DNA from: Proteromonas lacertae | Lineage: Eukaryota; Sar; Bigyra; Opalinata; Proteromonadidae | NCBI GenBank assembly: GCA_002245135.1 | Contig: NGBS01000292.1 | Coordinates: 248,001-312,000, forward strand | Direction: 5' to 3' | Length of the DNA stretch: 64,000 nucleotides | Part shown: positions 1 to 64,000 of the stretch, one piece after another | Position numbering within the stretch: the first letter of the stretch is position 1 | Layout: each line of letters starts with the position of its first letter | Notes under the pieces: model-generated | What the model was told of the DNA's origin: nothing | What the model saw: only the letters and a program-made list of their open reading frames with translations | Database searches by the model: none | Made by a program: the position numbers and the translations under genes

Positions 1-1
1 G

Positions 2-103
2 AACAATCGTCGTAAACACAACTATATTCCATTTGCAATGGAATTATTGAAGATTATGTGTGAAAAGAATATAATAGATGGAGTATATAATGATGCTGAA
101 CAG

Positions 104-141
<38 letters not shown>

Positions 142-215
142 GTGTTTTATGTGATTTATTTTTATAGAGAAAAGAGTATATTGAGAGAGAGAAAGCGAAA
201 CGACAAACTAAATAG
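2..215 (+). CDS. UCHL5: Ubiquitin C-terminal hydrolase L5 (UCH37), C-terminal part
   Basis: The window opens inside this gene. Exon 2..106 reads RRKHNYIPFAMELLKIM, the segment that in UCHL5/UCH37 enzymes is RRKHNYLPFIMELLKTL and lies in the C-terminal tail that binds the proteasome subunit RPN13. An intron of 61 nt (107..167, with a long TA run, ending TTTATAG) is followed by a short exon coding a Lys/Glu/Arg-rich tail that ends in TAG at 213. The catalytic Cys-His-Asp domain lies upstream and is not in the window. The family is a deubiquitinase acting on the 19S proteasome cap or INO80. The motif match is clear, so I am fairly sure of the identity; only the tail can be judged here. Confidence 0.8.
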
Positions 216-567
216 CCAATAGAATTGATTCTTTTCTCTTTCCACTATTATTATGTTATTTTTTAAGATTGTTTGTATGGTATTTTGAGTATTTTAATGC
301 ATGTGCAACTTAAGAACTAGGTATAATTCTTTATGAGTTTAATTCGAGATATTTTTAGATAAATACTATGATATCAATGACTAGAAATTACCAACATGCT
401 TAACATGCCTTTTTAGATAATAAAAATATGTTTTTGAAGTAAACATAACAGATATCTAGAGTTTACAGTATAAAAAATGTAGTAATAGAAAGTTTAATAT
501 CCCCAAAAACAACAACATAAAAATAGCAAAAAAGTTTTTCATTATATTTACTCTATATCTACACACA

Positions 568-1909
568 TTATTGATTATTCAATCTAGTTTGACTTCTTAA
601 GGCATAATGAGAACCATTCCTTCTTGTTTTAAATTTAGGTTTGCCAACATATGGCTCAAAGTCCATATCACTCTCTCTTCTCTTTCTTTTATCTAAATAA
701 ACAAAATCAGAATAAATCTATAAAATATACAGCCTCCATGTTGACTAATTTGTGGAAATAGTTGGATTTGCATGTTCTACTGCTCTTTTTGATTGATTAT
801 ACAACCCATAATACAAACTATAATTGTCATTTGCATCAAGGTTATAGCCATTTACTTCCTCATGGATATTGTGTGTAATTGCATTATAGTAAATTGTTTG
901 ATCATTTTTATGAATAGAAAATATGGGTGAAAAAAAGGGCTATTAATATAATTATTACAAAATAATAATAATAATATATATACAATAATATTCGGTACAA
1001 AATGATTCAATTTATAAAACACTTGTTCTAGGGATGTACTATTTTTATAATATTCAAAAGCTACTATTTTATTATCTGATTTTAATTCAAACTATTACAA
1101 TTACATATAATATTCATTTATACTTGATATAATTTCTTATTATTAGAATCATTTAGAATAAACGGAGAATGCATCTATTTTGATTTAAATAAATATTTAG
1201 AAATACAATAAATTCAGTTCCTGGTGAAGCAGATAATATAATAAAACTGGGATGACTTCTGTATCTAAAAGCATCATTCAAATCACTTAATGTCAAAAAC
1301 CTATATATCATAAATTATTATTTCATTCAATTTTATATAAAATAAATTAATACAGTTGTTTGTTTTGTTTTCTAAACAGTTGTTGAATATTATAATTTAT
1401 ATCCTAATATAATAATCATTGAATATATACCCTATGACAAGCCTCTATAACCATATCTTCAGCATTCCATGATTTAAATGCATCTCTTTCTTTAAGTATC
1501 TAATATTGTGTAATAATAAAACATACAATATCCATTAATTCACGTTTAACTATGTAATTCCCATTATTGTCGTTCTTTTCAATAAAGTTAGATTCTACAT
1601 AGGGTATGCATTAAACAAAATACTTAGTAATATGTATTTGATAATTTTCTTGTCTTTTTCGAAAAGTGGGGAATCTAATTCAATATATACAACTTTTAAT
1701 ACCTAAAACTTTATCAGTATTCCTACATGATGACAGAAGATTGATAGCCAAATTTAGATAATTATTATCTGTATCGAAGTAAGGCATATACGCCAAAATT
1801 CTATTGAAACAATTTTAGATTATAAAAATATAGTCGTTATTATACTAAAATCATTTTCTATTTTACACCAGATAGTTTACTCGTTTGATGTAAATTCCAT
1901 TTGAAACAT
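568..1909 (-). CDS. Unrecognised multi-exon gene
   Basis: I do not recognise this protein. Reading the minus strand, at least eight exons joined by short GTAT...TAG introns give a continuous protein starting MFQMEFTSNEILAYMPYFD. Later segments read WNAEDMVIEACHR, LNDAFRYRSHPSFIILSA and FSIHKNDQTIYYNAITHNI. The last exon is basic (KRKRRESDMDFEPYVGKP) and ends in TAA at 568..570, which looks like a nuclear-localised tail. A frame break exists near 755: the penultimate exon runs into TAG after ANPTISTN, while the next frame (QLFPQISQHGG) is needed to splice to the last exon. That may be a one-base error, a missed intron or true decay. The start could also be the in-frame ATG at 1900. It is convergent with UCHL5, and divergent from DDX27 across about 590 bp. 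Confidence 0.5.
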
Positions 1910-2494
1910 ATACAGTAGCTGTATATACGTATAATTATTAAAGAATTAAAAAGTATAGATAATTCTGCTCAACTATTACTCTTTCGATTTAATACAGTCA
2001 TGTATTATCATAACGTTGAGCAGAGCAGATATTTATACGGATGGCACTCAATAATATAATACCATTATAGTCGATTATACTTAACTTTTGGATTTTGAGA
2101 TATGGACTGCACATAATGGCTAATACACGTTGATGAAGCAAATATATACAGTTAAAAATATATATGAAAGTAATGTAATGAAAAGGCTAATAGTAAGATG
2201 ATTTACTATTAAGTTAGTGAAAAGTTAATATTTATAATGCAATAAGCAACTCTCAGTTAAATTAAAAAATTAAGCTAATAGATATAGTAGTATGTAATAC
2301 TAAATTAAAACCATTTTGATTATACACTAATTTTAAAGCTAATATTTTTCATTAGTATGTTACTAAAAAGATAAATAAATGCAATAATAATATTATATTT
2401 ACAATCAAAGTAGTGAAAATAGACATATTTAATATAAGTTTGAATTCCTCTCAAGCCTCATTTCTTGTAATTTTGTTATTATCTCGTTACAGAA
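1910..2494. other. Intergenic stretch, divergent promoters
   Basis: This AT-rich spacer of about 585 bp lies between two divergently oriented genes (the unrecognised minus gene and DDX27). I see no open frame, RNA gene or clear repeat in it. It presumably holds both promoters. Confidence 0.4.
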
Positions 2495-4667
2495 ATGGAA
2501 GATGATTTAATTATGACAATAGAAGATACAGATGATGATGAAGTAGCTGTATCCTATGTTATCTAACTGTTATTATTAGATTCAAAAGAACTTGAAAGAA
2601 GATGAAGAAGAGGATCATCAAAGAAAAAAGAAAAAGAAAGTATTAATGCATCTTTTTAAATGTATAGAATTTAGAAATTGCTAATGACTTTATTTTTGAA
2701 GATGTACAGCCAACAGTTCAAACACTAAAAATAGATAATAATTCGATTGAAACGCAAATAGAAAAACATAAAACAAGAAAATTGGAAGAGAAAATACAGT
2801 TTATTAGAGAAAAATCTAACAATTATGGAATTGAAGAAGATGAGGATGAAGAAGAGGAAGAAGTGGAAGAAGAACAAAACATAGAAAATCAAAATAAAAG
2901 CGAAAGTGAAGAAGAAGATGATGATGATAATGAAGATGATGAAAATACAAATAAAAACAGTAATAATAAAGCTCAACAAAATAAACCTAAAAATAAAAAT
3001 TCAGATTTCTTTGATTATGATTCATCACTTTCAATCGACACAACCAATATAACGACCTTCTATTCATTTTCACTTTCTCGTTCACTTTTAAAAGCAATAA
3101 ACACAATGAATTTTAACCAACCAACTCCAATTCAAGCTAAAAGTATTCCACTAATATTGAAAGGAAGAGATGTTTGTGCATCTGCAAAGACAGGATCAGG
3201 TAAAACAATCGCATTTTTATTACCAATCGTTGAGAAGTTACTATACATGCAAGATGAGAATTATATAAAATGTTTAGTGATTGTTCCAACTAGAGAATTG
3301 GCAAATCAATGTTATGAAGTAGTGAAACAATTAACACAAGTATTAATGCTTTCTATATTTTTTTCCTCTCTCTCTCTCTTTCTTTCTTTATTCATTTATT
3401 TTTATATTTTAAATAGTTTACATCAATAACATCTACTCTTATCGTTGGTGGATTACCTCTCAAACAGCAAGAAATTACACTTCGTCACAATCCAGATATA
3501 GTTATATGTACTCCTGGTAGAATGATTGACCATATAAAGAACTCGATGAGTGTTTCGTTATATGATATAAAATATTTAATCTTAGATGAAGCTGATAAAT
3601 TATTAGAATTAGGTTTTCAAGCTGAATTAGAGGAAATAATCAAATCCTGTCCAATGAATCGTCAGACATTATTGTTTTCAGCTACTTTTTCAACCAAAGT
3701 AGATGATTTGATCAAATTATCATTAAACAAACCAGTAAGAGTATGTATTGATGACACAACCAAAGTAGTGGATAACTTATTACAAGAATTTATAAGAATA
3801 AGAGATGAAAGTTCAAGAGAAGCAATTCTATTATCATTAGTGAAGAGATATTTTAAAGATGATACAATTATATTCTGTTCAACTAAAGCTAGAGCTCATC
3901 GTCTGTTATTAATATTTGGATTAGCAGGTTTAAAGGCTGTAGAATTACACGGTAATTTGAATCAAACACAAAGAACTAACAGTATGGAAAGATTTAAAAA
4001 ACATGAAGTTAATTTCATGATAGCTACTGATATAGCAAGTAGAGGTATTGATATAGAAGGAGTTCAATGTGTTATAAATTATGAAATTCCATTTGATATT
4101 AATCGATATATTCATAGAGTAGGTAGAACTGCAAGAGCTGGTCATGGTGGAAGAGCAATTTCATTGGTAGGTGAAAGAGATAGAAAAATATTGAAAGAAA
4201 TAGTGAAAAGATCGCCAATGAGTGTAAAATCAAGAACTATTCCTCCTAGTCAGATTGAGAAGTGGAAAACTGCAATTAATGCGATGGAAAAGGATATTAA
4301 ATTGATATCAAAACAAGAGAAATTACAAAGTGAAGTTGATGAAGCAAATCGTGATATTGTAAAAGCAGAAAATATGATTAAATTTGAAGATGAAATAAAG
4401 AATAGGCCGAAGAGAGAATGGTTTCAATCAAATAAAGAAAAGAAAGAAATAAAAGAAAAAGAGAAAGAAGTACTTGGTTTGACTGAGAAAGAAATGAAGA
4501 AAATTCAAAAAGAGAAAATAAAAGTGAAGAAAATGAAGGAAGAAAAAGCTAAAGATAGTTATGCTCAAAAAGTGGTAGGTAAAGCTATTAAGAGGAAAAT
4601 GAGAGAAGATGGAAAATTTAGAAGAGATGCTTTAGCTCCAAAGAAAAAGAAGAATAAGAAACACTAA
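2495..4667 (+). CDS. DRS1: DEAD-box RNA helicase DDX27/Drs1 (60S ribosome biogenesis)
   Basis: Four exons (2495..2548, 2580..2639, 2668..3339, 3417..4667) join in phase 0 into 678 aa. An acidic Glu/Asp-rich N-terminus is followed by all helicase motifs: Q motif (FNQPTPIQAK), motif I SAKTGSGKT, Ia PTRELA, Ib TPGRM, II DEAD, III SAT, V TDIASRGID and VI HRVGRTARAG. ELHGNLNQTQR and SLVGERDRKILKEIVK are specific to the DDX27/Drs1 branch. The Lys-rich C-terminus fits a nucleolar protein. Family members act in the nucleolus on 27S/60S pre-ribosomes. The first intron (2549..2579) starts GTATCCTATG and carries CTAAC before its end, unlike the usual GTATA/GTATT donors here, so it may be a U12-type GT-AG intron. 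Identity is confident. Confidence 0.93.
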
Positions 4668-4858
4668 AGATAATGAAGGTAATGATTTTGATATGTTTGT
4701 TAATTACCTCATTTTTGTTTTAATATTTTGAATTAGGAATATATCTACACAAATAACCAATTATTGAATGTGAACCAAACACAAATAATAAAAAGAATAA
4801 TAAAATAATATTAATTTTCTAATATTTTGAATAATATGACTGTTAAATGTTACCTACT

Positions 4859-5583
4859 TTAAGCTTGAACTTTAGCTGGTTGTTCTGTGCTTTCTGGAGC
4901 TTTACGTTTGTTGTCCTTCTATTAATTATAAAATATAAATAATTATAGTATACTCTACAATCTTCACAATAATAATCTCCTTCTGGTGATTCTTTTAATC
5001 CAACACATTGTAAATGGAACCAAAATCCACAACCATCACAACAAACCATGATTTCTTCTTCTTGCTTTTCATTTTCAGGTGTATATTGACTAAAGCATTT
5101 GAAGCAACCAAGATCTATTCAATATAAACGCCTAATAAATATACCATCATCTGTTTCAACAAGGTTTCTTTCGTCATCTACTAATTGTGATGCATACTAT
5201 GAAGAAAAAGAATACAAACTTATACATATGCACGAATAAATTGGGCCTTTTGTTCTTCAGCATTTTCACCTTCTCCGTTCTTATATTTATTGTTATTTTC
5301 ATCATTAAAAGGCTTTAAAGCTGATGCATCAATAATTCGACTAATTGTAATAATATAGAGCAATACAAAGGATCTTCTCTTTCAAATAACTTTACGCAAA
5401 TTGGATCAGCTAATGCAGTTAATTTTCTCTCGTCTTGCAATTTCTTTGGTAATTCGCTTGTTTCAACAACCAAAATCGGTAATGTTTCTTTATCATTAGT
5501 CCACCAGGCAATTGTATGAACTCTACGATATTACATAACAAAATATACGGGAATGATTTAGAATTTGAGGTAGCAGTTGCCAT
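4859..5583 (-). CDS. PHD-finger protein
   Basis: Six or so exons on the minus strand start at ATG 5583 (MATATSNSKSFP) and end in TAA at 4859. After a central region (VHTIAWWTNDKETLPILVVE, then ADPICVKLFEREDPFRIID) comes one PHD finger. It starts CFKCF, continues CCDGCGFWFHLQCVGL and closes YYCEDC, giving the Cys4-His-Cys3 zinc ligands. The tail is short and basic (KDNKRKAPEST). PHD fingers read histone H3 tails or recruit chromatin complexes. The conserved aromatic in FWFHLQC suits methyl-lysine binding, but the aromatic cage cannot be judged fully. The Trp-rich N-terminal region resembles nothing I can name. Introns are 26-37 nt; one exon start depends on a two-way acceptor choice at 5521..5524, decided by frame. 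Confidence 0.78.
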
Positions 5584-6066
5584 TTTCTTACTTTTTAAAA
5601 AGGAATGAAAAGAGAAAAAATGTTATATGGGTAAGCCAAAATAATACCAAAAACTCAATTTAATTCTTTTTTATCTCATTCAGTTGTATGAATTACAAAC
5701 ATTTATCTATATTATGTTTTAATTATCACTTTTGTTACAATAATTTAATTTTAGTGTCCTAAATTATGAAAAATGATTAGACAAACCAAGCTGCTATACT
5801 GACTTTGAACTGTTATACTGGTTAATTATATAAAACCTAATGCTTTTATGACAAAATGTTTGCCATTAATATTATTTAATACATCAAATTCAAGATGGCG
5901 CGAAATATAAAGAATATTCTTCCCCCTTAATAATTCCCCCAAATTTTAAAAACCTTAAGAATTGTTAATTTGTGTATATTCATTCTCCTATTATTACTAA
6001 ATATATTTCATATGCATTAAATTATACAAAAAACTATAAAAATGAATGAATTAATATAAAGTAAGA
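5584..6066. other. Intergenic stretch
   Basis: About 480 bp sit between the PHD gene start and the PPPDE gene end, both on the minus strand. Nothing coding is visible. TTTTGGCTTAC (minus strand, about 45 nt upstream of the PHD gene ATG) resembles elements found upstream of other genes in the window. A short C-rich patch lies near 5930. Confidence 0.4.
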
Positions 6067-7523
6067 TTAAACTGAGATTAATTTCTTCACTTTCATTGCT
6101 CTTGGGTGTGTAACAAATTTCAAAGATGATAAAATATCCAGATCTGTATAGAATTGCTTTATTTCTGGACAATTTCCAGCTAATACCATTAAACCACCTA
6201 GGAAATAATTTTGACAGTCTCTTTCTGATGACACATATGTATTGATGAAACAGACTATTTCAGTTGCTATATCATTTATTCTTTTCTCTTGATCTAAACA
6301 AATCAACTCTATACAGATATTCTGAATTAAAGCAGACATCACCACCTTTGACTGATTATTTGAAACTGGAAAATCTTTTGTAATTTGTTCAAATATGGAG
6401 TTTGACACTAATGCTTTCATTATCTCTAATTTACCATTGTTGGTATTGAAACAATTACAAAACACCAAATAGACTTGAAATCTTAACTGATCATTGTTAT
6501 ATTCACCATTAATTAGATTTGTAACCAATACAGTTATGATATCTTTCAAACATCTCAAACCTTGTTGAGCTACAGCTAATCGGAGGATATATAACAATGA
6601 CATATCACTTTTAGATGATTTCTGGAATATTTTAAATATCAAATCATTGATATTGGGTGATAATGAATATTCATTAGGAATCATTGATAATTCAGCATTT
6701 AATTTAGGTAATAAAGTAATATCATTACCAGATAATGATGATGTTGATGATAATGTAGATTGTATTAAATTGATACACACTGGTAATTGAGAATTTTCTA
6801 GAAAAAACACATGCTTTATTTCACTTCCTGTTGATGGTGGTACTGGAAATGTAGGAGTTGCTGTAGTTGCAGTTGCAGTTGTGGTGGTGGTTGTAGTAGT
6901 TGTTGTTGTTGTAACTGGAACAGTTGTTGGTGGTTGAGCAAATGAAGGTGGTGGAGTTGGAAATACTGGTTGTGATTGTTGTTGCTGTATTTGTTGTTGT
7001 GGTGGTGGTGGTTGTACTGTTGGAGCACCTTTGATTATACCCATTTGAGATAGTAATGGTGCAAATTGTTGAAATAATGGTGAATTCTTGGCTTCTTGGG
7101 GTAAATTGATGATGTAATCAGGAATTCCTTTTCCAACTAAGAATTCTGAAGCTTCATTTGTGAAATTGTTACAGTTATGTTCTAATAAATCATAATTTTC
7201 TGCTGTAAATCTGCTACTGATATCTGATAAAAAGGATTCGAATAGATCTTGTGTTATATATGTTTCACCTAAATCCTCTTCTCTCATATGTCTAATTCCG
7301 AAGGATTGAGACATCTAATAACATAAAATGATAAATAATTTCATACAAAATCTAATCCTTGCTTTTGGATTCCTCCACTGTAAAAATATTCTTTGCCATA
7401 CACCACAATTCCTGTATGATATATTGCCTCAATCTGTTTACCTATTACAGCTGGAGATAAGACCTTGGCCATTCCTTGACTAAGATCATACACTCGAAGA
7501 ATCACTTTATAAGATTCGGTCAT
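6067..7523 (-). CDS. PPPDE (DeSI-type) peptidase with C-terminal PUL domain
   Basis: Two exons (7347..7523 and 6067..7314, intron 32 nt) give 474 aa. The first part is a PPPDE domain: VYDLSQGMAK near the start, catalytic His in EAIYHTGIVVYGKEYFYSGG, and catalytic Cys in LLEHNCNNFTNEASEFL. PPPDE proteases cut SUMO or ubiquitin from substrates. A Pro/Gln/Thr-rich linker (about residues 190-235) leads to an alpha-helical region of about 230 residues that fits a PUL domain, the module that binds the C-terminus of Cdc48/p97. This PPPDE-PUL arrangement is known in fungi, plants and amoebae. It suggests deubiquitination or deSUMOylation coupled to the p97 segregase. The window also codes a SEP-UBX protein, another p97 partner. 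Confidence 0.85.
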
Positions 7524-7613
7524 GTTTTAAAGAAAGAAGAAGTTTTTCTATAAGCTTGATGATGAGTTTGAAATTCAACTAACGACTTATTGTTTTATAA
7601 AGAATATACCAAT

Positions 7614-10512
7614 ATGAATATATTTATTTTACTATTATTTTTATATCTAACTTCAGCTTTTCCTGTTTGTAACAGATTAAACTATGAACACGATAATTCT
7701 ATGAATAGAGACGACACTGGCAAATTACCACCTAGATATGTTGAAGATGTTATGACTATGCCAAAATTTAAGGAATTACAGTCTTTTGCATATTATTCGC
7801 AAGCAATTTACTACAAAAGTGTATTTTTATTAGTTATATATTATAATGTAAATAGCATTATATATTTATTGATACAAGAAATGAACTTTTTGGCTCAAAT
7901 GTATTAGGACCATGAAATAGAAGGTTTTGATGAGAAAATCTCAACTATATATCCTATATATAATGGATATAGAAATGGTTATTGTAAGAAAAGAGCTACA
8001 CACCCAATCTCATCATGTAAGGTAGAATTCCTCTATTTAGAAGGATATGAAGAGAATTTACACTATATTTCCTTATATTCAGCAGAACCACAACAACTAA
8101 ATGCAGATGAAGTTACTGGTATAATTGCATGGACAGAAAAGACAGATTTAACAGATGATTTCATTCTCAACAAAATTGATAGTCCATTTAAGTACACATA
8201 TACTGTATACTATATATATATAATTGTTATACATATTAAATAGATACGATTATATGATATTAAAAAGAGGGCTAGTGTTACTTTTCCAGTTAATGTCAAA
8301 TCTAATTATATCAATTTCCAAATTCGACCTCATATGTTGAATAACTTCTTAGTATATGAAGATTATGATCCAATAAAACAGGAAGCATCTATATTTGTAT
8401 ATAGTGTAAAAGTATTAATTATTATTAAATCAATTTCTATTATATATAATAGGAAGAGTCATTTCAACCATTATTATACGCTGAAAAGAGTAAGAACTGT
8501 ATATATCCCCAAGCTAGTTATGACGAAGCAAATAAAGATGGATTAATTGGTTGGATTGAGACAAATCATACAGTAATATTTGATAATGATTATAGAGGTT
8601 GTATATTAAACAGTAGTAGCAATACTAATGAAGATACAATGTTGGTAATAATGAAAATACCTATTAGAACAATGATCACAATCCTTCCATCTGATTGGAT
8701 AATTGAAGATTATAAATATTTAGTGGATTTTATATTATCTGATAGTTATTTGTTTATTATATTGCGAAATGATAACAGTGATAAATATATTATTCGATAT
8801 TCGTTTAGAGATGATTTATCTGCGTTTTATTCAATTAATATGACTAAAACCACATCTCCTATGAGAGTATTGATATATATATATATATATATGAATAGTT
8901 TCAAAGTTCATCAGATGGTGCTGTATTATATTATGTTAGATATAATGACAATAATATAATGATGAATATAATCAAATTCTCTGGAAAGAGAGATGATCCT
9001 TATTTCCAAGTTATCTGTTTATTAGTCGATGATATTCCATTACAATATGCATATTATACATCAATAGATACAAATATTGTCGGTTGGGCAGAACCAAATA
9101 CAGATCGTACAAAATCAAATATCCAAGCACAATTGAAGCTCTTACACCTTAATAAAGATAATGATATATTATTTGATATTAATGATAAGTTTCCTGTTGT
9201 TTATGATGATTTTTATGATAGTGATTTTGATGGAATTGGAGATGAGTATATCCATTATATATATATTATGAATAGAGCTGATTTAGTTGACTTATCAGGT
9301 AGTTCATGTGCTAAAAATCATAATTGTATGAGTGATGATACAATACTATGGATTGTGAGTGGATTGTTATTTTTAATTGTGTTTATTATCGTTTTGGTGA
9401 TGGTTTATTTATATTTCTACGTATTATTATTATTATATATTTATTGTTTTTATTTATATAATAGATGCAAGAAAAAGGAGTATTATTAAAAGAAGAAGAA
9501 ATGAAACAAGAAGCATCAATGACTGAAGAAGAAAAGAAAGAGAAGAAAGAAAAAGATAAAAAGAAAAGAATAAAAATGAATTATGCAGATTTATATGTGT
9601 TTTGTATTGATAAAGTATTATTATTTATTATTTATTATTATATAGACTGTTGCTGTTATAAAGTTCTTATTATTAATATTGACATTCTTAGTGTTATGGT
9701 TAAACGTTTCTGATATTTATTTCTACAACGGTTTAACTCCCAGATTACGTCAAACTATACTTTGGGCTGATATTTATTTTTCATATATATTCTTTTTAGA
9801 TTTAGTTGTTAGGTTTATTACAAGAGATCGAACCAAATGTAAAAATATTTTCTATTTCATTTTGTACAATTGGTTTGATATAATCCCATTAATATTTGAA
9901 TTTCCTAATACTGCAGGTTTTGTTGTACCATTTTGGATATTCAAATTATTACGTCTTATTCGTCTATATAAGCGATTTACAGAAGATCAAATCGTAGTTA
10001 CACTTATGGTTAAATATCCAAATACATTTTTACTCGTATTTGTAGTAATAATTGTAATTCTTTGCACATTTTTATTAAAAATCATTGAACAAACTCAAGA
10101 TGAGGAATGGAGCTTTATATTCAATGTTATTTACTTTACTGTAGTTACAATTACATCTCTAGGTTATGGAGATTATGCTCCTACTCACCCTTTGGCTAGA
10201 ATTATCACAGCTGTTGCTGTACTCTGTGCAATTGGTGTAGTTTCTACATTATCAGCTATTGTTGTTGGTAAAGTAGTTACAGTGAAGAAATCTATGAAAA
10301 AGAGAGAAGAATTGATTGAAAATATGAAGAAGAATTGGAATCAGTTATTATATGGTGTTTTACATGTCTGTGGGCCATTTAATCCTGTGATGAATGTGTT
10401 TTCTGATCAAATGAATTTAGAACCAAATGAAGATAAAATGAAGCGATTTACCACTGTTACTAGACACAGTAGTTCATTATTGAATATTACAGTTGGAATA
10501 AAACATGTATTA

Positions 10513-10543
<31 letters not shown>

Positions 10544-11415
10544 TTGTATAATAGGATTTTGAATTGCCTGTTGATACTGTAATGAAAGGATCACTTGGTA
10601 AAAAAGGGGGTGTTAGTGGAATAGCCAAAATTATCAGAGACCAACTTAAATCAGAAGATGAAGCGAATCTATTAAAGATATTAAGAACAGAGAATAAAGA
10701 ATTGAATGAAATTGATTCTGTCGATAATCCTCGTCTACTTTCACCAGATATTCGATTGAAATTTATACTATTCAGATATCATTTAAACAAAGAAGAGAAT
10801 TTCGATGAAATGTTTGATGAATTGAAAATGATATTATTTGAGCCATTTAGAAAGAAGGAATTAATAGTTGAAAAGGCATATCAAGTGAATTATGATTTAT
10901 TACATACTCCAATTGATGATATTGATTGTTCTTCTATTGATTTAACTGATCCGATTGATAGGAAATTGTCTTTAGCTGAAGAATTCTTTGATAGATATCA
11001 TATATGTGAAAAGTATATATTTATATTTTTATCTTATTATTTTTCATTATAGTATTGACTTTACAGAATTAATGACAGAAATTGAAATATTATTATTATT
11101 ATATGAAAGAGTTGAAATATCAAAATGGGTTACCGAAAATTGCAAGTACAAAAAGAAAGCTGTTATTGCTCAACCTGCTATGGAAGAAGAAAAAGTAGTT
11201 CCAACTAAAATGCCAAATACAATTGCTGTTTTAGATGATATTAACTTGAGGGATGTAAAGACACATACATTCCAATGGTGGACATGGATCTGGTACTTCT
11301 TCTGGATTTAAAAAGGGTGGAAGTTCTGCTACAACTAGCAACTTGATGGTATAGTTTGATTGATTTATATTTTTTTTAGCCAAGAAATACTGTTACACCT
11401 GCAAAACCTATTTAG
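7614..11415 (+). CDS. Voltage-gated K+ channel fused to an extracellular domain with a TSP3-like Ca2+ motif
   Basis: About ten exons from ATG 7614. The N-terminus is a signal peptide (FILLLFLYLTSAFPVC). Roughly 450-500 residues of unrecognised ectodomain follow, ending in DSDFDGIGDEADLVD, which resembles a thrombospondin type-3 calcium loop. A first TM helix (LWIVSGLLFLIVFIIVLVMV) and a Lys/Glu-rich linker lead to a six-TM channel core. Its parts are S2 (WADIYFSYIFFLDLVVRFI), S4 (FKLLRLIRLYKRF, spaced basic residues), the pore with filter TSLGYGD near 10155, and S6. The C-terminal region of about 330 aa is not an RCK or cyclic-nucleotide domain that I recognise. Topology agrees: the extra TM brings the chain into the cytosol before S1, as S0 does in BK channels. 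Frame breaks lie near 7900 (or an 87-nt intron) and near 11250, so the Gly/Ser-rich end at 11415 is uncertain. Confidence 0.8.
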
Positions 11416-11545
11416 AACATTTATAGATATTTAAATATGAAAAATAATTAACCATTTTTTATTTATTTATTCAATAATTCAATGTTTTTATTTGGGGGTT
11501 TTATCCGAAATTTTGGTTTGAGTTTTTAAAATCTTCTTTTTTGAA

Positions 11546-12240
11546 ATGAGCGACGATGTGTGTTTAGAAACTTATTTAAATACCAATATGCGAACATATT
11601 ATTTGATGGCGCAATATCAGAAAGTTGCAAAAGCTCCTCCTAAAGGGATAGTTGTTATTCCCGATCCAAAGAATATAAGTGCATGGTATGGAGTTTTGTC
11701 TATCCATACTGGATTGTTCATGAATTGTATATTTCGATTTGCTCTGTTATTCCCAAATAAGTATAATTTGTGTGTTTTATTATGTAGTCCTATGGAAGAT
11801 GGGATAATAAAAGTTAAATTCGCAATACCTATATTTCATCCACTTGTTCATATAACCGTATGTTTTCTAAGATATTATGGTTGATTTAGACATTTAATTA
11901 TGACACTAAACATATATACGATAGAAAATCCACTGTATCTGCGTTAGATATATTAAATGACATATCAGCTTCATTTCATCTTGAAAATGATGATAATATA
12001 AATACAATTCTAAGTTATCAATCTCAATCAAATAGAGCAGCTTATTTAGTGTATTACATTTATATTCCTATTGATTATCAATATAGATATAGAGATTCTT
12101 CTCAAAAAGATCAACTACTGAATAAAATCGTAGAATGTAAGGAGAATTCAAAGAGGGATTTGGAGAATAATAATTCCCCTGTAAAAATAGGTGATGTAGA
12201 TCCTCAGTTTGTTAATGCTGCAAAAAATGGGTTTAAATAA
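11546..12240 (+). CDS. Catalytically dead E2-fold protein, AKTIP/FTS-like
   Basis: Three exons (11546..11760, 11788..11857, 11890..12240) give 211 aa. The UBC fold is visible: WYGVLSIHTGLF, FRFALLFPNN, then KVKFAIPIFHPLVH. The order matches AKTIP/Fused Toes (WFGVIFVRRGLY ... FDIPVFHPLVD). The catalytic Cys that follows HPN in active E2s is absent, so it should not carry ubiquitin. In animals and fungi AKTIP binds Hook proteins to link vesicles to dynein. An apparent fourth intron (12049..12086) was rejected because the frame is open through it and splicing would create a stop. Upstream, TTTTGGTTTGAG near 11511 sits about 30 nt before the ATG and resembles elements before other genes. Confidence 0.72.
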
Positions 12241-12267
12241 TCATATATATTGGTGTTATTGCTTTTT

Positions 12268-12540
12268 TCAAATGTGAAATAATAAATCAACATAAACTAT
12301 TATATTTTCTTTTCTTTTTTCTGATATTCCATCTAATATTGATTTGTCTATATTGTCTCTCAATGTGATTAATAAAATTACTAAATAAAGAAATATTTCT
12401 TTTTTCTCAATAATTAATCTCAATTCTTCTTCATTTACTTCATTTCCCGATATATCTATCTTAATTAATTCAATTCTACTGGGCTTTTGAAGCACATATC
12501 ATATATTCTCATATCTTCTTCTTTTCTCAATGCAATTCAT
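12268..12540 (-). pseudogene. Scrap of a kinase-LRR gene (kinase activation-segment end joined to last LRR)
   Basis: On the minus strand, about 12530..12478 reads LRKEEDMRIYDMCFKSPVELN. This matches the activation-segment end of the pseudokinase-LRR gene at 25.7-28.9 kb (EMRLYDICFKSPEELN). Immediately afterwards, in another frame, comes IDISGNEVNEEELRLI and VILLITLRDNI. These match that gene's last LRR exon (VNLSGNELDESKLRLM, DVLLITVKEDI), which there lies over 2.5 kb further on. Everything between is missing. The simplest reading is a dead family copy with a large internal deletion plus a frame break. No start codon or intact domain is present. It lies between the AKTIP-like gene and the CLC gene. 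Confidence 0.65.
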
Positions 12541-12720
12541 TTTAGAAAGATTAAAGATTTTATCAAAATTTTGGTTAAAATAAAAATCCCCAAATATATA
12601 AAATCTCATTTTCATACTTAATCGTTATATTTATGTGATTAAAATTTAATATTATGAAAATACAACTAAAAATCATAACATATAATATATAAATTAAGAA
12701 TTTCAATAATTCTACTTCAA

Positions 12721-15184
12721 TTATGTTAAATCTACTTTAAAATCTGTTTGCAACTCTTTTCGACATAATATTCCTTTCAATCTATTCTCATTATCACAAA
12801 CAGGTAAATGACGTATTCCCATCGAACGATCTATTAATAATAATAATAATGAATATTCATATACATAACGAATAAACTTTTGATAATGACCAACATTCAT
12901 TTACTATGAAAGGACTATGATTATAATAACATCTCAAATCAATATATAAATCCATTGACTTTGATAATACATTTATTTTATCAATATTCACTGTTAAACT
13001 AGATAAAGAAGTGCTAAAATCATATATTGATATTCTGTTGTTAATCAACTTTGGATCATCATTTATATTCTCTTCACTTACAAATACTTCTTTTTCAAAT
13101 AATACTATCAACTGATTTCGAAGAATTATTCCTAAACAATGATTATTTTCATCTATTATAGGAAAACCATTGTGAGTACTAATCAAATATTAATAAAACT
13201 ATAAACAAGAAATACGTTGTAGTAAGAACATTATATACTGTCGAGACTTTTTCTATTTCATGAAATGTAATTACTGGATTTATCATTACATCTTTTGCCT
13301 ATATATATATATATATATAATGTTAAAATTGTTATACATTTAACATTGATAAATGTTTTGGTGGAGTTGCTTCTACAAATGGAATTTTTCTTAACTCAAT
13401 GGTTTGATCATAAATTGAAATATTAAGAAAATCTCCAACCCATTTTGATATCATTAGCACTAACATTATAGGTAATAAATATTCTATATTATTTGTTGTT
13501 TCTAATAATATTACAGTTAAACTAATTGTCATTCTAGTTGTACCGCCCAATAATGCAGTTGAACCTATTAATGCATAAGTACCAGCTTTGATTTCACTAT
13601 TTGGTAATATTCCTATTAAAAACTGACCTATCATTCTTCCATAAGCAGATCCCATTAAAATTGTTGGAACAAATAAACCAGCTGGAACACTAATACCAAT
13701 TAAAAAAATATTAATTAACTTGAACTAAATTTTATATATATTATATATATAACACATAACAAAAAAGATATATGTAATAACAGCTAATAAATAAATAACA
13801 AAGAAATAGATTAATAATGCTTTCCAGTTCATTATATCAGTATTATGAAACATTCCTTTTATTGATTGTTCAAGTGGAGTAAATATTAAAGTTGCTAAAG
13901 GATTATAATAACCTTCCTCGCAACTATATCTTCGATAATATTCAAGAATTTCTTCACTTTCAGTAGGTATTTTGGAACAACTTCCATTAAATAAATTAGG
14001 AATCCAAAATTGAATTGTCACTGTTATAAAACCAATTATTAAAACTTCTAACACTTTAAATAATCTTCTCTTATGAATACAAATCCTTCGAAATTTTTGA
14101 ACTTTAATATTTAAGAAATTCCAACAAGCACCAAGTATTCCTCCTCCTATCCCAATTATTATAAATATTGGAATTTCCCATAAATGATAACCATCAGCAG
14201 GAAATGTTCCAAATGTAATTAAACCAGGTGAATTCATTGTTGTATCTCCTCTTTCTATCATTAATAATAAATTTAAAGTATAAGTGCTACACATTGCACC
14301 AAAAAATACTCTCCATGTCAATGGTAAAGACCAAAAACTAGAAGCTTCTTCTAATGAAAATAATACACCGCCTAATGGAGCACCAAATGCAGCAGCAACA
14401 CCAGCAGCTGCTCCACCACTTACAAAATCTCTTTTATCATGATCATTTCGATATTTCTTTAATGAATCATTATGTAATAGTTTTGGTATTTTGGGTAAAT
14501 GACTGATTATTGCTGCTAATGCTGCTCCTGTATGAACCATTGGACCTTCTTTTCCTCCAACTAAACCACCTGCTATACTCATCCATAAGCCAATCACTTT
14601 CACTGCTAATGTTTTAAATCTTAGGATTTTACTTATATTTGTACCATTTAAATAACTCTTTATTTCAGGAATACCTGAACCAGCTGCTGCTGGCTCTACG
14701 AATACAACTAATAATACTGGAATTGATATACATAATAATGAGATTGAAACAAAATATAAATAACCTAAGAACATCTGATTTTTCAATATTAATGAACGAG
14801 CTGGATTAAAACGTAAATTACTTACAAATGTTACACCTTCATGCTAAACCAAACGCTATTAAACCAGTACATATACCTACACACGAATAAACTAACCAAC
14901 CACATATAAATGCTATTCGTTTATCAGTTTTGGTTTGTTTTTCGAGATATTTCTTATTCAATCTATATATTACGCAAAATGTTTATACTCATTTTCAATT
15001 ATATCATAATCCAATGAATCATACTGCACTGTTATTGGTCTAATAATAATAATACATCAAAATACTCTTCTACGATATTTCGATGTTTAACTCCAAATAC
15101 TTCCTTCAATTGTTTAGCATGAATAGCTGATTTATCAGTTTCATCGGTTTCATATGGAATATCGTTCAACAAATAATCATTCAT
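12721..15184 (-). CDS. CLC-6/7-type chloride channel/transporter with CBS domains
   Basis: Multi-exon gene from ATG 15184 to TAA 12721. Anion-pathway motifs are clear: GSGIPEIKSYLNG, GGKEGPMVHTGA (gating Glu) and KRDFVSGGAAAGVAAAFGAP, followed by GISVPAGLFVP and GGTTRMTISLTV. Two cytosolic CBS domains follow (HNGFPIIDENN and MGIRHLPVCDNENRLKGI). Details track CLC-7, a lysosomal 2Cl-/H+ exchanger, so an endomembrane role is likely. Two oddities: near 14846 the frame shifts by one (GLIAFGLA, then TGA in frame 0, then EGVTFVSNLRF in +1), with no intron fitting. Also, the conserved (Y/F)GI(S)VPAG motif needs removal of 13700..13771, an intron starting ATATCTTTTTT and ending AA (listed separately). 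A GT-AG alternative there would insert 12 residues into the motif. Confidence 0.88.
13700..13771 (-). other. Candidate U12-type intron, AT-AA (CLC gene)
   Basis: Minus strand: exon ...ACAT, then ATATCTTTTTTG, ending TTTTTTTAA before TTGGTATTAGTG. Removal makes ITFGISVPAGLFVP, exactly the conserved CLC sequence. The 5' ten bases equal those of the intron at 39174. The branch site is weaker (AAGTTAAT). A GT-AG alternative (gttatg...tttag, 36 nt) is in frame but breaks the motif. Confidence 0.55.
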
Positions 15185-15908
15185 GAGATATCCTAAAATT
15201 TAATTCTAACAAACCCAAGCTTTTGGCTTGATTCAATCATTTTTTGAAATTTGATTTTGATGTAGAGATGTATTATATAAATCGAATGAAAAACAGATAA
15301 AAGTCAACTGTGTTTATAGAATTGTTTATTTAACTTTTAAATAGACTTGTGAAATATTGTTAATAGACTAACAATAAACGATATGTGGATTTGATATAAA
15401 TATGTAAAACATGCCTATTATCTTTTTAAAAGAGTAGATGACGTAGATATTCATCAATATATATTGTGCTTAGTGTTATTATATGAATAATTAATATTAT
15501 TGGATAAAGTAAAGCTAATTCGTTAATATAGAAGATATTTCATAATACTTTCAATTTCATGAATATTGAATGTATGATATATGAATAATTATGTTAGATG
15601 AATAATTGCTTATATTGAATCATATGTTTAAATATCAATTATAAAACAGTTGTATTTACTGAAGTATGTTAGTTGTTATGTAGATATGAATTTATAAACA
15701 ACTAGATAAATATATTGTTAATACTTAAAAGTGATTGATTTGATGTATTTTATTGATTTTACATAGAAACTTAAAATGACATGTAAATTGACATATTGAC
15801 ATTTCAAATTCATTTTAACATATGAAGGTGATAAAGAGTTCAATTTGTGATATTGGGTATTAAATTATTTTCTATTATTATTTTGATGAGTATAGGTTAT
15901 GTAGAGAG
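15185..15908. other. Intergenic stretch
   Basis: About 720 bp between the divergent CLC and BTB loci. TTTTGGCTTGATTC occurs near 15222, close to the CLC start, and resembles the element before the Hsp70-like gene at 57.6 kb. I see no gene, RNA or array otherwise. Confidence 0.4.
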
Positions 15909-17971
15909 ATGGTTTCAAAAGGATTGAGTGATTTGAAAGTGTTAATTGGTGAAGAAACAATAGAGAGTATGAGATGTATATTAATTAATGGAAATGAGAC
16001 ATTTCAAAAGTTATTAGAAGATGAACAATTTGAAGGAGTGTTAGTTTTATGTGAAGGAAGTAGTGTAGAATGATTTATAGAGATGGAGAAGTTTTACAGT
16101 GGTGGATGTATGGAATTATTAAATGAAAATGTAATAAATGTTTTATTGATGAGTATTTACTACAATGATAGTGAAATAATGAAATATTGTGTGAAGTATA
16201 TAAAAAGTCATTTATATGATGAAATGATATTGAAGATATTGGATTTATATGATTTATTTAAGAAAGAAGAGATTAATGAATTAATCAAGATAAGTGAAGA
16301 ATACTTGAAAGAAAATAGTTATAAGTACTTAAATAATGGTATATATATATATATGTAATTATCTAATTGTATAGAAGAATTATTATATAAGTTGAGAATA
16401 GAAAATTTGAAGATGATATTAGAAAGTGAAAAACTGATAATAAAAAATGAGAATTGGTTATTGAAAGTATTAATGAGATGGTATAGAAATGAAGAGAAGA
16501 AGATTGAAAAAGAAGAAAAGAAAGAATTAGATGAAGAATTTAAAAGAATATTATTAAAATCAATTCATCTAGAAGATGTGGAATTAGATGAGCTAGAACC
16601 TTCCATTTTAAATGAATTGAAAAACAATAGATATGAATGATTATTTAATGGAAATGAAAAACAGAATAAATCCAATATGTTTGAATAATGAAGAAATGAA
16701 AGATGAAAGAGTAGAAGAAATCATAGTAAAATATTACAAAAGTGAAGATGATAATATCAAAGAAGAAGATTTAATTGTATTGATTAATGAGAATACAATC
16801 TCAATGCTATTGAATAATAAAGATATAAGAATGAAAGAAATTGGTTTATTAATAATGATAGATAGTGGAATTGGATTGAAAGACATGAAAATCTCAAGTA
16901 AAACAAAAAGAAATATATTATGTGAATTGATAAATGAATATAAAAGTAAAGAAAATAATCGAATAATAAAATGTTTATGTTTGTTTATAAATGAAGAGAA
17001 GAACTTATTAACAATAGAGAATCTGTTAGGCAAGATGATATTATATGATTTATTGAATAATGATAATTTCTATTCAAATGAATCTAAGAAAATATTAATA
17101 AACTATATAAATCAAATTGTAGATGATAATGATGATGATGAAATATCAGAAATAAAAGAAATGAAGAAATATTAAACAAATTAACAAAAAAAATCACCTC
17201 ATTTTCATGTCCTCAATCAAAATATTCATTTATGGTAAATGATGAAATCTCAATTAATTCCAACATTTGATGGAGATAAATGTGAATTTTCAATAAATCC
17301 ATCTTTACCTGATGGTTTAATGATAGATAAAGAAAGTGGAATAATTCATGGAAGAGTAGAACAGCCAATGAAAGGGGATAATTATGAAATTACCTGTAAA
17401 AATATTCTAAGTGAAAAGAAATTCAAAATCTCATTGAAAGTAACACAAATACAATTTAATAGTTCTAACAAAAGTGAAGGAATATCAATCTCAAATAATG
17501 GAAAAGTAATAACAAATACAAATACATTTTATGGTTGGAATAATTGTTATTTGAATATGAAAATGGAAAATGGAGTTTATCATATCAAATATAGAATATC
17601 ATCGAAATGAAAGTGTAGATGATGGAATGTATTTAGGATTATCAACTAATAATACATATTCTGGATATGAATATTTATGATGCAATCAACAACATGTAAT
17701 TATTATGCAATTTGTAGTGAAAGTAGAGATATTACATCATTATGTCATATTGGAAGAGTTGTTAGCAGTAAATCCAAATTTCAATGATTGTGGAGATGGT
17801 TCAATTTATGAAGTGATTATTGATATGAATAAAAGAGAATTTTGGATAAGTCATAATAATTCATCTCCTGTTTTACTTGTTAAAGATTTACCTTCTCCAT
17901 TATATACATATGCTGCAATATATGGTCAAAACACTTCAGTTGAATTATTATCAGTCAATTATGAGAAATAA
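15909..17971 (+). pseudogene. BTB-BACK protein with Ig-like and SPRY-type regions, frame broken repeatedly
   Basis: Translated in pieces, the locus reads as one protein. BTB: MVSKGLSDLKVLIGEETIES ... FQKLLEDEQFEGVL ... EKFYSGGCMELL. BACK-like helices follow (about 16100-17160). Then comes a putative Ig (He_PIG type) stretch, FSINPSLPDGLMIDKESGII, and a SPRY-like end (GMYLGLSTNN ... CGDGSIYEVIIDMNKREFW). One normal phase-1 intron is present (16339..16376). Disruptions: in-frame TGA at 16071..16073, and frame changes near 16636, 17170, 17265, 17605, 17678 and 17777. Six or seven breaks in 2 kb far exceed the rate in neighbouring genes, so I call it a pseudogene. Intact copies elsewhere in the genome would probably be cytosolic ubiquitin-ligase adaptors (BTB) with a substrate-binding SPRY. 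Confidence 0.65.
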
Positions 17972-18169
17972 ATAATTTCTACTATTTGCTATTCTTATCC
18001 ATTTTTAGAATGCTCATGTGAATAAAAATATTTACATAAGCTAATTACAACAAGTACACTCAATGAAATATGTGTTTTCATAAATTGTTGAATTAACAGT
18101 CATTTACCAATAAAAATTCTTATAACTAATATATTAACTTTAATAATAATATATAATATATTAAAACAA

Positions 18170-18395
18170 TTATAACATCTTAAATGACAGAAAATGTATA
18201 ATCCTAGGAATTATTGGATTATACCCACAATATTTGAATAATAAAACCATACATTTACCACCAGCTACAATTCCCAGAGAATAAAAGAAATCTATGAAAA
18301 ATCAGTAAAATAAGAGAAATACAAGATGATATTTGCATTAATAGAGATTCATCACCATCTAAATCATCATCCAAATTGTTTGGCTCTTTTTTCAT
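18170..18395 (-). CDS. Small single-TM protein, two exons
   Basis: I do not recognise this gene, but the structure is convincing. ATG at 18395 starts MKKEPNNLDDDLDGDESL; a 31-nt GTAT...TAG intron (18292..18322) joins in phase 1 to FFYSLGIVAGGKCMVLLF, and the frame ends in TAA at 18170, giving 64 aa. It has an acidic head of about 22 residues, one hydrophobic segment with small Gly/Ala residues, and a short basic tail. This suits a subunit of a membrane complex in ER or mitochondria, though nothing assigns it. It sits just downstream of HSP70 on the same strand. Transcript evidence would settle whether it is real. Confidence 0.5.
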
Positions 18396-18519
18396 TCTTA
18401 TTTAAGCAAAATCAGAGCAAATATCTTCTATTTAATATAATTGAAAGATAAATATCCCAAATCAAAAACATAAATATTTAACATTATATATATTATAACA
18501 TTAAACAAAAATTCTAAAT

Positions 18520-20460
18520 TTAATCAACTTCTTCAATATGTGGACCTTGAGCACTTCCACCACTTGGAGCAGCACCAGCTCCTGGCATTCCACCAGCTGG
18601 CATACCTCCTGCACCACCGCCTAACTTACTCATTATTGGCATTACTTTATTTTCTAATATCTTCAATTGTTCTTCATATTCTTCTTTCTCAGCATTTGGA
18701 TGACTGTCTAACCAACTAATTGCAGCTTCAGCAGCATCTTCTACAGCTTTCTTATCATTTTCACCTAATTTATTAGCTACAGCTTCTTCACGAACACTGT
18801 TCTTTACACTGAAAGCATAGTTTTCTAATTGATTCTTGGATTCTACACGTTCTTTATTTCTATCATCTTCAGCTTTGAATTTCTCAGCTTCAGCAACCAT
18901 TCTTTCAATTTCTTCAGGTGTAAGACGACCTTTATCATTTGTAATGGTAATCTTATTAGCTTTACCAGTACTCTTTTCTACAGCACTTACATTCAAAATA
19001 CCATTTGCATCAATATCATAAGTTACTTCAATTTGTGGAACACCTCTTGGCATTGGTGGAATTCCATCTAACTGGAACTTACCTAATAAGTTATTATCTC
19101 TTGTCATTGATCTTTCACCTTCAAATACTTGAATCAATACACCTGGTTGATTATCACTGTAAGTACTAAATACTTGAGTTTTCTTAACTGGAATTGTGGT
19201 ATTTCTCTTAATCAATACAGTCATTACACCACCAGCTGTTTCTAAACCTAAACTTAATGGAGTTACATCCAATAATAACAATTCATCTAATTTTCCACCT
19301 TTATCAGCACCAGTTAAAATAGCAGCTTGTACTGTTGCACCATAAGCTACAGCTTCATCTGGATTAATACTTTTACATGGTTCTTTACCATTGAAGAATT
19401 CTTTTAACATTTGTTGTACTTTTGGAATACGAGATGAACCACCAACTAATACAACTTCATCAATTTCACTTTTACCTAAACCAGCATCTCTTAAAGTCTT
19501 TTCAACTGGTTCCATTGTCTTACGGAAATAATCCATATTCATTTCTTCAAATCTAGCACGAGTGATTTTACTGTTGAAATCAATACCTTCATATAAACTA
19601 TCAATTTCAATCATTGCTTCAGTTGAACTGGATAAAGTTCTCTTTGCTCTTTCACAAGCTGTACGTAATCTTCTTAATGCACGTTGATTGGAAGTTAAAT
19701 CTTTGTTGTATTTTCTTTGGAATTCACGTGAGAAGAAATCAACTAATCTATTATCAAAATCTTCACCACCTAAATGAGTATCACCAGCTGTGGCTTTAAC
19801 TTCGAAAATACCATCTTCAATTGTTAATAAAGATACATCAAAAGTACCACCACCTAAATCGAAAATCAAAATGTTGTGTTCTTTTACATTCTTATCTAAA
19901 CCATAAGCAATAGCTGCAGCTGTTGGTTCGTTAATAATACGTAATACATTCAAACCAGCAATTGCACCAGCATCCTTTGTAGCTTGTCTTTGACTATCGT
20001 TAAAGTAAGCTGGAACTGTAATAACTGCATTCTTTACATCACTACCAATGTAAGCTTCAGCTGTTGTCTTCATCTTCGATAATACCATTGAGGAGATTTC
20101 TTCAGCTGAGAAGGTCTTGGTTTCACCACGATATTCTACTTGACATAATGGTTTTTGGTCTGGACCAGCAATCATCTTGAATGGCCAATGTTTCATATCA
20201 CTTTGGACTGATGGATCATTCACTTTACGACCAATTAAACGTTTAGCATCGAATACAGTGTTTGTTGGATTCATAGCACATTGATTCTTTGCAGCATCAC
20301 CAATTAAACGTTCAGTTTCAGTAAATGCAACATAAGAAGGAGTTGTACGTAAACCTTGATCATTAGCAATGATTTCTACACGATCATTTTGCCAAACACC
20401 AACACAAGAATAAGTTGTACCTAAATCGATACCAACTGCAGGGCCTGAGACTTTAGACAT
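18520..20460 (-). CDS. HSP70: Cytosolic HSP70 chaperone
   Basis: An uninterrupted 646-aa frame. It has the ATPase signatures [27 protein letters not shown] and [15 protein letters not shown], the substrate-binding core [15 protein letters not shown], the helical lid and a Gly/Met/Pro-rich tail ending in EEVD. EEVD marks the cytosolic/nuclear class and binds TPR co-chaperones. There is no signal or transit peptide. Codon use is more C-ending and better conserved than its neighbours, as expected for high expression. No intron is present, common for heat-induced genes. A heat-shock element lies about 130 bp upstream. Two further Hsp70 relatives in the window lack the lid and EEVD. Confidence 0.98.
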
Positions 20461-20588
20461 TGTAATTGAATTGAGTTAATGAAAATTATCAAGAAAACTT
20501 GAAATGATTCAAAAATGTAAAATGAATCTTTTTTTTCTAAAGAAAATTCATTATTCTTCATCATTCTTATTGGATGATTTGAAAATCA

Positions 20589-20608
20589 AGAATCTTCTAG
20601 ACTGTTCT
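20589..20608. promoter_or_regulatory. Heat-shock element upstream of HSP70
   Basis: Four contiguous 5-bp HSF units occur: aGAAt cTTCt aGAct gTTCt (third unit imperfect), about 130 bp before the HSP70 ATG. Additional GAA/TTC pairs lie around 20541-20570. This is the classical alternating nGAAn array bound by heat-shock factor trimers. Confidence 0.65.
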
Positions 20609-20802
20609 AATCTTCTTTAAAACATTCTCATAAGGTTTAGAAAATGAAAAATACCGAATAAATAAAAGAATTTAGCAAACAACACAAAAAACAAATTTCA
20701 ATCATTATTAATTTATACATACAGAGTGAATGAAGGGTTTTATTTGAATTGTCTATTTAGTAATAATAAAAATATGCTTTATAAATGATTTCAAAGATGA
20801 AA

Positions 20803-21120
20803 TCAGAATTGATATTTATACTTTTTTGGATTATAACCTAAATCATAGAAGAAATGATTATATCTAGTAATAATAAAAGCAAAAATATACGCTACTCCAT
20901 CTTCAACATAATACTTTTCTATTATTGAGAATAACAATAGTTCATCTACTTTAAACACTCTTTGAATTAACTTACGAAAATCAGCTTCAGATACTATACC
21001 TAAGCAAATAGAATAGACCAAAATAATACCTTTCTTTACATAATCAACTCTTTCTAACCATTCAAAACAACTTTTTTGATCTTCTCCTAGTTTATTAAAC
21101 TCTATTCTAATTGGTTTCAT
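20803..21120 (-). CDS. Hypothetical 105-aa protein
   Basis: A single-exon frame from ATG 21120. It reads MKPIRIEFNKLGEDQKSCF, then a mixed helical region with hydrophobic stretches (GIILVYSICLGIVSE, AYIFAFIITRYNHFF), ending KKYKYQF. I do not recognise it. The pattern KVDELLLFSIIEKYY suggests amphipathic helices rather than true membrane spans. It lies alone between HSP70 and the dynein chain, all on the minus strand, with normal AT-rich spacers on both sides. It is probably real because no overlapping better frame exists, but it could be part of a longer spliced gene. Confidence 0.45.
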   Translation of the reverse strand: MKPIRIEFNKLGEDQKSCFEWLERVDYVKKGIILVYSICLGIVSEADFRKLIQRVFKVDELLLFSIIEKYYVEDGVAYIFAFIITRYNHFFYDLGYNPKKYKYQF

Positions 21121-21272
21121 TGATAATTCCCTAAATAAATAATAAAAATGAGATTTAGGTATATCTCATATTCTGACTATGAATTGTATTAAATACTCTC
21201 TATAATAAAAATATAACACTACATTTAAAGCAAATCCAACCAAAAAAACATTTAAAAATTATGAAATAATAT

Positions 21273-23895
21273 TTAATCAGCAACATTAACATCAACATCT
21301 TCCGTATCAACTCTCTTACCTTCAGAGGATTGTAATCTTTTATTTTTATTTTTATTATCTTCTTCAGGATTAATCAATCCTAACTCAGTCAAATATTCAA
21401 TCTCAATTCTTCTATAATCACCATTCATTCTATCTAACTCCATATGTCGCTTCTGTTCTTCAGACATTTCATCCTTTTGCTTAGTCTCATGCTTAGTTTC
21501 ATCTTTCTGTTTAAATGCATTTACCTTTTCAATATGTTCAGTAATCTTGTCAATATAATGGACTCTTTGTGATTCTCTTTCAAAATGTGATTGTATTATT
21601 TGCACTTCATTATTTACTTGTCTTCTCATTGATATTGGGATACTTAAAATGTATAAATTACCGTTACTATCACCAACTGCTATTAATTGCCTTCCAGTAT
21701 CACTATTTAATCTAAATTCCATTGATGATATTTGACCTGATGTGATTGGATGCACTATTGAGGCTGAATTACTCTGATCTGTGAAATCCCATACTTCTAA
21801 GTAACCATCAGTCCTACCAATATACAATACACCTGGACGTGTTGGACTCCATCTACCAATAGTAAAATCAGCTTGAGATCTTGGTGAGATAAACACAGGA
21901 TCTTGTAACTCACCCATATATATGTGGAAACTCCATGAACTTACTGTCAAATATACATTTGATACGAATGGTGATCTTTCTAATGATTTGATTGGTCGAA
22001 GTTGATCTTGTGAATGCCATCTGACATAGGAAGGTACCTCTCCTTCTAATTGGTTTAAATCACCACTTGCAATAACACCCATCTCTGAAACACATCTAAA
22101 GATAGTACTCTCGGTTTCATTGGGATCTGAGAAAATGAACCTCGTCATAGCCAAAGCACCTACTTCAGAAGAACAATCTATTAAATAACTAAATCGTGGA
22201 ACCCATGGCACTTCTTCATCATCTTTATATCGATACAATCCTGATCTCTTTGCAATTTCTTTATAATTCAAATCCCATACATTAATTTGGCCATCAATTG
22301 AACAGGACATAAACTGAGTAATATCTGAAGTCTCTTTCTTGTTAATCTGTCCTCTTGTATTCACTTCCATTTGTGTTTTAATCCAATGTAATGCCGTCAC
22401 TGCTTTACTGTGGCTCTTATCTGATGAACTGTATACAATTGGATCTAAATATTGTGAGTGTAAAGGATCTTCTAAAGGATCTCTTGGTCCTTTTTGTTTT
22501 TCTCTTTCTTTTTCTGCCCAGTTTTGTGCTAAATTGTACATCATCACTTGACCACTTGCTCCTCCTACTATCACAGTGTCTGGATTCTCAGGATGTATTA
22601 TAAATGAGTTAATTTCAACAGGTGATTTAAGAATCATCATTGGATGAATTAGATCTTCGAAACTCCATACCAATATATATGAGTTAGTAGGGAAAACACT
22701 CTTATTTCTTTTTTCTTCAAAACTGAGTTTCTCATTCACACTACACATTACTACACCTTTTCTTCTAGGATGCCATCTTATGTGTGATATAATTCTACCT
22801 TTACTGTGATCTAGATCAGTAAATACTCTAAATTCAGAGATTTGGTTTTCGGCTTGGTTGCCTAATGACAAACCATCTTCAGCAAAACTGTCCAACTCAT
22901 TTTTAAATACATCCACTGTCTCATTACTTTGTAAAGCAGATCTAACTAAAGGAACAACTCTATCCAAGAACAACGATAGTTCTTTTGACTTCAATTGCTC
23001 TTCTATGAAATTCTGGTCAAATGATCTAGTTTCATACTGAACTGAACTATTAACCAATCTAGCCAACTGACTTTGACAAGCTTCATCTTTTTTCAATGAG
23101 AAATAACTTGGACCTATTTGTAAGCATGTTTCTCTTTCCATTCTATTCAAATTATTGGCGAAATCAGGATCAATGTGTTTTCTAAAGTCATCACAGGTTT
23201 CTGGATCAACATCATTGAAGGTATAAGGAGCACAGAATTCACTTCGTTTTCTAGCAATTGTATAACTCAATAAAGGCCTTTGTGACTTAATTGTAAGCCA
23301 TTTCACATTTTCTATGGTAGCTTCTTCTGTTTCGGATTTATATTCTCTTGTAGTTAATGGCATTACTTCGTATATTCTCTGTGCTTCGATTTCTGCAGCA
23401 ATTTTTCTTTGTCTTTCTTCTTCTTCTAATCTTAGTTTTTCTTGTCTTTCCGCTTCTTCTTTATCTTTGAATACTTTTAATTCTCTATTGAATGCATCTT
23501 CTGTAATTGCAGCATACCAGTTCTATTGAAAATAAATCAAAAATAAAATACAGCTCCATATTGTTCATCAGGATCAGCTACTAAAATAATATCATCAAGT
23601 GGATATTCCTTTAATTGATCTGCACATGGTTGAAATATACAATAAAAGCCTACTTGTTGGATTTCATCCAACACATCATCTCTATTAAATAATTTATATG
23701 GTACTACATCATGTAAACCTTCACCAGTCTTTAAATCTATCGATATAATTAAAAAGTAAAGTAAATACCAGCATCTTCCATCTGTTTGATAGTTAATAAT
23801 AAAGAAACACATCCCTCTGGTGGCTGAGGTTTATTGTCTTCCACTACTACCTTCTTCTTCTTCTTCTTCTTCTTTCCCTTAGCTTTCTTTGCCAT
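21273..23895 (-). CDS. DNAI3: Axonemal inner-arm dynein I1/f intermediate chain, DNAI3/WDR63 (IC140)
   Basis: Three exons (23769..23895, 23552..23736, 21273..23522; introns 32 and 29 nt) give 853 aa, close to animal DNAI3 (about 890). It starts with a Lys-rich run, and the N-terminal half carries the family-typical SYTIARKRSEFCAPYTFND. The C-terminal half is a WD40 propeller (for example HSKAVTALHWIKTQ, MSCSIDGQINVWDLNY, GYLEVWDFTD). A charged coiled-coil ends the protein. DNAI3/IC140 is the assembly platform of the two-headed inner dynein arm I1 at the 96-nm repeat, so the organism has a motile 9+2 type flagellum at some stage. Its ATG lies 62 bp from the divergent GPR180-like gene, implying a shared compact promoter. 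Confidence 0.9.
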
Positions 23896-23957
23896 TTAAG
23901 AAAGAAACGCTTTTGAAACGAATTTTTTTCTACTCTTCAGTAGATTTAAATTTTCTT

Positions 23958-25550
23958 ATGAGAAAAGCAACTTTTTTGGTTCTAATGAGTTTGGCTTGTT
24001 TTTGCATCTCAGTAGAATTTACTGAGGATGTGATTTCACCAAACGCATTCACTCCTATAACTAGATTTTGTTTTAGTAAGAATGATCCTCATGTGGAATA
24101 TGTATTCACTACCAATTTGATTACTACTCCATATGTCATATATTTTTATGAAGACGATGATAGCCTTGACAAATTATTTAAAACCAACTACAATTGTCAA
24201 CAAATGGCTTCAGCTTCATTAGTATTTTTAATATTTTATAATCAAACCTATTTATAGTGTAACACAGCTTCAGCAACAGATAAAAGTGTATATCAGTTAC
24301 CTTTGAAAGATGACCAATGTTTATATGTTGTGCTAGGACATTGTCTTGTAGAGTATAATAATTATTATTTATATATAATGTAGTTGTAATACAACACAAT
24401 GTAACCTTAATACCAACGTAAGTTATGCAATAAGACTCCTAAACGGAGAAGGTAATTGGAGTAAGCATATATCTGTAGATGAAACAGGATTATTAGAAAT
24501 AACAGTAGTATTTACCATTATAAATGTGTTTTTATGTGTATATATGAGAAAAATTGAAATGTCATTAAGAAGGTTGGATAAATTCCATCATACCGTGAAT
24601 ATGTTAAAAACTTCAATTGATGTTTCAATGATTGCAAGAGTGTTTGGAATATTTTATTATGTTTATTATGCTAGTTCAGGAAAACAGTATATAATATTTA
24701 TATATTTCTTTTTTTTAATTATTATTTTCAATAGATTCACTGTTTTATTAGTGTTTTATGAAATATTATATGCTATATCAGACATGCTATTAGTATTACT
24801 ACTCATCTTACTAGCAAAAGGTTGGACAATTGTCAATAAAGTCATCTCACGTCATGGACGATTAAAAATCACATTATATGCTACAGTATATTGGTGGATA
24901 TCCATATTGACAATATTATGGAGAGAGTTTTCTTATAAACTGTGGGAAAGAGGCGTTTTATATAGAAATACTGCAGGAATATTCCTTATTGTCGTTAGAG
25001 GGTTGGTGACTGTATGGTTTATATATGCATTGTATGTTACAATGAAGAAAATTACTAAGAAATTACATTTTTATTATAAATTTGGATTGTGTGGTTTGGC
25101 TTGGTTCATCATTAATTTTTGTATAAATATATATATATACATATATATATAGTTATGGCAGTATTTATTGACACTTCTAATCCAACTAAAAGATTCACTA
25201 TCTATTATTCAATTACATATATTATCCAAATATTATTACAAGGTGTTTTAACATTCTTATATAACCCTAATACCAGATGTAACTCATCTTTTCCATTCCA
25301 TCAAAAGACTGCTGAAATGAGAGATATAGATGAAGGACCAGATTGTAGTGATAGAGGAAAAGCAGGTATTTATATATATTATAGTGTTATTTAAATAGTT
25401 CAAATCGTAAATTATGCAAAATATTTTGCTAGACAGACTGCTTTATTACATGATAGTGCTGCTGATGTTACTGATTATTTTGATAAAACATTTTCCATGA
25501 TTCCTCCAAAGACAACTCCTACTCTTACTACAGCTGTTCCAGGAAAGTGA
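23958..25550 (+). CDS. GPR180/TMEM145-type seven-TM protein
   Basis: Multi-exon gene from ATG 23958, chosen because a signal peptide (FLVLMSLACFCISVEF) follows directly. The ectodomain is Cys-containing (NTTQCNLNTN). The seven-TM part includes LLLILLAKGWTIVNKVISRH, then TILWREFSYKLWERGVLYRN. These are typical of the GpcrRhopsn4/GOST-like family containing GPR180 and TMEM145. The C-tail is cytosolic, Thr/Pro-rich and ends AVPGK with TGA at 25548, the clearest TGA terminator in the window. Family members work in vesicle traffic and TGF-beta or glucose-related signalling in animals; the role in protists is unknown. Introns are 29-50 nt, several with TA runs. Confidence 0.75.
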
Positions 25551-25660
25551 TTGAGTAGTTATATATGTGTAAAAATTAAATATTTATATGTGATATATTG
25601 TATTTTTTTTTAACTCAAACAAAAATAATATTTACAAAATTATTGATTTTGTATATTAAT

Positions 25661-28600
25661 TTACACCAAATTTATTGTTTTAAGAAATGAAAAAGTCTCT
25701 AAAAATGATTCTATTTCTGTTTTTGTAATATCTTCTTTTACTGTTATTAATAATACATCCAACTTACTGAAAATTCCTTTGTTTTCTTTCATTAATCTCA
25801 ATTTACTTTCATCTAATTCATTTCCTGACAAATTTACTTCATATATTGTTCCACTATAATCTTTTAATCTTTCTATTAACATTTTTAATCCCTTTTCACT
25901 CATTCCAATATCTATTTAATAGTATTAAATTCTTATTATACTTGAAAGATTTAACGATGGATAATAATCAATAAAATAATCAATATTACTACATATTATC
26001 TCCATTCCTTCATCTCCAATATTATTGTTATTTATTGAAACATACTTTGCTTTGCTTGAAATACAATCCATCAATTCTCTTAATCCTTTTGAAGTAATTT
26101 TATTGTTAGATAAATCAATAGCCTTATAATAAATCTGATTAATCAATGAAATGTGAGAATCATTGATATTCAAATCTATGGTTATATGAAAATAAATTCT
26201 ATACTGGATAAATCATATTTTCTTTCATTAAAATATCTTCTTTTCTTTTTAATACAATAATCCAAATAATATTCCAACTCTTCATTCGTCCATGACGTAG
26301 ATTTAACTTTTATGAATGGATATTTATCACCAATTAATGATTTTAAACAAATCGATTTTAATCCATTCATAGTTATTGAATTTCCATTTAGATTTACTCT
26401 GTAAAGCACTTCTATTGAATCTGACATTTTTGTTAATAACTCTACACTTTCGTCATCTATCGACGTATTACTCAAATTCATTTCATATGGATAATATTCA
26501 TCCTTTAACATGTTTAGATTGTTTTGTAATAATTTAAATCCAGCATTACCAATTGGATTATCTATATAAATAAATGATTATAACAAATATATATTATACC
26601 GTGAATGACTATTCTTCTAATATTATCATTTTCTTTCACATAATTCATCAAATAATCTATTCCAGATGAATCTATATTATTATCACTTAAATCCAACATT
26701 TCAATCTTTTCTTCAACATTCTTTAAACCGTTTAACAAATGTCTCAATCCAATTGACGATAATCCCATATCTATTCATCATTACACAATAACAATTATAC
26801 TTGTACAGTTTATTTTATTATCATAATCTTCATAATCATTATATTCTAATAACAAACGGCAATATGGAAGTAATATTTTCATTCCTAAATCTCCAATTTT
26901 ATTTCCATTTAATTGAAGCTCTTTTAAACATTGAAATGAAGAGAGATTGTTAATCAGTATTTCTATACTTTTGTATGTAAGTTTATTATCTAGACAATAA
27001 AAAAGAATATCATATTATACTACTCAAATCTATTTTTTTTATCTCTCTTAATTCGTTTAATCTTAATGAAATGAATGATTTGAAAATATCATCATTAATT
27101 TCTAAATCATTCAGATATAAACTATTTATAGTTTTAATAAATTTGATTAACTCTGGAATGTCTTTATCAATCAGTAATTCTTTACTTCCTTTAAAATTAA
27201 AATCAACTTCTGTAATTGGAAATTTAGAGAATAATGATTTTAATCCTTTTGAACTGATATTTAAGTTTTCTGTAATATCTATTTTCTGAAGATTTGGATA
27301 CTTATATAACTCTTCTGCTAATAGTATCATCGATTCATCATTTAAGTTCATATCATAAAGATCTAATTCATTATTTTTGTTAATTAATAAATGCAAATAT
27401 GGAAGTAACAATTTGAATCCTTTAATACCAATTCGATTAGCTATTTCAAAATAATTCATATTCTATGATAAATATACTAGAAAGATTTATATATTCTAAT
27501 TTCATTACTGGAATTGATTTAATAAATGATTCAATGAAATCAAACGTAAGATAACACGAGTTTAAATACAATTGTTGTAAATTTGATAATTGACTAAAAA
27601 ACATTCCGAATAATGGTTGATGTTGGATTGGAATGTTACAATCATCTAATAGAATAGAAATTATCAGAATTATACTGAATTTAAGTTTTGTAAGATTCAT
27701 TAATTTCAATACTTTGAACAAGTAATTCATTCCATCTTCACATAAACATATGCATTTTGAATCAACTGTGAGGATTTCATTATAAACATAAATATGAAAT
27801 ATTAATTCATCTAATAAACATTCTTTTTCATTATTTTTACACTTATGTTCTATTCCATATTTCAGTTTGTCTATAATAACATAATCTTCTTTGTATATTT
27901 TCATCAACAATAATATCGACACTATTATTTCATTTGGTTTGTTAATGTAAAAATCTATCAAATCATCACGAATATTTTCTCTTTTTTCACTCTTAAGATA
28001 GTATTCTGCTTTTACATTAAATGATGATATTTCTATTAAATAATCATTATTAAATAACACATCTTTTCTTTCTTTACACAACATTAAATTATTCTCATTA
28101 TCTCTCCATATTTCACCCATTTTTATCATTTCTTTTTTCAGCTCTTTTAAACTCCATCTATCTTCAATTTTCACTTTCAACATTCTGAATATCATTTCTT
28201 TTATTATTTCATCACATTCTGCATCAATACTGTATTTACATCTCACAATATTCTCTTTTGTTTTATCCATATTATTATCTTCATTAAATGGTAATCTTCT
28301 TACTAATCATTTCATATAATATACATCCAATTGACCAAATTACACTTTTATCATCACATTCATATCCGTTCAACTCTTCTGGACTTTTGAAGCAGATATC
28401 ATATAATCTCATTTCATCTTCATTTCTCAAACTATCGATAAATAAATCACATAACTTTATATTATCACCATCTTCCTCATATATTATGTTACTACTCTTC
28501 AAATTACTAACAACTATATTATATTCACTTAATATCATCAATATATCACATAAACCACATAATACATCACATATATCACTTTTACACGATAATGAGTTAA

Positions 28601-28946
28601 TTTGAAGTAGCTCTTCTAAATCTCTCACATAATATTCTCTTTCTATCAACATATATTTATATACATCATCCATTGATATTTCACATCGTATAACACAACA
28701 AAAACGAAAATCACTTAAAGAACTACATAGATCTTCTATACATCTTAGCATTTTTCACTTACATTATCTACATCTATTATCTTTATCAATCTTTTACATT
28801 TTTTTTGTAATAAACTCACCTCACTTACACTCTCTTTCAATACTTCATATTCCTATATTGATATTATTATTATATTATCATACATTACTATCAATATCAT
28901 ATCTTCTTTTCAAATACTCAGTTACTCCCTCAATTTTGAAATACAT
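25661..28946 (-). CDS. Pseudokinase-LRR protein A
   Basis: Starts MYFKIEGVTEYLKRRYDIDSN at 28946 and ends TAA at 25661. The N-terminal part is a kinase-like domain: an alpha-C-like helix, then NIVVSNLKSSNIIYEEDG in place of HRDLKPSN (catalytic Asp replaced by Asn, His and Arg lost), DLF instead of DFG, and FKSPEELNG for the APE region. It is most likely catalytically dead. The C-terminal half is at least eight LRR exons with the pattern LxxLxLSxNxIGxxGLxxL. Every LRR intron is phase 1, A|gtat...tag|AT, so exons are interchangeable modules. Two frame breaks sit in the kinase part, near 28752 (an AAAAA run) and 28295. They may be errors or decay. The function is unknown; such proteins could be intracellular recognition scaffolds. 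Confidence 0.7.
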
Positions 28947-29066
28947 TCTTTGAATAGAAATACAGTGTATAAGATGTATTATTTGTATTTAATTTTCGAT
29001 ATTATTTAGTCATTATTTAACAACATAAACATTTATATCTTCAAATATAACGAATTATTGATTCAT

Positions 29067-31358
29067 TTAAAACTTAATTATTAAAGGAATAATCTGAAGT
29101 GAAACTAATAAATTGAATGCCAAATAAACTCCATAAAACAAGAACAACACAATGGAATACCACTTCTTCAATTCAAACTTACAAATCAAACAAGCAACCA
29201 TAGTTACACATAATGAACCAAACAAGAAGAAGAATGAAATGTAAGTTACAGTTATACCAACATCTCCCATTCCTGCTATCATATTAGCTTTTCCTTCTTT
29301 AATAGTTTCTATTGTCAAACCAGTGCCTAAACCAAATAACATATTGAATAATGGACCTGCATATGTACCAGCAATTGCCATAGTAGGAAAACCTTGTCTT
29401 GCAACTGCAATATCTGATATTAAATCACCTAAACTATTACCCCAACTCAATACAGTCATTCCTAATATAGCTTGACGAATGGAGAGAATATGACCAATTG
29501 TAACTAATACATTTACTACCTCATTAGCGATTATATAGATCCATAATACATTACATACAAAACTGATTAAAAGGATTGGTAAAAGTAAGAGTTTATTATT
29601 TGGAGCTTCTTCATCTTTACAGAAATAGGTTAATAATCCACTGATTAATAAACCAGCACCTAAGTAGATTGGTATTCCCCATAATGGTAATGGTACTATA
29701 TATTTACAATAATAAATAAATGAATATATATATACATCCTCCAAAATAAGCTAAGAAAATAGGGAATAAGAATAAACTAATCATATTTTGATATCTACAA
29801 TATAATTCATCATCTACTGTTGGTATTGTGAATTGACGAAGTAATGTTAATGGCAATTCAATAGCTCTGATTACTATCATCCATCCGCTTTGTTTTATAT
29901 CAGCTATATCATCAATGAACACATTCTTTAATGTTCTAACTGAATTATCTTCTACACCTTCATTTGGTGATTGAGGTGGGATTTCTAACGAATCTGGTAA
30001 TAAACTCTTTTCTACATCTTCTTCTTTAACATCCGACATAGCTTTCTCTGTGAAAATATGTTTCCATTTTAAAGAATTTCTTTCTTTATTTTTTTCTATT
30101 GATTGTGTTTTGGGTAAAGCAGTTGTTAAAATTCTTCTTCTATCTATTTTTGAACCTGTTTTTAACTCAGCTTTCTATATATAAATCAATATAAATAAAT
30201 AAATATATATACATAACTATAATTCTCAGATAAAGATCTATTCTGTCTTATAGCCATTTTTGTTCTTACAATTGTACTGAGGATTTCACCATCATTAATA
30301 TCTTTCTTATTGGATAAGATTCTTTCTATTTCTTTACATTCATTTTCTAAATTCTCTTCTTCTTTTACTTCATTTCCTGTAGCAGCAGCAGTAGTTGTAG
30401 TAGTAGTTGTTGTTGTTACTTCACCATTAGTATCAGCTGTAGTTGATTTATTTCCATTTTCTATTTCATTTTCTAACAAACCATCTTTCTTTTCATCTTT
30501 ATCTTTTCTATATCCACTGATTATTGCAACTATCACAAATGTTAAATATATTGCAAGAAACAAAACAGCTTCCCATACAGCAACATCCTTATCATAAAAT
30601 ACAAAGAACAAATAACCAATTGCAACTAAATAAAATCCAGTATCTCTATAAAAAGACTTAGGATTTACTACAACTTTTGATACTAAAACTACACCACCTA
30701 CTACGACTGTTGTTACGAAAATTCCTGCACCCAAAATTGCACCAACTCCCAATTCATATTGACCATGAAAGAATGAAACGACTAATGAGAAAACATCTGG
30801 AGCACCATTACCAAAGGAGAGAAATGTAACTCCTGCTGTTGCTGGTGGGATTTTTAACTTCACTACGATTGACTCTAAATTACTACAAAAGTAATCATCA
30901 GCTGTATCTCCAAGAATGTAAAGTAAAAAGAAGGTTAGCAGGACATAAATGATAAACATTAGTGGTTTAACTTTACTCATCGCTGAACAGTAATAAATAT
31001 CCCTATTACTTTATAAAAACACAGAAAAACATACATGTAATTAAACAAGTTGGCATTATCTTCGCAATCTTCTTCCTCACATTCAAATCTTTCCTATAAT
31101 ACATAAATTAATGACTACAATGGTATATCTATATACTTGAATATCTTCAGCACAGGTAGTACTGTTACCGTCTGTGTCATTTCCTTCTAACATTCTTCCG
31201 TTGAAGTTGCCATTATTGAAATCATTAACCATGTTCATTAGTGCTATGACTCAGCAATGATTCTATATACCTGCGCATAATAATACTCCAAATAACATGC
31301 ACGCGCCAAAAGCACATCGAAACTCTCTTTTCTTTTGGCTTTTAAGTCTATTATTCAT
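29067..31358 (-). CDS. Cation/Ca2+ exchanger of the NCLX/CCX (SLC8B1) family
   Basis: Six exons (31271..31358, 31137..31243, 31035..31093, 30213..30975, 29736..30174, 29067..29695) join cleanly into 694 aa. The two inverted alpha repeats carry FLSFGNGAPDVFSLVVSF and VLSWGNSLGDLISDIAVA, the CCX/NCLX signatures that line the ion path. About 11 TM helices are visible. A long cytosolic loop between the halves is rich in Thr, Asn and acidic residues. NCLX exports Ca2+ from mitochondria in animals, and plant CCX proteins act in plasma or endomembranes. The N-terminal TM (CAFGACMLFGVLLCAAL) looks more like a signal anchor than a mitochondrial presequence. Acceptor choice for exon 4 was fixed by frame. 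Confidence 0.88.
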
Positions 31359-31488
31359 CTTAAAAAGATCTTTAAACTAAAATGACACACAAACTTCCGT
31401 TCGTAAAAATATGTGGTATTATAGTAATATATTATCATTTTTAATTGCACAACAAATTCCAATATGACAACAATTAATTAATTAATAT

Positions 31489-32340
31489 CTAACATTTTCT
31501 TTGAGTAATAGCAGATCCTTCAAGGCCAGCATCCTTAATTGTAAGATTTAACTCATCTAAAGCTTTGGGTGGATAACCTCCTAACAAAATAAATTGTTCA
31601 CCTGGTGTTTGAGTTAATACAAACTCTTGAATATCTTTAATTGTGTGTGTTAAATTAAATGCTTGAGTTACTCTCTTGCCATTCACTAATCTGAACTGTA
31701 ATGTTGTCTTTGGTTGAGAATCATCAACAACTAACTTCCAACCAGCTTCTGTTACTACAGGAGTAACTGGGGTATGTTGAGTAGAACTATTAACTATAAA
31801 TACTTAATAATACCCTAATGATTGACCTTTACCTGAAAATTTGTCAAATGCCTCAACATATTCTTCAGAACGTTTATCGTTTAAGGCTACTGAATATCTA
31901 ATACCATTTTTTCTTGATTCTTCTTCCCATTCTTGGGGATATTCTTCTTTAGACAATGATTCAATGAATTGCCTATTCTTAGGATCATCCATTTTTCTTA
32001 AAGGCCCATCATTTACACGAAATCCGTTTGAATATAATGTTATTGTTTTGGTGATATTTGGAACATCATCACCCATACTACCAGCTCTATCAGCTCCGCC
32101 TCCACTATTCCTATTACAAATACAAATAAAATTCTTACATTTGAGCCCTTCTAATCATATTATCGAATGAACCATCATCATTACCTAAAACACTTATGCC
32201 ACTAGAAATATAGAAGAAAAACAATAATACCTTCCACCATGAGGTCCAGCTCCACCTGTATAATATTCATTTCTTTTCTTATCATCATCTGCATCATCAT
32301 CACCCTTTTTGAAACTAAAAAGATCCACTATATGACTCAT
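31489..32340 (-). CDS. SEP-UBX protein (p47/UBXN2 type), p97 cofactor
   Basis: Four exons give 255 aa: 32231..32340, 32139..32201, 31814..32110, 31489..31786. The N-terminal part is short and Gly/acid-rich (NEYYTGGAGPHGG, the SHP-like segment). It is followed by a SEP domain (ITLYSNGFRVNDGPLRKMDD, then NRQFIESLSKEEYP). The C-terminal part is a UBX domain (TTLQFRLVNGKRVTQAFNLT, then FILLGGYPPKALDELNLTIK). There is no UBA domain at the N-terminus, as in UBXN2A/B. These cofactors bring p97/Cdc48 to membranes or substrates for fusion and ubiquitin-dependent extraction. The final intron was set at 31787..31813 (27 nt) by frame; a 20-nt alternative creates a stop. Confidence 0.9.
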
Positions 32341-32488
32341 TATAAAAGAAGAAAAAATGTGAAGAATCAAACCTGTTTGATTAATCGATTTTGAATAAAA
32401 TACGTAAACAACAACCAATTCAATGGCATTGTTGTTTAAAAGCATCAGATAATAGTCAATCAACAATAAATATCACAAAAGATAAGAA

Positions 32489-34485
32489 TTAATGTATTAA
32501 TTTAATACAAGTTTCAGTTTCAATATAATCTTTGATTTTTCTTTGCCAATTTCTATCATATCCACTGATTATCTTCATCAATTTCTTCAATCCATAAATT
32601 TTGATAAACTCACTCATCTTATTCAATCTTATTTTATCCATATTAGTAATAATAGAATCATATAACTCGTAAGAACCTTCAGATGGGAAACGCAATAACC
32701 AACAGAAAGAAAATACCAATTTCACTACTTCTACAAATATTGTATAATCTTCTTCACTGTTATAGTTACTTTCTATTTTTGAATAATCTTCATCTTCGTC
32801 ATCATTATACTCTTCAACATCTTCATCATCTTCATTGTTATTATTCTCTGCGTAATTATCACTTTTATGTATCAAATCATTTAACAATAAATCGAATAAA
32901 TAATCTGATGGAGAAAACAACCATATCGCAAAAGTGTAATAGATAATGTAATTACTTAAATGTGGAAGTATTAATCTTTAAAAATATAAATAAATTCAAA
33001 TTATATACTTTAATATAGTGAATTTCATATAATCATCCACACTTAAAAATGAAGGTAATGGTATAAAAATTGCACTCCATAATTCTAACTTTATAAAAAC
33101 AGTAAAATCTCTGATTGCTCTGTAATATTCACTATTGTATAATAAATAAATAAAATATACATATCATCTTCATATTGAAGTGGATTAATATACATAGAAA
33201 GAAAACTTGATAATTTAAAGATACTTTCTCCATTATTATATTTAAAAGTAATTTCTGGTAATTCATATTCTGGATTATCTCTTTTCTTATAATTCTATAG
33301 AAAACATATTTATAAAAAACAAATATGTATAATACAAATATTAATTCACTTAGTAATAAATACTTGGATATTAACATACTCACAACATTACCTTTGTTAT
33401 TATAATCATAATTTAAAGGTAAAAATATAACATGATCTCTAAACAAATATAACATATTATCACTATAAACAGGAGGATTAAATAATTCATTCAAATAATG
33501 ATGAGAAATCCTCTTTTTGTAACATAATTCTGTTGTAAAATATAATATTTCTAACTCATCCAAATATTTATTTATCTTATCAATGAAATTCTTTTTGAAA
33601 TATTTCCTAATAAATCTTTCTCCCCATGTTCCTTTCATATGTAAATAATATCTAATCACTTTCATATATTGATTCAATTCTAAGAAAGAAATAGAAAAAA
33701 AAAATAACAATACTTGGTTTTGTTCTATCATATCCTGTATTTTCTATGATTCTATTAAAAATATTCTTAGGTAAAGGATATTCTTTTCTTCTTATCAATA
33801 ATGCTAAGATATGAACTAAATCGTTTGGTATAGTGAAATGGGGTGATATTTCTCTGAATGAAATATACTGCAATTTTATGTATAACAGTTTTGTCTTTTT
33901 ATTAACATTGATAAACTTATTCAGCTTGATTACACCTTTTAATATTGGATATAATGCATAAGATAAATCATTTGTTATTATATAAGCGTCATTCTCTAAT
34001 GACAAATCTCTTAATAGACTAGAAAAGAGATAAAATGAGAGAAATATAATACTTCTTATTTCCTTCCATAATAACCTCATAATGAGACAATCCGAATGTA
34101 TTAACAAAGTTCATTTTGAAATAAGAGTCGTACATTGACATTGAACCTATTTAAGAGTTGATTTATAGAAAAAAAAAATGAATACAATGTCCTTGCGAAT
34201 TAATTTCTAGAGGAAAATCATTCATAAATGCATATAGATATGGAACAATTTTCAACTCTGTGAATTCTGTGAAAATGAACTGGATGTATTTCTTGTATAA
34301 TTCGAAATTGAAATTTGACTTCTGCACCAAAAATCCTAAAAATTCAGATCCGTTAATAATAACTCTATAAAAAGATACTATTAATCAACTTACCTTATTT
34401 CTTCATCATGTGGTAATGATCTGTACAAATCTAAGTGTTTTGATTTATCAACAACAAATTCTGATATTTCATCTACTTTACTCAT
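32489..34485 (-). CDS. Unrecognised multi-exon gene
   Basis: Begins MSKVDEISEFVVDKSKHLD at 34485 and ends TAA at 32489, with at least six short introns on the minus strand. Recoverable segments include VIINGSEFLGFLVQKSNF, YIQFIFTEFTELKIVPYLYA, NDLVHILALLIRRKEYPLP, a very acidic stretch (NNEDDEDVEEYNDDEDEDYS) and KIISGYDRNWQRKIKDYIET. It looks all-helical, without membrane spans or a motif I can name. It could be a large helical-repeat protein. Intron placement in 33.0-33.7 kb is not fully resolved, and I did not derive a complete protein. It is followed downstream by the SEP-UBX gene on the same strand. Confidence 0.5.
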
Positions 34486-34710
34486 AAAACCAACAATTTC
34501 AATAAAACTAGCTGTTATGTTTTAGTATTTTTGAAAATAAAGCCGTTTTCTTTTTAACATAAATCATGAATAAACCTTATTTTCTAATGAAATTATTGCC
34601 TATATATTAGAATAAGACACTAATTTGATTTTATAATACAAGAATTAGAAAAGATCCACTGTAAATTTTGAACTGAAATCTTTTTTCACAGAAAACCGCC
34701 AAACCGAACA

Positions 34711-34743
34711 ACTCATTTTTTAATTCTTGATTAAAAAATGAGT
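34711..34743 (+). promoter_or_regulatory. Perfect 14-bp inverted repeat over the Hsp70-like start codon
   Basis: Arms 34711..34724 (actcattttttaat) and 34730..34743 (attaaaaaatgagt) are exact reverse complements with a 5-nt loop (tcttg). The ATG at 34738 sits inside the 3' arm. If transcription starts upstream of 34711, the mRNA could fold its own start codon into a hairpin. Confidence 0.55.
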
Positions 34744-36267
34744 AATCCGGCAGCGATTGGTATCGATCTGGGTACTACATTCTCGAGTGTAGGTACCTTT
34801 AAAGCCAATAAGATCGAAATTATCGCTTTCCCTTCAGGTGAGAGAGTATTGCCTTCCCACGTGTATTTTGATCCTAAAGGTAAAGAAATAATCGTTGGTG
34901 AAGCTGCAAAATTCTCAGTGAAGAGTGTTGGACACACTATTTATGATTCTAAGAGATTTATTGGAGCGAAGTTTACTGATAAGTGTGTTCAAGATGATAT
35001 TAAGCATTGGCCATTTAAAGTAGTTGATGACAATGGTTATCCCAAAGTAGAAATGGAATATGATAATCAAGTCAGACGTTATTCACCAGAAGATATATCA
35101 ACCATTATATTAAAAGAAATTAAAAAAACAGCTGATGTGTTCATGGGAAAACCGTTAGATACACCAACCAAAGCAGTAATTACAGTTCCAGCCTATTTCA
35201 ATAACTCTCAAAGAGAATGTACCAAAAGAGCAGCAGAAAGTGCCAATTTACAAGTAGTCTCCATAATCAACGAACCAACAGCAGCAGCTATCGCATATGC
35301 TCATCAAAGAATCCAATCAGGCAATCAAGGTAACAAGCCAAGAAGAATATTGATATATGACTATGGTGGTGGTACTTTTGATGTATCTATCATCGAATTA
35401 AACGAGAAAACAAGACAAGTGAAAGTATTATGCAGTGATGGAGATGCACACTTAGGTGGTGAAGATATAGATAATCTATTAGTCACTCATTATGTTAATG
35501 AGTATAGAAATGAATCAGGATCTACTAAACCAATCGCTTTACCAAGAATGATCGCATTGAGAAAAGTATGTGAAAAATCAAAGTGTTTATTAAGTTCAAC
35601 TCCTGAGGTATTTGTAGATAGTGAATTCTTAGATGATGCTGGTGTAGATTGTAATTTAACAAGAGCAGCATTTGATGATATAATGAATAGCTTATTCAAT
35701 AAAACAATAGAAATAGTGAGAGCTGTATTGACAAAGAACAATATAGCAGTTACTACAATCGATGATATTGTTTGTGTTGGTGGAAGTTCAAGAATACCAA
35801 AAGTTCAGGAATTACTAAAGCAAACCTTCCCTAAGACGAATATATGTCAAGATATCAATGCTAATGAGGTTGTAGCATATGGTGCAACTATTGCAGCTAA
35901 TATCAGTGGATTTGATTTCAAAATTGTTGATGTTGTGTCTCACAGTCTATCTACAGATGTTGAAGGTGATAAAGTATATGTTATGATTCCTAAAAATACA
36001 CCTTTACCTTGCTCACATACAGAGAAGTTTGGTAATGCCTATGAAAATCAAACTCATATTGATGTGAAGGTGTTTGAAGGAGAAGGTGCTACTACTACAA
36101 CTAACCAATTATTAGCTGATTTCTCCATTGATGATATTACACCAAGTCCACCTAGAAGTGTTATTGTTAGAGTTACATTTTCTGTTGATACCAATGGTAT
36201 ATTGACTGTTACTGGTGAAGAAGAGAAGAGTGGAAGAGTTAAGAAGTTAGTGGTCAACTTAAAGTAG
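34738..36267 (+). CDS. Lid-less Hsp70-like protein (509 aa)
   Basis: An intron-free frame with a full Hsp70 ATPase domain ([56 protein letters not shown]) and the beta substrate-binding domain. It stops right after the beta sandwich ([11 protein letters not shown]), so the helical lid and EEVD are missing. The usual TPLSLG linker region is changed to [17 protein letters not shown], a feature shared with the protein at 57.6 kb. It should bind ATP, but client release and TPR co-chaperone contacts must differ. Relatives without lids are known in some protists. A perfect inverted repeat covers the start codon. It is divergent from the unknown gene at 34485. Confidence 0.9.
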
Positions 36268-36379
36268 TTATTAATAATTAAATTCAATGTTTTTATTTTA
36301 TTAATGTTTGATAGTCATTTTTAAATATTAACAATATTTGCATGTTTTTTTTGTTTCGAAATTAAGGATTAGAATAATT

Positions 36380-36408
36380 AAGTTTCTACGTAGAAACCGT
36401 AGAAACTT
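36380..36408. promoter_or_regulatory. Inverted repeat carrying a motif shared by two transporter promoters
   Basis: Arms aagtttctacg (36380..36390) and cgtagaaactt (36398..36408) are perfect complements around 7 nt. The minus strand of 36387..36399 is cggtttctacgta, identical over 13 bases to 37921..37933 just before the next transporter gene. It lies 38 bp upstream of the ATG at 36446. Confidence 0.5.
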
Positions 36409-36445
36409 AGAAACTATTTTTTAATCATTTTCAATTTTTCAAGCG

Positions 36446-37758
36446 ATGAGCAGCGCACACATAGAATTAGACATTAAATATGAAGCTCCCAGAGGCACTA
36501 GAGTCCAGGTATGCCATCAACTTCTTTATATGGTTAGGCTTATCTGAATTTACTGAAGGCTTGTTTAGGTGCAGGTATTTTTGGGTTGCCAATAGCTATG
36601 CATGATGTATATTAGTGTAAATTTATATTTTTTTAGTCTGGCATAGTCGAATCGGTAATTTTGATGATTGTAATTGCTATATGGGTGAGCTATTCATTAT
36701 CAAAACTGATTACAATAGAACGAACTGCAATCGTTGAAAGGCACACAGGCTTCAAAACAACCAACCTTCTCTCAGAAATCTGTTATCAAGCATTTGGTAA
36801 ATGGGGATCATATGTATTAGAAGCAACCGTCTCTCTCACAATGTTAGGAGTAGGTGTGGTATATATAACCACTTCAGCCGATTTAATTTCGCATTTACCT
36901 TGGGACAAAGCAGGATCAGATTTCCTATACAAAAATAAAGCCATGTTCGTACTATTTATTGGAATATTATTAATACCTTTAGTTTTATTACGTGACTGTG
37001 CTTCATTATCATTTGCGAGTATGCTAGGCAATGTAGCTATCATTGGTAGTTTATTGATTGTGTTTATCTATGGATTAGTGAATAATGATTTATCTCATAT
37101 GCACGATATACCCTATGTGAAAACATCATCAGCTGCATTATCTAATCTATTTGGTACTTTGATATTCTCATATGGAATAATATTTAATTTAATGCCAGTA
37201 CTACAAGATATGAAAGATAAAAAGCAATTTCCAATAGCCATGAATGGATCATTAGGAACTGCAGCTATATTATACATTATAGTGACAATATCACTGTGTG
37301 TCATCTATAATAATGTTCCTTCAGGAATAGCTGGTAATATCATACAGAATTTAGATAGTAATAATCCATGTTACTATGTATCAACAGTATTAGTGTCAAT
37401 GATGTGCATTTTTTCATTCCCATTAGCTGTATGTCCAGCAGTACAGATATTAGAACCAAAACCAAAGGATGATGATTGTGGATTCTTCACAAAAACACCT
37501 GGTAGAATTATATTGAGATTAATTGTGTTAATTATTGATTGTGGTTTAGGTGCTTTGATTCCTAGTTTTAATATAGCCGTTACATTGATTGGTGATGTTA
37601 CATTAACATTTGGTACATTTATATTGCCTCCTATTCTATATTTGAAGTTGAAAGGACATGATATGACTAAATTCCAAATTGGAGTTGAAATATTTTTCGT
37701 GTTATTGGGTGTTGCAACTATGGTGTTTGCAACAGTCAATTCTATTTTGTCGTTATAA
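36446..37758 (+). CDS. Amino acid/auxin permease-family transporter, copy 1
   Basis: Three exons (36446..36508, 36538..36606, 36637..37758; introns 29 and 30 nt) give 417 aa. The family start LNLLKACLGAGIFGLPIAMH is the conserved TM1 of AAAP transporters (SLC32/36/38). About 11 TM helices follow, including LGVGVVYITTSADLISHLPW and PLVLLRDCASLSFASMLGN. The conserved loop LEPKPKDDDCGFFT precedes the last TMs. Such proteins move neutral amino acids with H+ or Na+ at the plasma or vacuole membrane. The first two introns sit at the same places in all four copies in this window (after the N-terminal tail and after TM1). The N-terminal tail is short, cytosolic and unlike the other copies. Confidence 0.88.
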
Positions 37759-37920
37759 TCTTCTTAATCTTAACGTAAATTTATTCTTTTAAGATTAATA
37801 ATTAATTCATTTGATTTTAAGTGTGTATTTAAAAATTCTATAACTACTTTATACTATGTTAATATGAAACAAATAAAAAAATAAAAAATAGGCTTGACTA
37901 AATCAAGCTTTAGTTTTCCA

Positions 37921-37933
37921 CGGTTTCTACGTA
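37921..37933 (+). promoter_or_regulatory. Second copy of the 13-bp transporter-promoter motif
   Basis: cggtttctacgta ends 8 bp before the ATG of transporter copy 2 (37942). It matches the minus strand of 36387..36399 upstream of copy 1 exactly. A 13-base GC-containing match is unlikely by chance in so AT-rich a spacer. Confidence 0.45.
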
Positions 37934-37941
37934 AAACACAA

Positions 37942-39406
37942 ATGAGTAAAGAGCTTATTCTTCTTGAAGATGACATTAAAAAATCAACAAATTCTCAAGT
38001 ACATGCTTTCTTCTAACAATTCATAGGCTGCAATTAATTTAATGAAAACATGCTTGGGATCTGGTCTTTTAGCTTTGCCGATTTTGTTCCAAGAGGTATG
38101 CAATGAATATATATTTCCTTTGTAGTCTGGTATTGTTGAAAGTGTACTTATATCATCCATAATTGGTTTTTGGGTGTATAATTGTGCAACTAAATTAGTT
38201 AAAATACAATACTTACTTGTTGATCGATTTGATGATTATAAAACACATTCAATGTACTCAGAAATTTGTTATCAAGTATATCCACATTTTATTATTATAT
38301 TACAGGCATACGGTAAAGTAGGAGAGAAAATGTTTGACTTGATGACAAGTGTAACTTTAATTGGTATAGGTTTAGTTTACACTGTATAAATTAAAACAAT
38401 TAATTTAATCCAAATAGTTAACATCCAGTGAAATGTTATCTGCATTGCCATGGGATAAAATGCATTTAGATTTCATGACTAATCAGAATTATTGTATTAT
38501 TTTAGTGACATTACTACTAATTCCAGTCATATTGTTAAGAGATATGACTTCATTATCGTTTTCAAGCTTATTAGGAAATATTGCAATAATTAGCAGTATT
38601 GTTTTGGTGTTAATGTATAATTTTTTAAAATTAATATAATCATAAATAGATATGGATTAATCTATAATGATATGAATAACCTATTAGTTAATGTAAAATG
38701 GGTAGATAGTTCATTGAAAGGAATATCCAATTTATACGGGACATTGTTATATTCATTCGGAGTAATCTTCGTTGCACTACCAACAGTAGATGAGATGCAA
38801 ACTCCTGACGATTTCAGTAGAATATTATCCATTACCACCACATCTTCAGCTTTATTTTATGCAATATGTAACTCATTCCTCTATATATTGTTCCATAATG
38901 CTACTGGTGGCGTGAAAGGAAATATATTAGAGAATATGCATCCAGAATCTGTTTTTTATTATGTTGCTACAGTGTTAGTCTCATTGATGTGTGTATTTTC
39001 ATATCCTGTCACTGTTATGCCAGCTTTGCAATTATGTGAGCCAAAAAGTGATGAAAATGATCGTGGATTATTCACTCATAATTATAAGAAGATTCTATTT
39101 AGGATATCGATTGTTATTATTGCTTCAATAACTGCATTTTTCTTTCCTAGTTTTAATATCGTAGTTTCATTATATATCTTTTTGAAAACATTCTATTATT
39201 CAATATTATTTCTTTAATTTAATATTTTACTAGGTAATTTAACAATAACTCTTATTACATTTGTATTTCCTCCATTATTATATATTAAACTAAAAGGAGA
39301 AGATACTACAACCTCAGAGAAATATCATAATATAATTTTATCAATATTTGGACTTGCAAGTATGGTTTTTACAACAGTTACAGCAATAGTAACATTAAAA
39401 CATTAA
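37942..39406 (+). CDS. Amino acid/auxin permease-family transporter, copy 2 (contains an AT-AC intron)
   Basis: Seven exons (37942..37998, 38027..38095, 38126..38275, 38306..38383, 38418..38614, 38650..39173, 39231..39406) give 416 aa, matching copy 1 in length. TM1 is LMKTCLGSGLLALPILFQ; later LLLIPVILLRDMTSLSFSS and LCEPKSDENDRGLFT align with the other copies. It has four extra introns relative to copy 1. The last, 39174..39230, starts ATATCTTTTTG and ends TTTTAC. Only AT-AC removal restores FNIVVSLLGNLTITL, the same pattern as copies 3 and 4 (VVSLIGNVTL). It lies about 180 bp downstream of copy 1 in tandem. Confidence 0.88.
39174..39230 (+). other. U12-type AT-AC intron (transporter copy 2)
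   Basis: 5' site ATATCTTTTTG, branch site TTTCTTTAATTT, 3' end TATTTTAC, 57 nt. Without splicing the frame ends at TAA. AT-AC removal gives TTA|GGT|AAT (L-G-N), conserved in the paralogues. A GT-AG solution does not exist here. Confidence 0.88.
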
Positions 39407-39443
39407 ATATAGAATATATTATTATTATTAATTGAATTTTTCT

Positions 39444-42400
39444 TTATCTACTAAATAATTCAATATTATGAGAAAGATTTTCTACTTTTATTTTATACAA
39501 CTCGTATAAATATGGTAAATACTCATATATTTCTGATATTTCATCATGATTCAATTTCAAACGTGTTAAATCTATTGAATGTTTCTCTTTTATTGAAGAT
39601 AAAAGTGTGTGATATGTTGTATGTAAATCAAAAACTGTCTTTTCTATCACTCTAAATCTTTGATTTGGATATTTCAAACAAATATTCAACAACAAATATT
39701 CATATCCTTTTTTACTATCACTATTATTATATTCTTCACAAATATCCTCCAATAAATCTATTCATATAATAGAAATATAATTAATACTATATCTTTTCAT
39801 AATTTCGTTATATTCTTCTTCACTTTCAAAATGATATTTACTATTGTTTATCATTTCCTTTACTTTTTCTATCCATTTATAATTTGGATCATATAATTCT
39901 ACATCTTCCATTAACTCTTCGTCTATATCTCCCATGTTATTACCTGACACAATAATCTCTTTAACATTTGGATATTTTTTAATGTAAGTTAAAAGCTCTC
40001 TTATCTCATTAGATGTGAATTTATTATCTATAAATAATAATAATTACAATTATAATAAACTTTTTAAAACCAAAGATTTTATCACTATTTTTGGATTGAA
40101 TAGCATACATAAATTTGATATACAATTATCTGTTAAGGAATTATCTATAATACAAAATAAATATATTGAAATATATATACTTGATAAACATAGCATTTCC
40201 AGATTATGGAATGTATTAAATCTACTAGATATTATCTTGATTGCTAAATCAGTTAAACCACATTCTATTACATTATAAAATAATAGAATTACTAATAAAA
40301 TCTATTCTTATAAAATTATTAATATTCTTTGAATTAAAAAGATACTCCACTCCTTTATCAGTAATACAATTTCCTAATTGAATTATTATAATTAAAATAT
40401 ACTATTGATATTCAACATATTAATGTATGGTAAATTATCTAATGATTTTGATAAATATTTACAGCTAATTGCAGTTAAATTATTATCACCAACATTTATA
40501 AACTGTAAGTTGGACATACAATACAAATTCAAACATATTATTTTCATTGATTCATCTGTTAAATTTGTTTTCTGTAATTCTAAATTTTTTAAATTATGAA
40601 AAGAATCTGGTAATATTTTAAATCCTTTGAAATTTAATTTATTATCTATTTATTATTATGCTATATATATAATACAATTAAGATTGAATTCATTTAATCT
40701 CTTTGAATAAATTATATCACATAAATATTCTACTCCATCATCTGAAATATCATTTATACCTACATATAATCCCTCTAATCTTGACAGTATTGGAAAATAT
40801 TTAGACAAACCTCTTACTCCTTCATTTGTTATTCTATTGCCATTTACACCGAATGATTTAAGATTTGGTAGATGAGGTAATAAGTTACATAAATTATTTA
40901 AACCTTTGTCATTCAGATTATTGTCTATGAAGAATCGTATTTAATAAAATAACATATATACATCCAACGCCAAGTACTGTTATTGATAATGATTTAGGAA
41001 TAGATAATATCTCATTCAAATGTTCTACATCATCATTTCCTATCTCATTATCTATTAAACTAAAGATGAAAAGATATACAATTCATAAATATATTTCTGA
41101 GATTTAGTAAACTCATTAATTTTTTCATTAACATGCAAAATGAATAAGAATTTAATTGGCATCCACACAAACTAATTTCCTTTAGATTTTGACAAATTAA
41201 TATTGCATTAGAAAAACATTCTATACCAATTTCTGTAAAACTATTATTTGACATATCCAATTTTATTAACTTGTTTAAATAATGTAGGTTAAGCGATATA
41301 TACTTTAAACCACAATCATCTATATTTATTTCATATAAACTAAGTTCTGCTAAATTTGTCAATATGCTGAATCTATTACTTATTTCTTTTATTCCTTCAT
41401 TGCCTATATTGTTTTTATCAAGACATAACTGCTGTAAATACTTTAAATACGATAATTGTGAAGCAAGTTCTATAGCTCCTACAGTATTGAATCTATTATC
41501 TAAAAAAATAAAATATATTTATATTAATATACTCATTAATGATAAAATTTCTAAATAAACAACATTTCTTAGATTCTTACTTAACTCAATAACTCCAGAA
41601 TCATCAATATAATTATCTATTCAAATGAATATATTATAATATATACTATCCAATATAAGTTCTATTAAATACATACAACTATTCATTTGTCTAATTAATA
41701 AAGGAATAATGGATGATGATAAATTATCATCTCTAAAACATATTGTACGTAGTTGATATGCTTCAGACAATCCATCTAATATCAAATTCACTTTTTCATC
41801 ATTCAATCCACAATCTAAAAATAGACTATAAATATACATTGAAAATTAATTGTGATTATTCTTTTCAGATTTTTAATATAATAGCTTATGAAACAGCAGT
41901 CTTCAATAGTCAATCTCTTACCTATGTCAATAAAATAAAAATTTCTATACCTTTTGCTTCTATGTTTAGTGTATTTCCTATGCATTTACAATACTTCAGT
42001 CTTGAGTAATCATTTTCACAATCAATCATTTTCATCACTTTACTACCAATTCCATAATTCATTGCTATAATACATAAAAAGTTGAAAATTATTTCATCCC
42101 TTGTTCTATTGAAAGTATTTGCCACATCTTCCAATAAACCTATTTCAAATATTATCATGAAAAACAAGTATACCACAACTATCAACAACATATAACATTA
42201 CTCTTTCATTTGAATAACAGTCTTCTGTCTTTAATAAATTATATACTTCACTTTTACTAATAACTATTTAAATGAAATGATAATAATATCAATATATACA
42301 TTCTGAATCTACTTCTTTTATTTTATCCAAAAGATTAGGAATCTTTGATGAATCGATTGGATTTCTACTAATTTCCAGTTTAATTTTGTATGGTAATTGC

Positions 42401-45260
42401 TGAATACTCTCCAACAACACTTCACACCCCTTTTCTGTCATTCTGTTGCCTAATTGATATATAAATAAATAAAATACCTTTCAAATCTATCGATTCTAAT
42501 AATGGTAGAAGATGAAGTGAATGAGCAAATGATATTATTCCACTATCATCTATATAATTATTACATAATGTGATTCTTTTCAATTCAGACAAATAACTCA
42601 TGTTTTGTAGAAAGTATTTAAATCCAGCAATACTTATATCATTCTCTATTTTTAGAAAATATATAAAAGATTTACTGTTAATGTTAAATTCTTCAAGATT
42701 TTGCTAGTACGCTAAAATTTTTGCATAATACAGTAAATATATCATCTGTTATTTCACAGTCTAAATAATATCAGAAGAAATAAATACTATTAATTATTAG
42801 ATTCTTCAATGATCTTAAAAGTCTAATTGATTCGATCAATTCTTTAAACAATGATAGACAATTATGAATATCATCGAAAGCTAATGTTGTCAAATTTGTG
42901 ACATAACGTAAATTGTCTCTTATCGCTTTCAACCCTAATATTCCGCACCCACAATCTATATAAAATATAAACTCAAATAATAAGCAAACTTTGAAAACTG
43001 ATTTGCTCTAGTTTTCTAATGTATTTGAAAGAATTGGCAATTGATATCACTCCTTCATCTCCAATTGTTATTAAAAAAAAAATAAAAGTTTTCAAATTTG
43101 ATAAATATGGTAAAGCTTTTGAAAATTCCAATATTCCTTTTGAAGTAATAGAGTTTCCTATAAAAAATGCATTTGATTGAATAATATACTATAAATTCCT
43201 ATTATTTCAAGTTTTGTGAATCTTGTTAAAGCTTTGCTCAGCTTAATTAATACATTGTCACTTAGTTTGTTCTGAGAAATATTTAACCAATAATAATTTA
43301 GGACAATATTGTAAAGCATCACATAATATTTCTATATCATTATCATCAAGATTCTGATCTATGAAAATGGTAATGAAGAAAAATACTTTCAAGATTAATT
43401 CCATAATTATTCTGTATTCCTGAAAATATTTTATTCTGACTTCCTTTTAGTTTTGTTATATTCATTATTGATAGTTTATAAGCAGGGTATAGTGAGAGTG
43501 CAAAACCAAACAATATTCCAAAGAAATAATTCCTTGGATTATTCATTACACGATATGTATGGTTTGTCATAATATCTACAATTGATTAAAAAAGAATTTC
43601 TATACTAATATTCTTACTTAGTTGTTTATATATATAATGATTATCTATAATGTACTGACTTGTCTTCAACATTTCAAAAGCATCATTACTAATATTTTTG
43701 AATGAAAATTTCAATGGAATTGATTTGTTTTCATAATTATATAATAATAGTTTCACACTTTCATGGTTTAAAGATATTCCACATAAACTCAGTTTTTCTA
43801 ACTTTGGCATTTTGTACATGTATCTATGAATATATTTAACTGATTTATCACTCAATTTATTATCTAAAATATGTATTAAAAAAACTACATTATACAAGAT
43901 AAATACAACTTTGATAGTTCATTAAATGAGTTAGAATAACACAAAAATATAATAATATCATTGTCTTTAAGATGAGTGAAAGAGATTTTGAGAGATTTTA
44001 AATATGGCATATGTGACAAACCTATTGCAAATTCTTTCATTTTCTTATGTAAATTTATACTTTCTAAATAAATATAATAATTAATTAAATATACTGGACA
44101 TATTCAATTGTTCTAAACACGGAAACATTGATTCAGTTGGAATAAATCTTTTCAATTCTATGTTATACATGTTTAGTATTTTCAACTTTTGAATATAACT
44201 ATAATCTATATCTGATAGATGTTGTGTATCATCAACACTCATATTGGATAGATTTAGTTGAAATGGCTTTTCAGAATGCAGATAAAACTTCACTTTAAAA
44301 CTATTATCTTTCTTTATCAATAAATCTATTAATTCCTTATTATCTTTATTTAACCAACTAATATTTAACAAATAGTAAAGATATTTAATTTATTGTAAGA
44401 ATTAAAGTAGTGAATCATTTCCATTAAGTTTTCTAAACAGAATTACAATGCATATATACTTTTGTTTGTTATTGTTTTGTCAAATATAATTGAATCTTTT
44501 ATTAAATAATTATTTGAAATTAAATTGATAACAGAATGGAACATCGATTGCAAATATATCAATTATATCATTTTCTTCTATCATCTCTTTCATCTTCTTC
44601 TTTAAATGATTATAAATCTCTTCTATTGTTGGTCTTTTGTTTGGATCATTATTACAACATTTTCCATATAATTTGTGGTAATTCGAAGTGTTTCCATTGT
44701 AATTTATATGCAATATAGGTGATTTTGAGAATAAAATATAATGTAATAATACTCCTAGACTGAATATATCACTTTTATTACAGATTTCTTTGTTTTGTAT
44801 AACTTCTGGTGATGTATAAAATAAATCTTCTAGATCACATGATTCTATAGGATTCATTTCATATTCACAGGGATTACTTACTATATAATTACCATCATCT
44901 GTTATTAAGATATTTGAAGGTTTGATTCTTCCATGAATTAAACCAATTTTGTGTAATAATCTTAATTGATTTACTATTTGATTAAACATCTTATTTATGG
45001 TATTTTCATCAAAACTATCTACTCCTTCAATTGATCCATTTTTATAATAAGGTAATACTATTATCGATATAATCTTCGTACATTGCAACTATTGCAAAAA
45101 AATAGGAGTTTCTAGAGAGGATATTAACATAATTGAATTTATCTATAAAAATAATAAAATATATTATACATATGAAAGTTGAATTGGAATTGATTGTTCT
45201 TCTAAATCATATATTTTATATACTAGCCTGGTTAAAATTCTTTTCTTCCACAATATAAGT
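39444..45260 (-). pseudogene. Kinase-like LRR locus B (large, exon-modular, frame broken in places)
   Basis: A minus-strand locus of about 5.8 kb. The 5' end codes a kinase-like C-lobe (44510..45088). HGRIKPSNILITDDGNYIV replaces HRDLKPxN...DFG, with the catalytic Asp lost and DFG absent, while LFYTSPEVI and KSDIFSLGVLLHYILF are retained. Then some 15-20 short exons code LRRs (pattern LxxLxLxxNxIxxxG), ending SHNIELFSR. Introns I could place are phase 1, x|gtat...tag|AT, as in gene A. Frame breaks occur near 45100 (T7 run), after 44510 and near 44372, so I cannot derive one intact protein. It may be a decaying family member, or a real gene blurred by errors or unplaced introns. Exon order beyond the kinase part was not fully solved. 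Confidence 0.55.
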
Positions 45261-45564
45261 ATATGAGTATTTGGTTGATTTTAGCTTAGATTTTAACTAT
45301 TTGTACATTTATATGAAATATACTTTAAAACCAAAAATTTCACAAAGTTCCATATCCGCATCTGACTATATATATACATATAACATATCAATACCTCAAC
45401 ACTATTAAAGATCTATAAACCAAATTTTTCATAATTAGTAAATCCATTAATAATGAGAAAATGAAAAGATTTCTAATAGAAGATTTGATATAGAAATCAA
45501 GCCTAGATTCATTTAAAAATCAAATTAATCAACAACAAAAGAATATTAGAAAAAATAAAATATT

Positions 45565-46701
45565 TTAAAAACCTCTCACTGTAAGAATATGATCAATATC
45601 CTTCCAAAATTGTTGACTTACTTGAGCATCGTAAGATCTGCTATTTCTGTTTATAGATATGATTTTCACTTTCCATCCTTTCACAGCTGGAGGAGCAGGC
45701 TCAGTATTCCAATTGAAATAGAATCCAGCTCTGTCACTAAACACATCAACTGGATTCTTCCACACATAATCTTCAAATTGCCAAGTTTCACCACATGTAA
45801 CTACAGCTATTACATTCTCCCAATCGCCTCGTTTCAATACTAAAGGAGAGTCGACTAATCTAAATGTTCGTTCTTTATCTTTCTGTTTCCTAGTTATAAC
45901 TATCTCATTTGTATAAGCTTCTATTCTAGCTTCTTCTGGACTTATAAATTGATTCTCAACTAATAATTTCTTGGCATTTTTCAATGTCACTAAACCCAAC
46001 TCAGGAGCTGGGAATAATATTATTGGAACTATATTAGAAGTATTTATTGAGGAAGATGAATAGGAAGTTGAGTTTAATTTTTGTCGTTTTGGTCTTTGTT
46101 GTTCTAAAGAACCTTCTAAATCCAAATTTATATTTTCCATCTGCAAATGTTCCTTCCACTGTGCATTTGTCTTTTCTTGTATTTTAGAAGGAGGTGCTGA
46201 AGCTATTGCTCTACTAATATGATCATAATATGCACTTACTTCTTTTAAATCATCATTTCCTTTTAAAATGTTGTTTGTGTCAATTGTACTTATTTGAGAT
46301 TCTAAAATACGATCAATTATTGGCTTGGTTTGTTGTGGTTCGACTTCTTGTGCTAGTTCTACAGCAGCTGATGTTGTTAACACGGATTTATCAATATATT
46401 CACTATCTTTACTAATTCCTTTCAAATAATTCACTAAACTCGTCACTTCTAGTGAATTTAAACATGTAAAACCTTTTTCTTTGGCTTCACGATAGTAATC
46501 AGAATATTTCAGAGATGGGTTTTTGATATGCTCATTAATTGTAAAAAATATATCTTTTAATTGCACAAATCCATTACTTGATTTAAAATTTGTAACAGAA
46601 TCGCCTTTATATGCTTTTCCATTCAATACTATATTTTCACCATCGGCTTTCATTTCCTTATTTCCATTGACACAGTACTTTATTGTTCCTAAAAGATCCA
46701 T
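45565..46701 (-). CDS. CDC73: Cdc73/parafibromin, PAF1 complex subunit
   Basis: A single-exon 378-aa frame. The N-terminus (MDLLGTIKYCVNGNKEMKA, then YSDYYREAKEKGFTCL) matches the Cdc73 N-terminal domain. The C-terminal Ras-like domain runs IILFPAPELGLVTLKNAKKL, then FRLVDSPLVLKRGDWENVIA, WQFEDYVW, PVDVF and QQFWKDIDHIL, the order in human parafibromin. It is shorter than the human protein because the middle region is reduced to a Ser/Asn-rich linker (about residues 150-230). PAF1C travels with RNA polymerase II and promotes H2B ubiquitination and H3K4/K36 methylation. It starts 92 bp from the divergent ARM-repeat gene; the spacer holds TTTGGCTTGACTTGACTTGA-like repeats. Confidence 0.93.
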   Translation of the reverse strand: MDLLGTIKYCVNGNKEMKADGENIVLNGKAYKGDSVTNFKSSNGFVQLKDIFFTINEHIKNPSLKYSDYYREAKEKGFTCLNSLEVTSLVNYLKGISKDSEYIDKSVLTTSAAVELAQEVEPQQTKPIIDRILESQISTIDTNNILKGNDDLKEVSAYYDHISRAIASAPPSKIQEKTNAQWKEHLQMENINLDLEGSLEQQRPKRQKLNSTSYSSSSINTSNIVPIILFPAPELGLVTLKNAKKLLVENQFISPEEARIEAYTNEIVITRKQKDKERTFRLVDSPLVLKRGDWENVIAVVTCGETWQFEDYVWKNPVDVFSDRAGFYFNWNTEPAPPAVKGWKVKIISINRNSRSYDAQVSQQFWKDIDHILTVRGF

Positions 46702-46793
46702 TTATTTGCAGGCTTTTAATAACAAAAATCAAAAAAATGAATTAGTTTGGCTTGACTTGACTTGAAAGAGTTGTTTTATTTTTTGTTTGAAAA

Positions 46794-47903
46794 ATGAGTG
46801 ATTCAGACCAAAGTATAACCAAACAGGCAAGTTTCAAAGCGTGTGACTCTGAAGCTTTAGATGAAGCTCAAAAGAAAAGGATGAACAACTACATTGAGTA
46901 TTAAAGGATATTTATTACTGTTATTAATAGCACATTGGTTAGATCTACTGATTTATACAAACCTGACATGCCAAATTCCATTATGGCTGATTTGACTCAA
47001 TTAATCAACAACTCTAAACTCTTGTTCTACATTGTTTTATGCAATATGTCAAGAAACCAAAATAATGAAAAGCCTTAATAGATGTATAGTTTGTATTTAT
47101 AACTGTTTAGATATTACTATTAAAAAATGCCCCATTCGAGTATTATGACTCAGCATTGCATTTGCTTTTGATAATGATGAATGAACCAGATACTCATAAA
47201 TTCTATTTAGCACAACGAAACTGTTTCAATGTCTTGTTAAATTTTTTACCTTATAATTCAACCACTTTTACTCAAGATCAGATTGTACATTTAGCAGTAG
47301 AAGCTTCTAATCTATTAAACTTATTATTAGCTGAAAATAGGAGAATGGCAAGACAAAATTATTTCAATGCCCCAAGTTTACCAGAACGGCTGTATAAATT
47401 CTTGCAATGGTCAATATCATTATATCCAACACAATACACTGAAAATACAGTACTTACATACGATATCAAAAGTAATTCACCAACATCGTCCTCATCTTCT
47501 TCATCATCCTCTACTCAACATTTATATAATACATATGACTTATGTAAAACCAGTTTAGAATTAATCAAAGAATCAGCTGCAGAAAGAGTAAGATATCAAG
47601 GTATAATATATAAATATAATACACATAAATAGATATTTTATGTAATAAAGACTACAATATATTATTATTACTATTAAAGCAATGTCTATACCCTATTCTC
47701 TCTACACACCCTCTAGAAGATATCCAATCATCTTCATTCATATCATCTCCTTATGTTATATATCTATTAGACTGCTTAAGGTCATTGATAGTCTTTAATA
47801 ATAAAGTCATTAACCATATAATAAGTAATGATAATAATAATAATATTTTATTATCGTTATATTGTGAATTATTGAAATTATATGTTTTATTCAATTATAA
47901 TTC

Positions 47904-47940
<37 letters not shown>

Positions 47941-50681
47941 TAGCAATGAAAATGAATCACTTTCTGTTAAGCCAATATATTATAGTTTATTACATTATAT
48001 GTCATTATTACCATATGATAATTCAACAATTGAAAGAATATTGTTAGAATATCAAGAGAAATATAATGTTTCATTCACTAATACATTAATAAAGCAATAT
48101 TTCCCAAGTGTTACTGATAATATTATATATTTACAATTAGAGTTATATTTTCATGTATATATAATATATATATATATTGTTATTATTATTAAATATAGAT
48201 ATTTGAATCAATATCTAAAGATCTGTATAAAATTAAAATTCATCATTATGAAGAAGACACTGTAGTACAAGCACTTACTGTATAATATATATTTATTATT
48301 ATATATTTAGTCTATTTATAATATAATGTCTAATGAATATGATGCATTCTATTTCTTCTATATCTCCTACAGTGGTACAAGACTGCTAATACAGTGTCTT
48401 AATGTATTAGATGAAACGGTAATATTAAAAGCTTGTCAATTAACCTATTTATATTTATACAATTATACTGATGGAATTGTTCCTTTTATAGAAAGAGGTG
48501 GTTTATATGCATTAAAGGAATGTATAAATGATTATGATCCTCAAATCAGAATCGAGTCTTTAAAAGCTTTATCTGTGTTTTATAACATTGAGAATGAGAT
48601 TGATATTAAGAAATATGGAATATTGAAGGAATTATGTGAAATTATTGATTCTTATCCAAGTGAAGATATATCTTTTTATTATTATTATATCATTATATTT
48701 TATAATTATTTTTCTTTAATTTTTATTTGTTTTACTGTCCATTAGAGATATTTGATACAACTGTTCAAATCCTAATAATTGCAGTAAAGACTAATGTTTT
48801 TAATCAAGTATATATAAATATATATATTATATTTAATAGGATGAATTATCATGTAATGGAAGATTAGATAAACTATGTCATATCTTAAAAACAGAATTAG
48901 AAAATATAATAAACCATCAACCATCAATATCCTTATATATATATATATATATATAAATTGTTATATTTCCTTTATTATTTTTTACTCATTACCTTTATCA
49001 CCTGAAGAAGTATTAGATGTAATAACACATATATTATTATGTATAACCAATACAATATATCACAACACCAGAAACCAAAATATCATTTACAGTACTGGAA
49101 TAATTGAATATTGTTGGAATATTAAGAATAAAATAAGTGATACTTTTTGTGATAATATATTGACATTATTAATCAATTGTATTGATACAAATAAGACTGT
49201 TCAAAATGCTTTTGGTGGTGAGGAAATAAAGAATGATATATTATATATTTTGGATGAAAAAAATAGAAAAAGTAAAAGAGCTTTAGGTTATATAATGATT
49301 TCACATTTATGATATCTTTTTATTATTATTATAATGTTATTATTATAATTATTATTTTCTTTAATTTAAAAGTTGTAATTGGAATAGTGAAAAAATCCAA
49401 CAACTTTATACTTGTGAAGAAATATTAAAGTATTTCAAAATTGACATTAATTACTGTAACTATGATCCTGAATCTCCAATCTCTATCTATAACCCAACAC
49501 TCTCTGCATTATATGCGTTTATTAATCTTTCTCTAAATAATAATAAATTAAAACAATCGATTAAGAATTATCCATCTATCAGTAGAACTTTGATTGACTT
49601 TTTGACTGTTGATAGTTATGATATTCGAAAGAATACAATATTTTGTTTAAGTAATTTGATAGATGATAATGAGGATCTAGCAGATCAGTATATATATATA
49701 TATATATATAATATTATTTATTTATTAGATTGTATAATTTATCAATAATTCCAAAGTTAATTTATAATATCAATGACAATAATGATGATCCACTATCTAC
49801 AAAGGCATATCAAGTATTAGAAAGAATGAGCAAACAGACTATTATCTATATAATCAGTTCATTATATTATATGAATAAAAATGAAATTAATAATAATTTC
49901 AGTAGTAATTTAGTCAATCAAATTGAGAATGAATTTAAAGATAAAATATTGAAGTTGAATGATGATGATAAAGCTAATAAACCACATGTTGAGACTAATA
50001 AAGAGTTTATATTGTCTTATGTTAGTATTTTGAATGGATTATTATATACCAATTCTACTTCTAGAAAGTTCTTTTTATCAAAATTTATATCCTTTTTTTA
50101 GAAATTTCTGAGAAATTTCTTTAATTTTTTTTGTAAGGAATTGCACCGTTATTATATTTAATAATGAAAACTGATAATGAATTAAGAGATATTATTTGTT
50201 TAATATTAACTAATTCATCCCTTGATAGAAGTACATCTCTTCAAAACGAAAGTGTAAAAGAAGGCTTACTAACAGTATTTGAAGAGTTATTTGTCATTTT
50301 ATCGAAGAAGAGTGAAAGTGATAAAAATATGAAAGAAGAACATTATATCTATCCTTTTGATGTTTTAACGAATTATACATTAAATAATAGTTCCGTGTCA
50401 TATACTATTATGAATTGGAAAAATGATTTTTATATGAAATTGTTAAAGTATTGTCATAGTAGTAATAAAGAATATTCAGTAATATGTGTAGAGTTGTTAA
50501 TTTCGATTTTGGAACAAGTATTTTAATATTTATTTATTTATTTATTTAGTCTAAAGCTGGTGCTATAGCATCTGGAATTTCAGGAACAAAAACATGTTTG
50601 AATGAAATTGTAAAATATGATTATCTGAGCGATGCTTTAAGAGCAAGAGCAAAACAGTGTATTAGGGACTTAAAACTGTAG
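46794..50681 (+). CDS. Armadillo-type helical repeat protein with four minor-type introns
   Basis: More than a dozen exons from ATG 46794 to TAG 50679. The protein is all-helical with ARM-like periodicity: LCNMSRNQNN(E)KALIDILLLKN, then FIERGGLYALKECINDYDPQ, IRIESLKALSVFYNIE, FLSKFGIAPLLYLIMKTDN and YTLNNSSVSYTIMNWKNDF. It ends LRARAKQCIRDLKL. A homology-level name is not possible for me; UNC45/SHE4-like or another ARM scaffold are options. A Ser run lies near 47500. One base is missing in the AAAA run at about 47068 (the frame resumes as ALIDILL). Besides GT-AG introns it holds four introns starting ATATC (48668, 48926, 49312, 50087), three of which contain in-frame stops. Confidence 0.7.
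47904..47942 (+). repeat. TA microsatellite inside an intron
   Basis: A GTATATA... intron of the ARM-repeat gene that is almost pure (TA)n and ends in AAAATAG. Similar TA-run introns occur at 107..167, 13298..13320, 16339..16376, 49689..49728 and elsewhere, so this is a general intron style here. Confidence 0.7.
48668..48735 (+). other. U12-type AT-AC intron (ARM gene)
   Basis: 5' ATATCTTTTTA, branch TTTTCTTTAATTTT, 3' TTTGTTTTAC, 68 nt, phase 0. Removal joins SYPSED to CPLEIFDTTVQIL. The unspliced frame ends at TAG within 30 codons. Confidence 0.88.
48926..48985 (+). other. U12-type AT-AC intron (ARM gene)
   Basis: 5' ATATCCTTATA, branch ATTTCCTTTATT, 3' TTTTTTAC, 60 nt, phase 0. Joins INHQPS to SLPLSPEEVLDV. 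The length is a multiple of three and open, so retention would not break the frame, but the insert would be a TA-run sequence. Confidence 0.7.
49312..49372 (+). other. U12-type AT-AG intron (ARM gene)
   Basis: 5' ATATCTTTTTA, branch TTTTCTTTAATTT, 3' TTAAAAG, 61 nt, phase 2. Joins MISHL-C to CNWNSEKIQQLY. Unspliced, the frame hits TGA at once. Confidence 0.82.
50087..50136 (+). other. Candidate U12-type AT-AA intron (ARM gene)
   Basis: 5' ATATCCTTTTT (full consensus), branch ATTTCTTTAATTTT, 3' TTTTGTAA, 50 nt, phase 0. AT-AA removal gives SKFGIAPLLYLI, a normal ARM motif. Ending one base later at AG puts the frame into a stop. Confidence 0.7.
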
Positions 50682-50852
50682 TTCTAATTAAAAATGAATA
50701 TTATTAGAATGTAAATTGTTTGTTGTTGTTGAGATATTCCACAAGTTTGGAAAAATGAGCTTGGCTCGGCTTGAAGTCAAATACGTTGGTGAGATTAAAT
50801 TGATTTTAAAGACATTCATATTGAAATATAAATTAATAAATAGTGTAATTTA

Positions 50853-52431
50853 ATGAGTACTGTAGATTCAAAACTTTCAGATACTCAATCTTCAAGTGAG
50901 TTAGTATTTTTACTTATTACTACTGTTTTTAGCATGCTGAAGATTTAGTTTTACTACAGGAAGAAATAGATGCACAGCAAAAGAATGCAAAAGTAGCACC
51001 ATAATATCCTTTTTATTTAGTGTATTTATGAAAGATAGCCTTAATAAATATACTTATTTAAATTATCCAATGGTTTATGTATTTTTATACATGTTCATGG
51101 TATTTACAAATCACATTATGATACATCAATATAACACAAGTGAATGTAGAGGTCCTAGAGCATATTTAGTGGGCCAGATAGTACTAGGCTATCTAATAAT
51201 GTTTTTATATGCATGGACTTTTATTGGTCCTGTTCCATTCTCTTCATTTACATATTATTTAGCATTGTGGGCAGTTCATAGTGTGTTATCAGTGTTTTGG
51301 TTTATAATGGGAATAGTATGGGAAGTAAAACAGAAAACATGTGTATAAATTATTAATAATTATAAATTTCATATAGAGAGACGATGCTCCTGGTGTATTT
51401 TGGTTGTGTTTTGTTGAATTACTAATTTTTGCTTTAGAAGTCGTACTTTTAATCTTATCCTACATATTCAGTTCAATTGATGACTGTTTAGAAAGAGTGA
51501 AAGAAGAAGATGCAATAATTAAAGACTTTGAAGAACAATTCGAAGATGATAAACGTCTAATTGAGGAAAAAGAAGAAGAAAAAGAGAAACAAGCCATCAA
51601 ACCAGTATTTCAATTTGATGTTATTGAGAATAAACAACCTGTTGCTGGAAGAAATGCAAAAGCATCAGCAAAAACAATTAAATCAGTTAATGGTAGTGTT
51701 ACTCGTAGTAGAGCTGTACAATCAATTCCAACGAAGAGATCAGTGGGTGATGAAAGAAAAACGCAATCAGTTACAAAAAGATCATCCAGTGGAGAACATA
51801 AAAGTTCAAGTGGAAAAAGTGGTGGAAAAGGCGGAAAATCTAGTAGTGAAGAAGAGAAGAAAGGATCTAGTACAACGTCTTCAGATAAAGGTGAGAAAGT
51901 ATTTGGTGAAGCTAAGAAATGTATATATATATATATAATCATTTTATTATATTGATTTAAATATAGCATCAAGTGATTCTAAAAGTGGTTCAAAAAGTGA
52001 ATCAAAGACAGATTCAAAGAGTGAATCTAAAAGCACTTCATCTGATGAAAGAAAGAGTATTTACATTCATATTTTTATTTATTATTTTAATAGAAGATTC
52101 ATCAAGTGATTCACATAGCGATTCTCATAATAGAAAGAGTTCTTCTTCAGAGAATAAGTCGGGTGAAAGAAAAAGTGAGTCATCTACTACATCTAGTTCA
52201 AGTAAAGGAGGTGCAAATCATTCTACAAGTGGTAGTGGAAGTGGAAGTGGAAATGCTGAAGGAACAAAAGCAAAGAGTCATTCAAGTGAAAGTGAAGGTG
52301 AAAGAAAGAGTGGATCATCAAGTAGTGGTAAAGAAGATAGAAAGAGTGAATCATCTGGTAGTAGAAGTGGAGAAGAGAAGAATGATGACGATCCACCACC
52401 ACCACCACCACCTCCAGAAGAAGAAGAATAA
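50853..52431 (+). CDS. Four-TM protein with Ser/Lys/Glu-rich and poly-Pro tail
   Basis: Six exons. ATG 50853 (MSTVDSKLSDTQSSSELHAE) was chosen because it joins the rest in frame; an upstream ATG at 50755 does not. Four hydrophobic spans follow: YPMVYVFLYMFMVFTNHIMI, AYLVGQIVLGYLIMFLYAWT, ALWAVHSVLSVFWFIMGIVW and CFVELLIFALEVVLLILSYI. Then comes a coiled-coil-like charged segment and about 200 residues of Ser/Gly/Lys/Glu repeats ending in DDDPPPPPPPPEEEE. The four-span order is tetraspan-like, but I see no CCG motif, so tetraspanin is not supported. A Pro run after a long disordered tail often binds profilin, WW or SH3 domains. One intron (51004..51053) is AT-AC. Confidence 0.72.
51004..51053 (+). 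other. U12-type AT-AC intron (four-TM gene)
   Basis: 5' ATATCCTTTTT, branch ATAGCCTTAATA (CCTTAAT core), 3' AAATATAC, 50 nt, phase 2. Joins KVAP-Y to YLNYPMVYVFL. Unspliced, the frame ends at TAA immediately. Confidence 0.85.
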
Positions 52432-52666
52432 ATCAATAATGTTACTATTTTATTTTTATATAAATAATATTAATATATCTATTGTATTTATGGATTTGGT
52501 TAAATAATGAAAATATATTCGTTATTACAGTATTTTTCGTTAAAAGAATAATGTTTTGCCGATTGTTTATTAGAAATTCGAAGTCTGGTGAAAAGCGAAT
52601 GTCTATTTACAAAAGTAGAGTAACGAATATAATTTTGGAACGGACATTTAAAAAACACAAATAAAC

Positions 52667-54025
52667 ATGGAACCTCTTCCTACAGTGATGTCTAAAATGA
52701 TTCCTAAATCTAATAATGCACAGGTATTGCATTAGTGACTTATCTACCTAGGTTATATTCAATTTGGTGAAATGCTGTTTAGGTTCAGGTGTTCTTGGTT
52801 TGCCAATCGTTTTTGCTGAAGTATTTTTCTAATTTGTGCCTAAATGATTATTTTTTGAATAGACTGGTATTGTAGAAAGCATTTTATTGACCATTCTTAT
52901 TGCTTATTGGACTTATAGTTGTTCAATGAAAATAATAAAAGTAAATAGTTTAAAAAAGCCAAAGACTGATGAATATGTAACACATTCAGATTATAGTGAA
53001 TGTTGTTATCAATGTTATGGTAAAATAGGTGTATATATCTTTGAAGCAAGTACAACAATATCACTATTGGATGTAGGAGTAGTATATACATTAACAGCAG
53101 AAGGAATGTTGTCTAGATTACCTTGGTCCAAAATCGGAATACCATATTTTGAACATAACAGATTAATGATGATATTAATAATAGTAGCCGTTTTAATACC
53201 CGTTAATTTATTAAGAGATATGACATCATTAAGTTGGGCAAGTATGTTGGGAAACGTTTGTATTATAATCTGTTTATTTATTGTATTAATGTATAATAAT
53301 ATAAAAAAATAAATTATTATTATTATTAATAGTTATGGTTTCTTCACAGTTGATTTGAGTTTAATATTCAGTAATATTCCATGGATGACTTCATCATTAA
53401 GTGGATTTTCAAGACTCTTTGGAACAATCATTTATGCATATAGTATAGTGTTAGTAACATTACCAACAGTTGCTGAAATGGAAGAACCACATCAATATTC
53501 ATTAATGGCAATAATATCCTTATTATTGTCATCATTTTTCTATATTATATTTACATCTGTATTAGTTATGCTATATACTAATGATAATGAAGGAGTAAAG
53601 AACAATATATTATACAATATAAATGAAGATTCAATTTGGTATTATATTTCTACTTTAATGATTTCTGTAATGGCAATTTTTTCATTCCCTGTTGCTGTTA
53701 TGCCTGCGCTTCAACTAATAGAACCAAAAAGTAATGATAAGGATAAAGGATTATTCACTATAACTCCATTGAAAATAGTGTTTAGAATTGCAATTACTAT
53801 TGGAGTAGCTGCTGTAGCTTATTTATTTCCTAATTTTAATATTGTCATTTCGTTGCTAGGAAATATCATTTTTGCATTAGTTAATTTCATTATACCCCGT
53901 TGTTGTTAATTAAGATGAATAGTAAGAATATGGATTTGTTAGATAGATGTGTAAATTTTATTTTAATAATATTGGGAGTAGTTGCTGCAATATATACTAC
54001 TGTAACTACAATAAGTACAATGTAG
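52667..54025 (+). CDS. Amino acid/auxin permease-family transporter, copy 3
   Basis: Four exons (52667..52723, 52752..52820, 52863..53290, 53333..54025). TM1 is LVKCCLGSGVLGLPIVFA; further spans include LLDVGVVYTLTAEGMLSRLP, LIPVNLLRDMTSLSWASML and the loop LIEPKSNDKDKGLFT. The reading frame breaks near 53900: FIIPRCC-stop in frame, but one extra base in the CCCC run restores IIPPLLLIKMNSKNMDLL and the last TM, ending TAG at 54023. The break is probably a homopolymer error, since the rest is intact and closely related to copy 4. No intron exists at the position of the AT-AC intron of copy 2. Confidence 0.82.
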
Positions 54026-54150
54026 TAGTAATTCTATTTTTTCCTTTTTCTTATTAAAGATGTTTTTTTGATGATTAAAAATAATATTTAAACATTACAT
54101 CAATACTCCTAATTGATGTCCTTCATAACATTAAAAAACACATTTTTCGC

Positions 54151-55722
54151 ATGAATGACGAGTGCCCCAAAAAAATGGATCAAGAAGAAAAGGTGGATAT
54201 TCCTCCTTTACAAGAGCCAATTGTGACTGCTGAAGTTACAGTCGAGGTACAAGACCCTGTGCCTGATTGAACCTGTGGTTGTTGAGCCAGTAACGACTGA
54301 GCCAATCAAACAGGTGAAATCAGTTTCTTTGGATGAACCCATTGAAAAGAAAAAAATAGCTAAGAAAAGTACAAACAGTCAAGTATGTAATCTGTTTTTC
54401 TATTTTAAAATTAGGTTTTAATCAATCTAGTGAAGGTCTGTGTTGGATCGGGAGTGTTAGGATTGCCTATTGTTATTCAAGAAGTATAATTCTGGTTTAG
54501 TATCTTTTTTTATATAGTCTGGTCTACTTGAAAGTGTGATAATTATAGCAGCAATTGCCTATTGGACTTATGTTTGTTCTAAAATCTTAATTAAAGCAGA
54601 CAAACTTATTTTACACAGAATTCCAGGAGATGGAAGTTATGAAGCAAGATCTTTATATTCCGAGTTGGGATATAAAGCATTCGGTAAAGTAGGTGTTTAT
54701 ATCTACGAAATATGCACTACTGTAAGCTTACTAGGTGTTGGTGTTGTATATATATTAACCTCATCTGGAATGATGGCGAAATTACCTTGGGATAAGATCG
54801 GAGTGCCTTATTTCTATGATAATCATTACATTATGATATTATTTGTAGCTATTTTATTAATCCCTGTGAATTTATTGAGAGATATGACATCATTGAGTTG
54901 GGCAAGTATGTTAGGTAACTTTGCAATATCTGCAAGTCTTTTAACTGTATTAATCTATGGATTAGTAACAGCAAATTACACTGACATATTGGCAAATGTA
55001 AACTGGGTTAAACCTACATTTAATGGAGTTGCAAATTTGTTTGGAACTACTATTTATGCATTTTCAATGATGTTGATTGTATTACCAACTATTGTATAAA
55101 TATTTATTATTATTATTGTTATATATTAGCAAGAAATGGAACATCCAGATAAGTTTCAAGTATTGAGTAGTATCTCATTAACAATATCAACATTATTCTA
55201 CATTGTATTTGGTTGTTTGTTAGTCATTTTATACTACAACAGTGAAGGTATATATATATATCATATTATTATATATATTATTATGTAGCTGGTGTTGAAA
55301 GTAATATATTATACAATATACCACATAATAATGTATGTTATTGGTTAACTACGATATTCATATCATTAATGTGTATATTAACATATCCAGTAGCTGTAAT
55401 GCCTGCACTACAAATATTAGAACCAAAGGAGAATGAGAATGACAAAGGTTTGTTCACTATAACTCCATTTAAGATCATATTTAGAATAGTGATAGTTGCA
55501 GGAATTGCTGGTATTGCATTGTTATTTCCAACTTTCAATGTGGTTGTTTCTTTGATTGGTAATGTTACTTTAGGAACAGTATCGTTCATTATGCCTCCTT
55601 TATTGTATATAAAGTTGAATAAACATAATACACGAGCTGATTATGTGTATAATGGTGGTATGGCATTTTTTGGATTTGTTGCTGCTTGTTTTGCTACTTT
55701 TGTAACTATATATTTTATGTAA
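54151..55722 (+). CDS. Amino acid/auxin permease-family transporter, copy 4
   Basis: Five exons (54151..54382, 54415..54483, 54518..55093, 55130..55247, 55289..55722), about 475 aa. It has the same core as copy 3: LVKVCVGSGVLGLPIVIQ, LLGVGVVYILTSSGMMAKLP, ILEPKENENDKGLFT and LLFPTFNVVVSLIGNVTL. It differs by a longer acidic, Pro/Val/Glu-rich N-terminus (EEKVDIPPLQEPIVTAEVT), as in many vacuolar or SLC36-type members. In that tail the frame shifts by one near 54270 (PVPD, TGA, then EPVVVEPV). Exon 1 is 232 nt, exactly one base over a whole number of codons, which again suggests a single-base error. Tandem with copy 3. Confidence 0.82.
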
Positions 55723-55892
55723 ATAATGAACATAGAAAAAAGAGTGGTAAAACTGTTACTATATATATATATAAAACTATTATTATAATTATAACAATTT
55801 ATATATGATTATTTATTGTGAATTAAAAATGATCAACACAATCTGGAAAAAAAAGAAAGAGTAATAATATTTATATAAAATCTTCTTAATTT

Positions 55893-57511
55893 TTAATCTT
55901 TATATCTGTAAAACAGTAAATAAGCCATATCCATATCACCTCCACCTTTCAATTGTAAAATATTTTCAGTCTTACATTCTTCAACTGTCGCATCATCAAA
56001 GCAATACCATGAATCGTTATTCTGAGGTGATTTTGTCCAACCGACATAATGTCCACTGTCTGGATTTCTACCTTTATGAGTACATAATGCAAATAATTCA
56101 TAATTACCCATAAAGTTAGAAGGTAATGATTTACCAGCTGTTTCTCCACTTGTTATTGTTGTTACTGAACTTTCTTCTTTTTTCTTATCTTTTTCATCAT
56201 CTTCTTCCTCCATTAAAGCATCCATTGCATCTACTTTCTTTTCTTTACCATTCAATATTTTCTCTTCCATTTTCGCTCTTGGTATATTCAGTATATCTTT
56301 AACATGATTATTACAGAATTCATAAATATCAATAGTTGTTGGAAACATCACTGGTCTCATTATCTTACATTTAACACCTCCATTACTCTCTTTATCACCA
56401 GGTAATGCTTTCCAATAAAACCTCATGTACTGAACACATAGATACTTCGGTAATTTACTAATTCTCTGAGTCTTCTTCCATATACTATTCTTATGCAATT
56501 TAGAGGAGAATTTCTCCACTGTGCCTTCTAAACCTAACTGTAAACCTTGATGCATATGATCTATCTTCTCTACTGTACCAACACCTCCTTGAATATTACA
56601 TAATAATTTTCTGCTCATTTCCTGGTTAGTTTGAGTTGGTTCTTCTGCTTCTGCGTTTGTATAGACTGTCTCTAATTCAATACCAAATAAATCATCTATC
56701 AAATTACCTCCATCACTTGTCTTTAATATCTGAGCACAAGACTGCAAAACACAACTGTATAATTCTTCAGCATCTTCTTGTTTGTATATTGACATTCCAT
56801 GTATGCTTTGCTTATCATCAAATTGTTTATAACACTCTCTTACTGCTGCAATGAATCCTGCTGGATATACTGCTGATGTGGTGTGATCCATTTCATCGAG
56901 GGTTTTTCCTAACATTATGACTAATTTCTCATGTGGATTGAGTGTACTAGTACTGTTGCCGTGTGAATGACTATAATCTTTGACTGCTCGACTGAGTTCT
57001 GGGATAACACGAAGACATTGTAATATTGAGTTTAAATAACATGTATTTTGCATGTTATTTAAACCACAAGGTAATGTCACTCCTAAATTAGTCTTTTCTT
57101 CATTCTTCATATCTTCTACAAATTTGATTTGCTCTTTTGCTATAAAATATATAAATATATATAAAGAAATGAGTTGTTATTATACGTTGAAGTAATGGAG
57201 CGGATTCTGCTGTTCCCATCAAAGTGACTTTTGATTTTTCATTGAAATTATATTTTGAAAGATCATCATCATTCTTTAAACTACCTCTCCAACCATTATT
57301 ACATAACACTGTTTGTTTTTCAATTGGAACACCTATAAATACATTAAAGAAATGATTATATACCAGTTAATTCTAATAAACGCTGTTTGAATGCTGTTGC
57401 TGGTTCTTCAGTGTTTAAAGGAACTTTTTCATAAACATTCTTATTCCATTTTACAGTAAGCTATTCATGAAATAAATTGAAATAAACATGAAATACTTCG
57501 AAGTGTGGCAT
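55893..57511 (-). CDS. USP14: Proteasome-associated deubiquitinase USP14/Ubp6
   Basis: Four exons (57488..57511, 57364..57460, 57186..57332, 55893..57139) give 504 aa, the usual USP14 length. An N-terminal ubiquitin-like domain (LTVKWNKNVYEKVPLNTEE, then QTVLCNNGWRGSLKNDDDL) binds RPN1. The USP domain has the catalytic Cys box GLNNMQNTCYLNSILQCLR, IYKQEDAEELYSCVL, and the His box NPDSGHYVGWTK with WYCFDDATV. An acidic Lys/Glu/Asp insert lies before the His box. USP14 trims ubiquitin chains on the 26S proteasome and tunes degradation. With UCHL5 at the window start, both cap-bound deubiquitinases are represented. Confidence 0.95.
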
Positions 57512-57594
57512 TTGAAAAATCAAGAAGAAAAATACTGAAATATTTGGCTTGAGTTTCAAAATAATACATTGTATTTTATTAAATCTTTTATAAA

Positions 57595-59142
57595 ATGGAA
57601 TCAAGAGATCCTGTGATTGGAATTGACCTTGGAACAACTAATAGTTGTGTTGGTATTTATAAAAACCATCGTGTTGAGATTGTACCTACTCAGACTGGAC
57701 AAAATGTCTTGCCTTCTCGAGTTTGGATTAATAAAGAAGGTGAAAAAATCATTGGAAGTACAGCATGTTCTAAACAGCATAAAGTTATTTATAATTCAAA
57801 AAGATTTATAGGTAAGAACTACAGTAAGATATCTGAAAAAGATAAAGAATGTTGTTCTTTTAGAATTGAGAAAAGTGAAGCTGGTGATATTCCGTTAATG
57901 GTAGTAGAATATGGTGAAAAAGATGAAAAAGAAAAAAAATATAAAAAATATACACCAACACAAATATCATCCTTTATATTGAAAGAATTAAAAAAATTAG
58001 CTGATTTAAAGCTTAATAAAAATAAAAATAATATAACTCCCACAAATGCAGTGATAACTGTTCCAGCATATTTCAATGAAAAACAAAGAGAAGAAACAAA
58101 AAAAGCAGCTGAATTAGCCAATTTAAAAGTAATTCAATTAATAAATGAACCAACAGCAGCTGCATTTGCATATTGTGATCATTTAAATAATCTGAATGAT
58201 AAATCTTATACGCACATCTTAGTTTATGATTTTGGAGGTGGTACATTTGATGTATCTTTAGTTAAAGTAGATCATGAAAATAAAAAAATAATTGTCTTAA
58301 AAACAGATGGTGATAATCATTTAGGAGGTGAAGATATTGATCAAAAGTTCGTAGATAATTATGCTTGTTATTATAATGTAAAAGGAGTTGAAGATACTCC
58401 AAAAGAAATAAAACTAAAAATGAAACCAATATGTGAAGCTGCTAAGAAGTATTTAACTACTGATACACAAACTAATTTTAAGTTTGATATGTTTGGATTT
58501 GATGATGATGGGTATGACATATCAAGAGAAAGTTTTATATCAATGATAGAAGAGATATTAAATAAAACATTTGAAATAGTTGAAAATATGGTGAATAGTA
58601 TGAATGGATTTAATAAGAATGATATAAATTATATTGTATTAGTTGGTGGAAGTTCAAAAATTCCATATATTGAAGATAAATTAAAAGAAATGTTTCCTGC
58701 TAGTGTAATAAAGAAAGACATTAACACTGAAGAAGTTGTTGCAATTGGTGCTACACTTTATGCAAGTGGTAGTGTATTAAATGGTTATGAATGTGTTGAT
58801 ATTATTTCACACAGTTTATCGACTGATGTAGCTGGTGGAAAATCACAAATACTATTTCCAAAGAATAGTGTAATTCCATCAACCAAAATACTAACTTATA
58901 TAAATACAGATGATTCTGGTTTTAGTCATATTGGTATTTATGAAGGTGAAAATAAAGATTATTCTGATAATAAATACTTAGGTGGATGTAATATTCCAAT
59001 AACATCTGCTAAACCAGGAATGGTTAAATTCACTGTAATTTATAAAATAAACAAGAGTGGAGTGATTGAAATAACTGCGAAAGAAGAAAATCCAAATCCT
59101 CATGAAATATTAGAAAAGATTGAATTGAATGAATCTGTGTAA
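57595..59142 (+). CDS. Lid-less Hsp70-like protein (515 aa), second copy
   Basis: An intron-free frame with Hsp70 ATPase motifs ([58 protein letters not shown]) and a beta substrate domain that stops at EILEKIELNESV. It lacks the helical lid and EEVD. It shares [14 protein letters not shown] with the protein at 34.7 kb in place of TPLSLGLET, so the two form a subfamily, though they are far apart in sequence. It is more divergent than the canonical HSP70 and richer in Lys/Asn. TTTGGCTTGAGTTTC lies about 50 nt upstream of the ATG. It is divergent from USP14, whose ATG is 83 bp away, so the two may share a promoter region. Confidence 0.9.
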   Translation: MESRDPVIGIDLGTTNSCVGIYKNHRVEIVPTQTGQNVLPSRVWINKEGEKIIGSTACSKQHKVIYNSKRFIGKNYSKISEKDKECCSFRIEKSEAGDIPLMVVEYGEKDEKEKKYKKYTPTQISSFILKELKKLADLKLNKNKNNITPTNAVITVPAYFNEKQREETKKAAELANLKVIQLINEPTAAAFAYCDHLNNLNDKSYTHILVYDFGGGTFDVSLVKVDHENKKIIVLKTDGDNHLGGEDIDQKFVDNYACYYNVKGVEDTPKEIKLKMKPICEAAKKYLTTDTQTNFKFDMFGFDDDGYDISRESFISMIEEILNKTFEIVENMVNSMNGFNKNDINYIVLVGGSSKIPYIEDKLKEMFPASVIKKDINTEEVVAIGATLYASGSVLNGYECVDIISHSLSTDVAGGKSQILFPKNSVIPSTKILTYINTDDSGFSHIGIYEGENKDYSDNKYLGGCNIPITSAKPGMVKFTVIYKINKSGVIEITAKEENPNPHEILEKIELNESV

Positions 59143-59211
59143 AGTAGTAATATTTAAAATATAAAAAAAATAACAAATAATAAATAAAATTAAGTTATAA
59201 ATATTATTGTT

Positions 59212-59869
59212 TTATATTGTAGTTATTAAAGTAGAATTTAGGAAGGGTTTCTTTCTCCTTCTTGATATTTTAAAATCTTCTTGATCTGTTCTTACTGTAT
59301 CAACTATATCTCTTGCTATTGTACCTCTTTTTGGTTCTGACATTTGCCATTGTTTTGGTTTAACTGTAATTTCATCAACTACCTCTTGAACAAATGGAGG
59401 AGGTTCTAATGGAGGTGGAGGAATATCTGGTTTTTCAACCACTTTTCTTTCCCTTATTCTCTTCTTTGCTTGCGGAGAATTAATTCTTAAAATGACACCA
59501 GTATGTGGACGAGTTAAAGAAGCTTGTGAAACTGAATCATCACCTTTTTGTCTTTTATTTCCTTTTTTAACATTCTTTTTTATTCTATTGCTTCTACGAC
59601 TAGACAAAGATGCTATTGACTGTAACTGATCAACATCAAACATCTCTTCTTCATCAGCTTGTGATAAAAGATCATCTACATTTGCTTGAAATGTTTCATG
59701 ATCAATGATACTTGCGCAATAATAAGGAATTTTGCCACCTAACAAATAACTATTAAAAATGTTAATAAAAATAATATACCCTAGAATTCTTTTATTTCTG
59801 TAATATATTTTTGGTTCTATATCTCATAAATAGAAATTATATACCATTTTTCGAAGCTGTTCTTGACAT
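59212..59869 (-). CDS. Basic, proline-containing protein of unknown function
   Basis: Three exons from ATG 59869: MSRTASKNEPKIYYRNKRIL, then YLLGGKIPYYCASIIDHETF after a 28-nt and a 30-nt intron, ending TAA at 59212. The middle is strongly basic (RRSNRIKKNVKKGNKRQK), then comes a Pro run (PDIPPPPLEPPPF) and a Lys/Arg-rich end (FKISRRRKKPFLN). There is no membrane span. The composition suggests a nuclear, possibly chromatin- or centromere-associated disordered protein, but I recognise no domain. It is convergent with the Hsp70-like gene, separated by only about 70 bp. Confidence 0.6.
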
Positions 59870-60044
59870 AATCAATAAATAAAAAATCAAACGACTACTT
59901 TTTTCAAACTAAGAATCAAACCTATTTAATAATTTAAAAACATTAATAATAATGTAAATGTTATAAAAAGGATTAAAATGAATTTAATGCTCAATACAAT
60001 ATACAACAAAAAAAAAATATAATTACTATAAGTATAGAGAAAAA

Positions 60045-60061
60045 AGAAAAAAAAGAAAAAA
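60045..60061 (-). terminator. Pol III T-run terminator of tRNA-His
   Basis: On the minus strand the tRNA is followed after about 5 nt by TTTTTT, C, then T8. Runs of T on the coding strand are the standard RNA polymerase III stop. Confidence 0.7.
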
Positions 60062-60066
60062 TATCT

Positions 60067-60139
60067 TGCCCGGGCCGCGATTCGGACGCGGGTTATTTCG
60101 GCCACAACGAAATGTACTAACCAACTATACTACCCGGGC
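60067..60139 (-). tRNA. tRNA-His (GUG)
   Basis: 73 nt on the minus strand and much more GC-rich than its surroundings. Acceptor GCCCGGG pairs with CCCGGGC, discriminator A. D arm GTAT/GTAC with AGTTGGTTA loop. Anticodon stem TTTCG/CGAAA with loop TTGTGGC, anticodon GUG. T stem CCGCG/CGCGG. No G precedes position 1 (the base there is A), so the G-1 needed by HisRS must be added after transcription, as in other eukaryotes. Odd point: the T loop reads TCCGAAT, with C where the universal U55 (pseudouridine) is expected; this base also lies in the B box. There is no intron. Confidence 0.93.
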
Positions 60140-60219
60140 TCTATTAATTATGTAATAATTGGGTTTATTAATTTTATTTTTTCTTTTTAATTAAAAAAAT
60201 CATTTCATTTTCAAAAATC

Positions 60220-61578
60220 ATGTCAACAAATTCAACAACCACAAATTCAAGTATAAAAACCAAAAGAAATAATTTTTGCAATAGCCTTATCAGAAGATTT
60301 ACAAACTATTATTCAAAATGCACCACATGACACCAGATATAGAACAGAGGTATATTAAAATTGCGATATTTTTGTTCAGGATGTTACCAATACAGAAGGA
60401 ATAGAATTTTCAATGTTCGGTCTTAAAAAAGATCTACTAATGGGAATTTTCAATAAAGGATTTACAAAACCTTCTCCCATACAAGAAAAAGCAATACCAG
60501 TAGCATTAATGAGAAAAAACATACTTGGCCGTGCTAAAAACGGAACTGGCAAAACTTGCTCATTTGTTATCCCCTGCCTTCAATTAATTAATACCGAACT
60601 CCCTGTAATTCAAGCTATCATTTTAGTTCCTACACGTGAATTAGCATTACAAACTTCAGCCGTAGTAAAAGAAATAGGTAAATTCATACCAAACTTGCAA
60701 TGTATGGTTAGTACAGGTGGTACTTCAGTAAAAGAAGATATATTAAGATTAGAAAAACCAGTACATATTCTAGTAGGTACTCCTGGTAGAATAAATGATT
60801 TAATTCATAAAAATATTGTCAAATTAGGTAGATGTGATATTATAGTTATGGATGAAGCTGATAAATTATTGTCATCTACATTCATTCCTGTAATCGAAGA
60901 TATTATTCACGGATTCCCCAAAGCTCCTCAGATTGTACTATTTTCTGCTACTTTCCCCGTCTCTGTAAAGTCTTTTAAAGATAAATATATGCCAGATGCT
61001 GAGGAGATTAATATAATGGAAGAATTGACTTTGAGAGGTGTTACACAGTATTATGCATATGTAGAAGAAAGAGATAAAGTTAGATGTTTAACTACACTAT
61101 TTAGTAGAGTATATAATAATATTTTAATATAATTAATTTTATAAATTTTCAATAGTTGGAAATTGTACAAAGTATAATCTTTTGCAATAGTGTAGAAAGA
61201 GTAGAATTATTAACTAAGAAGATGACTGAGTATGGATATGCTTGTATGTATATTCATTCACAAATGAAACAAGAAGATAGAAATCGAGTATTCCATGAGT
61301 TTAGACAAGGTAGAACTAGACATTTAGTGTGTTCTGATTTAATTACTAGAGGTATTGATGTCCCAGCTGTTAATGTAGTGATTAATTTCGATTTCCCTTA
61401 TGCTTCAGAAACTTATCTTCACAGAATTGGTAGATCAGGAAGATATGGACATCTAGGATTGGCTATTAACCTTATTACAAAGAAGGATAAGATGTCACTC
61501 TATCAGATTGAACAAGAGCTGGGTACGGAGATTAAACCGATACCACGAGAAGTTGATCGAACTTTGTATTGTTCGTAA
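60220..61578 (+). CDS. DHH1: DEAD-box helicase DDX6/Dhh1 (mRNA decay and storage)
   Basis: Three exons (60220..60349, 60380..61108, 61156..61578) give about 426 aa. It matches DDX6 throughout: [108 protein letters not shown] and [13 protein letters not shown]. Dhh1/DDX6 couples decapping and translational repression in P-bodies. In exon 1 the frame needs one T fewer in a TTTTT run near 60284 (then [19 protein letters not shown] follows); exon 1 is 130 nt, one over a whole number of codons. For so conserved a gene this looks like an assembly error. Confidence 0.93.
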
Positions 61579-61634
61579 TACTTCTTATACCTTTTTTTTG
61601 ACTCACTTACAATTAATTCGTGGCAAAACCTTGT

Positions 61635-62040
61635 TCACACAGTGGTTTCATCATTTGGATTAGCATTTGTTGAATTAATACTCTGTGAACCTTTCTGGAG
61701 TCAATTTAATTTTGTTTTGGGTTGATTATAAAGAAAAAAAGATGAAAATGAAAAATTTGTTTTAAAAATAGAGTCGTTTCTCTACTACAAAAAAACTGTT
61801 GGTTGATTTATTGTGGATTATATATCTCATTTACTAAATTACTAGAAGTAGATTACATACCACTATAGCAAAATATACTGTGTTTCAGTTGATCAAATGA
61901 ACTTCGTTCTTCATCTTTGTATGGATTTGTTATTTTATTGTGTTATGTAGATGTAATATATATAATACTCACATATGGAGTATTAGCTTTTTCAATAGAT
62001 GATTCATCATCTTTTATAACAAATAGTCATTTAAACAGTA
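61635..62040 (-). CDS. Possible small multi-exon gene
   Basis: Weakly supported. On the minus strand three stretches could be exons: KDDESSIEKANTPY (about 62010..61970), DEERSSFDQLKHSIFCYS (61910..61860) and a polar end KGSQSINSTNANPNDETTV with TGA at 61635. They are separated by sequences with GT...AG ends. I found no convincing start codon and could not fix phases. It may be a short protein, a degenerate gene or chance. Confidence 0.22.
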
Positions 62041-62068
62041 TTTAATACCTTTGATATAATTAATAGAT

Positions 62069-64000
62069 ATGTCATTTCACTATACTAAGCAATACTGCAA
62101 GTATACAGTTGGAACAAGAATAAAGGACAATTATCCTTCTACAGCCAATGGTTTATACAATATAAAACCCTCATTGCCTTTTGGTGTTTTTCTCAACAGA
62201 ATAACAGGTGTTATTAGTGGTATACCTTTATTTACACAAAAACGACAAGAATATGAAGTTGCATACACTGATACGAATGGTAATACAACAAACACACATA
62301 TATTTATATCTGTGAGTAATAATAACATAAATGATGAAATAGATGAAGATATTAAAAGAAAATTATCAAGCGAAGATGACACTGAAGAGTTTATATCACT
62401 ATTTGCAGGTGAAGATGCAGATATAAAAATAACCAAGTCATATATTGTGAATATGTCCAAGATAGACAAACCAATTTTAAATTTTCATTCATTTTATAGT
62501 TTAACCAATCAAAACCCATCATTATCTCCAGCAATAATAACCATTATATGTGATAGAAATCAAAATTTTCAGTTATTTGGTGATTTGAAGAATGTTTACA
62601 TTGCAAATGTTTATTTCAATATTTATACATCAGATGAAAGTGAATCTCCAGAAATTCTATTAAATGGAATAATCAAGTCAATAGAAAACTCTTATTTATA
62701 TAATGTACATATATCTATACAAAATATAGAGAATAAAGAGATTATATTGATTTGTAATGATAGTTTAAATAGTTATTGTGGTTTATTAAGTAGTAATATA
62801 ACCAATTCTACGCTGTTCCATATCGGATTTATAAATGGCAATAATCTAATAATCAAAGCATCAGCTAGTAATAATAAGATTGGTTTATTAATTGGAAATA
62901 TTGATAGTTCAAATTGTTATGGTTGTTTTATCAATAGTAATAATGACAAATCGATTAAAATAGACAACACGAATAGTCAATATGATTTTTCAATTGGTTT
63001 GTTGATAGTTAATAGTGTAAATAGTAATTTCATGTATTCATTTGTGAATATTGATATATTTATTTATAATAATAATAACCAACAACAGAATAGTATTAGT
63101 TTATTTATTAATAGAATGAATGGAATAGATAGTAGAATAACCAATAGTTTTGTGTTAATAAGAAGTGAATTATTGATTGAGAATGTTGATTTTAGTGGAT
63201 TTATTTATTCAAATGATTGTAATGATCTGAATATAAAAGATAGTTATGTAGAATTACATGGAATTATGATTAGTAAAGAAAGTTCGTTTATAACAAGTGG
63301 TTTTATATACAATAGTAATGGAAAATCAATAACAATGACAGATACATTTATAAAGTTATGCTTTGAAGAAAGTAGTTATAATTTTGATTATTATTTGTTC
63401 AATTATGTTAGAAAGAGTGTATTGAATATGAAGAATTGTTTATTCTACATAAATCGTAATACAGTTGTTGATATTTCAGGTGCAAATAGTATTAGTAGAA
63501 ACATAGAAAGTAGTTATTATATTACACCAAAGAATAATACAATTGAAAGTAATTCAATAACAGAAATAAAGAACATAAAAGAATGTAGTGAATTACCAAA
63601 TGGATTTGATTTATTAGATGCTATTAATAGAGATTTTTCAACGATTTATAACAAAGAAATGTCTTTCTTTGACGTTTCAAAGAAACAAATTAATGATATT
63701 ACTTCAACTATAAATGGAAATTCTTTTCTTTCAGTAGATATTGAGTTTATAAAATTGAACAAGGTATTGTATAGTAATTTATATGGGAATATATTCACTA
63801 TTTATCACAATATTCCAGAAAGGATATATAACAATGAAAATAAAGACATAGTGAAATTATATAATATGAATATTACTATAAAATATCCATCAGAATCAAA
63901 TATAGTTGGGAAAATAGATAGTTGTATATTGTTTGATGAGAAAATAGATGAGATTTTTACTGAATATTCCATACTAATAAACATATCAAAATGTATAGAT
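62069..64000 (+). CDS. Large Asn/Ser/Ile-rich beta-helix protein with N-terminal Ig-like domain (partial, runs off the window)
   Basis: One open frame of 644 codons from ATG 62069 to the window end, without a stop or intron. The first 90 residues resemble a putative Ig (He_PIG) domain: YNIKPSLPFGVFLNRITGV, then SGIPLFTQKRQEYEV and DTNGNTTNTHIFISV. The rest alternates short hydrophobic strands with Asn/Ser turns (NSYCGLLSSNITNSTLF, KIGLLIGNIDSSNCYGCFI, DFSIGLLIVNSVNSNFMYSF), as in GLUG-like or right-handed beta-helix surface proteins. No signal peptide follows this ATG, so either the protein is cytosolic or an upstream exon is missing. The same PSLPxG motif occurs in the broken BTB gene at 17.3 kb. 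Confidence 0.6.
   Translation, partial: MSFHYTKQYCKYTVGTRIKDNYPSTANGLYNIKPSLPFGVFLNRITGVISGIPLFTQKRQEYEVAYTDTNGNTTNTHIFISVSNNNINDEIDEDIKRKLSSEDDTEEFISLFAGEDADIKITKSYIVNMSKIDKPILNFHSFYSLTNQNPSLSPAIITIICDRNQNFQLFGDLKNVYIANVYFNIYTSDESESPEILLNGIIKSIENSYLYNVHISIQNIENKEIILICNDSLNSYCGLLSSNITNSTLFHIGFINGNNLIIKASASNNKIGLLIGNIDSSNCYGCFINSNNDKSIKIDNTNSQYDFSIGLLIVNSVNSNFMYSFVNIDIFIYNNNNQQQNSISLFINRMNGIDSRITNSFVLIRSELLIENVDFSGFIYSNDCNDLNIKDSYVELHGIMISKESSFITSGFIYNSNGKSITMTDTFIKLCFEESSYNFDYYLFNYVRKSVLNMKNCLFYINRNTVVDISGANSISRNIESSYYITPKNNTIESNSITEIKNIKECSELPNGFDLLDAINRDFSTIYNKEMSFFDVSKKQINDITSTINGNSFLSVDIEFIKLNKVLYSNLYGNIFTIYHNIPERIYNNENKDIVKLYNMNITIKYPSESNIVGKIDSCILFDEKIDEIFTEYSILINISKCID

What the first reader, a model, noticed from the sequence alone, without database searches (positions are those of the whole stretch)
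39174..51053. High density of minor-spliceosome (U12-type) AT-AC introns
Introns at 39174..39230, 48668..48735, 48926..48985 and 51004..51053 begin ATATC[CT]TT and end AC; 49312..49372 begins the same way and ends AG. They carry U12-like branch sites (TTTCTTTAATT, TTTCCTTTATT, GCCTTAATA) 8-16 nt from the end. All but one would stop translation if retained, and removal restores conserved residues (for example SLLGN in the transporter). Established knowledge: ATATCCTT plus TTCCTTAAC defines U12 introns, which are well under 1% of introns in most species and absent from many protists. Six or seven in 64 kb is exceptional, and points to a living minor spliceosome in a genome with very short introns.
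Basis: partly seen in the sequence, partly recalled or inferred. Interest (0 to 1): 0.92.

Follow-up and report, generated by a model that had tools for sequence, protein, structure and literature searches.

The report
Minor-spliceosome introns in an unidentified protist
An unidentified, AT-rich single-celled eukaryote carries a rare class of gene inserts and the parts of a second, minor splicing machine to remove them, and that machine's catalytic RNA appears to have changed the very letters that normally grip the start of those inserts.

Summary
Removing them restores open frames and, in the transporter, a continuous Pfam domain. The same class occurs across the 50.2-Mb genome: pattern ATATCYTT...TTTCYTTWA...AC, 216 hits against 90 for the reversed control. 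The GT-AG equivalent shows no excess (5 against 16). U11, U12 and U6atac snRNA genes and the U11/U12-59K protein PDCD7 are present; U4atac was not found. The U11 and U12 pairing stretches are intact and fit these introns. The one detected U6atac is not standard: its 5' splice site box AAAGGA reads AGCCGA. The 'exceptional density' is local: four of the six introns sit in one gene. The new points are a minor intron set that looks almost purely AT-initial and a U6atac whose classical 5' splice site pairing is reduced. No RNA evidence for any minor junction was available.

The parts
37942..39406 (+). amino acid transporter gene (PF01490), 5 GT-AG introns and 1 AT-AC intron
   Evidence: 416-aa open frame after splicing; PF01490 over residues 14-411, AT-AC junction after residue 358
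39174..39230 (+). AT-AC minor intron, 57 nt, phase 1; restores SLLGN
   Evidence: paralogs in the window read TLIGD (36661-37758) and SLLGN (53355-53909) without interruption
46794..50681 (+). large gene of 1108 aa with no Pfam family and no database relative found; 8 GT-AG introns, 4 minor-type introns and one unresolved intron (47073-47110)
48668..48735 (+). AT-AC minor intron, 68 nt, phase 0
48927..48985 (+). AT-AC minor intron, 59 nt, phase 0
49312..49372 (+). AT-AG minor-type intron, 61 nt, phase 2
50087..50136 (+).
50853..51955 (+). membrane-protein-like gene, 5' part only (the model runs into what looks like a further, unmodelled intron); contains one AT-AC intron; no Pfam family
51004..51053 (+). 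AT-AC minor intron, 50 nt, phase 2, branch site GCCTTAATA

Best explanation
These are real U12-type introns, removed by a functioning minor spliceosome. Proposed mechanism: the U11 5' end AAAAAGGG pairs with intron positions +4 onward, UC(U/C)UUUUU. U12, through GUAAGGAAA, pairs with the branch site UUUCUUUAAY and bulges the branch-point A, roughly 10-20 nt before a 3' end preceded by a T run and ending AC (occasionally AG or AA). In both duplexes the second C of the classical CC is often U and is carried by a G-U wobble, as expected from mutation pressure in a 27% GC genome. U6atac then replaces U11 at the 5' splice site; here it keeps only the A and G that pair with +4U and +5C, and the rest of the canonical pairing box has changed. 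Shown: the introns' anatomy, their restoration of frames and conserved domains, their genome-wide recurrence, and the snRNA and PDCD7 genes. Inferred: that they are spliced in the cell, the pairings, and how U6atac copes.
For: Open frames and a PF01490 domain restored in the window. I scanned 9 joined proteins, 2 from the window and 7 that I chose as conserved-looking out of 24 printed: 8 have a Pfam hit and in 7 of these a domain above its cut-off runs across the AT-AC junction (L063 only just, 22.8 against 22 bits; L047 below every cut-off). TTLL9 (L062): the joined reading ...LQVWLYR/SGFCRF... matches unbroken YRSGF-type sequence in 4 of the 6 homologs printed, the other two having A or D for S; the 57-nt AT-AC boundary splits that serine codon. 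Genome-wide pattern 216 against 90 control; 28 of 37 strict hits join frames against 555 of 2841 background. U11, U12, U6atac and PDCD7 genes. A shared CCCATAA 59-64 nt upstream of all three snRNA genes. The six minor introns are 50-68 nt; the 15 GT-AG introns modelled in the same genes are 28-44 nt, without overlap.
Against: No RNA-level evidence for any minor junction. U4atac was not found by Rfam or by three patterns. The only U6atac detected lacks the classical AAGGA box. AT-AG combinations such as 49312-49372 are described as disfavoured (PMC3584512 passage). The large gene has no detectable homolog, so its four minor junctions rest on frame alone. 9 of 37 strict hits did not join long frames. 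The relative gene P0070 showed an unspliced, apparently genomic reading, not a spliced transcript. The window's own transporter was not tried in the protein search that might have shown a spliced relative; the last of three searches went to TTLL9.
Confidence: 0.93

Rival explanations
1. The U6atac gene found is a divergent or decayed copy. The working U6atac, with a normal AAGGA box, is missing from the assembly or too diverged for the searches. The introns are then ordinary U12-type introns of a standard minor spliceosome.
For: Assembly is in 1181 contigs; U4atac is also not found, so snRNA genes can be missed; the 5' splice sites would still pair with a normal box (-5.9 and -7.1 kcal/mol).
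Against: The copy scores 81.5 bits over the full model, with an intact core, a 3' stem-loop with few unpaired positions and a T run, shares the upstream CCCATAA with U11 and U12, and its locus has the composition of the others. No second exact GAGARAAGGTTAGC core was found and none of the 12 one-mismatch places looks like U6atac by eye.
Confidence: 0.35
2. The AT-AC introns are spliced by the major spliceosome as U2-type AT-AC introns.
For: Known in principle: AT-AC termini are not exclusive to U12-type introns (PMC3584512, passage). The U6atac change weakens one minor-specific contact.
Against: The U12-type branch site and ATATCY 5' site fit U12 and U11 and are not those of the GT-AG introns of the same genes: 0 of 15 start GTATCYTT and 1 of 15 holds TTTCYTT. 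Minor snRNAs and PDCD7 are present.
Confidence: 0.04
3. The segments are not introns but coding insertions, frameshift errors or pseudogene damage.
For: 48668-48735 has no in-frame stop; the large gene has one unresolved junction at 47073-47110.
Against: Same two motifs and AC end in unrelated genes genome-wide, with frames and domains joined exactly.
Confidence: 0.02

Closest known systems
U12-type introns and minor spliceosome of animals and plants
   Same: ATATC 5' site, U12-complementary branch site close to the 3' end, AT-AC termini, U11, U12, U6atac, PDCD7 (U11/U12-59K)
   Different: No detectable GT-AG subtype by pattern, where human has about 26% AT-AC (PMC10639083 section 24); +6 T or C; branch mostly TTTCTTTAAY where the classical one is TTCCTTAAC (recalled; also in the finding); U6atac box AGCCGA instead of AAAGGA
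Blastocystis ST1 minor introns (PMC5608401 passages; PMC10639083 section 24)
   Same: Protist with short introns and an AT-AC-rich minor set (77%, 196 of 253)
   Different: Blastocystis is reported with all four snRNAs and seven specific proteins, and minor introns averaging just under 42 bp; here 50-75 nt within the pattern searched, U4atac not found, U6atac box changed. Blastocystis' U6atac box was not compared here
Physarum polycephalum minor introns (PMC10639083 section 24; PMC2846911 passages)
   Same: Protist with a living minor system
   Different: Physarum has the highest known density; here the pattern excess is about 126 in 50 Mb. Details of Physarum's motifs were not read
Cyanophora paradoxa (PMC10639083 section 24)
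   Same: Minor introns with possibly transformed machinery
   Different: There only U11 gave a significant hit; here U11, U12 and U6atac do

Membership tests
U12-type intron | 5' splice site RTATCCTT, one C may be T (PMC2846911 passage) | tested here: met
   6 of 6 window introns begin ATATC[CT]TT
U12-type intron | U12-complementary branch site near the 3' splice site | tested here: met
   U12 GUAAGGAAA present; TTTCYTTAAY 10-20 nt from AC in 28 frame-joined introns, a distance partly fixed by the pattern; duplex -5.3 to -9.2 kcal/mol for the TTTCYTT forms tried, -5.1 for the 51004 form
U12-type intron | AT-AC or GT-AG termini | tested here: met
   4 of 6 AT-AC; the other two are AT-AG (a disfavoured combination, PMC3584512 passage) and AT-AA
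Minor spliceosome | U11 snRNA | tested here: met
   63.4 bits, cut-off 39, 5' AAAAAGGGC intact; the control genomes rang in 1 of 14 at E up to 1, 0 over the cut-off
Minor spliceosome | U12 snRNA | tested here: met
   56.9 bits, cut-off 53, controls 0 of 14
Minor spliceosome | U6atac snRNA | tested here: met
   81.5 bits, cut-off 33, controls 0 of 14
Minor spliceosome | U6atac AAGGAGAGA box pairing with the 5' intron end (called characteristic in PMC8283771, figure legend) | tested here: not met
   AGCCGAGAGA in the only copy detected; best duplex of the 13-nt stretch -3.5 and -2.8 kcal/mol in another register, against -5.9 and -7.1 for the Rfam consensus; with 28 nt the two forms differ little
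Minor spliceosome | U4atac snRNA | tested here: inconclusive
   Rfam (no match even at E 10) and three patterns found none
Minor spliceosome | U11/U12-specific proteins | tested here: met
   PDCD7 only, 70.1 bits, cut-off 27; RNPC3, SNRNP48, SNRNP35, ZCRB1, SNRNP25, ZMAT5 not searched
Minor spliceosome | Splicing of these introns in RNA | not testable with these tools
   No reads available

The most novel reading that the evidence does not exclude
[quoted passage not shown] 5' splice site identity would then be set by U11 and its proteins, with U6atac engaging through GA plus protein contacts or a shifted GAGA register. The intron set would have responded by becoming almost purely AT-initial, with a relaxed +6.
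Probability: 0.35. Interest if true: 0.82.

Novelty: new variant of a known kind. Interest (0 to 1): 0.6.

Why it matters
It adds an unidentified protist with compact introns to those that keep minor splicing, with two intron classes that, in the genes modelled, are separated even by length. If the AGCCGA U6atac is the working one, it is a natural test of how much snRNA-5' splice site pairing a spliceosome needs.

Tried and rejected
U4atac: Rfam at E 0.001 and at E 10 and three complementarity or promoter patterns. In one search nothing rang in the 14 control genomes either; at E 10 11 of the 14 rang below the cut-off, so neither setting is informative as a control. The three hits are nearly one sequence on three contigs and lie inside open frames of 316-537 codons: coding, rejected. 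ATATCGGC 5' sites, predicted if introns had followed the U6atac change: no TATCGGC in the window; three TATCGG matches, judged by eye not to start introns. Not searched genome-wide.

Transcript evidence: the 1108-aa gene gave no hit among 7991 scored candidates. TTLL9 gave a 91% relative, P0070, whose frame runs into the intron (RYHFFCF, i.e. RTAYCAYTTY if the exon's AG is kept), so it looks genomic, not spliced. P0001, a 95% relative of the window's WD-repeat gene 21276-23704, runs across the place of a GT-AG intron, by splicing or for lack of the intron, and says nothing on minor introns.

Recent copying of introns inside the large gene: 48668 and 49312 rank 5th of 496 pairs, not outliers; rejected. 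Organism: no close named relative among the 14 hits or the 120 listed of 3105; not identified. A full intron count and the minor:major ratio were not obtained.

Full report
Check. The window (27.1% GC) lies in a 50.2-Mb, 1181-contig assembly. I read the sequence around every listed segment and modelled three genes by hand. The transporter gene (37942-39406) gives a 416-aa open frame after removing five GT-AG introns and the AT-AC intron 39174-39230. PF01490 matches residues 14-411 across the AT-AC junction, which follows residue 358. The large gene (46794-50681) gives 1108 codons without a stop after removing 13 introns, four of them minor-type. One of the 13, 47073-47110, has no recognisable 5' splice site; I placed it only to keep frame. 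The third gene contains 51004-51053. The three models hold 15 GT-AG introns of 28-44 nt and six minor-type of 50-68 nt (the third gene was modelled only to 51955, and the unresolved intron is left out of both counts).

Chance. The 5' 8-mer by itself is near expectation. The full pattern ATATCYTTN{14,44}TTTCYTTWAN{6,18}AC occurs 216 times in the genome against 90 for the reversed pattern. These counts include overlapping AC ends and near-identical contigs, only the first places were listed, and the pattern catches three of the window's six minor introns, so they are a rough guide. I examined the 30 loci supplied with that search and 20 more that I picked by eye from the rest of its list because they looked like the strict motif; this choice favours strict motifs, not frames. 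Together with the window they hold 45 non-redundant hits, 37 of the strict form. Of the 37, 28 join open frames of at least 25 codons on both sides (555 of 2841 for background ATAT...AC segments), and 25 at least 40 codons (293 of 2841). Of the other 8 hits, 3 join at least 25. Nine strict hits did not join long frames and are unexplained: chance, short exons or untranslated regions.

Conserved genes. Nine joined translations were scanned against Pfam: two from the window and seven that I chose as conserved-looking out of the 24 printed. Eight gave a hit; in seven a domain above its cut-off runs through the junction: transporter, exonuclease (L016), aldo-keto reductase (L023), lipid kinase (L038), Na/H exchanger (L048), tubulin ligase (L062) and, barely, oxidoreductase (L063). 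L047 (WD40) is below all cut-offs and the third window gene has no family. For TTLL9 (L062) the split serine codon at the junction matches the serine of P0016, P0017, P0018 and P0047; P0026 has alanine and P0015 aspartate (six of the 120 listed homologs were printed). In a 91% relative the frame runs into an intron beginning RTAYCAYTTY, which suggests that the intron is older than the split and that +6 is A there (R because the first base cannot be told from the protein).

Machinery. U6atac, U12 and three near-identical U11 genes pass Rfam's cut-offs. All three types carry CCCATAA 59-64 nt upstream; some 7-mer shared at such offsets arose in 8 of 2000 shuffles. PDCD7 is found, split by an intron. 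U4atac was not found.

Fit of parts. U11 AAAAAGGG pairs with UCYUUUUU from +4; among the 28 frame-joined introns, T at the unselected positions +10 to +13 is 86, 79, 75 and 61%, and at -5 to -3 is 93, 93 and 89%. U12 GUAAGGAAA pairs with the branch site. Positions +1 to +9 apart from the Y at +6, most of the branch site, the AC end and the range of branch distances are fixed by the search pattern or filter, so no frequency is claimed there. Minor introns starting GTATCYTT, with that branch site and ending AG, show no excess (5 against 16 control), so the set looks almost purely AT-initial; GT-initial introns with other motifs would be missed.

The anomaly. The U6atac stretch AUGAAAGGAGAGAAGG of the Rfam consensus reads AUGAGCCGAGAGAAGG here. 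In the classical register only +4U-A and +5C-G remain at the start, then two mismatches (register recalled from the field, consistent with the AAGGA box). RNAduplex for the 13-nt stretch gives -3.5 and -2.8 kcal/mol in a shifted register against -5.9 and -7.1 for the consensus with ATATCTTTTTTT and ATATCCTTTTTT. With a longer 28-nt stretch the two U6atac forms give similar best energies for these sites (-6.7 both here; -6.8 and -7.1 consensus), so the energy contrast depends on the stretch and register allowed. One exact core copy was found; the 12 one-mismatch places do not look like U6atac. One paper calls the AAGGAGAGA box interaction characteristic of the minor spliceosome (PMC8283771, figure legend).

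Literature seen. PMC10639083: outline with abstract, passages, sections 24 and 30. PMC8283771, PMC5608401, PMC2846911, PMC3584512: passages only. Other papers: search listings with starts of abstracts. None of the passages I read mentioned a U6atac with a changed 5' splice site box; I did not search the subject exhaustively.

Noticed in passing
window 47073-47110: Intron-like frame break in the large gene ending TTTAG but with no GT, GC or AT 5' splice site that I could place at a usable phase; unexplained.
   Followed up: partly
window 36661-55500: Several Aa_trans-like transporter paralogs; those at 36661-37758 and 53355-53909 read through the position of the 39174 minor intron without one.
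   Followed up: partly
L066:1441, L002 (- strand) 1709, L001:1437: Shared CCCATAA about 60 nt upstream of U11, U12 and U6atac genes, a likely snRNA promoter element.
   Followed up: partly
window 21276-23704: WD-repeat (dynein intermediate chain/WDR63-like) gene with a 95% identical relative, continuous across its GT-AG intron, in an unnamed public assembly (P0001).
   Followed up: partly
window 39400-46000: Minus-strand stretches that look like leucine-rich-repeat and kinase-like genes (by eye, from the ORF list).
   Followed up: no
window 18520-20460, 34738-36267, 57595-59142: Three Hsp70-like open frames within 41 kb.
   Followed up: no
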